Shown here in pieces: positions 1 to 35,225 of a stretch of DNA of 35,225 nucleotides. Position numbers and translations under genes: made by a program. The notes under the pieces were generated by a model. That model worked only from the letters and a program-made list of their open reading frames with translations. It ran no database searches and had not been told where the DNA came from. The DNA lies in IMG/VR virus record IMGVR_UViG_3300020430_000046, positions 1-35,225 of that record, one strand, 5' to 3'. Source of the DNA: a virus. The stretch's first letter is position 1. Each line of letters opens with the position of its first letter.

Positions 1-67
1 TCATATCTTCGTTATGCTCGACACATCCGGTCAAACCCAACAATAGTACAATAGCAATTTTTAACAT
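1..67 (-). CDS. Putative lipoprotein, 3' end beyond window
   Basis: The visible N-terminus reads MLKIAIVLLLGLTGC followed by VEHNEDM. It has a Lys, a short hydrophobic run and an L-T-G-C lipobox, which is a classic signal-peptidase II signal with lipidation at Cys15. It starts one base after the stop of the upstream 75-aa gene, so it is probably translated from the same message. Only 22 codons are inside the window, so function cannot be judged. Two other minus-strand genes here (5190-5480 and 14635-14856) are also small lipoproteins. Confidence 0.6.
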   Translation of the reverse strand, partial: MLKIAIVLLLGLTGCVEHNEDM

Positions 68-68
68 C

Positions 69-296
69 TTAAACAATCCTTGGTTTAGGTCTACCTGTAA
101 AATGCACTTTGTATGTGTAGGATTCTAACCCTTCCATGATACTGTGGAATACATCGCTATGCGCTACACCTTCGCAGACTTGCATCATTACAACCTGTAT
201 CGCTTCTTGTCTTGAGTATCCCAAATCTTCGCATGCATCATGCACGGCGTCCCTAATTTGATTCAGTATATATTCTTTGTCTGTGTCGTTAATCAT
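69..296 (-). CDS. Hypothetical protein, 75 aa
   Basis: I do not recognise this protein. It is mostly helical, with an acidic N-terminal half (MINDTDKEYILNQ) and a basic C-terminus. GGAGGT lies a few bases before the ATG, and a sigma70-like promoter sits immediately upstream, so it probably leads a transcript that continues into the lipoprotein gene. Its layout faintly resembles the 77-aa protein at 1593-1826, which also follows a copy of the same promoter repeat, but the similarity is too weak to call homology. Confidence 0.75.
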   Translation of the reverse strand: MINDTDKEYILNQIRDAVHDACEDLGYSRQEAIQVVMMQVCEGVAHSDVFHSIMEGLESYTYKVHFTGRPKPRIV

Positions 297-319
297 TTCT
301 TACCTCCGATTCGTTTTCT

Positions 320-348
320 ATACTATCAAAGAAAAAAAATTCTCGCAA
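320..348 (-). promoter_or_regulatory. Sigma70-type promoter, repeat-associated copy 1
   Basis: On the minus strand: -35 TTGCGA (343-348), 17-base spacer rich in T, -10 TAGTAT (320-325). It fills the gap before the 75-aa gene starting at 296. The -35 and most of the spacer lie in a 33-bp sequence repeated exactly at 1557-1589. Confidence 0.55.
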
Positions 349-361
349 GAAAAATCGACAA
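329..361. repeat. 33-bp direct repeat, copy 1
   Basis: These bases are identical to 1557-1589, in the same orientation. Both copies lie in an intergenic gap and carry the -35 and spacer of a promoter, while the -10 elements just outside differ (TAGTAT here, TACAAT in the other). Together they look like a duplicated or selected promoter module. Confidence 0.85.
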
Positions 362-373
362 TCGTCAATAAAA

Positions 374-673
374 TCAACTATTTGGAATTAAACCTACGAC
401 ATCAAAAGGATTAACAAATTTATACTTCTCTTTGCCCCCATTGTTGTATCGGTAAACTACCTTGTGAATATCTCTGGGTGTTAAGTGCGAACCGGACTCG
501 CCGTATAATTCACCAAAATCTGTAATTTTGCCCGTGCCGGTACATGGGAACAAGTAGATCTCTGGTATTCTCATGTTGAGGGAGTACGTTGCCAACACAT
601 ACTCGCCAGTATTGTCATCTCTGTATACAAATTTTGTACCATTTGTGGCAATTGGGCAATGCATCTTAAGCAT
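374..673 (-). CDS. Hypothetical protein, 99 aa
   Basis: I do not recognise this protein. The sequence alternates short beta-like stretches (TKFVYRDDNTGEYVLATYSL) with loops, suggesting a small beta-rich fold. The ATG at 673 overlaps the upstream stop by 8 bases and has GGAGG six bases before it. Those bases are the 'L-E-V' codons at the end of the upstream xGDLV protein, so the upstream C-terminus carries this gene's ribosome-binding site. A second ATG at 664 is possible but lacks comparable spacing. Confidence 0.75.
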   Translation of the reverse strand: MLKMHCPIATNGTKFVYRDDNTGEYVLATYSLNMRIPEIYLFPCTGTGKITDFGELYGESGSHLTPRDIHKVVYRYNNGGKEKYKFVNPFDVVGLIPNS

Positions 674-869
674 TTACAACCTCCAAATTAGCGTATGAAG
701 TGCAGATAATTTTGCCAGTATTAAGCACAATGTCATAATACCCGGATCCACCATTGTTACCTATGACAACACCGAGTGCTGGTTCGGATATGAGCATTTT
801 GCCGTGCTTGGTTTGAGCGATATGCGCTCTGCTTGACACCAGGTCTCCGACGTTGATTTTAGTTTTCAC
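666..869 (-). CDS. Small SH3-like 'VGDLV' family protein, 67 aa
   Basis: It belongs to the small paralogous family of this window: N-terminal motif NVGDLV, a central G-V-V-I strand, an 'L-N-T-G' turn and a C-terminal L-E-V. This resembles an SH3/KOW-like beta-barrel; no function is known to me. It starts with GTG at 867-869, inside the last codons of the upstream gene (11-base overlap GTGAAAACTAA). The upstream gene's 'I-S-E-N-stop' is therefore written in the same bases as this protein's M-K-T-K. Confidence 0.75.
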   Translation of the reverse strand: MKTKINVGDLVSSRAHIAQTKHGKMLISEPALGVVIGNNGGSGYYDIVLNTGKIICTSYANLEVVNA

Positions 870-1017
870 TGATATACTCCAAGAACATTCCGGTTAACCA
901 CTCGATGCCGCCGTCTGTCCACACAACCTTGCATATACCTTCAGGTTTGTCAACCTCAACAACGACACCCGTACAATCCACGTTTTCTTTATCTCGCACC
1001 AAGTTACCAATTTTCAT
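859..1017 (-). CDS. Small SH3-like 'IGNLV' family protein, 52 aa
   Basis: The translation begins MKIGNLVRDKENVDCTGVVV and continues through V-V-W-T-D-G-G to end in Y-I-S-E-N. It has the family's three marks: N-terminal IGxLV, G-V-V-V strand, and W-x-D-G turn. The ATG overlaps the upstream TGA by four bases (ATGA), indicating translational coupling. GGAG inside the 'L-E-Y' codons near the end serves as ribosome-binding site for the next gene. Confidence 0.75.
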   Translation of the reverse strand: MKIGNLVRDKENVDCTGVVVEVDKPEGICKVVWTDGGIEWLTGMFLEYISEN

Positions 1018-1190
1018 GCTATTTTCTCACAATAACTTGTTACGTACCATTCAATGTCACCAGTGCAATCGAGTACCTTTAGTGTACCACCTTCTTTATT
1101 AACATACAATACCAATGCCGGGTATAGGTCCGTATTATCATTAACACAATGTTTGTATCTTACGACGTCGCCGACCTCAAAGCAATTCAT
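1014..1190 (-). CDS. Small SH3-like 'VGDVV' family protein, 58 aa
   Basis: It begins MNCFEVGDVVRYKH and contains a hydrophobic A-L-V-L-Y-V strand and a 'D-C-T-G-D-I-E-W-Y' turn, placing it in the same SH3-like paralogue family. I chose the ATG at 1190. The frame also opens upstream at a TTG (1208), which would add six residues and overlap the upstream gene. It ends in a 4-base ATGA overlap with the next gene. Function unknown. Confidence 0.7.
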   Translation of the reverse strand: MNCFEVGDVVRYKHCVNDNTDLYPALVLYVNKEGGTLKVLDCTGDIEWYVTSYCEKIA

Positions 1191-1197
1191 AATATGC

Positions 1198-1518
1198 TCA
1201 TTTTTCAACCGCCAAGATGTCTGATGGTTTGTCTATTTTACGCAACCATGCTTTGTTTACATGCTGGTATTTGTGGACCCCGTGATCTGTAAAGAACACA
1301 CACTTGTAAATCTGATGTTCAACGTTGCCATCCTCATCCTTACAGTCAACAAAATCCAGTTTAACACTCTGTCCGTCGCCAGTCTTATACATATCACCAG
1401 GGCGGGACGGTGACACAACGTATCCTAATTGACCGTGGTCTGGTAATGTGTCATCAGGGGTGCTACCAACTGTATCCCAAACCTGAATTAAATCACCTGC
1501 TTTAAGATTGTTTGACAT
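1198..1518 (-). CDS. SH3-like 'AGDLI' family protein, 106 aa
   Basis: It begins MSNNLKAGDLIQVWDTVG and continues with L-G-Y-V-V and 'V-K-L-D-F-V-D' strands, matching the small-barrel family but with longer loops (acidic 'DCKDEDGNVEHQ' near the middle). GAGG precedes the ATG. A promoter-bearing gap with the 33-bp repeat lies directly upstream, so this is probably the first gene of a short operon running down to about position 374. No function can be assigned. Confidence 0.75.
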   Translation of the reverse strand: MSNNLKAGDLIQVWDTVGSTPDDTLPDHGQLGYVVSPSRPGDMYKTGDGQSVKLDFVDCKDEDGNVEHQIYKCVFFTDHGVHKYQHVNKAWLRKIDKPSDILAVEK

Positions 1519-1548
1519 TGCTCTGTGCCTCGTTTATTTGATATTTAC

Positions 1549-1576
1549 ATTGTAGCAAGAAAAAAAATTCTCGCAA
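1549..1576 (-). promoter_or_regulatory. Sigma70-type promoter, repeat-associated copy 2
   Basis: On the minus strand: -35 TTGCGA (1571-1576), 16-base spacer, -10 TACAAT (1549-1554), 31 bases before the 106-aa gene at 1518. Same -35 and spacer as the copy at 320-348, but a different -10. Confidence 0.6.
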
Positions 1577-1589
1577 GAAAAATCGACAA
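1557..1589. repeat. 33-bp direct repeat, copy 2
   Basis: Exact copy of 329-361 in the same orientation. It covers the -35 and most of the spacer of the promoter at 1549-1576 plus 13 bases further upstream. Confidence 0.85.
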
Positions 1590-1592
1590 ACC

Positions 1593-1826
1593 TCAATGAT
1601 TCTCGATATTTGTAAATCCGCCGTGCGCTAAAAACGCTTGGTGTGTTTCTATTCCCTCAGTCACCATACACGTTAGCAAGTCTTGACAATGAAACCTGTG
1701 CTGAACACCCAATGTCTCATGACTATCAGCATCTAATTCATACAGTGTGTCTCTGACTGCGCCCATAATCCTGATCCTGATACGCTCACTGATATAGTCG
1801 ATTCTTTCATTAATACCGGTATTCAT
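1593..1826 (-). CDS. Hypothetical protein, 77 aa
   Basis: I do not recognise this protein. It is helical, with basic (ISERIRIRIMG) and acidic (YELDADSHETL) patches and one Cys each in FHCQ and LLTCM. I prefer the ATG at 1824-1826, because it overlaps the upstream stop as ATGA, the coupling arrangement used throughout. An ATG at 1841 in the same frame would add five residues (MGKQQ). The promoter-bearing gap at 1519-1592 follows its stop. Confidence 0.65.
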   Translation of the reverse strand: MNTGINERIDYISERIRIRIMGAVRDTLYELDADSHETLGVQHRFHCQDLLTCMVTEGIETHQAFLAHGGFTNIENH

Positions 1827-1972
1827 TTGTTGTTTCCCCATAGTGCTTTTGATAAAATTCTAATCTCTCCGCAAGTAGAAATGCAATTCCTATAGTCACC
1901 AAGGGAGACAGGCACTGTTTCCCCAATAACCATCCATACCCTGTTATCATATTTAAACAAAACACCTTTCAT
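1823..1972 (-). CDS. Hypothetical small protein, 49 aa
   Basis: The translation starts MKGVLFKYDNRVWMVIGETV and ends SKALWGNNK. It is tightly boxed in: its ATG overlaps the upstream TGA as ATGA, and its own TGA overlaps the next gene's ATG the same way. This double coupling is the main support. It is beta-like with hydrophobic and aromatic residues and could be a divergent member of the SH3-like family, but it lacks the GDLV motif. Confidence 0.6.
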   Translation of the reverse strand: MKGVLFKYDNRVWMVIGETVPVSLGDYRNCISTCGEIRILSKALWGNNK

Positions 1973-2196
1973 AAGACAATTCCCCTTCTCACAATCTTGA
2001 TATTCCCATTTAGGTATGCGTTAATGATAGAGTCTCTAGATGCTTTCTGGTAAGACGACACTGTTTTACCGGCACATTCTTCTATACCGGGACTTGTCAG
2101 CAAATATTCCCATTTGTTATTCTTTCTGCCTAGCAACAACCCGATGATAGCGGTGTTCTCTGACTGTATCAACATATCACCCTTTCTTAAATTCAT
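1969..2196 (-). CDS. SH3-like 'KGDML' family protein, 75 aa
   Basis: It begins MNLRKGDMLIQSENTAIIGL, so the G-D-M-L motif is at the family position, followed by an I-I-G-L-L-L strand and W-E-Y-L-L. The C-terminus (NIKIVRRGIVL) is longer than in the array members. Its ATG shares one base with the stop of the VWA gene (TAATG), so it is probably translated after it. Whether it works with the VWA/AAA pair is unknown. Confidence 0.7.
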   Translation of the reverse strand: MNLRKGDMLIQSENTAIIGLLLGRKNNKWEYLLTSPGIEECAGKTVSSYQKASRDSIINAYLNGNIKIVRRGIVL

Positions 2197-3401
2197 TAGT
2201 CTACCACCACTACCCTTTCATTAGTTTTAAAATAACCATATTCAGCACAACTCTGTGTAGTCATCCACATGCGCTGGCACCTACTCGGTTTTGGTTTTGG
2301 CGCCTCCATGTCTGTCAGTACAATATGACCGTCAAAATCAAGATTGTTGACGTACTCTGTTGGAGCATTAAAGCATGTCCCGCCAGACAAAACACGTTCA
2401 ACATTCCTGTTTTGACCCTTGCGCCACACAAACACCTTATCGGGGTCAACCCTTGTGTCGAATGGCACCACCGTAAATGATGCAACGCTGGACAATTGGT
2501 TCAATTCTGCGAAGAATTTTGATAACATCTCATCAGACACCGAACCTGACTGATCAATAGAGACTGCAATATTAGCAACCCTATTAGACTTTTTACCTGC
2601 ATGAACGTATGGATACCTACGATTAATCCTGCGTATGCTGCTGGTCTTGTTTGCTCTCTGTGAAGACTTTACGAAGAATCTTAGAACCTTTCGCCAGTCA
2701 ATTTTAGTCTTGAGACTTTCCATAATCTCTTTTTTGATACTCTGTGATACAGATCCCCATGAATTACTTCTGGCCGCCTCGCTTGCTGCATTACTAACAA
2801 TGTCCTTAAGTCGCTCATTTGCTACATCCTTTACTTCTTTTGGACAGTCGCCCCAACCACTATGATCATCAAGGGGTTCAAAATTACCACCTCCAGATGA
2901 AGACTCCGAAGACTCACTCGGGTCTCCGGTGGGTGTACCGTCTTCTGCGTTGTTTTTTAGTATTTCTTCTACTCTGGGAACATACCACTCTGCACACTGT
3001 CCAGGGGGCAAGTCAACAAAGTGATCCTTGCCTGGGATTAGGGCATCTTTTGGCAAATTATTAATATGTGAGTTAATTGCTAAGTCAGTGGCAATGTTCC
3101 ATATTTTTGCGCTGGTCTCACTACCCGTTATCCAAGGCGCACGGTCCGTGACATGCTTAAATATAATGTGATAAAATTCATGCATCAGAACAGCACACCT
3201 TTCAGGGTCAGTCAAACCCTGAAAGAAGTCTGGATTGTATAACATCTCAAATTGTGCCGTATTTTTATTGACCATGACACCCGCTGTTGGGATCCCATGT
3301 GATGCTCGCTTGTTAATTCTACGTGAAATTCCTGCGAAAAATGGTTCCGACATAAGCAATCTTGCTGTATGCATGTTAAGATCAAAATCAGTATTTTGCA
3401 T
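2196..3401 (-). CDS. Metallopeptidase-like/VWA protein (DUF2201-type), 401 aa
   Basis: Two parts are visible. Residues 1-140 carry H-E-F-Y-H at 74-78 in the context VLMHEFYHIIFKH, a HExxH zinc-site signature typical of the DUF2201 N-terminal putative metallopeptidase region. After a Ser/Gly-rich acidic linker (about 155-185), residues 277-401 form a von Willebrand A-like domain with MIDAS motif D-Q-S-G-S (283-287), a G-G-T loop near 340 and L-T-D near 362. Proteins of this type usually pair with MoxR-family AAA+ ATPases, and one lies directly upstream. The ATG is preceded by GAGG, and a promoter sits in the 68-base gap. Probably cytoplasmic (no signal peptide); substrate unknown. Confidence 0.8.
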   Translation of the reverse strand: MQNTDFDLNMHTARLLMSEPFFAGISRRINKRASHGIPTAGVMVNKNTAQFEMLYNPDFFQGLTDPERCAVLMHEFYHIIFKHVTDRAPWITGSETSAKIWNIATDLAINSHINNLPKDALIPGKDHFVDLPPGQCAEWYVPRVEEILKNNAEDGTPTGDPSESSESSSGGGNFEPLDDHSGWGDCPKEVKDVANERLKDIVSNAASEAARSNSWGSVSQSIKKEIMESLKTKIDWRKVLRFFVKSSQRANKTSSIRRINRRYPYVHAGKKSNRVANIAVSIDQSGSVSDEMLSKFFAELNQLSSVASFTVVPFDTRVDPDKVFVWRKGQNRNVERVLSGGTCFNAPTEYVNNLDFDGHIVLTDMEAPKPKPSRCQRMWMTTQSCAEYGYFKTNERVVVVD

Positions 3402-3437
3402 ATTAGTAACCTCAGTTAAAGCGTATCCAACAAAACC

Positions 3438-3466
3438 ATACTACAACAAAATAATTCTAAAGTCAA
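3438..3466 (-). promoter_or_regulatory. Sigma70-type promoter before the VWA gene
   Basis: On the minus strand: -35 TTGACT (3461-3466), 17-base spacer, -10 TAGTAT (3438-3443), 37 bases before the start at 3401. It could allow the VWA gene to be expressed apart from its ATPase partner. Confidence 0.6.
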
Positions 3467-3469
3467 ATA

Positions 3470-4537
3470 TTATTTCTTATCATCAGATAAGATTTCAACA
3501 AGAAAATCAGAGAAAGTCCTATTTGCAACCTTCGCCTTGTGAATTTTTAAAAGATTAACCTGCTCTGCGCCACCTGTTTGTCCAAGGAGTGACCACATTT
3601 TCATAACTACTTCACTTGGCATACCGGTCATCATAAACGCAGCGACGTTTACGATCTGCTCATCCGACAATTCATCCGAAAACACTTTCTCAGATTCAAA
3701 CTTGCTCACCAACGCTGAATAGTCATTAATGTCAAAATCCTTGACCTTCGAGAAGTCACCCCTGTTTAAGATGTCGTCCACTGTAACCTGTTTGTCAAAA
3801 TTAACAACAAAATCTCTGAACGAGACTGCTGCCTCAAAACCAACAAATGCAGTAGACAAGTGATATAGTGCATTGTGATCCTCGAACAGATCACCGGCAG
3901 ACAAACACTCATCTAATCTTTCCCAAGAACGCCGGGAAGGGTACACCTTGTTGGGTTCAAAGTCATCCTTATGCTCTAAGTGATCATGGTTTTGGTTAAT
4001 AAAATTCCACACTTCTGGGGATATATCTCTGTCTTTTGCCCAAGTCAACCAATCATCAACGCTAGGTTCGATGTCAAAAACAGTCCACCTGTCCAATTCT
4101 GCAGGGTCCATCTCGCCGACCTGATACTGAGAACCATGCTCACCACCATTGACCGCTGCGAAGATGATTGTATCATCATGCAGTACGTGACCGTTCAGTT
4201 TGCGTGAGTCGGTCAATTCAAAGATGCCCTGGCGGACTTCCAGGGTCGCACGGTCCACCTCATCGAGAAAAAGAATGACAGGATAATCACACGCAGACTT
4301 AAACCAGTCAGGGGGATTGAAAGTGGTACGATTATCTTCAATCGAGGGCAAACCCACAAGATCACCTTCTGTCATTTGTGATGCACGACGCTCCACTACA
4401 GTCATGCCAAGATGTGCTGCATACTGATATACAACAGTAGATTTACCAATACCGTGACGACCACGGAGCAATACTGGTTTGCGTACTGCGGTAACATGCT
4501 TGACCATCTTACCAAATGTCTTGAAGTCTACTGCCAT
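3470..4537 (-). CDS. MoxR-like AAA+ ATPase, 355 aa
   Basis: AAA+ landmarks are in order: Walker A G-R-H-G-I-G-K-S-T at 26-34, Walker B V-I-L-F-L-D-E at 87-93 (followed by V-D-R-A), and a sensor-1 Asn around 130 (F-A-A-V-N-G-G). Then comes D-P-A-E-L-D-R-W, where Arg150 could be an arginine finger. The length and C-terminal helical lid fit MoxR-type ATPases, which act as chaperone-like partners of VWA proteins. CAGGAG precedes the ATG. The VWA/HExxH protein follows after 68 bases. I infer that the two form a unit that remodels or assembles something; the target is not evident. Confidence 0.85.
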   Translation of the reverse strand: MAVDFKTFGKMVKHVTAVRKPVLLRGRHGIGKSTVVYQYAAHLGMTVVERRASQMTEGDLVGLPSIEDNRTTFNPPDWFKSACDYPVILFLDEVDRATLEVRQGIFELTDSRKLNGHVLHDDTIIFAAVNGGEHGSQYQVGEMDPAELDRWTVFDIEPSVDDWLTWAKDRDISPEVWNFINQNHDHLEHKDDFEPNKVYPSRRSWERLDECLSAGDLFEDHNALYHLSTAFVGFEAAVSFRDFVVNFDKQVTVDDILNRGDFSKVKDFDINDYSALVSKFESEKVFSDELSDEQIVNVAAFMMTGMPSEVVMKMWSLLGQTGGAEQVNLLKIHKAKVANRTFSDFLVEILSDDKK

Positions 4538-4592
4538 GATCCATCTCCTGTTTTAATTAGCAGTTTCAATTACGTTCCCAACGAACAAATAC

Positions 4593-4621
4593 ATTAAATC
4601 AAATTTAAAAATATAAATCAA
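4593..4621 (-). promoter_or_regulatory. Sigma70-type promoter before the AAA+ ATPase gene
   Basis: On the minus strand: -35 TTGATT (4616-4621), 17-base AT-rich spacer, -10 TTTAAT (4593-4598), about 55 bases before the ATG at 4537. The spacer end and -10 (AATTTGATTTAAT) match the promoter at 6081-6109 closely. Confidence 0.5.
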
Positions 4622-4653
4622 GAAAAACAACAATTACAAATAATTTCAATTAT

Positions 4654-4854
4654 TTATGCAAAACAGAAGGCGTTTTCTCTGTGATCTTTGTGACTAACTA
4701 AAACATCTACCTTTTGATCACTATAAACCACCTTAAAGACACCGTTGTAAATTTCACTGTCTGGTATGGCGTAAGATTCTACAATTACGCCGACGGGACC
4801 GAGGGTCGGATCCCCGACAATGACGGATTTACCAACGAACTCATTATCCTTCAT
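4654..4854 (-). CDS. Small SH3-like protein, 66 aa
   Basis: I chose the ATG at 4854 (MKDNEFVGKSVIVGDPTLG) because GAGGTG sits at the right distance before it and it lies just after the upstream stop. The frame extends further upstream but would overlap the preceding gene by over 50 bases. The V-G-K-S-V-I-V opening, G-V-I-V strand and V-V-Y-S-D turn suggest a divergent member of the small-barrel family. Function unknown. Confidence 0.65.
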   Translation of the reverse strand: MKDNEFVGKSVIVGDPTLGPVGVIVESYAIPDSEIYNGVFKVVYSDQKVDVLVSHKDHRENAFCFA

Positions 4855-4864
4855 CTTGTTCACC

Positions 4865-5188
4865 TCACCACTCCACTGTTCGAGAAACATACATACCAAA
4901 ATCACAGGGCGACCCATAGTATTCTATATCGTTAGTTTCCTCACCTAGTCTTATCATCCCATATTCTTCTTCGGATATTTGTGATATAACATTGTTAAAA
5001 CTTTTAATTTCTGGATAATTTTCATACCACTTAGTGTTGCTCCATATAAAATTGTTACTATCTTTGCCGCATTCAAATTCCGAGTCTGTCAGCAGACCGT
5101 CCAAATGTTTGCAGACTTTTCTTGCTACCTCAAAGACTTTCTTCGTATCATCGGTCACCCTCAAAAATACGTCTGATCTATACCCCAT
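4865..5188 (-). CDS. Conserved phage-type 'MGYRSDV' protein, 107 aa
   Basis: The opening MGYRSDVFLRVTDDTKKVFE matches what I remember of a widespread phage family starting MGYRS[DE]V, whose role is unknown. The rest is acidic (SQISEEEYGMIRLGEE) with a C-terminal 'S-P-C-D-F-G-M-Y-V-S-R'. GGAG lies six bases before the ATG and overlaps the end of the upstream lipoprotein gene. Family recall is from memory and should be checked. Confidence 0.7.
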   Translation of the reverse strand: MGYRSDVFLRVTDDTKKVFEVARKVCKHLDGLLTDSEFECGKDSNNFIWSNTKWYENYPEIKSFNNVISQISEEEYGMIRLGEETNDIEYYGSPCDFGMYVSRTVEW

Positions 5189-5189
5189 T

Positions 5190-5480
5190 TTATTCTCCTA
5201 CTCCGCAAATGTCCTGTACGACGCACCCGCAATCCGAACATGGTTTGTTTTCTGTTACAATATCATAAAAATTCGTCATACTCAAACAATCGTCGCCACG
5301 GTCATAGTTATTGTTTTCATCACATTTGACAACAATATTATCATAATAATCACCACACCTAATCGTAGTATGAATATAGTTTTCTTGGTGGGTTTCGCAA
5401 GGTTCTTGAGATTGTGGACCCCAATTTGCCTCGCCACAACCGATAGCAACCAGTGCCAATAAAACGATTATAGATCTCAT
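5190..5480 (-). CDS. Small Cys-rich lipoprotein, 96 aa
   Basis: From the ATG at 5480 the protein starts MRSIIVLLALVAIGCGEANW, with a hydrophobic core and A-I-G-C cleavage/lipidation site (Cys15). The mature part is acidic and Cys-rich (P-C-S-D-C-G-C near the end), which suggests disulfides in the periplasm. I chose this start because GGAGGAG lies directly before it, inside the last codons of the upstream gene; a longer frame to 5525 would place 15 non-signal residues ahead of the signal sequence. It may alter the host envelope during infection, but that is inference. Confidence 0.7.
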   Translation of the reverse strand: MRSIIVLLALVAIGCGEANWGPQSQEPCETHQENYIHTTIRCGDYYDNIVVKCDENNNYDRGDDCLSMTNFYDIVTENKPCSDCGCVVQDICGVGE

Positions 5481-5482
5481 TT

Positions 5483-5674
5483 TCACTCCTCCACAAAATT
5501 CCAACCAAAATGACAATAACCCCACCTGTCCGAAAGGTAATCGCCTATGTCATCTTCTTCAATATCATCAGGTACAGTGACGATTTCTGGTAGGTCGCAA
5601 TCTAACGGGGCATACCAAATACCAATGTCATCGTCGTTGGTATCCCATATAACTCTAACAAGTCGATGCTTCAC
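5483..5674 (-). CDS. Hypothetical acidic protein, 63 aa
   Basis: The start is GTG at 5672-5674, overlapping the upstream TGA by four bases. The protein has runs of Asp/Glu (NDDDIG, PDDIEEDDIGDYLSD) and a C-terminal W-G-Y-C-H-F-G-W, so it is strongly acidic. Acidic mini-proteins of phages sometimes mimic DNA, but nothing specific supports that here. The last codons V-E-E-stop contain GGAGGAG, the ribosome-binding site of the lipoprotein gene. Confidence 0.65.
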   Translation of the reverse strand: MKHRLVRVIWDTNDDDIGIWYAPLDCDLPEIVTVPDDIEEDDIGDYLSDRWGYCHFGWNFVEE

Positions 5675-5850
5675 TTACAACTCCTGCACACATGACCGCC
5701 AAACTCAGGGCGTTTGATGTTGGGGTAATATTCGTGGCAATAAATACATTCAACACCATAGTCTGTATTGCCTCGATAGTATCCAGAATCACGGTCAAAA
5801 CGTAAATTGTTTTGCCGTGCAATAAACCTCATTCGTGCTTTGCCTGCCAT
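5671..5850 (-). CDS. Small zinc-ribbon protein, 59 aa
   Basis: The translation runs from MAGKARMRFIARQNNLRFDR to GGHVCRSCK. Cys35, Cys38, Cys55 and Cys58 form two C-x2-C knuckles, a zinc-ribbon arrangement, with basic residues at the N-terminus. It is bracketed by a TAATG junction upstream and a 4-base GTGA overlap downstream. It probably binds nucleic acid or a protein; function unknown. Confidence 0.65.
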   Translation of the reverse strand: MAGKARMRFIARQNNLRFDRDSGYYRGNTDYGVECIYCHEYYPNIKRPEFGGHVCRSCK

Positions 5851-6050
5851 TATCTACCGACCCCTTTCGCTGCTTGCACAGTGCCAACATATTGATATGC
5901 ACCCTTATTGTATGCTGGTGCAGTACATTTTGCTTTACGTGCTATCTCAATTTTTGCATTGACGTCGCCACACTCTAAACAGGTACGATAACCAAGTGCT
6001 TTTCTTTTTGGATTGTATTCTTCCCAACACTCAACACAAACTGCAATCAT
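5850..6050 (-). CDS. Small zinc-finger protein with NKGAYQ tail, 66 aa
   Basis: C5-x2-C8 and C24-x2-C27 form a four-Cys zinc site (CVEC, CLEC), followed by a basic helix (EIARKAKC) and the motif Y-N-K-G-A-Y-Q. I recall this Cys4 plus NKGAYQ layout in many phage proteins of unknown role. It is the first gene after a promoter-bearing gap, and a TAATG junction links it to the next zinc-ribbon gene. Two tiny Cys4 proteins in a row may act together. Confidence 0.7.
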   Translation of the reverse strand: MIAVCVECWEEYNPKRKALGYRTCLECGDVNAKIEIARKAKCTAPAYNKGAYQYVGTVQAAKGVGR

Positions 6051-6080
6051 TGATTTGCTCCTGTCGTTTGATTCTTTTAT

Positions 6081-6109
6081 ATTAAATCAAATTCAAAAAC
6101 AAAAGTCAA
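6081..6109 (-). promoter_or_regulatory. Sigma70-type promoter before the zinc-finger genes
   Basis: On the minus strand: -35 TTGACT (6104-6109), 17-base spacer, -10 TTTAAT (6081-6086), in the gap before 6050. It resembles the promoter at 4593-4621. Confidence 0.6.
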
Positions 6110-6116
6110 AAAAAAA

Positions 6117-6326
6117 TTAAATCGCACCCTCATTAAGTGGACACAGAAACCTCACTTCCTCAATCAGTAATTCCTCTATTGAGTTAGCGTCCAGTCCGGT
6201 TGCAAACTCCATCTTCTTTAATGCCCTATCGAAACTAATCTCACGAGCAAGGATAGACTCTGCATATTCCGTTGCCATTTCAGATATTGCGCCAAGAAAC
6301 AAACTGTCGATTACTCTTGCATGCAT
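6117..6326 (-). CDS. Hypothetical helical protein, 69 aa
   Basis: I do not recognise this protein. It is predicted all-helical and acidic (SIEELLIEEVRFLC), beginning MHARVIDSLFLGAISEMATE. Its ATG lies 16 bases inside the end of the upstream 57-aa gene in another frame, consistent with coupled translation. It is the last gene before the promoter gap at 6051-6116. Confidence 0.65.
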   Translation of the reverse strand: MHARVIDSLFLGAISEMATEYAESILAREISFDRALKKMEFATGLDANSIEELLIEEVRFLCPLNEGAI

Positions 6327-6484
6327 TTATATTCCGCCTCTCTCAGCACGTTGTGTAAAGATGATAAGATTGCTTGACGATGGAAACCCCATGTGGGTGC
6401 TTCCAGTTTCTCAACACTAACAATCTCAGCAGTGATAATGTCCACCAAATCTGACATCTTTAACATCTTGTCACCGACTTTCAC
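6311..6484 (-). CDS. Helical protein with vestigial MKVGD start, 57 aa
   Basis: From the GTG at 6484 it reads MKVGDKMLKMSDLVDIITAE. The first five residues are the array's conserved start, overlapping S-E-S-R-stop of the upstream gene by 14 bases, but the rest is an unrelated helical sequence. ATGs at codons 7 and 10 are alternative starts. It looks as though the array's junction has been joined to a foreign body, marking the downstream edge of the tandem array. Confidence 0.6.
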   Translation of the reverse strand: MKVGDKMLKMSDLVDIITAEIVSVEKLEAPTWGFHRQAILSSLHNVLREAEYKCMQE

Positions 6485-6647
6485 TGATAACCTCCATTTG
6501 ATTTTTAGGGTTTGAGTTTATCATCTCCTTTGGTGTAATCCACTTTATCACCCTTTTCTCTTGAGTACCTGGTATTTCCCTGATGACGATGCCTACCCAA
6601 TGACGCCAGGTTTCATCCTTATATCTTACTAGATCACCAACTTTCAC
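6471..6647 (-). CDS. Array gene 1: 'VGDLV' SH3-like protein, 58 aa
   Basis: It starts MKVGDLVRYKDETWRHWVGI, has W-V-G-I-V-I and I-K-W strands, and ends Q-M-E-V-I-S-E-S-R. GTG at 6647 is preceded by AGGAGG; a second GTG and a TTG lie three and six bases further up. Both ends use the 14-base dual-coding junction (6634-6647 and 6471-6484). The codons for M-E-V contain GGAGGT, placed to initiate the next gene. Confidence 0.75.
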   Translation of the reverse strand: MKVGDLVRYKDETWRHWVGIVIREIPGTQEKRVIKWITPKEMINSNPKNQMEVISESR

Positions 6648-6813
6648 CACCAAACCTCCTGCTTTGATATACTAATTTTAATTGATGCTTCCGAAAAGAA
6701 TACTTATTGTCACCAATCAAAACCCAATAATCCGTGTTTGCTGGACTTGTCTTGACAATCAACCCTATGGCATTATTGGCAGCAACACACCGCACTAAGT
6801 CACCTACTTTCAC
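6634..6813 (-). CDS. Array gene 2: 'VGDLV' SH3-like protein, 59 aa
   Basis: The translation begins MKVGDLVRCVAANNAIGLIV and ends RRFGGESW. The family motif, an I-G-L-I-V strand and a W-V-L-I-G-D-N turn are present. The GTG start overlaps the upstream stop by 14 bases (6800-6813), and its own stop overlaps the next start by 14 bases. Here the C-terminus is G-E-S-W rather than S-E-S-R because one base of the junction differs (GTTGG in place of GTCGG). Confidence 0.7.
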   Translation of the reverse strand: MKVGDLVRCVAANNAIGLIVKTSPANTDYWVLIGDNKYSFRKHQLKLVYQSRRFGGESW

Positions 6814-6985
6814 TAACTACCTCGTATTCACTCATTTGATCCCAATAAATGTATCCGTCTTCAAGGATCTTAATTTGAGGGCGACGTGTCTTAATGTATC
6901 TAGTTTCAAGCAAAAGACCAATGCCCAGGCGAGGGGCGACCTCAAACTTACTCTTGCGATGTCTCACTAAATCACCGATCTTCAT
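6800..6985 (-). CDS. Array gene 3: 'IGDLV' SH3-like protein, 61 aa
   Basis: I start it at the ATG at 6983-6985 (MKIGDLVRHRKSKFEVAPRL), because this is the shared 14-base junction with the upstream gene; the frame stays open further upstream into that gene. Strands G-I-G-L-L-L-E and I-Y-W follow, and it ends Y-E-V-V-S-E-S-R. GAGGT in the E-V codons is the next gene's ribosome-binding site. Quite basic in the first half. Confidence 0.7.
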   Translation of the reverse strand: MKIGDLVRHRKSKFEVAPRLGIGLLLETRYIKTRRPQIKILEDGYIYWDQMSEYEVVSESR

Positions 6986-7211
6986 CTTCGACTCTCTTAA
7001 GGTCATAGTCCCACACATTTTCTCCGATGGTGCCATTCTGCCACAAAATCTTAAACATGCGATTCAACGCTCTGGATGTATGCTGCTCCTGAATAATGAC
7101 ACCATGCCTAAATCCACCTCCATAAACACCAGCGTTTGCCCATGCATGTGGACTGTTGTCCCTCACCATGTCACCCAACTTGAATCGGTTTATGCGTTCA
7201 TAATTATTCAT
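6972..7211 (-). CDS. Array gene 4: 'LGDMV' SH3-like protein, 79 aa
   Basis: This is one of the longest array members: MNNYERINRFKLGDMVRDNS gives nine residues before the motif, then G-V-I-I-Q-E, I-L-W-Q-N-G-T and an end in R-V-E-D-E-D-R. Its ATG shares one base with the upstream stop (TAATG) instead of the 14-base overlap, so the array changes phase here. Downstream the 14-base junction returns, but as ATGAAGATCGGTGA, which forces D-E-D-R. Confidence 0.75.
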   Translation of the reverse strand: MNNYERINRFKLGDMVRDNSPHAWANAGVYGGGFRHGVIIQEQHTSRALNRMFKILWQNGTIGENVWDYDLKRVEDEDR

Positions 7212-7357
7212 TAACTAATCACCTCAATCTGCTTATTATCTTGATGAACATCCTGCATCGTGCCACAACTCCATAGGATCGTGCGACGACCCAAAAGGTG
7301 AACCCTGACTACGACACCAACCCAATCAAATCGCCTTACTAAATCACCTACTTGCAT
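7211..7357 (-). CDS. Array gene 5: 'VGDLV' SH3-like protein, 48 aa
   Basis: The shortest array member, starting MQVGDLVRRFDWVGVVVRVH, with I-L-W-S-C-G-T and an end in I-E-V-I-S. I use the ATG at 7355-7357, because it forms the 14-base junction ATGCAAGTAGGTGA with the upstream gene; the frame is open further upstream but would overlap by nearly 60 bases. The stop is TAA directly after I-S, so this copy lacks the E-S-R tail and joins the next gene as TAATG. Confidence 0.7.
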   Translation of the reverse strand: MQVGDLVRRFDWVGVVVRVHLLGRRTILWSCGTMQDVHQDNKQIEVIS

Positions 7358-7541
7358 CAAGCAACTCCAAATGATAATCCCAAGTCTCGGTGGTGCTACC
7401 ACTTCGACACCAAAAAACTCTATATTGATTATTATCGTAGCGATTAATTAAAAAGTCAAGACTAAATCCAAGAATCATGCCAACGGGCGGGTTTTTTACG
7501 CCCTTTCTGCGAGTGCTTACGACCAAATCACCGGTTTTCAC
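7344..7541 (-). CDS. Array gene 6: 'TGDLV' SH3-like protein, 65 aa
   Basis: It starts with GTG as MKTGDLVVSTRRKGVKNPPV, then G-M-I-L-G and Y-R-V-F-W with a T-W-D-Y-H-L-E-L end and tail D-A-S-R. Both junctions are 14-base overlaps (7528-7541, 7344-7357). The L-E-L codons contain GGAG eight bases before the next ATG. The C-terminus W-D-Y-x-L-E resembles array gene 4 (W-D-Y-D-L-K), supporting common descent. Confidence 0.75.
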   Translation of the reverse strand: MKTGDLVVSTRRKGVKNPPVGMILGFSLDFLINRYDNNQYRVFWCRSGSTTETWDYHLELLDASR

Positions 7542-7704
7542 TGACTTTCTCCAGATCGCTTAATAGCATATTAAGTTTTCCACCGGGCCACAGAACAGTG
7601 GCAACTCCACCGCACCTAACTCCGGTGGTGGTGTGGGTGGCGACGACGAGACCAATCCCATCCGCTGCCCAACCTACCTGTACAACCAAATCACCGACTT
7701 TCAC
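7528..7704 (-). CDS. Array gene 7: 'VGDLV' SH3-like protein, 58 aa
   Basis: It begins MKVGDLVVQVGWAADGIGLV and continues with A-T-V-L-W-P-G-G-K and an end D-L-E-K-V-S-E-N-R. The GTG start shares 14 bases with the upstream S-E-S-R-stop, and its S-E-N-R-stop shares 14 with the next GTG (GTGAAAACCGGTGA). GGAG in the L-E codons precedes the next start. Unknown function. Confidence 0.75.
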   Translation of the reverse strand: MKVGDLVVQVGWAADGIGLVVATHTTTGVRCGGVATVLWPGGKLNMLLSDLEKVSENR

Positions 7705-7927
7705 TTATAACCTCCACTGTCATTTCACCTGGAGGGAAGGCATTGGGATCGAAAGAGTCCTTGTGATATGACTCCATTGAACCGTCGGTATATGATATTG
7801 TCCAGTGTCCGTAGCATAGTGGACCATATTCCGCACCGCCTGCCAGGGGATTAAAAGGTAGAAGGATTCCAAAAAAATCCTGGTCAAAACCATAGAAATT
7901 AACCTTTACCAAGTCACCAATTTTCAT
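7691..7927 (-). CDS. Array gene 8: 'IGDLV' SH3-like protein, 78 aa
   Basis: It begins MKIGDLVKVNFYGFDQDFFG, with G-I-L-L-P, W-T-I-S-Y-T-D-G-S (the family's W/Y-x-D-G turn) and an end T-V-E-V-I-S-E-S-R. Its ATG overlaps the stop of the 34-aa membrane protein as ATGA. GGAGGT in the V-E-V codons sits six bases before the next GTG. Confidence 0.75.
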   Translation of the reverse strand: MKIGDLVKVNFYGFDQDFFGILLPFNPLAGGAEYGPLCYGHWTISYTDGSMESYHKDSFDPNAFPPGEMTVEVISESR

Positions 7928-8028
7928 ACTATTGCCATTGACAGCATCACGGCGAATGCAATAACTATGATTGGAAACATTATGGCAATAATGATCTCCA
8001 TGATTGCAACTTTATCGTCATCTTTCAC
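7924..8028 (-). CDS. Small single-span membrane protein, 34 aa
   Basis: From GTG at 8028: four charged residues (MKDDDK) then about 25 hydrophobic residues including EIIIAIMFPIIVIAFAVMLS. It is inserted in the array: its start overlaps the upstream L-E-V-I-S-E-R-stop by 11 bases, with GGAGGT correctly placed, and its stop overlaps the next ATG as ATGA. A membrane mini-protein that has captured the array's ribosome-binding junction is the likeliest reading. Confidence 0.6.
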   Translation of the reverse strand: MKDDDKVAIMEIIIAIMFPIIVIAFAVMLSMAIV

Positions 8029-8218
8029 TGATAACCTCCAGTGTTTTATATGACCACAGTTTTTTTTGACCAACACCAGTGACAACGTGGATGTCTGGGT
8101 TCAAGAAGGGACTCCTATCATAACTCGGACAGTCACCCGCATAACCAATGCCAACCACAATGCCCACATGCCCTTGTCCATTCATCACTAAGTCACCGAT
8201 TTTCATATCTTGTTCCAA
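8018..8218 (-). CDS. Array gene 9: 'IGDLV' SH3-like protein, 66 aa
   Basis: It reads MEQDMKIGDLVMNGQGHVGI with G-I-V-V-G-I and ends Y-K-T-L-E-V-I-S-E-R. A start at codon 5 (MKIGDLV) is equally consistent with the family. It directly follows the near-consensus promoter at 8238-8265, so it is probably the first gene of the array transcript. The junction with the next gene is a degenerate 11-base form of the usual 14-base one. Confidence 0.75.
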   Translation of the reverse strand: MEQDMKIGDLVMNGQGHVGIVVGIGYAGDCPSYDRSPFLNPDIHVVTGVGQKKLWSYKTLEVISER

Positions 8219-8237
8219 AGTTTTTGATATGATTTAT

Positions 8238-8265
8238 ATTATATTGATTTTTTATTTGAAGTCAA
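8238..8265 (-). promoter_or_regulatory. Near-consensus sigma70 promoter of the array
   Basis: On the minus strand: -35 TTGACT (8260-8265), 16-base spacer, -10 TATAAT (8238-8243), about 20 bases before the start at 8218. It should drive the whole train of overlapping genes down to about 6117. Confidence 0.75.
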
Positions 8266-8275
8266 GAAATTTTAT

Positions 8276-8500
8276 TTATCGAACATATTTCAAATCCCGG
8301 CGGTCAAAATGCTTGTCGGCAGACCAATCAAACGGTGTGCCGTACGTGCTATTCATCCAGTGAATTTCGTAACTTTCCCAATGTGATACTCTTATAGACT
8401 TGATAACCCCAATGTCGCCGGGTTTAACCCACCTTGTTCTATGTAATTTTTTACCGGAAGAAGACAGTGTTACTAAATCACCAATTTTCATTTCTCGCAT
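8276..8500 (-). CDS. SH3-like 'IGDLV' family protein, 74 aa
   Basis: It begins MREMKIGDLVTLSSSGKKLH with G-D-I-G-V-I-K-S, Y-E-I-H-W-M-N-S and a basic end D-R-R-D-L-K-Y-V-R. It lies upstream of the array's promoter and so is probably transcribed separately, at the end of the preceding unit. ATG at 8500 has AAGGA before it; the ATG at 8491 would give the standard MKIGDLV start. Unknown function. Confidence 0.7.
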   Translation of the reverse strand: MREMKIGDLVTLSSSGKKLHRTRWVKPGDIGVIKSIRVSHWESYEIHWMNSTYGTPFDWSADKHFDRRDLKYVR

Positions 8501-8511
8501 ACGCTCTATCC

Positions 8512-8709
8512 TTACTGATCAGTGTCGCCCCACACAAGGGTTTGTACGGCATCGTCACACTGTCGCAACGCCACCTCCAACCGGGTTTGTTCCATATCAT
8601 CACAAAAAGCAGACGCCTTCGACGGTTTAAAATCTGGTGTGCACTTACATAACGCTGCACCGGTCAGTAGTCCTACCGCCGATGCAATTGCAATTTGCTT
8701 TTTAATCAT
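8512..8709 (-). CDS. Small exported protein, 65 aa
   Basis: The N-terminus MIKKQIAIASAVGLLTGAAL is a typical signal sequence, followed by C-K-C and an acidic mature part (FCDDMEQTRLEV) with two more Cys. No clean lipobox is present (L before Cys). AAAGGAGAAAAGTA precedes the ATG. It follows a 27-aa ORF with which it overlaps by 8 bases. Possibly a periplasmic partner in lysis or superinfection exclusion, but nothing specific shows this. Confidence 0.65.
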   Translation of the reverse strand: MIKKQIAIASAVGLLTGAALCKCTPDFKPSKASAFCDDMEQTRLEVALRQCDDAVQTLVWGDTDQ

Positions 8710-8785
8710 TACTTTTCTCCTTTTTCTTTTCGGAAAACTTCAATCCTCTTATTAGTGCTTCCCAAAAACCTACTCCAATTAGCAT
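8702..8785 (-). CDS. Very small amphipathic protein, 27 aa
   Basis: The peptide starts MLIGVGFWEALIRGLKFSEK and ends in a Lys-rich tail. GGAGG sits seven bases before the ATG and the stop overlaps the start of the exported 65-aa protein. The good ribosome-binding site and packing support translation. The hydrophobic first half with a basic tail suggests a membrane-surface peptide. Confidence 0.5.
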   Translation of the reverse strand: MLIGVGFWEALIRGLKFSEKKKEKSND

Positions 8786-8801
8786 AGTTAATCCTCCATT
8801 T

Positions 8802-9482
8802 TTATTTTCTACAATTCTTTATGTCTTTTTCGCATGCAAACACCGGTTCAACCTCCCCAAAGGGCAGAATCTTATAAACCTTTCCGCCCTTCACTGCACG
8901 GTATACTGGTGCAGCGTTGGATTCGATAACAACGGCAGTAACATCCTCTCCCTCCATTGCCCTCTTGTGTGTTTTGTATTGCTTTGAAATGCGGTTGCCC
9001 CACCTGTCTTTATACATATCTAGTCTGTTGCTTTTTCTAACCTGAATCAACTGTCCTGTGTGATACTTGGGTTTTGATGTCCAGGATTCAATAACAGAGT
9101 ATGCATACTTGTTAGCGCACATCTTGTTGAACTCCACTTTCGTCAACACGTGCCCCTCACGATCACTCAACACTTTCTGACTTATGTATTGGTAATAATC
9201 ACTATTGTGTGCATAATACTCAGCACAAATTATTGCCACCTCTCTTAATTTAGTGTCGTATTTATTTACCCACGAGGTGTGTTCGGCGAGCGTCTCTGGT
9301 TCGCACGACTTCTCTATTTTTTCAAAATATGCTACTTGCGCCGGGGTTAGATTCCGGAAGTCAATGTACGAAAGAATGCTTTTTAAAAATGAAGTATAAG
9401 TCGCAGAGCGAGATGAATTGAGAAGACCCACCTCTGTTGCTTTTAATACTTGTTGCATGCAATTTCTAATTCGTTTTTTCAT
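8802..9482 (-). CDS. Hypothetical basic protein with SH3-like segment, 226 aa
   Basis: I start it at the ATG at 9480-9482 (MKKRIRNCMQQVLKATEVGL) with GGGAG upstream; an earlier TTG would add ten residues. The first half is helical. The second half has G-Q-L-I-Q-V-R and V-Y-K-I-L-P-F-G-E-V-E-P strands resembling the SH3/KOW pattern of the small proteins around it, with basic linkers. Not otherwise recognised. It ends F-A-C-E-K-D-I-K-N-C-R-K. Confidence 0.65.
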   Translation of the reverse strand: MKKRIRNCMQQVLKATEVGLLNSSRSATYTSFLKSILSYIDFRNLTPAQVAYFEKIEKSCEPETLAEHTSWVNKYDTKLREVAIICAEYYAHNSDYYQYISQKVLSDREGHVLTKVEFNKMCANKYAYSVIESWTSKPKYHTGQLIQVRKSNRLDMYKDRWGNRISKQYKTHKRAMEGEDVTAVVIESNAAPVYRAVKGGKVYKILPFGEVEPVFACEKDIKNCRK

Positions 9483-9502
9483 ATCTTTTTTACTCCCAAA
9501 AC

Positions 9503-9658
9503 TTAATTGCAATCTACAATATAATAAATTTTTGAAACTTTCAACTTTTTTTTAATTAAAAATATTGCTTGTTTTTTTGTTATTGGACGACTTACATGCA
9601 AAATGCTGTACTGATTAGACTCAGGACTAGAATAGTAACACCACTTTTTAGACAGCAT
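9503..9658 (-). CDS. Hypothetical basic protein, 51 aa
   Basis: From the ATG at 9658 it reads MLSKKWCYYSSPESNQYSIL, then KKQAIFLIKKKLKVSKIYYI. I chose this start because it begins just after the stop of the upstream gene and has a G-rich stretch before it; the same frame opens further upstream at 9748 but would overlap that gene by 74 bases. Not recognised. Confidence 0.5.
   Translation of the reverse strand: MLSKKWCYYSSPESNQYSILHVSRPITKKQAIFLIKKKLKVSKIYYIVDCN
9516..9544 (-). promoter_or_regulatory. Possible sigma70 promoter
   Basis: On the minus strand: -35 TTGAAA (9539-9544), 17-base spacer, -10 TATTGT (9516-9521). It would serve the 226-aa gene starting at 9482. It overlaps the end of the 51-aa gene, and the -10 is imperfect. 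Confidence 0.35.
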
Positions 9659-9674
9659 CTTCCCACCCCTATTC

Positions 9675-9896
9675 TCAATTGTATTTGACGAGTCCCTTTC
9701 TAGTTCCTGATACTGTACCATTGCTGAAAATAAATAAATCTTGTTCATGGTGCAGTGACTTAATTGCAGAGTAAATATGTTTCAATTCTACATTAGTATC
9801 AAAATGTTTAATATCGTGAAAAACATTATTCACAAGCATATCTAAATCAATCCTATCTTGTGTGATAGAAAGATTTTGCATTATTAGTCTATTCAT
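9675..9896 (-). CDS. Hypothetical protein, 73 aa
   Basis: From the ATG at 9896: MNRLIMQNLSITQDRIDLDM, mostly helical, with 'V-F-H-D-I-K-H-F-D' and 'A-I-K-S-L-H-H'. Start choice is uncertain, since a TTG at 9902 is better spaced from GAGGAG. It begins just after tRNA-Ile(UAU) and may be read from the tRNA transcript. Not recognised. Confidence 0.5.
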   Translation of the reverse strand: MNRLIMQNLSITQDRIDLDMLVNNVFHDIKHFDTNVELKHIYSAIKSLHHEQDLFIFSNGTVSGTRKGLVKYN

Positions 9897-9924
9897 CCTC
9901 AATGATTTACTCCTCAAAACTTAG

Positions 9925-9998
9925 TCCTCCCCCAAGGAATTGAACCTTGCTCAAAGACGCTTATAAGACGCCTCCTGACTACCAGCCAGCCGAGGAGG
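9925..9998 (-). tRNA. tRNA-Ile(UAU), atypical
   Basis: I can fold a 74-base cloverleaf: acceptor CCTCCTC/GGGGAGG with one G-U pair and discriminator A, anticodon arm GGCGT-CTTATAA-GCGTC giving UAU at 9963-9965, and T arm CAAGG-TTCAATT-CCTTG. UAU reads AUA codons. Positions 8-9 are GG rather than the near-universal U-A/G and the D arm fits poorly, so this may be a divergent or decaying tRNA. CCA is not encoded. First-to-third tRNAs here are 9-11 bases apart and should be processed from one transcript. Confidence 0.6.
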
Positions 9999-10007
9999 GG
10001 GCAAATA

Positions 10008-10081
<74 letters not shown>

Positions 10082-10092
10082 ATATTTAATAG

Positions 10093-10165
10093 TGGACCCG
10101 CACGGATTTGAACCGTGGACCGATCGGTTATGAGCCGACTGCTCTAACCCCTGAGCTACAGGTCC
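10093..10165 (-). tRNA. tRNA-Met(CAU)
   Basis: A canonical 73-base cloverleaf: acceptor GGACCTG/CGGGTCC, TA at 8-9, D arm GCTC/GAGC, anticodon loop CTCATAA (CAU), T arm CACGG-TTCAAAT-CCGTG, discriminator A. It does not have the C1-A72 mismatch of initiators, so it is elongator Met. A lysidine-modified Ile2 identity cannot be excluded by eye. Its 5' ten bases overlap the end of the neighbouring coding sequence. Confidence 0.93.
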
Positions 10166-10668
10166 ATTTTTAAAAATTCTCTATATTTTTGAGACAAGTT
10201 ATCATAGTATTTTGTTTTTATCAAGGAGTTTCTCGCTGATTGTAAAACTTCTCTCTTTGCTACATTCACTAAAAAATGCGGCGAAAGGGAACGAGGGTTA
10301 AAACCACCAACAGAAGCGTCATCATTTGGGTTAAAGCATATAGTTTTATATCTTTTCATTCCTGCAATTCTAAGTGTTTTGTTCAAAAATGTTTGCATTT
10401 TTTTCGTATCTGCTGCTGAGATTTCTACCGGTATGTCTCCCTGATAAACTGCAAAAAGTCCCGAATCATAACCCCGCCTTTCCATATCTAAAACCAAATC
10501 TTCAAAGTCAACAGCGCCGGGGTCAAAAACCCCAATCAGCAGACGACCTGACAACCTTTCACTTTTAGCAAAGGGGCAGACCGGCATATTACTAAATTCC
10601 GGTCTTCGTGCCTCGATAACATCAGTTAGATAATTTTCGATTCTATTTTTTATCCGCTGATCTGCCAT
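10156..10668 (-). CDS. Hypothetical protein with 'VCPFAK' motif, 170 aa
   Basis: From ATG at 10668: MADQRIKNRIENYLTDVIEA, then P-V-C-P-F-A-K-S, then an alternating alpha/beta region (LLIGVFDPGAVDFEDLVLDM) and a basic C-terminus. A TTG 12 bases upstream is an alternative start. I do not recognise it. Its stop codon lies inside tRNA-Met: the last codons G-A-C, C-T-G, T-A-G are bases 2-10 of the tRNA, so processing the tRNA would remove the 3' end of this reading frame. Confidence 0.65.
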   Translation of the reverse strand: MADQRIKNRIENYLTDVIEARRPEFSNMPVCPFAKSERLSGRLLIGVFDPGAVDFEDLVLDMERRGYDSGLFAVYQGDIPVEISAADTKKMQTFLNKTLRIAGMKRYKTICFNPNDDASVGGFNPRSLSPHFLVNVAKREVLQSARNSLIKTKYYDNLSQKYREFLKMDL

Positions 10669-10819
10669 ACAAAGCGTCAACCCTTCTTTGCCTTTCTTTG
10701 TGTTCTTTTTCTAACCTCTCTCTTTCGAGAGAGATCTCATTTGCTTTAGTAAGAAACTTAACTATCCTAGATATTGAATAGGTAAAGCAAACTAATAACA
10801 ATAAGTGTTCCCAATTCAT
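10643..10819 (-). CDS. Membrane-anchored coiled-coil protein, 58 aa
   Basis: The N-terminus MNWEHLLLLVCFTYSISRIV looks like a single membrane anchor. The rest is a charged heptad-like helix (LERERLEKEHKERQRRVD). This N-anchor plus coiled-coil layout is that of inner-membrane spanins, but it lacks a partner gene nearby, so that is only a suggestion. It overlaps the start of the next gene by 26 bases in another frame. Confidence 0.55.
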   Translation of the reverse strand: MNWEHLLLLVCFTYSISRIVKFLTKANEISLERERLEKEHKERQRRVDALYGRSADKK

Positions 10820-10833
10820 TGAAGCACCACCAA

Positions 10834-11994
10834 TCAGGCGACAGCACTAATTGTTGTATTTTGTTGTTTTTGCTGAACATTTCTCCAGTAATTCCTGCAA
10901 ACCGTCCTGTAATAATTTTGTCCACCCTCGTTGTCATTGTACAACTGGTAGAGACTCTTGTAATCCGAATTGGTTGCTGACTTTACCTGTTCGACCATGC
11001 CATATGCGTGATCTCTCACTTCTTCCGGTAACATCATCATCATTTTGTCAAGTCTTCCCTTGATCATGCAATTCATTATATACTTATAACTAAGTTTACT
11101 TTTCACCATTTCACCGATGTAGTTTATGTATTTAAACTTAATTTGCTCGCCGTTAAAGTTAGCCACCCAACCCTCGTGATTTGACACCGATCGACTTGAC
11201 ACTTCCTCAATCATCTCATTCAATGTCATCTCACGATTCTCGGGCGAAATAAAAAGATGCGGCATAGCACTACAAATATGTTCCAACTCTGAGAGATTGA
11301 GGTTCTCTCCATCGGAGTCATACGCATTCAACAGATAGAGCGCTTCGGCATTGTCATAATCAACAAAGACTTTCGTGTAGGGGTGGACCAATTCCACTAC
11401 AATCGTCATTAAACTTTTTCCTACTGTCTTTTCTACCTGCTGAAAGTCCGAAAGAGTCAACATATCGCTGGCGATTTCCGCACTTACCGTTCCAAATTTG
11501 CCTCGTGTGGAGGAACACAGTTCACCGTTATGGACAAAATACTCAATCATATGCCCATCTGCCTTTTCTCTGACAGTATATTTGTTGTCGCCATATTTCC
11601 TGGTCAATTCTGCATAAGAGTTTTCTGGTAACTCGTTATAATTAAAGAATTTTTCAAAACCACGACTAACGAGAACCGGTTCCTCCACACCAAAGTCATA
11701 GATCATACCTCGCATATCACGAAGTGGTTGTGACCAACCACGATCTACTTCATGCAGCACATTGTGTGCTTGTCCTGTATAATTAATAAGGATTAATTGC
11801 CTATCTTCATCAATATCAAATCCAAACAATTCACCTGGATTTTCAAAGTCTGTATGTTCAAGCAATAGCAGTTTCTTAATTTTTTCTGCGTTTTTTCTCT
11901 TAAACGATGCCCACTTCTCTTTTTTATCCTCCAGTGTTCTAATTTCTGAAGTAATGAGTTTGACAATCTTCTGCACATTAGAATGTACTGACAT
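10834..11994 (-). CDS. rnlA: T4 Rnl1-type RNA ligase, 386 aa
   Basis: ATP-dependent RNA ligase that joins 5'-phosphate and 3'-OH RNA ends. Motif I is R-E-K-A-D-G-H, with the adenylated Lys at 144. Upstream is the Rnl1-type R-G-F-E-K-F-F-N-Y-N-E segment (111-121). Motif III is in V-V-E-L-V-H-P-Y-T, motif IV is E-G-W-V, and motif V is I-K-F-K-Y-I-N-Y. Length is close to T4 Rnl1 (374 aa). In T4 this enzyme repairs tRNA cut by host anticodon nucleases together with polynucleotide kinase; no kinase is seen in the window, though five tRNA genes are. A TTGACA-17-TACAAT promoter lies directly upstream. Confidence 0.9.
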   Translation of the reverse strand: MSVHSNVQKIVKLITSEIRTLEDKKEKWASFKRKNAEKIKKLLLLEHTDFENPGELFGFDIDEDRQLILINYTGQAHNVLHEVDRGWSQPLRDMRGMIYDFGVEEPVLVSRGFEKFFNYNELPENSYAELTRKYGDNKYTVREKADGHMIEYFVHNGELCSSTRGKFGTVSAEIASDMLTLSDFQQVEKTVGKSLMTIVVELVHPYTKVFVDYDNAEALYLLNAYDSDGENLNLSELEHICSAMPHLFISPENREMTLNEMIEEVSSRSVSNHEGWVANFNGEQIKFKYINYIGEMVKSKLSYKYIMNCMIKGRLDKMMMMLPEEVRDHAYGMVEQVKSATNSDYKSLYQLYNDNEGGQNYYRTVCRNYWRNVQQKQQNTTISAVA

Positions 11995-12027
11995 ATTCTA
12001 TGTCCTTTTCTAGTTTGTTGTATTAAT

Positions 12028-12056
12028 ATTGTATGTTTTTTTAAATCTATTGTCAA
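12028..12056 (-). promoter_or_regulatory. Near-consensus sigma70 promoter of the RNA ligase
   Basis: On the minus strand: -35 TTGACA (12051-12056), 17-base spacer, -10 TACAAT (12028-12033), about 34 bases before the ATG at 11994. It probably also drives the following coiled-coil and VCPFAK genes and the Met-Pro-Ile tRNA group. Confidence 0.7.
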
Positions 12057-12059
12057 GAA

Positions 12060-12605
12060 TTATTTTAGATTTTTTTGAATTGCTTCAAAAATAACTTTTT
12101 CCATGTTTACATTATCATAAACCTTATCTGGTTTCACGTTGTCTGCAACCACGTTTATGTTTTCCTGATTTTCCACCCTGCATGTTACGTTGGCATCGTT
12201 TTTGAACATGGTTAAATCCTCGAAGTCAACGACGCCGACTTTTCTTTTACCGGTATCAATGAAGATCATTTTATCAAAAGTCTTCGGAGGGTGACCAAGG
12301 TCGCGACCTCTGTGGTTTTTCAGTATAACCTTAGCAGTGTGCGGTGTCCTGGGTTGGAAGATACTATTTTGCATCTTGCACTCATATCGAAGACCGTCTG
12401 TACCTTCAAAATCCATACCATCTGCTGTGTCGCCAACATACTTTAGTTTGCCGCCACTATACCTGTCAATTGCCATTTCAACAATCTCTGTACGCAGTGG
12501 TAATGTCTGATTTCTTTTCATGGTATTGACCGAATTAATAACACCAAAAACTTTTGACCAATTTACCTCTCTCTTAAGATCAATCATCCCTATTAATCCT
12601 CTCAT
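12060..12605 (-). CDS. PD-(D/E)XK nuclease next to methylase, 181 aa
   Basis: The core E43 (R-T-E-I-V-E-M-A-I), D65 (G-M-D-F-E-G) and E75-C-K77 (R-Y-E-C-K-M-Q-N) fits the E...D...ExK active site of PD-(D/E)XK endonucleases. The order and spacing are typical of small type II restriction enzymes. The gene overlaps the end of the adenine methylase by 26 bases (8 bases if the ATG at 12587 is used), so the two are co-translated. I infer a restriction-like nuclease whose site is protected by the methylase, or a nuclease attacking unmethylated host DNA. The remaining sequence is not one I recognise. Confidence 0.6.
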   Translation of the reverse strand: MRGLIGMIDLKREVNWSKVFGVINSVNTMKRNQTLPLRTEIVEMAIDRYSGGKLKYVGDTADGMDFEGTDGLRYECKMQNSIFQPRTPHTAKVILKNHRGRDLGHPPKTFDKMIFIDTGKRKVGVVDFEDLTMFKNDANVTCRVENQENINVVADNVKPDKVYDNVNMEKVIFEAIQKNLK

Positions 12606-13479
12606 AGTTTGTTATTAACAATTCTTTGCGATCTTTTTGCGCTTCTGTATATACCTTACTGGATCGCATTGTATATGTCAAGTCCCAATCATTAAAATTA
12701 TAATCCGAAAAGCGTTTTTTTAAAACTTCATTTGAATTGTAAGTTATCATCCATGCGTGAGGGCACCTTACCACATCCTCATAAAATCTCATGTGGTCAA
12801 AACCCGAATGCATATTTCCATTTTTACCGTAAAGATCATCCCTTATATCATAGGGAGGATCCAAAAACACAAAACAACGAGTACCTGGGGCGTTCATAAC
12901 CTGTTCATAGTCTAGATTAGTGATCTTCCAGTTTTGTATAATCTTTGAATAGTCCGAAAGTTTACTGATACCATTCATGCTGAAGTTTTGTTCTGATGCC
13001 TGCTCCGAGAAGGAACTGCTCTCGCCTAACCCAGAAAAACTACACTTATTTAAGATAAAAAAGTACACCGCTTTAGTAAAATTGTCAACTGTATCAATAT
13101 CCTGCTTCGCCTTATTGAATAACTCTCTATGGATTTCAATATTTTCTATGATTGATTTATCCCATTTAGATTTTTCTACTTTCTTCTTACGTAATGGTTT
13201 AGAGATATACTCAATCGGTGTTTTGATTCTTGTCAACTCATCCTGCAAGTCCTGTCCACGATCACGCAATTGAACCCAAAAATTATATAAATTATAGTAG
13301 GCATCATTAACCCACACTTCTGCATCTTTGCGCTCCTGGGTAATGTGCAGTGCCATAGATCCACCACCCAAGAATGGTTCTCTAAATTCCTTGATGCCTG
13401 CGGGGACGTTGACCTTTAATTTATTAATCGCTCTTGATTTGCCACCCGGATAACGAAGTGGTGTTTTTAGTTTTGTCAA
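12580..13479 (-). CDS. dam: D12-class adenine-N6 DNA methyltransferase, 299 aa
   Basis: Transfers methyl groups from SAM to adenine N6 in DNA. N-terminal L-R-Y-P-G-G-K-S (8-15) and E-P-F-L-G-G-G-S (34-41) form the SAM-binding motifs, and D-P-P-Y (207-210) is catalytic motif IV. The C-terminal R-K-E-L-L-I-T-N-Y is typical of Dam-type D12 enzymes. The insert between the SAM and DPPY motifs (about 60-200) is the target-recognition region. Dam itself modifies GATC, but the D12 class covers other sites, so specificity is not certain. Start is TTG at 13479 with GGAG seven bases before it. Confidence 0.9.
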   Translation of the reverse strand: MTKLKTPLRYPGGKSRAINKLKVNVPAGIKEFREPFLGGGSMALHITQERKDAEVWVNDAYYNLYNFWVQLRDRGQDLQDELTRIKTPIEYISKPLRKKKVEKSKWDKSIIENIEIHRELFNKAKQDIDTVDNFTKAVYFFILNKCSFSGLGESSSFSEQASEQNFSMNGISKLSDYSKIIQNWKITNLDYEQVMNAPGTRCFVFLDPPYDIRDDLYGKNGNMHSGFDHMRFYEDVVRCPHAWMITYNSNEVLKKRFSDYNFNDWDLTYTMRSSKVYTEAQKDRKELLITNYERINRDD

Positions 13480-13550
13480 TCTAATTCTCCGTATAATACA
13501 TTGCCAATTAGATATAGAGCAATATAAACAATAACAATATACCCAATCAT
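13476..13550 (-). CDS. Tiny membrane protein, 24 aa
   Basis: The peptide MIGYIVIVYIALYLIGNVLY plus GELD is almost wholly hydrophobic, one membrane span. GGAG precedes the ATG by six bases, and its TGA overlaps the TTG start of the methylase by two bases. It lies between tRNA-Arg and the methylase. It could be a translational leader for the methylase or a real membrane mini-protein. Confidence 0.45.
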   Translation of the reverse strand: MIGYIVIVYIALYLIGNVLYGELD

Positions 13551-13565
13551 TCTAACTCCAAAAAG

Positions 13566-13639
13566 CACCCCGGATAGGATTCGAACCTATGACCCACAGA
13601 TTAGAAGTCTGTTGCTCTATCCATCTGAGCTACCGGGGC
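13566..13639 (-). tRNA. tRNA-Arg(UCU)
   Basis: A canonical 74-base cloverleaf: acceptor GCCCCGG/CCGGGGT (G1-U72), D arm GCTC/GAGC, anticodon arm ACAGA-CTTCTAA-TCTGT (UCU), T arm ATAGG-TTCGAAT-CCTAT, discriminator G as expected for Arg. CCA is not encoded. It reads AGA/AGG codons. It lies 4 bases from tRNA-Lys. Confidence 0.93.
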
Positions 13640-13643
13640 AGAG

Positions 13644-13715
13644 TGGGTCGCCCGAGACTCGAACTCGGAACCAGCGGATTAAAAGTCCGATGCGCTACCA
13701 TTGCGCCAGCGACCC
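13644..13715 (-). tRNA. tRNA-Lys(UUU)
   Basis: A 72-base cloverleaf: acceptor GGGTCGC/GCGACCC, D arm GCGC/GCGC, anticodon loop CTTTTAA (UUU), T arm CCGAG-TTCGAGT-CTCGG, discriminator A. CCA is not encoded. It reads AAA/AAG, which suits the AT-rich genome. tRNA-Lys is also the classical target of host PrrC anticodon nuclease. Confidence 0.93.
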
Positions 13716-13721
13716 GTCGAT

Positions 13722-13811
13722 TCACTTATTGGTTCGCCACCAATGAAAAGCAGCGCTACCAATAAAGATTGCTGCCGATAAAACGACAATTTGTACCAAA
13801 ATATCTAACAT
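13722..13811 (-). CDS. Tiny membrane protein, 29 aa
   Basis: The peptide MLDILVQIVVLSAAIFIGSA ends AFHWWRTNK, one membrane span with a basic tail (positive-inside C-terminus). AAAGGAGAAAAA precedes the ATG. It ends 6 bases before tRNA-Lys and follows a plausible promoter, so it may share the tRNA transcript. Confidence 0.5.
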   Translation of the reverse strand: MLDILVQIVVLSAAIFIGSAAFHWWRTNK

Positions 13812-13838
13812 TTTTTCTCCTTTTAAAAATCTAAAATC

Positions 13839-13867
13839 AATATATATTATGTTGTTAAATTAATCAA
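13839..13867 (-). promoter_or_regulatory. Sigma70-type promoter before the Lys/Arg tRNA unit
   Basis: On the minus strand: -35 TTGATT (13862-13867), 17-base spacer, -10 TATATT (13839-13844). It fills the gap before the 29-aa ORF and would drive tRNA-Lys, tRNA-Arg, the methylase and the nuclease. Confidence 0.5.
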
Positions 13868-14107
13868 CTATTTTTTTGCACGTGAAATCATTTTTAAGAA
13901 TTTGGCACGAACCCACTCTGAAGATCCGCCAGGCATGCTGACCAAACAATGATACTCGTCCCTGTGCCAACGATATTCGCCTGCTGGTTGTTCTGTGATT
14001 TTTTTACTCTTTGTGATCAATCCAATAGATCCATTCCTGGAATCTTCCGTGCTGTATGGTGTCACCAATTCAACAAGATCACCTATATCAAATTCTTGTC
14101 TGATCAT
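13868..14107 (-). CDS. SH3-like 'IGDLV' family protein, 79 aa
   Basis: From ATG at 14107: MIRQEFDIGDLVELVTPYST, with N-G-S-I-G-L-I-T-K and Y-H-C-L-V-S strands and a basic tail. This is the array family far from the array. A TTG six bases upstream (14113) overlaps the upstream stop by four bases and may be the coupled start. Function unknown. Confidence 0.7.
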   Translation of the reverse strand: MIRQEFDIGDLVELVTPYSTEDSRNGSIGLITKSKKITEQPAGEYRWHRDEYHCLVSMPGGSSEWVRAKFLKMISRAKK

Positions 14108-14109
14108 AA

Positions 14110-14610
14110 TCAATCGTAGTAGTCGTCGTCCCAGGGATAGTCAAAATCATCATCAATAGTATCACTTGGATCTCCACCATACTTAAGTGGTGGAATTATC
14201 ACCTTATTATTTTTAATAGTCATCTTTGCGGTGGTTCTGCGCTTCTTTGGTGAGGATGATTTGTGTAAATTCTTGTTCTTTATGTTCTTTACATCTTTGC
14301 TTTTTGCAGAGTCGATTTGTTCACTATCGTGCTTTGTTATAATGCCATCCGACATGGCAGGCAAATAACTCGAATCACCGCCGTCAAAAACCCTGATCTT
14401 TTCTCCCGACTTTAAAGTCAATACGGGATCGCACTCTTTTATTACGTCATGTTCGATGATTTCTCTAGCAGTTAAATTTTTATAACTAGTTTTAACCCTG
14501 CCATTAACAACCTCACTAACAGGAACTCTAAAGGTCCCGTTATTAGCGGAGGGTACTATTACCCTTTCATCTTTGTATAGAAAAGAGATTTTTTTAATAA
14601 CTTGAGTCAC
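14110..14610 (-). CDS. Hypothetical protein with basic and acidic segments, 166 aa
   Basis: Start is GTG at 14610 with GGAGG nine bases before it. The N-terminal half looks beta-rich (V-L-T-L-K-S-G-E-K-I-R-V). The middle is Lys/Ser-rich (HKSSSPKKRR at about 117-126) and the C-terminus is strongly acidic (DDDFDYPWDDDYYD). Charge-segregated phage proteins like this may be nucleic-acid or structural partners; I cannot assign one. Confidence 0.65.
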   Translation of the reverse strand: MTQVIKKISFLYKDERVIVPSANNGTFRVPVSEVVNGRVKTSYKNLTAREIIEHDVIKECDPVLTLKSGEKIRVFDGGDSSYLPAMSDGIITKHDSEQIDSAKSKDVKNIKNKNLHKSSSPKKRRTTAKMTIKNNKVIIPPLKYGGDPSDTIDDDFDYPWDDDYYD

Positions 14611-14634
14611 AAGAAACTACCTCCACCAATCCCA

Positions 14635-14856
14635 CTAATAGTGGCAAACATAGACGTCTTCGCAGACATACTCTGTTCTTGATTCTCGCCAACAATACCC
14701 ATACCTATCACACACACTAACGACCTCATCGTCATAGTAACAATCTTGCTCAACGTGCGAATATCTTGGATGGCGAAAATCACAATCATCATCAATAATG
14801 ACAAAGCATCCCGTCATCATAATTAAAAAAAATGAAAAAACTATTTTTTTGAACAT
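14635..14856 (-). CDS. Small Cys-rich lipoprotein, 73 aa
   Basis: The N-terminus MFKKIVFSFFLIMMTGCFVI has a Lys pair, hydrophobic core and M-T-G-C lipobox (Cys17). The mature part is Tyr-, Asp- and Cys-rich (D-D-D-C-D-F, V-C-D-R-Y-G-Y-C-W). AAAGGAT precedes the ATG. It overlaps the end of the small membrane protein gene. It is probably anchored in the outer or inner membrane facing the periplasm. Confidence 0.75.
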   Translation of the reverse strand: MFKKIVFSFFLIMMTGCFVIIDDDCDFRHPRYSHVEQDCYYDDEVVSVCDRYGYCWRESRTEYVCEDVYVCHY

Positions 14857-14987
14857 AAGTAATCCTTTGCCTGCTTAAATGCTGTTTGTGTAGCAAATAA
14901 ACCGATGGTTAAAACAGATGCTGCTACCAACGGTGCCAACAACACAACCGTATCGACACTCAATAATTTAAATTGTCCGTATTTCAA
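14841..14987 (-). CDS. Small membrane protein, 48 aa
   Basis: From TTG at 14987: MKYGQFKLLSVDTVVLLAPL, then VAASVLTIGLFATQTAFKQA. One long or two short hydrophobic segments are followed by a basic tail. The TTG overlaps the upstream TGA by four bases. AAAGGAT near its end is the ribosome-binding site of the lipoprotein gene, so the pair is co-translated. Confidence 0.55.
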   Translation of the reverse strand: MKYGQFKLLSVDTVVLLAPLVAASVLTIGLFATQTAFKQAKDYLCSKK

Positions 14988-15235
14988 TATGTAATTACCA
15001 TTGTCTTAATCCTAGCACAAAGTTTAGCATATTTTTTTGGGACATGTCCAGGTTTTTTTTGCTTTAAAATTGAAATGCAAGGTTCTGCCCACTCCTCAGA
15101 GATAGGATCTAATACTAGGCATTTATTTTTCATTGTCATTTTGTAAAACATACCCTCTTTGTCCTTCATATCAATGTCAAAAAGATCATAGTGATCCGTA
15201 AACACAACCACTTCGCCCTTTGTGAAGTTTGTCAT
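14984..15235 (-). CDS. Small 'KGEVVVF' protein, 83 aa
   Basis: I chose the ATG at 15235 (MTNFTKGEVVVFTDHYDLFD) because AAGGA is well placed; the open frame extends 17 codons further into the promoter region. The K-G-E-V-V-V opening at the position of GDLV suggests a divergent SH3-like relative. The C-terminal half is basic (K-Q-K-K-P-G-H-V-P-K-K). Function unknown. Confidence 0.65.
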   Translation of the reverse strand: MTNFTKGEVVVFTDHYDLFDIDMKDKEGMFYKMTMKNKCLVLDPISEEWAEPCISILKQKKPGHVPKKYAKLCARIKTMVITY

Positions 15236-15266
15236 TGTTTTCCTTGCTTCCTTATTTGTATGATTA

Positions 15267-15295
15267 ATGCTAACATACCATTCCACTCAAGTCAA
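15267..15295 (-). promoter_or_regulatory. Possible sigma70 promoter
   Basis: On the minus strand: -35 TTGACT (15290-15295), 17-base spacer, -10 TAGCAT (15267-15272), about 32 bases before the ATG at 15235. The -10 is weaker than in the other gaps. Confidence 0.45.
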
Positions 15296-15300
15296 GTAAA

Positions 15301-15492
15301 TTATTTATATGGATCAATTAAATTCCATAACCACACGCAATCTCTCGTACCATTGCAAAACGCAATATCGATCTCTTTGCCTTGCCAACCCATCACAACA
15401 CCCAACTGATCTGTGTCAATAAAATCAAAATAATTCTTAGGATTCAACTTAACCAATTTACCCCTGTAAAGATCTTTCTTTCTTAGTTTCAT
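15301..15492 (-). CDS. SH3-like small protein, 63 aa
   Basis: It reads MKLRKKDLYRGKLVKLNPKN, then L-G-V-V-M-G-W and I-A-F-C-N-G-T, the family's strand and turn order, with R-G-K-L-V in place of GDLV. It overlaps the upstream stop by four bases. Basic at the N-terminus. Unknown function. Confidence 0.65.
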   Translation of the reverse strand: MKLRKKDLYRGKLVKLNPKNYFDFIDTDQLGVVMGWQGKEIDIAFCNGTRDCVWLWNLIDPYK

Positions 15493-15767
15493 TTCTTCTT
15501 AAACTTTACCGATAGGCGGCGTGCAAGACTGTGGCACAATTGAAGTCGGTTGGCATCGTCATCTAAACAATAAGACTCAAGACTTTTCAGTCCCTCTCTG
15601 ATTTCTATAAAAATTCTCTCGAAATCATTACCCGCATCTTCAAAACTTTTAGTGTCCAGATTATCTATGGTGAATCCTTCAACACGATACTCAGTGTAAC
15701 TTCCGCCAGATATAATGGTCCAATAATAACCATTGCCCTTTCTGGTTTCTACACTTTCTTCTTGCAC
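15489..15767 (-). CDS. Hypothetical protein, 92 aa
   Basis: Start is GTG at 15767 with GGAG upstream, overlapping the previous gene by 19 bases. It begins MQEESVETRKGNGYYWTIIS, with a beta-like first half and a helical basic end (LCHSLARRLSVKFKKK). Not recognised. Confidence 0.6.
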   Translation of the reverse strand: MQEESVETRKGNGYYWTIISGGSYTEYRVEGFTIDNLDTKSFEDAGNDFERIFIEIREGLKSLESYCLDDDANRLQLCHSLARRLSVKFKKK

Positions 15768-15967
15768 TTAATTAAACTCCAATACTTAAATTTTATAATC
15801 TTACCTTCATTGAGTCCCACATCCATCAAAACATTATAAAAATCGCCGCCCAACGCAGCAACAATTTTACCTGCTGCATTGATTGGGCGGCCGTGTGGAA
15901 AGTCGGTGATATAAACGTAATCACCCTTTTTTAAGTCTTCTTCGCTCACACAATAGATAGTGAACAA
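15749..15967 (-). CDS. SH3-like 'KGDYV' family protein, 72 aa
   Basis: The protein contains L-K-K-G-D-Y-V-Y-I, then G-K-I-V-A-A-L-G and F-K-Y-W-S-L-I-K, fitting the small-barrel family. The start is uncertain: TTG at 15967 gives 72 aa and GTG at 15949 gives 66 aa (VSEEDLKKGDYV); neither has a clear ribosome-binding site. It follows the SlyD-like gene. Confidence 0.6.
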   Translation of the reverse strand: MFTIYCVSEEDLKKGDYVYITDFPHGRPINAAGKIVAALGGDFYNVLMDVGLNEGKIIKFKYWSLIKCKKKV

Positions 15968-15985
15968 AAAACATTTTATGTTAGG

Positions 15986-16423
15986 TTAACTTACCTCAAC
16001 CAACTCAATTTGAAAATTTAGATCCCTACCTGCCAACGGGTGATTAAAGTCAATAGTGACCGTATCATCGTCGACTTCATTAATAATTCCTCGAACTGGT
16101 TGAGTGCCAACCTGACCTTCAACGGTCTGTCCGGGTGCAAAATCAAAATCATCAGGAAAATATTCCTTATTCACCTGCTGGACCCCATCTGGATTTCTTG
16201 GTCCATAAGCGTCTGTTGACGTGAGCATGACTGTCTTTGTCTCTCCGACCCTCATGCCTTTGACTGCATTGTCGAATCCAGGAATCATGTCGCCACCACC
16301 GACCGTAAACCCGATTGTTTCGCCCCTGTCGTACGAATTGTCAAAAACAGTACCGTCGGCAAACGTACCCTTGTAATGAACCCTAACTTCCCTTCCGACC
16401 TTTGCGATTGTTCTCTTACCCAT
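15986..16423 (-). CDS. slyD: SlyD-like FKBP peptidyl-prolyl isomerase, 145 aa
   Basis: Catalyses cis-trans isomerisation of prolyl bonds and acts as a folding helper. The FKBP pattern is clear: V-R-V-H-Y-K-G-T-F, D-G-T-V-F-D-N-S, M-I-P-G-F-D-N-A-V-K-G-M-R-V-G-E-T, then an insert (about 70-125) matching the IF chaperone domain, and N-H-P-L-A-G-R-D-L-N-F-Q-I, diagnostic of SlyD-type FKBPs. It ends at the domain without the His-rich metal tail of E. coli SlyD. AGGAG precedes the ATG. Cytosolic. It joins Hsp20, GroEL and ClpP as a protein-quality set. Confidence 0.92.
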   Translation of the reverse strand: MGKRTIAKVGREVRVHYKGTFADGTVFDNSYDRGETIGFTVGGGDMIPGFDNAVKGMRVGETKTVMLTSTDAYGPRNPDGVQQVNKEYFPDDFDFAPGQTVEGQVGTQPVRGIINEVDDDTVTIDFNHPLAGRDLNFQIELVEVS

Positions 16424-16469
16424 GTTATTCTCCTTTTTTTATATGTTATCTGGTTAAGATTTTATTACG

Positions 16470-16904
16470 TTACTTTGTAACTTTTATAAATATAGTTTCT
16501 CGATATTTTCCATCAATGGAAAAATCATAATTTAAATCTCTAATTTTTTCAAGCAAAAAATCATATTTTAGATTTTGTAAATCTTCGTCGCTTACTGCAA
16601 TCTGAAACGGCAATCTAACAAACTTTACAAACTCTTCCAATGATCTCTCCCAGTCGTTGACCTTTACATCCGTCAAGTTTAATATACGACCCGACTTCTT
16701 TAATCTCCTGTATTTTTTATCTTCTGCGTATTGAATCTTCATCTGTCCCAAATCGACAAGATTCCAAAATTCATCTTTAGACATGCTGCTTTTTCTATTG
16801 TTCATCACATAGAACCACTTTTGTCTAGTTTCTCCAATCAGCAGTCCACTACCAATATTAGTCACTACTACATCGCCCACCTTTACGTTATATTTATAAA
16901 TCAA
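16470..16904 (-). CDS. SH3-like 'VGDVV' protein with C-terminal extension, 144 aa
   Basis: The N-terminal 60 residues (IYKYNVKVGDVVVTNIGSGL, then W-F-Y-V-M-N-N) are of the small-barrel type. About 85 further residues are helical and charged (WERSLEEFVKFVRL), making this the one clear two-domain member. Start is TTG at 16904, overlapping the upstream TGA by four bases. Unknown function. Confidence 0.65.
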   Translation of the reverse strand: MIYKYNVKVGDVVVTNIGSGLLIGETRQKWFYVMNNRKSSMSKDEFWNLVDLGQMKIQYAEDKKYRRLKKSGRILNLTDVKVNDWERSLEEFVKFVRLPFQIAVSDEDLQNLKYDFLLEKIRDLNYDFSIDGKYRETIFIKVTK

Positions 16905-17800
16905 TCCAACAATCCCGACAGATTAACTATATTATTGCCTATTAGTTTATGGGACCACCGTGGGCGCTTCATTACATGCACATGCACATTCGATGGAGGG
17001 GTCTTAAATTTTGCCATAAACCTCTTTGCGTTCCTCCAGGGGGAGTCCCCCCTCACCACGAAAACCTCAACAGGTATCTTAGTATTCTTGAGGCACCCAC
17101 CCCAAGCATGATCCAACCACTCGCCATAAGAAGAATCGGACCAGACAATCTTTGAGGGTTCCAGTTTGCACAAGTCGCCTGTCATAGCAAGACGCTTTAT
17201 GGTGCTGCCTCCGGCGGAATGACCAACTATGCGATAATCTATTTTTCCTATTCTAAGATCCGAAATCGGAACAGTTTTAGTCTGCATCATCCAATGTTGA
17301 ATTAATTCCAACTCGACCTGCTTTACAAAACTAATAAATTGACCTGGTTTCATCCACAACTTGCTGTTTCTTTTCACTGGAGTCTTTGTGTGTACAGACC
17401 ATGGCATCTCTGGTATAATTACAACAAAATTTTTGTCAGCAGCGAGGGGAACAAACTGTTTTAACGTTCTATTTTCAAACGTTCTATGGGGCACGTAACC
17501 ATAGTGACCATGAAACCAGATAACCACTGTAAATGCCTTAGACAAGTCTGTTGTTCCTGGCACCCAAATTATAACATCTCTATGCCCCACTCTATGTAAA
17601 CTATCTTTGCCTCCCGATTTCTTTCTTATGTAAGTTACCGAACCAACATCACTAACTTTGTTGAGGGAATCAGACCACTCTTTAACAACCCTTATGTTTA
17701 CTCCACCTTCCCATTCGACAGAGTGTATTGCCTGTGATAACACCGGCGTTGACACAAATAGCGCAGACAATACTGCGATATAGTACTTTAATGATTTCAA
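16901..17800 (-). CDS. Secreted alpha/beta-hydrolase, 299 aa
   Basis: A signal peptide is visible (MKSLKYYIAVLSALFVSTPV, then L-S-Q-A). The body follows the alpha/beta-hydrolase order: oxyanion strand V-V-I-W-F-H-G-H (92-99), nucleophile elbow G-H-S-A-G-G with Ser195, candidate acids Asp222 or Asp252 (V-V-R-G-D-S), and His284 (R-W-S-H-K). So the Ser-Asp-His triad looks complete and the enzyme should be an active esterase, lipase or peptidase outside the cytoplasm. In a phage it might attack envelope lipids or exopolymer, but no substrate can be read. It overlaps the UvdE gene by four bases (ATG at 17800). Confidence 0.8.
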   Translation of the reverse strand: MKSLKYYIAVLSALFVSTPVLSQAIHSVEWEGGVNIRVVKEWSDSLNKVSDVGSVTYIRKKSGGKDSLHRVGHRDVIIWVPGTTDLSKAFTVVIWFHGHYGYVPHRTFENRTLKQFVPLAADKNFVVIIPEMPWSVHTKTPVKRNSKLWMKPGQFISFVKQVELELIQHWMMQTKTVPISDLRIGKIDYRIVGHSAGGSTIKRLAMTGDLCKLEPSKIVWSDSSYGEWLDHAWGGCLKNTKIPVEVFVVRGDSPWRNAKRFMAKFKTPPSNVHVHVMKRPRWSHKLIGNNIVNLSGLLD

Positions 17801-18735
17801 GTCGTGGACTCCTTAAGTTTTTGCAATATCTTCCTGTACTTCAGAAGTGCGGTCTCCTTCATCTTGCACTCCAACATCATATCATACTCAACACCATAAT
17901 TTTCTACAGGATTGCAAATAAAATCAGAATGAGCCTGGTGTCTAATTTTGGGGTCCCTGTACTCCTCGCGGCGTGATTCTGATAGATGAACAACTGGTTT
18001 TATATCTCCCCATGTTGATGCCGCCATCTTTAATGCCTCTTCCTCTGTTTGCCCACCGGTACAAAACTTATAATGATGATAATCAAAAACAATCGGTACT
18101 CGCACCACTTTGTAAATATATTCATACAGGTGTTTAACCGACCACATGCTTGCTTTATCATCGTTCTCAAGCGTGATCCTGTTTTGACAATTTGTAGATA
18201 ACTTCAAAAAATTACGACACCACCTATCAGCAGTGCCGGCAAAGTCCCCTCCATATGTACCACCAACATGAATGTTAATCTTAGCGTATGGCGTTTGGGG
18301 CAATCCCATCAGGTCAAAAACTTCCGAATGATTTTCCAACTCTTTAATTGTCTTACGTACCGTGTTTTCGTTGGGAGACCCCAGTACATTGAATGGTCCT
18401 GGGTGCGTTGTAATACGATGATCATTCAATTCTGCAAACAATCCTGCCTCGTTAAGATAGTAACAGATGTCTTCATAATCTGGTAAGTCGCTCAAATTGT
18501 ATTCCGAAGACCAAGGAAACAGATCCGAAGACATGCGATAAAATTTAATATTATTTCGTTCGTTCCATCTAAAAATAGTTAAAAGGTCACGGCAATTTTG
18601 CAATGCCAATTCAGATGCATATTCGATTCCACGTTGTTGGAACGTTCTCTTGATCATTGACCGATTAGTGGTTACTCTTTGTGACTTCGGGCGGGTCGAC
18701 AGATCCATGTTTATACAAGCATACCCAAGATTCAT
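17797..18735 (-). CDS. uvsE: UV damage endonuclease (UvdE/UvsE family), 312 aa
   Basis: A TIM-barrel enzyme that nicks DNA 5' of UV photoproducts. UVDE landmarks are in order: L-G-Y at 3-5, F-Y-R-M-S-S, T-T-H-P-G-P, N-I-H-V-G-G-x-Y-G-G, L-E-N-D-D, and F-D-Y-H-H-Y-K-F, with metal-binding His/Glu/Asp residues at each. Length matches bacterial UvsE (about 300 aa). A strong promoter sits directly upstream. It would repair the phage genome in sunlit water or in irradiated hosts. Confidence 0.92.
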   Translation of the reverse strand: MNLGYACINMDLSTRPKSQRVTTNRSMIKRTFQQRGIEYASELALQNCRDLLTIFRWNERNNIKFYRMSSDLFPWSSEYNLSDLPDYEDICYYLNEAGLFAELNDHRITTHPGPFNVLGSPNENTVRKTIKELENHSEVFDLMGLPQTPYAKINIHVGGTYGGDFAGTADRWCRNFLKLSTNCQNRITLENDDKASMWSVKHLYEYIYKVVRVPIVFDYHHYKFCTGGQTEEEALKMAASTWGDIKPVVHLSESRREEYRDPKIRHQAHSDFICNPVENYGVEYDMMLECKMKETALLKYRKILQKLKESTT

Positions 18736-18762
18736 ATTTAGTGCCTTTCTTTGTTTTTTTTG

Positions 18763-18791
18763 ATTCTACTATATTGTGATTGTAAAGTCAA
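18763..18791 (-). promoter_or_regulatory. Near-consensus sigma70 promoter of the UvdE operon
   Basis: On the minus strand: -35 TTGACT (18786-18791), 17-base spacer, -10 TAGAAT (18763-18768), 28 bases before the ATG at 18735. It should drive UvdE, the hydrolase, the two-domain SH3-like gene and possibly SlyD. Confidence 0.7.
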
Positions 18792-18799
18792 ATAATATT

Positions 18800-19042
18800 T
18801 CACGATCTACTCAAAACCCATAACCATTTTGTGTAAACCCAACCAGACCTATTCTTGTGAGGAAAGAAATACTCCTCTGTTATCCCTGGAATCATTCTCA
18901 CAAATGATTTTCCTTTTTTATAGTTTTCGGTTAAGTCCGTTGTTTCTAATATTATCGCCAACCATTCGGTTTTTGGATATATGTAATGACAAACTAGATC
19001 ACCGACCCTTGGCACCTTGCTGTCATTAAATTCATATACCAC
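18800..19042 (-). CDS. SH3-like 'VGDLV' family protein, 80 aa
   Basis: It reads MVYEFNDSKVPRVGDLVCHY, with W-L-A-I-I-L-E strands and an aromatic end G-W-V-Y-T-K-W-L-W-V-L. It is the family member closest to the UvdE unit and ends just before its promoter. Unknown function. Confidence 0.7.
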   Translation of the reverse strand: MVYEFNDSKVPRVGDLVCHYIYPKTEWLAIILETTDLTENYKKGKSFVRMIPGITEEYFFPHKNRSGWVYTKWLWVLSRS

Positions 19043-19045
19043 ACT

Positions 19046-19204
19046 TTAATTAGGTCGCTTCTTTACACATTCCTCAATGACATTTTCTTTTGATTGATTT
19101 TCTGATGCAGGGTCAATATATACATGCTTAACATAAAACACTGCGCAGGTTAACACGAGTGCCCAAAAGTGTAGCGATGCGTTTTGAAAAAAATTATTAT
19201 ACAT
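19046..19204 (-). CDS. Small single-span membrane protein, 52 aa
   Basis: The translation starts MYNNFFQNASLHFWALVLTC and continues AVFYVKHVYIDPASENQ to an acidic/basic tail ending KKRPN. One membrane segment is at about 11-30. The ATG lies inside the last codons of the upstream gene (8-base overlap), and it ends four bases before the next gene's start region. Ribosome-binding site weak (AAAG). The tight fit supports it. Confidence 0.5.
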   Translation of the reverse strand: MYNNFFQNASLHFWALVLTCAVFYVKHVYIDPASENQSKENVIEECVKKRPN

Positions 19205-19751
19205 CTTTATAGTTAGTTACTTCTACCACTTTTGTCAAGACATATTCATACCTAGATGCAATATCTGATCTATTTCTAGACTTTGCGTCCTTCAGCAAAT
19301 ATTTCACCCGCTTAAACAGAATTTCACAATTAATATAAAATTGCATCGCCTTACTCAAAACGTTTATTGCAGTCAACCCTATCGAACTTGTCTTACTCTC
19401 AAAGAGAGTCTTGTTTTTACTAGCATTTTCAAACTCCAACTTCATCACTGTTTTCGATTTTAACGTTAGAGATCGACCATGGTTAGTATCTATCTGAAAA
19501 AAGACGTCACTTAACCTGATGGTTGAAAGCGAAGCATACTCTCTTGCAAAAAACCCAACGAAAGCGTTAAATCCGGCGTCGACCAACCCAACGCCAACAC
19601 CCTCGATCTCAACAGGTTTGTCGTTAACAGTTAATTTTATGTTGATACTGGTTTGATTAAAGTCTTCGCATGAAGAATAACTATTTAAAATTATCGATAT
19701 TGGATCTGGTACATACTCTCTGATAAACTTCCAGGCGAGGTCCTTGTTCAT
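19197..19751 (-). CDS. Stand-alone LeuA/CimA-type regulatory domain protein, 184 aa
   Basis: The stretch from about 37 to 145 follows the allosteric dimer domain of isopropylmalate/citramalate synthases. It has I-K-L-T-V-N-D, G-V-G-V-G-L-V-D-A-G-F-N-A-F (as in 'G-x-G-P-V-D-A'), Y-A-S-L-S-T-I-R-L-S-D-V, a central strand T-V-M-K-L-E-F, and S-S-I-G-L-T-A-I-N-V-L-S-K-A-M-Q-F-Y-I-N, which corresponds to the 'vGvs.niieAS..Al..' helix. The catalytic TIM barrel is absent. In the host such domains bind leucine or isoleucine and shut the pathway. Here it might bind an amino acid, or poison or relieve the host enzyme (inference). It overlaps the next upstream gene by four bases. Confidence 0.55.
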   Translation of the reverse strand: MNKDLAWKFIREYVPDPISIILNSYSSCEDFNQTSINIKLTVNDKPVEIEGVGVGLVDAGFNAFVGFFAREYASLSTIRLSDVFFQIDTNHGRSLTLKSKTVMKLEFENASKNKTLFESKTSSIGLTAINVLSKAMQFYINCEILFKRVKYLLKDAKSRNRSDIASRYEYVLTKVVEVTNYKDV

Positions 19752-20137
19752 ACTGTACTCTTTTCAAAACCCTGTGAAACCTTAAATATCCTTCTAACAC
19801 CCTTTACTCTCTTTATTAATCTCATTATTTTTAATTTGGCGTCTTCGGGTGTGCGAAGAATGCCTGGAAGACTTGGTATAAATTTTATTTTTAGTCCTGC
19901 CACATAGTCTTTTTCCGAAATCCTTTGGTTTTTTACCATAATTGTCACCACGGTTACGCTAGGAATTGCTCTTATATCAGCGACAATGTCCTCCAACCCT
20001 CGCCATCCGGATTGACCTCTTTGTTCAGCGCTGTATCCCAACATCAAATAAAATTGATATACACCGTGCTGTCTTGATCGATCTTCCTTTTCGGAAACTA
20101 AAGAGTCAAAATATCTTTGTATCTCAGAATTGTCCAT
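19748..20137 (-). CDS. Hypothetical protein with ferredoxin-like fold pattern, 129 aa
   Basis: After a charged helix (MDNSEIQRYFDSLVSEKEDR) the order is helix (I-V-A-D-I-R-A-I), strand (V-T-V-V-T-I), strand (V-A-G-L-K-I-K-F-I-P), helix (P-E-D-A-K-L-K-I-M-R-L-I-K-R-V) and strand (R-R-I-F-K-V). This is an ACT/ferredoxin-like arrangement. I recall similar sequences in other marine phages without known role. Being coupled to the LeuA-like domain gene, it could be its partner. Confidence 0.6.
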   Translation of the reverse strand: MDNSEIQRYFDSLVSEKEDRSRQHGVYQFYLMLGYSAEQRGQSGWRGLEDIVADIRAIPSVTVVTIMVKNQRISEKDYVAGLKIKFIPSLPGILRTPEDAKLKIMRLIKRVKGVRRIFKVSQGFEKSTV

Positions 20138-20197
20138 ATTAATACCTTTTCAAGTCTTAACTAATTAGTTTCCTCAAAGTTAAATGAAGATCAATTA

Positions 20198-20632
20198 TTA
20201 TTGAATGTTAATTGACAATGGTTGCGCATCGGGTCTTTGGGGCACCCTCACAGAAAGCAATCCATTTTCAAAAGATGCATCCGCTTTGGCAAGGTCAAGA
20301 TTGTTATCATAATTGATATAAGTGCGACTAAAGTTTCTTCTTGCGATGCGAGATCTCTTGTCATTATCCTCTTCTGCAGTGCCTGTAATGGTGATGGTTT
20401 TCTCTCCCGGTTTAACGTCTACCTTCAATTCCTCTCGTTTAAAACCCGCAAGGGCAAATTCCAAAACCGTGGAACCATCATCATCCCTGTAAACATCAGC
20501 AACAGGGTAACCCTTTGTTGTGGCGGTGATTGCGCCATCCATGAAGTGCTGATCGCCAAACAGATTGTCGAAAACTTCACTTAAATATTTGTGACCTAGA
20601 AGTCCTGGTCTATGTAATGCTATTGTATTCAT
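20198..20632 (-). CDS. hsp20: Small heat-shock protein (Hsp20/alpha-crystallin), 144 aa
   Basis: I start it at the ATG at 20632 (MNTIALHRPGLLGHKYLSEV), which has AAGGAGG eight bases before it; the frame opens 17 codons earlier without a good site. The alpha-crystallin domain spans about 40-135: P-V-A-D-V-Y, L-E-F-A-L-A-G-F, and the conserved F-E-N-G-L-L-S-V-R-V-P. The C-terminal S-I-N-I is the I-x-I anchor used for oligomer assembly. ATP-independent holdase in the cytosol. It follows a TTGACA-17-TATAGT promoter. Confidence 0.93.
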   Translation of the reverse strand: MNTIALHRPGLLGHKYLSEVFDNLFGDQHFMDGAITATTKGYPVADVYRDDDGSTVLEFALAGFKREELKVDVKPGEKTITITGTAEEDNDKRSRIARRNFSRTYINYDNNLDLAKADASFENGLLSVRVPQRPDAQPLSINIQ

Positions 20633-20706
20633 GTTATTATCCTCCTTATTAAGCAAGTTACATTTAAATGGGACATTCCTCAAAAAGCGTTTGTCCCATG
20701 ATCTAT

Positions 20707-20735
20707 ACTATAAACACATATACCCAAAATGTCAA
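20707..20735 (-). promoter_or_regulatory. Near-consensus sigma70 promoter of hsp20
   Basis: On the minus strand: -35 TTGACA (20730-20735), 17-base spacer, -10 TATAGT (20707-20712), leaving a leader of about 70 bases. It resembles a vegetative rather than a sigma32 promoter. No CIRCE-like inverted repeat was seen. Confidence 0.7.
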
Positions 20736-21073
20736 TAGTAAATTTGAATAAAAAGTATTAAAAGTGCGAGAGAAAAACAAATCATCGTTTTCCACGTGAA
20801 CATTGATTCGCCCAACAAGTACCAAGTCAACACCGGAAAGACCATCAATCCAGCGCTGGATCCTATAAATCTTGCTGTCCATGCCGAACCAGTATGTTCA
20901 GTGATGATTTTCCAAGCATACCAAAACAACATAGAGCAAGGAATACCAAAAACAATCGCAGAGGCCAGTGGGCGAGTGCTCCACCACTTCGATAGATTTT
21001 GGGCGTTTAATTGAAACCATCCCAAGGTCTGCCCCAACAAATAAAGAGAGACCCCAAAAAACAAGTATTTCAT
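20732..21073 (-). CDS. Four-span integral membrane protein, 113 aa
   Basis: Hydrophobic segments are at about 1-20 (MKYLFFGVSLYLLGQTLGWF), 36-57, 67-87 and 93-113, with the motif G-Q-T-L-G-W-F-Q near the start. It resembles half of a DMT/EamA-type transporter and, from memory, small membrane proteins of other aquatic phages. It could be a transporter-like or holin-like protein; nothing decides between them. It starts one base after the upstream stop region (shared base 21073). Confidence 0.7.
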   Translation of the reverse strand: MKYLFFGVSLYLLGQTLGWFQLNAQNLSKWWSTRPLASAIVFGIPCSMLFWYAWKIITEHTGSAWTARFIGSSAGLMVFPVLTWYLLGESMFTWKTMICFSLALLILFIQIYY

Positions 21074-21408
21074 TAATGCAATTCCACGCTTATAGATGAC
21101 TCTAATAATTTTAACTTAGAGTCGGACAATGCTTTGATGCACTTATATATGTTTTCCAATTCGGCATCATTAAGTTCCATCAACTCATCAGGACCTGAAA
21201 TTACAAACCCCATGATTTTGTCCAAATACTCTTCAAATATATAGGAATTGATTCCTATCCTCGATATCTCTACCAGCACAGGTTCTTCATAAGAAATTTG
21301 TTCGTATATAACCATCCTACAAAGGTGGTCACTTATTTTTTTATATTGTGTTGCTTTTTTTTTAAATTCGGCAAGCGCATCGGCGGTAAATTTTATATTA
21401 GATGACAA
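21073..21408 (-). CDS. Hypothetical protein, 111 aa
   Basis: I do not recognise this protein. It is helical with an acidic C-terminal half (ELMELNDAELENIYKCIKAL), starting MSSNIKFTADALAEFKKKAT. It shares one base with the membrane-protein start and overlaps the upstream gene by 11 bases. Confidence 0.65.
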   Translation of the reverse strand: MSSNIKFTADALAEFKKKATQYKKISDHLCRMVIYEQISYEEPVLVEISRIGINSYIFEEYLDKIMGFVISGPDELMELNDAELENIYKCIKALSDSKLKLLESSISVELH

Positions 21409-21790
21409 TTCCCTTGCCCCAAAAATGCTTACTATTTCTGTTTTCAGTAATCAAAAGGGCAGAAATATAATTGCCCGATGTTGTTCTATGGACTTTAGCA
21501 CTATGCACCTCAAATTGCCCAAACTTTGGTTTTCTTTTTCTTTTTTCAAACTTTTTCCTTGGTGGGGGCGAGTTAATGTAGTCAACACATTGCATTACCA
21601 CCTCCTCATCTTCCATATCAAGATCAATATACTCTCCTATATCAATCCTAACTCCTACAACCCACTTTTTGCTGCCAAAATTGGGCACATCCCAAAACAT
21701 ACTGCCGTGATATTTGCCAAATTTTTTCTTTTTGTTCCCTGTTACGATGCTTCCATACTCACCCACGGGTCGTAAATCGCACTTAATCAT
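21398..21790 (-). CDS. Hypothetical protein with Lys/Arg-rich segment, 130 aa
   Basis: It begins MIKCDLRPVGEYGSIVTGNK. The first half is beta-like (W-V-V-G-V-R-I-D-I-G-E-Y-I-D-L), then a highly basic stretch at 76-89 (P-R-K-K-F-E-K-R-K-R-K-P-K-F) and a final beta segment. The basic patch suggests nucleic-acid binding. Overlaps the glutaredoxin stop by four bases. Confidence 0.65.
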   Translation of the reverse strand: MIKCDLRPVGEYGSIVTGNKKKKFGKYHGSMFWDVPNFGSKKWVVGVRIDIGEYIDLDMEDEEVVMQCVDYINSPPPRKKFEKRKRKPKFGQFEVHSAKVHRTTSGNYISALLITENRNSKHFWGKGIVI

Positions 21791-22047
21791 TTCATATACT
21801 CCATTAGGTCAGAATATCCACCTATCTTTCTTGTAAGTCCTGTTTTGATATTGTTAGACAGTATTATGGGCACCGTGTCTTGTTTGTAAAAAGTCTTATA
21901 ATCCTCCAGAATATCTGTTGAGTCGACATAGTCCAAAAACTCGTGCTGAAAGACCATGTCTTCTAGGAAATCTACTGCCAATTTACAGTAGGGGCAACTT
22001 GATCTGCCAATAACTATGTATCTATTTTCATAATTCCTGTTATCCAT
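21787..22047 (-). CDS. grx: Glutaredoxin, 86 aa
   Basis: Thiol-disulfide oxidoreductase that feeds electrons to ribonucleotide reductase or reduces protein disulfides. The redox motif C-P-Y-C is at 18-21 after the strand R-Y-I-V-I-G-R. D-T-V-P-I-I holds the cis-proline loop and G-G-Y-S-D-L is the glutathione-side motif. Length is typical. No ribonucleotide reductase lies in the window, though dUTPase and GMPR/IMPDH do. Confidence 0.9.
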   Translation of the reverse strand: MDNRNYENRYIVIGRSSCPYCKLAVDFLEDMVFQHEFLDYVDSTDILEDYKTFYKQDTVPIILSNNIKTGLTRKIGGYSDLMEYMK

Positions 22048-22342
22048 TCAACAACTCTCTTTTCGAATTGTTTTCACCCCGATTTATCAATTCGACTAGT
22101 TTCGTAAACTCTCCAAGCACAATAACCCTTTTGGAATTCGAACCAACAGAATACACTATCTCCGTAAGGGCACCTGGATTGACTGGGGTGTTGTTGACCT
22201 CCTTAATAGTCTGCCAAGAATCCAGTGGTCTGATCGATACAATCGTCTTTTCATTTAAGTACAGTGGTGCCGTAACATATCTATCTCGAACCTGTGCGCC
22301 ATCGTAAATAGATTCCATAGTAACCTCTTTAATTTTAATCAT
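22040..22342 (-). CDS. Hypothetical protein, 100 aa
   Basis: From ATG at 22342 (MIKIKEVTMESIYDGAQVRD), overlapping the upstream stop by eight bases with AAAGGA before it; the frame is open 16 codons further but over another gene. It looks beta-rich (T-I-V-S-I-R-P-L, R-V-I-V-L-G-E) with a helical end. Not recognised. Confidence 0.6.
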   Translation of the reverse strand: MIKIKEVTMESIYDGAQVRDRYVTAPLYLNEKTIVSIRPLDSWQTIKEVNNTPVNPGALTEIVYSVGSNSKRVIVLGEFTKLVELINRGENNSKRELLNG

Positions 22343-22643
22343 CGCTCTGTTTCCTTTCTTTGGTGTCTTGCAGGGAGGGTTGTTCGACATTCATTGCGGC
22401 AGCAGAGTTTAGCAAATACGCCTTTGTGATTCCCTCCGAATCTTCATAAATTTCATCCAACAATGCCACTAAATCAATTGCCTTTAACAATTTATTGTGA
22501 CATGTTGGACCAAGATCGCCAGATAAAATAAATTCACTGATCTCATTTAATTCATTAAGAGTGTCTTGCGACTTTTGAATGAGTCCCCGAATTACGTTTG
22601 GAATGTTCTCAAACTCAACCGTGTGTGAAACTTTAACTCTCAT
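22335..22643 (-). CDS. Hypothetical protein, 102 aa
   Basis: It begins MRVKVSHTVEFENIPNVIRG and is otherwise helical and acidic. The pattern V-K-V-S-H-T-V-E-F-E-x-I-P with helices following recalls small conserved phage proteins, but I cannot name it. It ends in a Gln/Lys-rich tail that overlaps the next start. Confidence 0.65.
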   Translation of the reverse strand: MRVKVSHTVEFENIPNVIRGLIQKSQDTLNELNEISEFILSGDLGPTCHNKLLKAIDLVALLDEIYEDSEGITKAYLLNSAAAMNVEQPSLQDTKERKQSDD

Positions 22644-22655
22644 TTTTTTCCCTTT

Positions 22656-22928
22656 TTAAAAAAGTTTTATAACCAATGCGCTACCAAGACCAATAACTGC
22701 CGTAAAGAGCGTCCATATTATTTTAGATGAGGAGTCTTTCCATGCTTCCAGGGCCCTGATCCTAGCATACAACCCCTCGTCTGGATTATACACTGCCTCT
22801 TTTATTTTAGCAACATTTTCGAGCATCTCATCCTGGCGTTCCTTTACCGTTTCAATGGTAATACATAACTTATCTATCTTTCTTGACAACTCTATAACTA
22901 AATCCTTCGACAATTCTGAATCAGACAT
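22656..22928 (-). CDS. Coiled-coil protein with C-terminal membrane anchor, 90 aa
   Basis: Residues 5-65 form a heptad-rich helix (I-E-L-S-R-K-I-D-K-L, E-N-V-A-K-I-K-E-A-V), and 70-90 are a membrane span (I-I-W-T-L-F-T-A-V-I-G-L). This matches the layout of XhlA/hemolysin-type holin-associated proteins of phages, so it could be a holin accessory. GAGGAGG is ideally placed before the ATG. No endolysin is next to it. Confidence 0.6.
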   Translation of the reverse strand: MSDSELSKDLVIELSRKIDKLCITIETVKERQDEMLENVAKIKEAVYNPDEGLYARIRALEAWKDSSSKIIWTLFTAVIGLGSALVIKLF

Positions 22929-22972
22929 GATGAAACCTCCTCGATTACAGACTAACTAGTTCATTAATCTTG

Positions 22973-24550
22973 CTATTGCTCAATAATAGCGTAATTAGTA
23001 GTCAGTAAGGTTCCGGATGCAGAAACCGCATTTCGAAGTGCCTGTATTGTTACTTTTGCAGGGTCAATAACCCCCGACTCATACATGTCAACCTTCTTTC
23101 CGCTAAGAAAATCAAACCCTACCGCCTCTTCCTCGTTTGCGAGGTCACAATCAATTTCCTCATAGTCAAATCCAGCGTTGGCGGACATCTGCCTTAACGG
23201 CGACTGAAGCACATCTGAGAATATTCCTGCTGCATATTGCTGATGTTCAGTTAAGTCAAGATCTTCTATGATGGTTGGCACCTGCTTTGAAATTCTATAA
23301 AGCGTTAACCCACCGCCAGGAACTATGCCTTGCTGCTGCGCTGAACGGACTGCCTCTAGGGCATCTTCAATTCGATGCTTTTTTTCAATCATTTCTATTT
23401 CGGTTGGTGCACCAACATTAATTATAGCAACCCCGCTAGACAACCTCGACACCCTTTCTTGAATTTGTTGCGCATCTACTAAAGATTCTGCCTCTTTTAC
23501 TTGCTGGTTCAAGTCCTCAATCCTCTGAAGCATATTGTCTGGGTCGCCACCGCCGCCAACAAAGATTGTTCCATATTTGGATATCTCTACTGTCTTGCAA
23601 ACGCCAAGATCGTTAATGTCAATCTGCTTCAGATCATCACCTAACATAGTTTTAAAATACTTTGCACCGGTTGCAATGGCGAGGTCTTCCATAATCGATC
23701 TTCGTTCTTCTCCATACTTTGGAGATTTTATTGCGGCGACCTTCATTGACCCCCTAACAGCATTCATAATGAGGGCAGAAAGTGCTTGCCCCTCTATATC
23801 ATCACAAACCAAAATTATGGGTTTCTGCTCTCGGGCAGCGACCTCTAGAACAGGGAGTATGGTCTGCACTGATTCCACCTGTGCGTCACATAAGAAAATT
23901 AAAGGATTTTCATACTTGCAAACATTTCTTCTCTCATCTGTAACAAAATAATTTGATGCGTACCCTGACTGAATCCTAAAACCTTCTACCAAATCAAGGG
24001 TTGTCTCCATCGATCGTCCATCCTGGATTGTCACCGACCCCATCTTTCCAACCTTATCCACCGCAGTCGCAACCAGGTCGCCAATTATAGGGTCATTGTT
24101 TGCTGAAATTTTTGCCACGAAGGCAATATCCTCAAGACTGGAAACTGGTCTGGAAGAGTTAGATATTTCAGCACAAACCAGTTCGCAAACCTTATCCAAC
24201 CCCCTCTTTACTTCCACCGGGTCGATTCCGCGCTCAATTAGTTCTACTGATTTGGAGAAAATAGAACGTGCCAAGATGGTTGACGTGGTGGTGCCATCAC
24301 CAGCATCGGAGTTTGTCTTTTCGGATGCCTGCTTAACTATCTCCACAGCAGCGTTCTCGAATGGATCGTCTAGAGTGACAAACCTTGCGACGGTTACACC
24401 ATCTTTCGTAATTATTGGTCGCTTATCCAAACCTTTTAAAATGACGTTCCTGCCTTTAGGTCCATAGGTTGACGCTACGTTGTCTGCAAGTTTATTAACC
24501 CCCTGCAGCATCAGGTGATGCAGTTCTTCACCATTAGAATATTGTTTCAT
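22973..24550 (-). CDS. groEL: GroEL-type chaperonin (Cpn60), 525 aa
   Basis: ATP-driven folding chamber subunit. Conserved sites are in place: Y-G-P-K-G-R-N-V (29-36), T-K-D-G-V-T-V with catalytic Asp50, G-D-G-T-T-T (84-89), the V-G-A-P-T-E-I-E-M-I-E-K-K-x-R-I-E-D-A hinge, and P-G-G-G-L near the intermediate domain. The apical domain is about 185-370. It lacks the flexible G-G-M tail of bacterial GroEL and ends T-T-N-Y-A-I-I-E-Q. No GroES is found in the window. It probably folds phage proteins or works with host or phage GroES. The ATG has GAGG before it and follows a perfect TTGACA-17-TATAAT promoter. Confidence 0.95.
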   Translation of the reverse strand: MKQYSNGEELHHLMLQGVNKLADNVASTYGPKGRNVILKGLDKRPIITKDGVTVARFVTLDDPFENAAVEIVKQASEKTNSDAGDGTTTSTILARSIFSKSVELIERGIDPVEVKRGLDKVCELVCAEISNSSRPVSSLEDIAFVAKISANNDPIIGDLVATAVDKVGKMGSVTIQDGRSMETTLDLVEGFRIQSGYASNYFVTDERRNVCKYENPLIFLCDAQVESVQTILPVLEVAAREQKPIILVCDDIEGQALSALIMNAVRGSMKVAAIKSPKYGEERRSIMEDLAIATGAKYFKTMLGDDLKQIDINDLGVCKTVEISKYGTIFVGGGGDPDNMLQRIEDLNQQVKEAESLVDAQQIQERVSRLSSGVAIINVGAPTEIEMIEKKHRIEDALEAVRSAQQQGIVPGGGLTLYRISKQVPTIIEDLDLTEHQQYAAGIFSDVLQSPLRQMSANAGFDYEEIDCDLANEEEAVGFDFLSGKKVDMYESGVIDPAKVTIQALRNAVSASGTLLTTNYAIIEQ

Positions 24551-24577
24551 TTTACCTCGCTTTGTGATGATGATTAT

Positions 24578-24606
24578 ATTATAAACAAGTATATGTTGTT
24601 TGTCAA
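24578..24606 (-). promoter_or_regulatory. Perfect-consensus sigma70 promoter of groEL
   Basis: On the minus strand: -35 TTGACA (24601-24606), 17-base spacer, -10 TATAAT (24578-24583), leaving a leader of about 20 bases before the ATG at 24550. It is the strongest promoter in the window by sequence. Confidence 0.85.
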
Positions 24607-24614
24607 TTGAATTT

Positions 24615-25883
24615 TTATATTTTTTTCAAGCGCTTGCTTCTTGCCTTGTTGCTAGGCACGCACTCCAACCTGATTGGTAATTTTGCTGCGATGACGACGT
24701 CAGCAACCTCCGGTATCTCGCTTATATTATCTTTAACCGGTTCCATCTTCATAGAAAGTATCTTTTCCTCCATAGATGCAGACACAAGGTTCATATCACC
24801 CATCTCAGAAAGGTTGAAATAGAGATCTGCTGCGAGTCCATACTGAAACTTTGTGCCACCTGTGCCATATATACTTTTCAGGACCGGTCTATACTCCTTG
24901 TCTGGAATACTAGGTTCCTGGTGCAGTCCGGGACCTGAAATAATTACTGCTTCTTTTTTTCCGTCGTAGTCAAATTTTAAATTTCCTATAACTACAAACT
25001 TTATGTCCCCCTTGTATAAAATCTTACTAATGACATCGTCGGGCAGATGCCTTATAAATCCAACCTCGCTTGGTGTGCGACCAGAACGGATCACCTTCTT
25101 CCACTCCTCTTTCACATCCTCTATAAAGGACTTCAATTCAAGCAGTTTAATCTGAGATGATAGATTTCTTATGCCTCCATATGACCTAAATACTTGCCCC
25201 TTGTGTGAAATACCCGATTCAGGAACAACCTTACCATCCACATCGACGAAAACAAAGTCGGCACCTGGATCGTTTGCACGACCAGGTTTTTTGATGATAT
25301 TGGCAACGTTGTAAAAGACCTTGCCGCCAACAATAACAGTCCTAGTTCTGGTTCCCAGTCCAACTTTTTGTAACGCCTCCTGAAACTGTTGTAAAAATTC
25401 GTCCTCTATCTGGTCGAACCGACGACTAGTTTTAAACATACGCACTGAATCGCCTGGGGTTTTGCCAGAAAGCGATATGATCTCTTCATCAATTTTGTAT
25501 GCGCTTCCCGACTTTAGAAATTTTGGATTGGTGATACCTTTAGTGTTAACCATTCTCACCACATCAATGCCATCGTACTTGTTCTTTGTTACGTAAAATT
25601 CAAATTCCAAACTGTCGTTTTCCTTCGCTATCTGTTTTGCATATATTCTGCCCTTAAGATAGTTAGAAATCTGTCGGTCACTTGCTTTCTTGACGCTTTT
25701 GTCTAGGTTTTTTTTTAGATAATCGTATATTTTTCTTAATCTTGTTTTGGATAAGTGCTTCGGTTGCACGTAATACAACAAAATCGATCTCCTGACAACT
25801 GAAGTCATCTCATTGATTTCTTCTGGTGTCCTTACTGAACCCATCATGTCAATGATGTTATCAAGAGATTGGGCGGTGTTCAT
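24615..25883 (-). CDS. Hypothetical protein with nuclease-like core, 422 aa
   Basis: Opens with a helical region rich in Lys (MNTAQSLDNIIDMMGSVRTP). Around 205-240 it has G-A-D-F-V-F-V-D-V-D-G-K-V-V-P-E-S-G-I-S-H-K-G followed by F-R-S-Y-G-G-I. The D-x(n)-(I)-S-H-K pattern after a beta-hairpin resembles a variant PD-(D/E)XK core (Lys retained), and I recall similar 'ISHKxG...YGG' proteins in other phages. Activity is not proven by sequence. The C-terminus is basic (N-K-A-R-S-K-R-L-K-K-I). It overlaps ClpP by four bases. Confidence 0.55.
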   Translation of the reverse strand: MNTAQSLDNIIDMMGSVRTPEEINEMTSVVRRSILLYYVQPKHLSKTRLRKIYDYLKKNLDKSVKKASDRQISNYLKGRIYAKQIAKENDSLEFEFYVTKNKYDGIDVVRMVNTKGITNPKFLKSGSAYKIDEEIISLSGKTPGDSVRMFKTSRRFDQIEDEFLQQFQEALQKVGLGTRTRTVIVGGKVFYNVANIIKKPGRANDPGADFVFVDVDGKVVPESGISHKGQVFRSYGGIRNLSSQIKLLELKSFIEDVKEEWKKVIRSGRTPSEVGFIRHLPDDVISKILYKGDIKFVVIGNLKFDYDGKKEAVIISGPGLHQEPSIPDKEYRPVLKSIYGTGGTKFQYGLAADLYFNLSEMGDMNLVSASMEEKILSMKMEPVKDNISEIPEVADVVIAAKLPIRLECVPSNKARSKRLKKI

Positions 25884-26551
25884 AGATATTCATCTGCAAT
25901 GCCATACTTAATTGCATCCTCTGCAGATAAATAGGCATCAACGTTGTTTAAAAGTAGTTTTTTAATCTTGGTTCTTGTTAGTTTGGTACAGGAACAAAGA
26001 TAGTCAAAATACATGTCCTGTAACTCCTTAGTTTCCTTCATTTCATTTTCAATATTGGGGAAGGAACCGTGATGCCCACTGATTACGCTATGTAACATAA
26101 CCCTGCAATTTTTACCGATCTTTCTACTACCCTTGGTGCCGCTTGCAAGCAACAAAACACCGGCAGACATTACCTTTCCAATTCCGATTGTTTCAATTTC
26201 ACAGTCCCTCTTTACCATATCCATTACATCAAGTATTGAAAACATATCGGAGACCACGCCGCCATGAGTCGAAATATACATCTTAAATGGTCTAATGTTC
26301 TGCTCGGCGCTGCCGTCTTCCTTTTCGACAATCTCTTCCCTGGTGTGGTTAAAGTAAAGCATAGCGTGGATAATTTCTGACGCCATCCTCTCTCCAATAT
26401 CGCCATAACAATTAATAGTTCTTATTTCATCTTTATCATCCGCACGACTAGCGATGTTATTAATAATATATATCGGTTGTTTGGAATCTATCGTAACTTC
26501 TTCTTTTTTTTGCTTCTTCTTCTTTTTTTTGTCAGACGACTTTTTTAGCAT
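25880..26551 (-). CDS. clpP: ClpP-like serine protease, 223 aa
   Basis: Self-compartmentalising serine peptidase fold. Nucleophile Ser129 is in G-K-V-M-S-A-G-V, His154 in R-V-M-L-H-S, and a candidate Asp205 in N-N-V-D-A-Y-L-S. The spacings 25 and 51 are near the 25 and 49 of bacterial ClpP. The oxyanion strand is S-T-H-G-G-V-V-S-D. An N-terminal Lys-rich stretch (KKSSDKKKKKKQKKEE) replaces the usual leader. In phages such enzymes are either head-maturation proteases or Clp-associated degradation components. No Clp ATPase and no major capsid gene is seen here, so the role is open. Confidence 0.85.
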   Translation of the reverse strand: MLKKSSDKKKKKKQKKEEVTIDSKQPIYIINNIASRADDKDEIRTINCYGDIGERMASEIIHAMLYFNHTREEIVEKEDGSAEQNIRPFKMYISTHGGVVSDMFSILDVMDMVKRDCEIETIGIGKVMSAGVLLLASGTKGSRKIGKNCRVMLHSVISGHHGSFPNIENEMKETKELQDMYFDYLCSCTKLTRTKIKKLLLNNVDAYLSAEDAIKYGIADEYL

Positions 26552-26825
26552 TATATGTTCTTTCCTTGTTGTTTGGTGTTTTTTCTACGATTCTACATGG
26601 AAATTTTCTTAAAAATCTCTTCCAAAAAACATCGCTTTCAAACTGCTTTTGTAGAATCATTATATTTTCTTTGCTAGTAGGAGAAAATCCTTCTCCACAT
26701 TTTTCCCAATCCTGCAAAGATCTAAGCAGAGTGCGCATCTTTCTGCCGTCACTATATCTTAACTGAATTCTACACACTACGGTTTTATCTTCATTTCTTT
26801 CCTGTCTCCAGGCGGTAACTTTCAT
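26532..26825 (-). CDS. Hypothetical protein, 97 aa
   Basis: It begins MKVTAWRQERNEDKTVVCRI, with beta-like V-C-R-I-Q-L-R-Y-S-D-G then helices and a Lys-rich end overlapping the ClpP start by 20 bases. W-Q and R-K patches suggest an RNA- or protein-binding role, but I cannot assign it. GGAAAAGAAAT precedes the ATG. Confidence 0.6.
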   Translation of the reverse strand: MKVTAWRQERNEDKTVVCRIQLRYSDGRKMRTLLRSLQDWEKCGEGFSPTSKENIMILQKQFESDVFWKRFLRKFPCRIVEKTPNNKERTYNAKKVV

Positions 26826-26840
26826 ATTTCTTTTCCTTTC

Positions 26841-27167
26841 TCATGATTTTAAATATTTGTGAAATTTTTTAGGTACCGAACCGATCAATATAGTTGTTGC
26901 CAACATCTCCCAATTTTCTAACAACTCTCTGTCGTCCTTTAAAGACGCCTCGATATCCTGCTGAGACATTCCAGCATCAATCAAAAATTGTTCTTTAATG
27001 GTGATAGATACAGCAATTTGGTTCTTCATGTCCCAAATCAAGGGAATATAGGCACTTACTATATTAATAAAGATTTTTCTTTGTTCATTGAAGTGTAAAA
27101 GATTTTTTACGATTAGGCAGGAAATTGCTCCTGCCATAAACCATAACAATGTAATCATCATTTCCAT
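26841..27167 (-). CDS. Membrane-anchored protein, 108 aa
   Basis: Residues 4-23 are a hydrophobic anchor (M-I-T-L-L-W-F-M-A-G-A-I-S-C-L-I-V-K), and the rest is a soluble helical domain with an acidic stretch (ASLKDDRELLENWEML) and a basic end. Start could be any of Met1, 3 or 4. The promoter at 27174-27202 places the expected transcription start at about the first ATG, so the message may be leaderless or initiate at a later Met. Confidence 0.6.
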   Translation of the reverse strand: MEMMITLLWFMAGAISCLIVKNLLHFNEQRKIFINIVSAYIPLIWDMKNQIAVSITIKEQFLIDAGMSQQDIEASLKDDRELLENWEMLATTILIGSVPKKFHKYLKS

Positions 27168-27173
27168 ATTTTT

Positions 27174-27202
27174 AATATATCAGGTCTTAATCGTAATGTA
27201 AA
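27174..27202 (-). promoter_or_regulatory. Possible sigma70 promoter
   Basis: On the minus strand: -35 TTTACA (27197-27202), 17-base spacer, -10 TATATT (27174-27179). It overlaps almost the start codon of the 108-aa gene (27167), leaving essentially no leader. Confidence 0.4.
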
Positions 27203-27218
27203 GTGAAAAGCAGATAAA

Positions 27219-27851
27219 TTACTTTTTATTTGCTTCGGTGATTCGCTTTGTGATACGGGTAGCTATACGTTCGGCGATCTCTTCCAACCCAGTCTCATCA
27301 AGACCTAAAGTATCAGTCTCTTCGAGATCCTCCACATCATCTGCAGGTGGTTCTTCTTCCATATCAATCTCTGGATCTTCGTCACCTCCGCCGCCTTCGA
27401 CAGCAGAAAGAATCTGGTCCAAAATATCGCGAGCAGTTCTTAGGGAATCGACGTCGCCTTCCGGAACATCAACCTCAACTTCCTGATCTTCTTCAGGGGC
27501 AGCATCCATTTCTGGTTCTTCGTCCTCATCGGCCATCATCATGCCTCGCTCTTCTAGATCTTCGACCTCTTCCACCTTTTTGCGGCCGCGACCTTCTTCG
27601 TCCTCTTTCTTACCTCGCATGCCTTCGTCAAGGTCATCCTCTTTCTTACCTCGCATGCCTTCGTCGAGGTCATCCTCTTTCTTGCCTCGCATGCCTTCGT
27701 CGAGGTCATCATTCTCATCGATATTTTCGTCAATATCTTCTTCTTCGAAGACATATGCCTTCTCGTGAATTGGTTGTAGTCCGGCCAACTTCCAAAATCT
27801 TTTAGTTGTTTGTTCGTTTAGAAGCGCCTTTTTCTTTTTTTCTTGTGACAT
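27219..27851 (-). CDS. Acidic repeat protein, 210 aa
   Basis: It opens MSQEKKKKALLNEQTTKRFW, then K-L-A-G-L-Q-P-I, a '[LI]-N-E-x-T-x-K-R-F-x-K-L-A-G' motif I recall at the start of acidic, capsid-associated proteins in marine T4-like phages. The body is dominated by Asp/Glu and contains three perfect 12-residue repeats (D-D-L-D-E-G-M-R-G-K-K-E) and a helical end. AAGGAG precedes the ATG. It is probably a structural, scaffold or core protein (inference from composition). An inverted repeat lies just upstream. Confidence 0.65.
   Translation of the reverse strand: MSQEKKKKALLNEQTTKRFWKLAGLQPIHEKAYVFEEEDIDENIDENDDLDEGMRGKKEDDLDEGMRGKKEDDLDEGMRGKKEDEEGRGRKKVEEVEDLEERGMMMADEDEEPEMDAAPEEDQEVEVDVPEGDVDSLRTARDILDQILSAVEGGGGDEDPEIDMEEEPPADDVEDLEETDTLGLDETGLEEIAERIATRITKRITEANKK
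27603..27710 (-). repeat. Three tandem 36-bp repeats in a coding region
   Basis: Three in-frame 36-bp units (27603-27638, 27639-27674, 27675-27710), nearly identical, encode three 12-residue copies of D-D-L-D-E-G-M-R-G-K-K-E. Only one or two third-position differences separate them, indicating recent expansion by slippage or recombination. Confidence 0.95.
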
Positions 27852-27880
27852 GTCATTCTCCTTGTGAAAAAAAATTTGTT

Positions 27881-27904
27881 AACAGTAATAAATAGAATAC
27901 TGTT
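27881..27904. other. Inverted repeat upstream of the acidic repeat protein
   Basis: AACAGTA (27881-27887) and TACTGTT (27898-27904) form a 7-bp stem with a 10-base loop. On the minus strand a run of eight T follows a few bases later. It could be an operator or a weak terminator for the genes at 27925 and above; the stem is short. Confidence 0.35.
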
Positions 27905-27924
27905 TTATAAAAAGAATATTTAAA

Positions 27925-28206
27925 TTACCCTTCGCCTTTGACGGCATTTTTAAGTTCTCTCCTGGTAGAAAGCTTTCTTATTGCATTGATTTCTATTTGC
28001 CTAACTTTGAGATAATTGATTTTCAATCTATCCGCCACTTCATGCAAAGTGAGTCCCTTGTCTGACCCATCTTTGCCCTTCTCTTCTATAGAAATCAAGC
28101 AGCAGTTTTTATCCTGCCCATAGTCTATCCACATCCTGCAAGAATTGTTTGGACACTCTACATTTAACTTATTACATTTTTGTGCACATTCTGGCAAAAA
28201 ACTCAT
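27925..28206 (-). CDS. Sigma region 4-like HTH protein with Cys cluster, 93 aa
   Basis: The segment 51-79 (G-L-T-L-H-E-V-A-D-R-L, then N-Y-L-K-V-R-Q-I-E-I-N-A-I-R-K-L) is a good match to the region 4.2 helix-turn-helix of sigma70-family factors ('LxEVAxRLxxxxxxVRQIExxAxRKL'). The N-terminal 40 residues carry Cys7, 11, 18, 23, 35 and 36 around C-P-N-N-S-C-R-M-W-I-D-Y, a likely zinc site. So it is probably a small transcription regulator that contacts RNA polymerase or a -35-like site. It follows the 108-aa gene with a one-base TAATG junction. Confidence 0.65.
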   Translation of the reverse strand: MSFLPECAQKCNKLNVECPNNSCRMWIDYGQDKNCCLISIEEKGKDGSDKGLTLHEVADRLKINYLKVRQIEINAIRKLSTRRELKNAVKGEG

Positions 28207-28532
28207 TATGCTTCGTCTTCTCCTCGCTCAATTAAATCGAAGACAAAGTCTACATCTTCTTCTGAAAAACCTAGATGATCGAGGACACTTGTCCCCTCTC
28301 TGATCTCTTGCGATGTCCTCTTTATCTTCTTTTTGCCGATTCGACCGATTCCCTCTTTTATCTTTTCTATAAATAAAACCACATTCGGATCGTTATTTAT
28401 ATAACCAGTAACCATCGACCTAAAGAATTGCGACTGCGTTAACCCATCTCTTCTCAGTTTTAGTATCAAATCCGCATGACGCTTATCTGTATCTGAGAAG
28501 AAAATCGATTTTTGTTGCTTTCCGTAACTCAT
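28206..28532 (-). CDS. Hypothetical regulator-like protein, 108 aa
   Basis: The central G-L-T-Q-S-Q-F-F-R-S-M-V-T-G-Y motif after L-I-L-K-L-R-R-D recalls a protein family of marine myoviruses usually found beside late genes; its role is unknown. The C-terminal V-D-F-V-F-D-L-I-E-R-G-E-D is acidic. The pairing with the sigma-4-like gene by a one-base overlap suggests joint regulation. It is four bases into the GMPR/IMPDH stop (ATGA). Confidence 0.6.
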   Translation of the reverse strand: MSYGKQQKSIFFSDTDKRHADLILKLRRDGLTQSQFFRSMVTGYINNDPNVVLFIEKIKEGIGRIGKKKIKRTSQEIREGTSVLDHLGFSEEDVDFVFDLIERGEDEA

Positions 28533-29530
28533 CTTTTATTAAGTATGTGGGTGCTACTCTCTATCTGCGCTGCATGGGTTTGAAGTATGAATTCTGCTCT
28601 AGATTGTAGCTGGGTTATGTTTCTTGCGCCTGTGTAAGACAGACCAGATTTTATATTCTGTATTAGGTTTTCTACAATGGGCACCACCGAACCCTTATAG
28701 GGTATCGTCGTAGAAATACCCTCCAGTGATTTTGCCTTTCCTCTCCAGTCCCTCTGTGCTTCAACGCTAGCCATACCCCTATAAACCTTATACTTTCCAC
28801 CATCAGAACTTTGAAAAACCTGTCCCGGACTTTCGTCTGTGCCTGCCAGCATTGACCCAAGCATGACAAAATCTGCGCCGGCGGCGAGTGCTTTAACAAT
28901 ATCACCAGCAGACTTGATGCCACCGTCAGCAATAATTGTTGCCCCATCCTCGTACCCACATGTAAGCACCGATTCAAATGTTGGAACACCATGACCAGTC
29001 TGAACTCTCGTGGAACATATCGATCCTCCACCTATTCCAATCCTTACCGCGTCAGCGCCCCACTCTGATAGCGATACGTAACCCTGGGGGGTCGCGACGT
29101 TTCCTGCAATTAACGTGAAATCATCCCCATACTTATCTTTTATAGACTTAAGCGCCCTTTCCATCAACACATGGTGTCCGTGAGCGACATCTAAACAAAA
29201 TACATTTACGTTCGAAGTTTTATTTAGATAATCAATCCTTTCCATAAAGTCACCATTGATACCAATTGCAGCAGCGCTGGTGGCGGGTGTCATTCTAGAT
29301 TGCTCTTGCATACTACAATATCTATGAGTTACAGACATGCCACCCAAGGTAGAAAAGGTCTTTGCCATATCCAGTCCCGTTACAGTATCCATAGGACTGG
29401 ATATGATCGGGATTTCATATGTCTGGGCGCCTAATGTTCTTGATATGTCTATCTCTGTTCTAGATTTGATATCGCTGTGCTGTGGCACTAACAGTACATC
29501 ATCAAAACTATTGGTCGGTCTTTTCATCAT
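28529..29530 (-). CDS. IMPDH/GMP reductase family enzyme without CBS domains, 333 aa
   Basis: TIM-barrel purine nucleotide enzyme. F-D-D-V-L-L-V-P (9-16), S-S-P-M-D-T-V (44-50), L-D-V-A-H-G-H (113-119), catalytic Cys172 in I-G-I-G-G-G-S-I-C-S-T-R, A-D-G-G-I, and Y-R-G-M-A-S are the family landmarks. Length and absence of CBS domains fit GMP reductase or CBS-less IMPDH. The segment after Y-R-G-M-A-S is short and lacks the IMPDH R-Y flap motif, which favours GMP reductase. It interconverts IMP, XMP or GMP for phage nucleotide supply. Confidence 0.85.
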   Translation of the reverse strand: MMKRPTNSFDDVLLVPQHSDIKSRTEIDISRTLGAQTYEIPIISSPMDTVTGLDMAKTFSTLGGMSVTHRYCSMQEQSRMTPATSAAAIGINGDFMERIDYLNKTSNVNVFCLDVAHGHHVLMERALKSIKDKYGDDFTLIAGNVATPQGYVSLSEWGADAVRIGIGGGSICSTRVQTGHGVPTFESVLTCGYEDGATIIADGGIKSAGDIVKALAAGADFVMLGSMLAGTDESPGQVFQSSDGGKYKVYRGMASVEAQRDWRGKAKSLEGISTTIPYKGSVVPIVENLIQNIKSGLSYTGARNITQLQSRAEFILQTHAAQIESSTHILNKR

Positions 29531-29783
29531 TTAAATCTCTCCTAATTTCATCTAAAAGACTCTTTGCCTTATTCCAGCAGGTAGGACAATAGAGGTTAAC
29601 CTTCCCTTGCTTCTCCCTGACGGCGACAGACCAAGTCTTAACATGTTCTTTATTATTTTTATCATAAGGTGCATCGCAAGTCAAGCACTTATTTGGTATT
29701 TTGTCATAAAGTCCCATAAAAGTTTTTACATCTTTTTTAAACTTTTTTTGTTTTGTTCTCTTTAGTTTTCTTTCGAGTCCCAT
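29508..29783 (-). CDS. Cys4 zinc-finger protein, 91 aa
   Basis: Cys33-x2-Cys36 and Cys66-x2-Cys69 (CLTC, CPTC) form a zinc site between a basic N-terminal helix (MGLERKLKRTKQKKFKKDVK) and an acidic C-terminal helix. The 'D-K-I-P-N-x-C-L-x-C' and 'S-W-x-V-A-V-R' surroundings match what I remember as a conserved marine myovirus protein of unknown role. It overlaps GMPR/IMPDH by 23 bases. Confidence 0.65.
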   Translation of the reverse strand: MGLERKLKRTKQKKFKKDVKTFMGLYDKIPNKCLTCDAPYDKNNKEHVKTWSVAVREKQGKVNLYCPTCWNKAKSLLDEIRRDLNDEKTDQ

Positions 29784-30235
29784 TACACACCCGTTGAACC
29801 AAACCCACCGGACCCTCTAGACGTTTCAGAACCGTAAATATTATCTTCCTCTATCAAGTCAAAATCTGGTTTCTCGATACGAATAAAAACTGCCTGGGCG
29901 ATCTTTTGATACGGTTCAATGTATTGCGTCTCTCTTCCTATGTTTTGTAGGTTCACAAATATTTCACCATTGTATCCCTCGTCGACGACGCAGGCGCCCG
30001 TCACCAATTGTGTTTTTGTAGCAATACCAGACTTATTCATAATTTGAAGCATACAACCTGGTGGCACCTGAATTTTCACCCCCGTTTCAAGAAGACTGCT
30101 CCTGCCTGGGGTTATGCGCTGAATCGCATCGTCCACAGGACAGAAGTACAGATCGATTCCCGCGTCAGTGTTGTGTGCCCTGGTGGGCATTTTTGCGCTT
30201 GGTCTTGTTTTGTAAACTTTAACTTTCTCACTCAT
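29783..30235 (-). CDS. dut: dUTPase (trimeric), 150 aa
   Basis: Hydrolyses dUTP to dUMP and pyrophosphate, preventing uracil in phage DNA. All five motifs are visible: H-N-T-D-A-G-I-D-L-Y (21-30), N-K-S-G-I-A (67-72), G-A-C-V-V-D-E-G-Y-N-G-E (80-91, Asp85), I-E-P-Y-Q-K-I-A-Q (106-114), and R-G-S-G-G-F-G-S-T-G (140-149). The length is normal. It shares one base with the zinc-finger gene (TAATG). Confidence 0.95.
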   Translation of the reverse strand: MSEKVKVYKTRPSAKMPTRAHNTDAGIDLYFCPVDDAIQRITPGRSSLLETGVKIQVPPGCMLQIMNKSGIATKTQLVTGACVVDEGYNGEIFVNLQNIGRETQYIEPYQKIAQAVFIRIEKPDFDLIEEDNIYGSETSRGSGGFGSTGV

Positions 30236-30252
30236 TGTTACTCCTTTTTTTA

Positions 30253-30912
30253 TTATACAATGTCATATTCTAAACCGTGCTTTTTAACGTCGATCTCATC
30301 AAGCAAAGTATAAGTAAATCCGTTACCCCATGCATCGGCCGATTTGTTACAGGTGTCCATAAACTCATAAAAGTCAACACTAGATTGAAAAACTTGACAT
30401 CCAGCACTAACACCACCCGTATACTCTCTTTCGTCGGAACCCCAGTGACGATGAATGTTGATACCAAACATCCCCCTCTCAATAGGGTTGCCCTCTATAT
30501 CCGCTTGAGAGTCCCTATCGTTATCACGAATAACCTCTACTGGTCCGCCTCGCTGAACAAGTGCCGTATACTTTCTTTTGCCTCCATGGGTTCCTATCTG
30601 ATAAACCGACCTGTACTGGTTTGGTTTCAAAATTGCTGTCCCCTTATGTCTCACGCTCTTTAACGGTCTCCTTAAGATACTAGGTCCCGGTTCTGTTGTT
30701 GCGGGATATACATCAACAACCCAATCTCCATCTATTTTGTAGAAGACTTTAAGAAAATCATCAAATTTTGACGCGTCTCCTGATTCATTTCTGACACCAA
30801 CTATGTTTAAGTTATAGTCGCCTTTTTCAAAAAAGGCGTAACCCATGTTAGTCAACACTCTTTTATATTGATCCACCATCATTCTGGCAGAAAGTCCCGT
30901 TAATCTAGACAT
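30253..30912 (-). CDS. YkuD-like peptidoglycan-active enzyme, 219 aa
   Basis: N-terminal half resembles a helical binding region. The C-terminal half carries H154 in G-I-N-I-H-R-H and Cys172 in V-S-A-G-C-Q-V, the H...[ST]xGC arrangement of L,D-transpeptidase/YkuD-type catalytic domains. The T-H-G-G-K-R-K-Y-T-A-L-V-Q-R stretch precedes it. I recall the same SAGCQ pattern in phage and prophage cell-wall proteins. It could cross-link, cut or anchor in peptidoglycan. No signal peptide, so it would need a holin or a tail to reach the wall. Confidence 0.6.
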   Translation of the reverse strand: MSRLTGLSARMMVDQYKRVLTNMGYAFFEKGDYNLNIVGVRNESGDASKFDDFLKVFYKIDGDWVVDVYPATTEPGPSILRRPLKSVRHKGTAILKPNQYRSVYQIGTHGGKRKYTALVQRGGPVEVIRDNDRDSQADIEGNPIERGMFGINIHRHWGSDEREYTGGVSAGCQVFQSSVDFYEFMDTCNKSADAWGNGFTYTLLDEIDVKKHGLEYDIV

Positions 30913-30924
30913 TATGCTTCCTCC

Positions 30925-33900
30925 TTATGCTAACATTTTAAAAGTCTTTCGAACTGATCTTGTGCTAAATCCCCACTGCGGATCCCAATTAAGTCTTGCC
31001 ATATATGGTCTATTTACATAGATCCTGTCCCTATCAGGATCGGCACCCCAACATTTGATTTTATTCTCTTCAGAATTAGAATCAATAACTTTAACGAGGT
31101 AAAAGGTTTTACCATTCCTTGTCTTTTTAATTAGAACTTCCCTTGGTATAAACCAACAAACCTGCAATTCCTGATCAAACTCGGATATTGGAGGGATCAT
31201 CAATTCGTCAATCTTGGACTGTAGCGCTTCGTTCATAACAGCACTAATGGGGAAAATACCCACCAAATCCACAAGATACTGCAACTTCTCTTCTTCTGTG
31301 AAATCCCCCTCTAATTGATAATTTTCTATATTTTCAATTAGGTTTTTTTCTTTTCTCGGTCTGTCAACAGCAATGGCGGACCAAAAGTGTTTCAATCCAG
31401 AAAACCTAGAATCCATCAAGCAGTTAAGTGCCTGACTCCTACAAAGAGCATCGATAGCTTTCTTGTTTAGTTTGGAGTATACTATATCCTCATTGAACAA
31501 AAACTCCTCCACCGTGTGAAAAGGTCGATTTTTTATTATTTGCTCAATTGCGGTCGAACCAAGTCCCTTGATTGATGATAGCGGTTGTATTAGTGTTTTG
31601 CCATCTTCACTGATTTCCCATCGAACCCCTGAAGTATTTACATTGAGTGGTTCGATCTTGTAACCATAGGACTTTGCGACATTAATCGCCCTTTCTTTTC
31701 TCTTGTCCGGTTCCTTGTCTAGAAATGCTGCCAACCAGCACTCTGGGTAGTAATTTAGCAAATAAGCACACTGGAAAGACAAGACACAATAAGATACTGC
31801 GTGTGACTTATTAAATCCATATCCAGAAAAGTATTCAAACTTCTCCCATAACTCTCGTGCTTCATGGGACCTCATCCCCTTCTCCAGACAACCTCTCTTA
31901 AACTTATCATAAATCTTATCTTTTTCTGCCTGCACTGATCCTGTGCCTTTCTTTGTCAACAATTTCCTTAACTTGTTGCCCTCATCTAGAGAAAGATCTT
32001 TGCCCAACTTATGTGCCAACATGGCAATCTGTTCTTGAAAAATTAGAAATCCATAGGTTTCCTCAGTAACTTGCCTAACATATTCGTTAGCGTACTCTAT
32101 ATCCTCTGGTTCTTCTTTCGCACCTACATACATCTTGTCTACACCTGCAGATAGGGGTCCTGGTCGATAGATGGATGTGATCGCCGCAAGGTCAGTTATG
32201 TTGTTAGGTTTTGCCTGCTTACAAAAAGATTGTGCGCCACCTTCTGTAAACTGAAATATGCCTGCCCACTTCCCTTCATGAAAAATGTTTTTCCAAACAT
32301 CTTCATCATTTAAGTTAATTTGTTCAGGATGAAGCACCTCGTTATAAAATGCCCTAATATCATTAAAGGTTGGATTTTCATAACCTTTATATCTAACAAG
32401 CACGTGCCTGATAGCATCTTCAATCATTCGCAACGATGCAAGACCCAAAATATCAAATTTAATGAACCCCATCGGTTCAAGATGTCTAACGTTTTGCCCC
32501 TCCGACCAAGGAGTTTGTCTGACACCGCCGGAATTTATAAGTGGCATCCATTTGTTTAGATCTTCGCCAATAACAACGCCGCCTGCATGTCTAGATGCGG
32601 ATCGAGTTTGTCCATAAAGCGTATTGACGTGCGTTTTTACTTCCGGGTATTTATCCAAAAACTTTTGCAATGACTCAGAGTACTTCATTAGTTCATCAAA
32701 GGTTGGATTATACACGCCAGCGGTAATGCCATGCGCCTTCTTTGCTAGTGGGGTTGCCTCAAAAACCATCTTGCTAGTAACAGAATTGACTTCCGAGAAT
32801 TCTATATTATAGAATTTTGAAATATCTTTAATTAAGGATCTAAGTTGGAGGGTGTTCCAATTAGTAATTGGTACAACAACATCATCACCCCATTCATCAA
32901 TCAAATGCTCCTTTAGAACCATGGGGTCCGAAACATCATAATCAATATCAGGATATCCGGTGCCGCCTTTTGTTAAAAATCTTTCAAATTGCAACCCGTA
33001 ACGGATCGGATCGATCTGAGTAATACCTAAGGCATAAGCAACCAAAGAACCCGCCGCAGAACCCCTTCCTGCGCCTGTAAGTTGCATGTTTGTTGCCTCG
33101 TCCGAGATCTTTTTCATAGTGAGAAAATATTTACTGAATCCTCTCTCTTCGATAATGGACACTTCCTTTTTTAATCTCTCAACGTACACGGGATTGTCAA
33201 CGAAACCCTTCTCTTTTGCACCAGAGATACTCAAAATTGCGAGCGCCTCTCCTGCGGTCTGTCCCTCTGGCACCACAAAATCTGGTAGGCGGACGTTGTT
33301 ATCTGGCATGAAGTTTTCTATTCTATTGAATGCAATATCATGAGTCTTTTCAATAGACTTTAATACTAGGTCGTCGTCATATTCAACTCCACACTGTTTT
33401 GAATACTTCTTGTAACTTTCCCACATCTGATCGCCGTTTTTTGGATATAGTTCGTATCCAACTTCTTCTACGTCGATTGGTAAATCCTCACTTAACCACT
33501 CAACCTTGCGACCGAGAAATCCCAATCTTTTATATAATTCTCTATCCTTCCATGCCTCTGGTGAATAATAGTGCGAGTCAGCGGTTGAAATTAGATCAAT
33601 ACCGAATTCGTAATGCATTTGAATAATAAGTTGATTTAACTTGTGTTGCTCTGGGACGTTATTCCACTGAAGTTCTCCATACCAACGATCTCCAAAAATG
33701 CTTTGCATCTTTTGTGTGGTCTCCCTCATAGCATCCAAAATAGCATCTTCACCGGAATCTCTATTCTGCCAATAATTTGAAGCATACACTCCACCAAGAC
33801 AAGCGGAAGCTGCGATCACACCCTCACTATGCCTCTTAAGCAACGCATAGTCCATTCTCGGGTATCGATAAAAGTTATCACCAGAATAGGATTTCGATAT

Positions 33901-34359
33901 CATTTTGTAAATATTCTGCAGTCCTTTTTGGTTTTGTGCCAATAAAATTAAATGACTGCGACGGTTTAGCGCTGACTTAATCCTCTTTTTAGACGCCTCA
34001 TTCTCGACGGTGGTTCCTGTTTGAACATCCTTAAGTGATTTTTTGTTCTTTGTTTCCTCCCTCGCCTTTTCGTACTCTTGCTTCCAGTTTGCAATACTGG
34101 GTACAAAATACGCCTCACATCCAAATATTGGTTTAAAGTTCTTGCCTTCGGACTTCATCTTTTTAGCATGAAGCACCTGGTATGCTAATCCATTAGCATT
34201 ACCGTGATCAGTAAGAGCGAGGGCATTCATGCCATTCTGATAAGCAAAATCCATGTGCTGCTGTGGGTAACCCAAAGCATCGAATATAGATCCCGCTACA
34301 GAATGCGCATGCAATCCTACAAATGGTATAGAGGGCGCTTCTCTTTCGACATCAATCAT
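30925..34359 (-). CDS. dnaE: C-family DNA polymerase (DnaE-type Pol III alpha), 1144 aa
   Basis: Replicative polymerase. The N-terminal PHP domain (1-270) has H17-A-H19, D51-H52, E82, H136, C187, D261 and H263, i.e. the metal ligands of an active PHP proofreading exonuclease. The polymerase core has G-R-G-S-A-A-G-S (431-438), P-D-I-D-Y-D (470-475, Asp471 and Asp473) and the third acid in F-I-K-F-D-I-L-G-L (Asp636). A C-terminal OB-like region follows. Length is close to bacterial DnaE (about 1160). No intein or break is seen. AAAGGA precedes the ATG. Other replisome genes are not in the window. Confidence 0.95.
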   Translation of the reverse strand: MIDVEREAPSIPFVGLHAHSVAGSIFDALGYPQQHMDFAYQNGMNALALTDHGNANGLAYQVLHAKKMKSEGKNFKPIFGCEAYFVPSIANWKQEYEKAREETKNKKSLKDVQTGTTVENEASKKRIKSALNRRSHLILLAQNQKGLQNIYKMISKSYSGDNFYRYPRMDYALLKRHSEGVIAASACLGGVYASNYWQNRDSGEDAILDAMRETTQKMQSIFGDRWYGELQWNNVPEQHKLNQLIIQMHYEFGIDLISTADSHYYSPEAWKDRELYKRLGFLGRKVEWLSEDLPIDVEEVGYELYPKNGDQMWESYKKYSKQCGVEYDDDLVLKSIEKTHDIAFNRIENFMPDNNVRLPDFVVPEGQTAGEALAILSISGAKEKGFVDNPVYVERLKKEVSIIEERGFSKYFLTMKKISDEATNMQLTGAGRGSAAGSLVAYALGITQIDPIRYGLQFERFLTKGGTGYPDIDYDVSDPMVLKEHLIDEWGDDVVVPITNWNTLQLRSLIKDISKFYNIEFSEVNSVTSKMVFEATPLAKKAHGITAGVYNPTFDELMKYSESLQKFLDKYPEVKTHVNTLYGQTRSASRHAGGVVIGEDLNKWMPLINSGGVRQTPWSEGQNVRHLEPMGFIKFDILGLASLRMIEDAIRHVLVRYKGYENPTFNDIRAFYNEVLHPEQINLNDEDVWKNIFHEGKWAGIFQFTEGGAQSFCKQAKPNNITDLAAITSIYRPGPLSAGVDKMYVGAKEEPEDIEYANEYVRQVTEETYGFLIFQEQIAMLAHKLGKDLSLDEGNKLRKLLTKKGTGSVQAEKDKIYDKFKRGCLEKGMRSHEARELWEKFEYFSGYGFNKSHAVSYCVLSFQCAYLLNYYPECWLAAFLDKEPDKRKERAINVAKSYGYKIEPLNVNTSGVRWEISEDGKTLIQPLSSIKGLGSTAIEQIIKNRPFHTVEEFLFNEDIVYSKLNKKAIDALCRSQALNCLMDSRFSGLKHFWSAIAVDRPRKEKNLIENIENYQLEGDFTEEEKLQYLVDLVGIFPISAVMNEALQSKIDELMIPPISEFDQELQVCWFIPREVLIKKTRNGKTFYLVKVIDSNSEENKIKCWGADPDRDRIYVNRPYMARLNWDPQWGFSTRSVRKTFKMLA

Positions 34360-35176
34360 TTAATTTCCTTTCTTGTTTTTTAAATGCAACATCAAAACAA
34401 TACCGATATTGAGGTAATATACTTAAGGGGTTTCGCCACATTTGTACGTACTCATTCCAGTTTTGAATATTGTTGTAATTATCGATTTCTAAAGTTTCAA
34501 TTTGTTTTTTTACTATATCATTATTTAAGATTTTGTCAACACTAAAATGTGTTTTGGGGTCCATTCTTTTAAATAAATAACCAACGTGCTTTACTTGCTC
34601 TATCCCTAACGAAAAACCCAAATGGTGACCGGTCAGGGCACTGTTGCCCTCGCATGTTAGGAAAAAAGAGTCGTTGTTAGCGATACATCCTCTTATTTTA
34701 TTTATTTGTGGTTTGTAAACACCATAAGGACTCGACACATAGTATTTATTTGGCACAATCCATTTTGATATTTTACTACTCGCATGAAAACAAGCGCTGA
34801 TGCCGTCAACAATTGCTACTCCAAGACCCTTCTTGGTTTGATGCTTGTAAGATAGCGGTACATAAAAAATTGGCACCGTCCTTCTGTTGTCTTTGGGGTA
34901 CTTCGAATATTTGGCGTGATCATAATCGTGCAGATTTAACACAAAGTCACCACACACACTCTTTATTAGTGGCGCCTCTTTGTCCGTACACACTATCCAT
35001 ATTGTGTCGCAACCTGCGTATGAACACTCAACAACCGACCTCTGTATGCTATAGAACCCGTTCCCTATGGGTAACATGGAGTTTGGAAAAAATGAATCAA
35101 TATCAGTGCATAGTCCGGATACTGGTATTATACCCGCTACGTGTTTTGACGATGTCGAATGAGTTCTCTCTCCCAT
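34352..35176 (-). CDS. Nucleotidyltransferase-like protein, 274 aa
   Basis: The N-terminus follows the NTP-transferase fold order: V-A-G-I-I-P-V-S-G-L, L-P-I-G-N-G-F, R-S-V-V-E-C-S-Y-A-G-C-D-T-I-W-I-V. This is as in sugar-1-phosphate nucleotidyltransferases (GxG...P..N.P, '..ec..aG...i.iv'). The usual glycine-rich/Arg-Lys loop is degenerate, so catalytic competence is doubtful. The rest (G-V-Y-K-P-Q, C-E-G-N-S-A-L) is unfamiliar. It overlaps DnaE by eight bases. Possibly a glycosyl- or base-modifying accessory of replication (inference). Confidence 0.5.
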   Translation of the reverse strand: MGERTHSTSSKHVAGIIPVSGLCTDIDSFFPNSMLPIGNGFYSIQRSVVECSYAGCDTIWIVCTDKEAPLIKSVCGDFVLNLHDYDHAKYSKYPKDNRRTVPIFYVPLSYKHQTKKGLGVAIVDGISACFHASSKISKWIVPNKYYVSSPYGVYKPQINKIRGCIANNDSFFLTCEGNSALTGHHLGFSLGIEQVKHVGYLFKRMDPKTHFSVDKILNNDIVKKQIETLEIDNYNNIQNWNEYVQMWRNPLSILPQYRYCFDVAFKKQERKLND

Positions 35177-35181
35177 AATAT

Positions 35182-35225
35182 TTAACCCTCTTTGTACTCT
35201 TGTATATTGTTTGCTTGAGCGGTTC
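35182..35225 (-). CDS. C-terminal end of an upstream gene (partial)
   Basis: The minus frame reads T-A-Q-A-N-N-I-Q-E-Y-K-E-G and stops at TAA (35182-35184), just before the next ATG at 35176, in the same tight spacing as other junctions. Only 14 codons are visible. Identity cannot be judged. Confidence 0.35.
   Translation of the reverse strand, partial: TAQANNIQEYKEG

Follow-up and report, generated by a model that had tools for sequence, protein, structure and literature searches.

A dual-coding, probably frame-safe recombination junction joins a reshuffled operon of small genes with a predicted SH3-like fold in uncultured, probably T4-like marine phages

The window, a 35,225-nucleotide stretch of viral DNA, contains an array of small genes with ten related members, the last of which leads into a non-family ORF (Table 1). 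The overlapped genes lie on the minus strand, and the array therefore reads from position 8491 down to 6311. An earlier note on this DNA had described seven tandem genes, joined by 14-base overlaps in which the end of one gene is also the start of the next. All seven overlaps are present at exactly the coordinates given there, but the run consists of ten family genes, and the seventh overlap leads into a non-family ORF that begins with MKVGD. One junction (7344-7357) encodes MQVGD instead of the M-K-[VIT]-G-D of the note. Further joins vary the same theme: the S-E codons of family gene 2 hold the start of the hydrophobic ORF, and family gene 6 shares one base with the start of the next gene. 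When the window was scanned with RTGAAAGTCGGTGA, allowing at most three mismatches, 21 matches were found as compared to 6.3 ± 2.5 expected, and none of 100 shuffles reached 21; ten of the matches are the MKxGD-type starts of the array.

Table 1. Genes, junctions and related features of the window
Feature	Position	Strand	Remarks
Family gene 1 (MKIGDLV...DLKYVR)	8276..8491	-	uncoupled to next gene; start possibly at 8500 (MREMKIGD)
Family gene 2	8018..8206	-	C-terminus LEVISER-stop; S-E codons hold the GTG of an unrelated small ORF
33-residue hydrophobic ORF, probable membrane protein	7924..8025	-	starts inside family gene 2
Family gene 3	7691..7927	-	C-terminus VEVISESR
Junction GTGAAAGTCGGTGA	7691..7704	-	14-base overlap
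Family gene 4	7528..7704	-	modelled: five-strand SH3-like barrel
Junction GTGAAAACCGGTGA	7528..7541	-	14-base overlap
Family gene 5	7344..7541	-	C-terminus LELLDASR
Junction ATGCAAGTAGGTGA	7344..7357	-	14-base overlap; encodes MQVGD
Family gene 6	7211..7357	-	C-terminus IEVIS-stop; TAATG, one-base overlap with next start
Family gene 7 (MNNYERINRFKLGDMV...VEDEDR)	6972..7211	-	
Junction ATGAAGATCGGTGA	6972..6985	-	14-base overlap
Family gene 8	6800..6985	-	C-terminus YEVVSESR
Junction GTGAAAGTAGGTGA	6800..6813	-	14-base overlap
Family gene 9	6634..6813	-	extended tail, C-terminus FGGESW
Junction GTGAAAGTTGGTGA	6634..6647	-	14-base overlap; GTT gives W tail
Family gene 10	6471..6647	-	C-terminus MEVISESR
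Junction GTGAAAGTCGGTGA	6471..6484	-	14-base overlap, into non-family ORF
Non-family ORF, begins MKVGD (MKVGDKMLKMSDLVDIITAEIV...)	6311..6484	-	start from junction
Second small cluster, three family genes (1014-1190, 859-1017, 666-869)	666..1190	-	overlaps of 4 and 11 bases

The bodies of the family members are diverged within the window, with 18-38% identity to the first member. Two of the array genes have homologues in other loci, where their neighbourhood differs. The homologue of family gene 10 in locus L022 is 86% identical and is followed by a different gene, while the homologue of the hydrophobic ORF in L106 follows another family gene.

A typical junction reads CTG GAG GTT ATC AGT GAA AGT CGG TGA and encodes L-E-V-I-S-E-S-R-stop. 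The Shine-Dalgarno sequence GGAGGT, which the earlier note does not mention, sits within the L-E-V codons, and about five bases further on the embedded start reads GTG AAA GTC GGT GA., which encodes M-K-V-G-D. In AGTGAA the tail serine codon AGT supplies a GTG start, and in AATGAA the tail asparagine codon AAT supplies an ATG start. The terminal arginine and stop arise from GTC-GGT-GA in the next gene, shifted by one base relative to its frame. When its valine codon is GTT the upstream tail ends in W, and when it is GTG the tail ends in G; both variants are observed. Other followers give overlaps of 8, 11, 17, 20, 23 or 29 bases. With GGC or GGA as the glycine codon of the next gene, no TGA is formed and the upstream protein extends (ENRRFSKD, SRRPSKV and GRRSCNI). 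An overlap of 14 bases is the commonest outcome because MKVGD contains GG/TGA in the other frame, and the extension of the tail in the absence of GGT indicates that the ribosome site and the start are invariant, with 14 as the usual consequence. The invariant element is thus the Shine-Dalgarno sequence and start inside L-E-V-I-[SN]-E, corresponding to the last β strand and two further residues, and is broader than the 14 bases.

The earlier note had suggested searching viral metagenomes for arrays with the same overlap. A DNA pattern of the junction matched marine viral contigs in at least 119 stretches, and a profile search detected 1,304 family ORFs in 119 loci and the window (120 loci), with more than 550 distinct family bodies in the sample. 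In 642 close pairs the next family start lies at -14, as compared to 87 pairs at -4 and 19 at -11. In a second set of loci, fetched by N-terminal codons alone so that neither the ribosome site nor TGA was required and the bias of the junction pattern was avoided, -14 is again modal (74, as compared to 33 for -4 and 25 for -10). Long non-family ORFs that lie close together in the junction-fetched loci overlap by 14 bases in 2/147 pairs and by 4 in 24/147; these genomes do not otherwise tend to overlap their genes by 14 bases.

A body-only profile, with the termini trimmed, found 105 of the 1,304 members, all of which are also matches of the full profile. This low recovery implies that the bodies are very divergent and that family membership leans on the termini. 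Substitutions by codon position (896:709:2207) support the bodies being protein-coding. In the 20 array-bearing contigs searched, 10-29 detectable members were counted per contig. T4-type gp23 scored over the cut-off in 14/21 array contigs, including all of those of at least 159 kb, and was not found in the 35 kb window fragment; a relative of the GroEL of the window was present in 16/17 contigs. The gp23 and GroEL relatives suggest that the carriers of the arrays are a group of uncultured T4-like phages. A tblastn search of 50,697 phage records with four probes, including a composite consensus, yielded nothing significant, and the junction pattern matched only 12 stretches in 84,980 species genomes, eight of which had further family members.

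To analyse the relation between the tail and the next start, genes were sorted according to the presence, in their last 45 bases, of an ATG or GTG start that opens a frame of 35 codons or more. Of the 122 N-terminally fetched genes that have an embedded start in the relevant frame, 71 end in [SND][EA]xR; none of the 93 four-base-overlap genes and none of the 103 uncoupled genes has this tail. Overlapped, tailed members served as the seed of the profile, a choice that would bias the search towards tailed uncoupled genes, so the zero counts are conservative. A start codon is unavoidable in AGT GAA NNN CGG TGA, and the test therefore depends on the missing synonymous tails in uncoupled genes, namely those with TCN serine, other arginine codons, or TAA or TAG stops. 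The glutamate of the strand is encoded by GAG in 669/698 coupled genes (96%), 98/111 four-base-overlap genes and 61/109 uncoupled genes (56%), as compared to 46% of internal glutamates, an excess that points to selection for the ribosome site. The serine codon of the tail is AGT in 476/491 cases. The S-E-x-R tail is a secondary consequence of the start that follows; the proposal of the earlier note that S-E-S-R is forced by that start is borne out by the absence of the tail without an embedded start and by the GAG bias. The outcome that the note had named as a refutation, a tail conserved in family genes without overlaps, was looked for in these loci and not seen.

The codons at the start are shaped in turn. 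GTG accounts for 60% of the starts overlapped by a family gene and for 13% of the non-overlapped starts, and the overlapped starts are ATG or GTG without exception. The codon of Gly-4 is GGT in 100% of overlapped and 66% of non-overlapped starts, and that of valine-3 is GTC in 77% of overlapped starts, 50% of non-overlapped starts and 20% of internal valines. The constraint therefore runs both ways: the next start shapes the tail, and the upstream tail shapes the start codons. Parts of both termini are kept irrespective of overlap. The N-terminal G-D-L-V shows 86-99% conservation at each position in coupled and uncoupled genes alike, and the strand motif L-E-[VIL]-[VIL] is found in 67% of coupled genes and in 43-52% of the four-base-overlap and uncoupled classes. 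Given their persistence without overlap, G-D-L-V and L-E-V-I are also protein-level features of the putative SH3-like fold. Furthermore, E-V-[IV]-S-[EA] without a start codon, often with TCN or AGC serine, is present in 18/136 non-14 cases, implying that part of the tail is conserved at the protein level. The idea that the junction, rather than the protein ends, is the conserved part thus goes too far where the family itself is concerned.

To follow the exchange of members between phages, we compared members with homologues of at least 75% DNA identity in other loci, in 393 pairs that are not all independent; both neighbours differ in 141 pairs and both are the same in 124. Members that are 90-100% identical between phages adjoin unrelated neighbours, and identity collapses at the junction. 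For pairs with a different downstream neighbour, identity stays at 0.7-0.89 as far as the stop, drops to 0.63 over the five bases after it and to 0.35 by +10, and is 0.25-0.3 farther on. When the upstream neighbour differs, identity starts at the ribosome site and start. The related contigs L008 and L010 share 2,043 identical bases up to a start and the 20-base repeat ATGAAAGTCGGTGATTTGGT, followed by 2,609 identical bases; they differ by a single 176-base gene, which L008 has in addition between two copies of ATGAAAGTCGGTGATTTGGT. L102 and L107 differ likewise, by 175 bases. Related contigs show 42 indel-type differences; in 26 of these, each of the four boundaries falls no more than 25 bases from a family start, a zone that makes up 10.5% of the span, although some of the 42 events, as well as some of the 393 pairs, derive from near-duplicate contigs and are hence not independent. 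The repeats at these junction-bounded indels are 14-40 bases long. Single cases of gain or loss may be due to metagenomic assembly error, but a 20-base repeat is short for such an error.

The likeness of the valine-3 codon within a locus is 0.70, as compared to 0.62 expected (0/500 permutations), while the internal valine control gives 0.287 and 0.280, respectively. Junction variants are thus slightly more alike within a locus, which is the pattern expected from within-genome exchange. Neighbour switching and gene gain and loss break at the junction. The neighbour switches, single-gene indels and identity breaks uphold the earlier suggestion that members are added, deleted and shuffled there. 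The description of the array as a "self-propagating" cassette goes further than the evidence, which reaches exchange at short repeats.

The junction is also found in front of genes outside the family. About 190 members feed ORFs unlike the family, and the junction-fed genes include IMPDH/GMP reductase, a gp32-like SSB, primase and DNA methylase. In L187 the gp32 homologue begins with MKVGEYD, unlike its homologue in L058. Similarly, a gene in L072 (MKVGDLTDWLGF...) carries the MKVG of the junction and its homologues in L055, L061 and L087 start differently, as does the L129 homologue of a junction-MKVG gene in L049. Unrelated genes therefore carry the start of the junction, and the window ORF at 6311-6484 is probably a grafted-start gene of this kind.

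An AlphaFold2 model of the window protein encoded at 7528-7704, built from an alignment of 58 members, predicts five strands forming an SH3-like barrel (pLDDT 86.6). The final modelled strand comprises residues 51-53, corresponding to the L-E-V segment (L-E-K in this protein), and the tail beyond it has no predicted secondary structure. Profile similarity to the KOW domains of Spt5, NusG and L26 is weak. Foldseek retrieved S4e, NusG, Tudor and chromo domains with TM of about 0.5-0.7 and E of 0.04 or weaker, and the fold search also matched small unnamed viral proteins (best E 9.5e-4). Pfam gave no convincing family, only scattered matches, each confined to one or two of the 58 members (best E about 0.002), and PHROGs and PADLOC yielded no convincing named family for the array proteins. 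The family is thus predicted to adopt a five-strand SH3-like barrel. Such a barrel would be shared with the KOW, Tudor and chromo domains (NusG/Spt5 KOW, S4e and PF24144 Phage_tudor), whereas the proteins described here are stand-alone, 50-80 residues long, encoded in arrays and without a convincing Pfam match. From the fold, size and turnover only, we infer that they are interchangeable binding modules for host proteins or nucleic acid.

Several known systems resemble the junction in part. In T4-type phages, PeSL (promoter-early stem-loop) cassettes mediate modular shuffling (Arbiol 2010; Comeau 2014; as cited in PMC4503421). They likewise consist of a short conserved repeat among small T4-like phage genes at which homology breaks, but PeSLs are a regulatory promoter and terminator located between genes, whereas the junction is coding in two frames within overlapping genes and carries a ribosome site, a start and a stop. 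The 14-base gene overlap leaves no intergenic space for a PeSL-type promoter or stem-loop terminator. The junction works like a PeSL without being one. Stop-start overlaps such as ATGA and TAATG also join co-directional genes, with probable coupling (PMC6728339, PMC10666635, PMC12548453), and as in such coupled overlaps, the downstream start here overlaps the upstream stop and the ribosome site is inside the upstream gene. However, stop-start overlaps are mostly 1, 4 or 8 bases long and have nearly no effect on the proteins, whereas the overlap here is about 14 bases, places the Shine-Dalgarno sequence in a conserved strand, and recurs among hundreds of paralogues and unrelated followers. Integron cassettes share the gain, loss and reordering of genes at a short conserved junction; here, in contrast, the junction lies inside coding frames and the overlap leaves no room for attC between the genes. 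We found no earlier description of a dual-coding shuffling junction in the open-licence papers searched.

On the strength of these sequence comparisons, we consider it probable that the small SH3-fold proteins of these uncultured T4-like marine phages are encoded in an operon that is joined and reshuffled through a frame-safe, dual-coding recombination junction. The codons for L-E-V-I-[SN]-E also spell the Shine-Dalgarno sequence (GGAGGT) and the start of the next gene, and ATG/GTG-AAA-GTC-GGT-GA reads in the other frame as E-S-R and the stop TGA, so that a block of 14-25 bases holds the ribosome site, start and stop together. Homologous exchange or annealing between any two copies of the block would remove, add or swap whole genes. 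Given that the block is nearly identical at every join and at most gene starts, such exchange would keep the upstream stop, the downstream ribosome site and start, and both frames. A crossover between a junction and any MKVGD start would be frame-preserving as well, and exchange could also graft the MKVG start onto unrelated genes. Every embedded start would be translated, with at least partial coupling, and the exchange would be driven by the recombination of the phage itself. Tentatively, it is possible that the junction is kept by selection as a frame-safe recombination site: the phages would then draw SH3-fold host-interaction genes from a common pool to assemble their operons, and the junction would spread by grafting its ribosome site and MKVG onto others, including core replication genes.

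Translational coupling alone, in which the junction is retained for passing terminating ribosomes on to the next start, with exchange at the repeats as a side effect, is unlikely in our view. It agrees with the preference for GAG, as part of the Shine-Dalgarno sequence, only where a gene follows, the four-base-overlap class included, and with the spacing between GGAGGT and the start. However, it leaves unexplained why homology breaks exactly at the junctions and why unrelated genes bear MKVG. The reported optimum for coupling extends from -4 to about +3, with larger overlaps lowering coupling more than equal gaps (PMC12548453, PMC10666635), yet -14 dominates and is about 7 times commoner than -4 (about twice in the N-terminally fetched sample), which makes coupling alone less satisfactory. 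Much less likely is ordinary tandem duplication followed by divergence, with the junction as a relic and no exchange of members between phages. Near-identical members beside unrelated neighbours with breaks at the junction, a single gene present or absent between near-identical contigs, and a gene order that varies among close relatives all speak against it, although the fold and termini common to the members, together with their diverged bodies, would be its expected outcome.

We give even less credence to LEVISESR being a functional C-terminal peptide whose overlap with the next gene is a coincidence of codons. Such a peptide would suit the start-less E-V-[IV]-S-[EA] tails and the position of L-E-V as the last strand of the modelled barrel, but not the lack of S-E-x-R in the uncoupled and four-base-overlap classes. 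Moreover, the residues past the strand are outside all predicted secondary structure, and the tails vary with the next gene and extend when its GGT is lost. The least likely explanation is a +1 frameshift at CGG-TGA that fuses neighbours into tandem SH3 polyproteins. The distance from the Shine-Dalgarno sequence to the stop is too large for a prfB-like shift, and its spacing suits a start; AGG, GGG or TGG precedes the stop at many junctions, other stops occur, and the overlapped starts are confined to ATG and GTG. These features outweigh the facts that the next frame is indeed +1 and that a CGG-TGA-T/C context is present in 450 of the -14 junctions.

The junction reveals a large family with no convincing named Pfam match and no relative array detected among sequenced phages. 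The frame-safe exchange proposed here would provide a concrete mechanism by which phages reshuffle small accessory genes undamaged, the homology used for exchange being itself coding in two frames. The protein ends, that is, the S-E-S-R tails and the MKVG that is present even on a gp32 homologue, derive from gene architecture and not from protein function, which calls for caution in interpreting conservation at protein termini.

A single accession block (A0A516M7xx, A0A516MBxx and A0A516LBxx) accounts for about 18 of the best 50 BFVD fold matches of the family protein, which suggests that a few deposited viral genomes encode many proteins of family-like fold.

Several other genes of the window have relatives on the contigs that carry family arrays. 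Relatives of its GroEL-type chaperonin are encoded by 16 of the 17 array-bearing contigs, with identities of 37-58%, and the pair formed by the AAA ATPase and DUF2201 genes is kept in several array-bearing loci. At one fetched locus (L082), a family junction supplies the start of a relative of the IMPDH/GMP reductase gene of the window. The window fragment of this phage also possesses a set of genes for protein folding and proteolysis, made up of those for the GroEL-type chaperonin, FKBP isomerase, Hsp20 and ClpP. Its DnaE-type polymerase occurs in a phage group whose relatives have T4-type capsids; T4's own enzyme is a family B polymerase.

Coordinates of further genes in the window
Gene or product	Position	Remarks
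AAA ATPase and VWA/metallopeptidase-like gene (DUF2201)	2196-4537	pair
FKBP isomerase	15986-16423	
UvdE UV endonuclease	17797-18735	
Hsp20	20198-20683	
GroEL-type chaperonin	22973-24550	
ClpP	25880-26551	
Acidic protein	27219-27851	DDLDEGMRGKKE three times in tandem, then more low-complexity sequence
IMPDH/GMP reductase	28529-29530	
DnaE-type DNA polymerase III alpha	30925-34359	with PHP domain

The junction and family members are also found on contigs placed in bacterial bins. Two such contigs (L218 and L224) belong to a single Halobacteriovorax MAG. Of the others, L217 is assigned by its bin to Deltaproteobacteria, L222 to Acidiferrobacteraceae, and L220 and L225 to Flavobacteriales. They are all probably phage contigs inside the bins, and the bin assignments give a weak hint as to the hosts.
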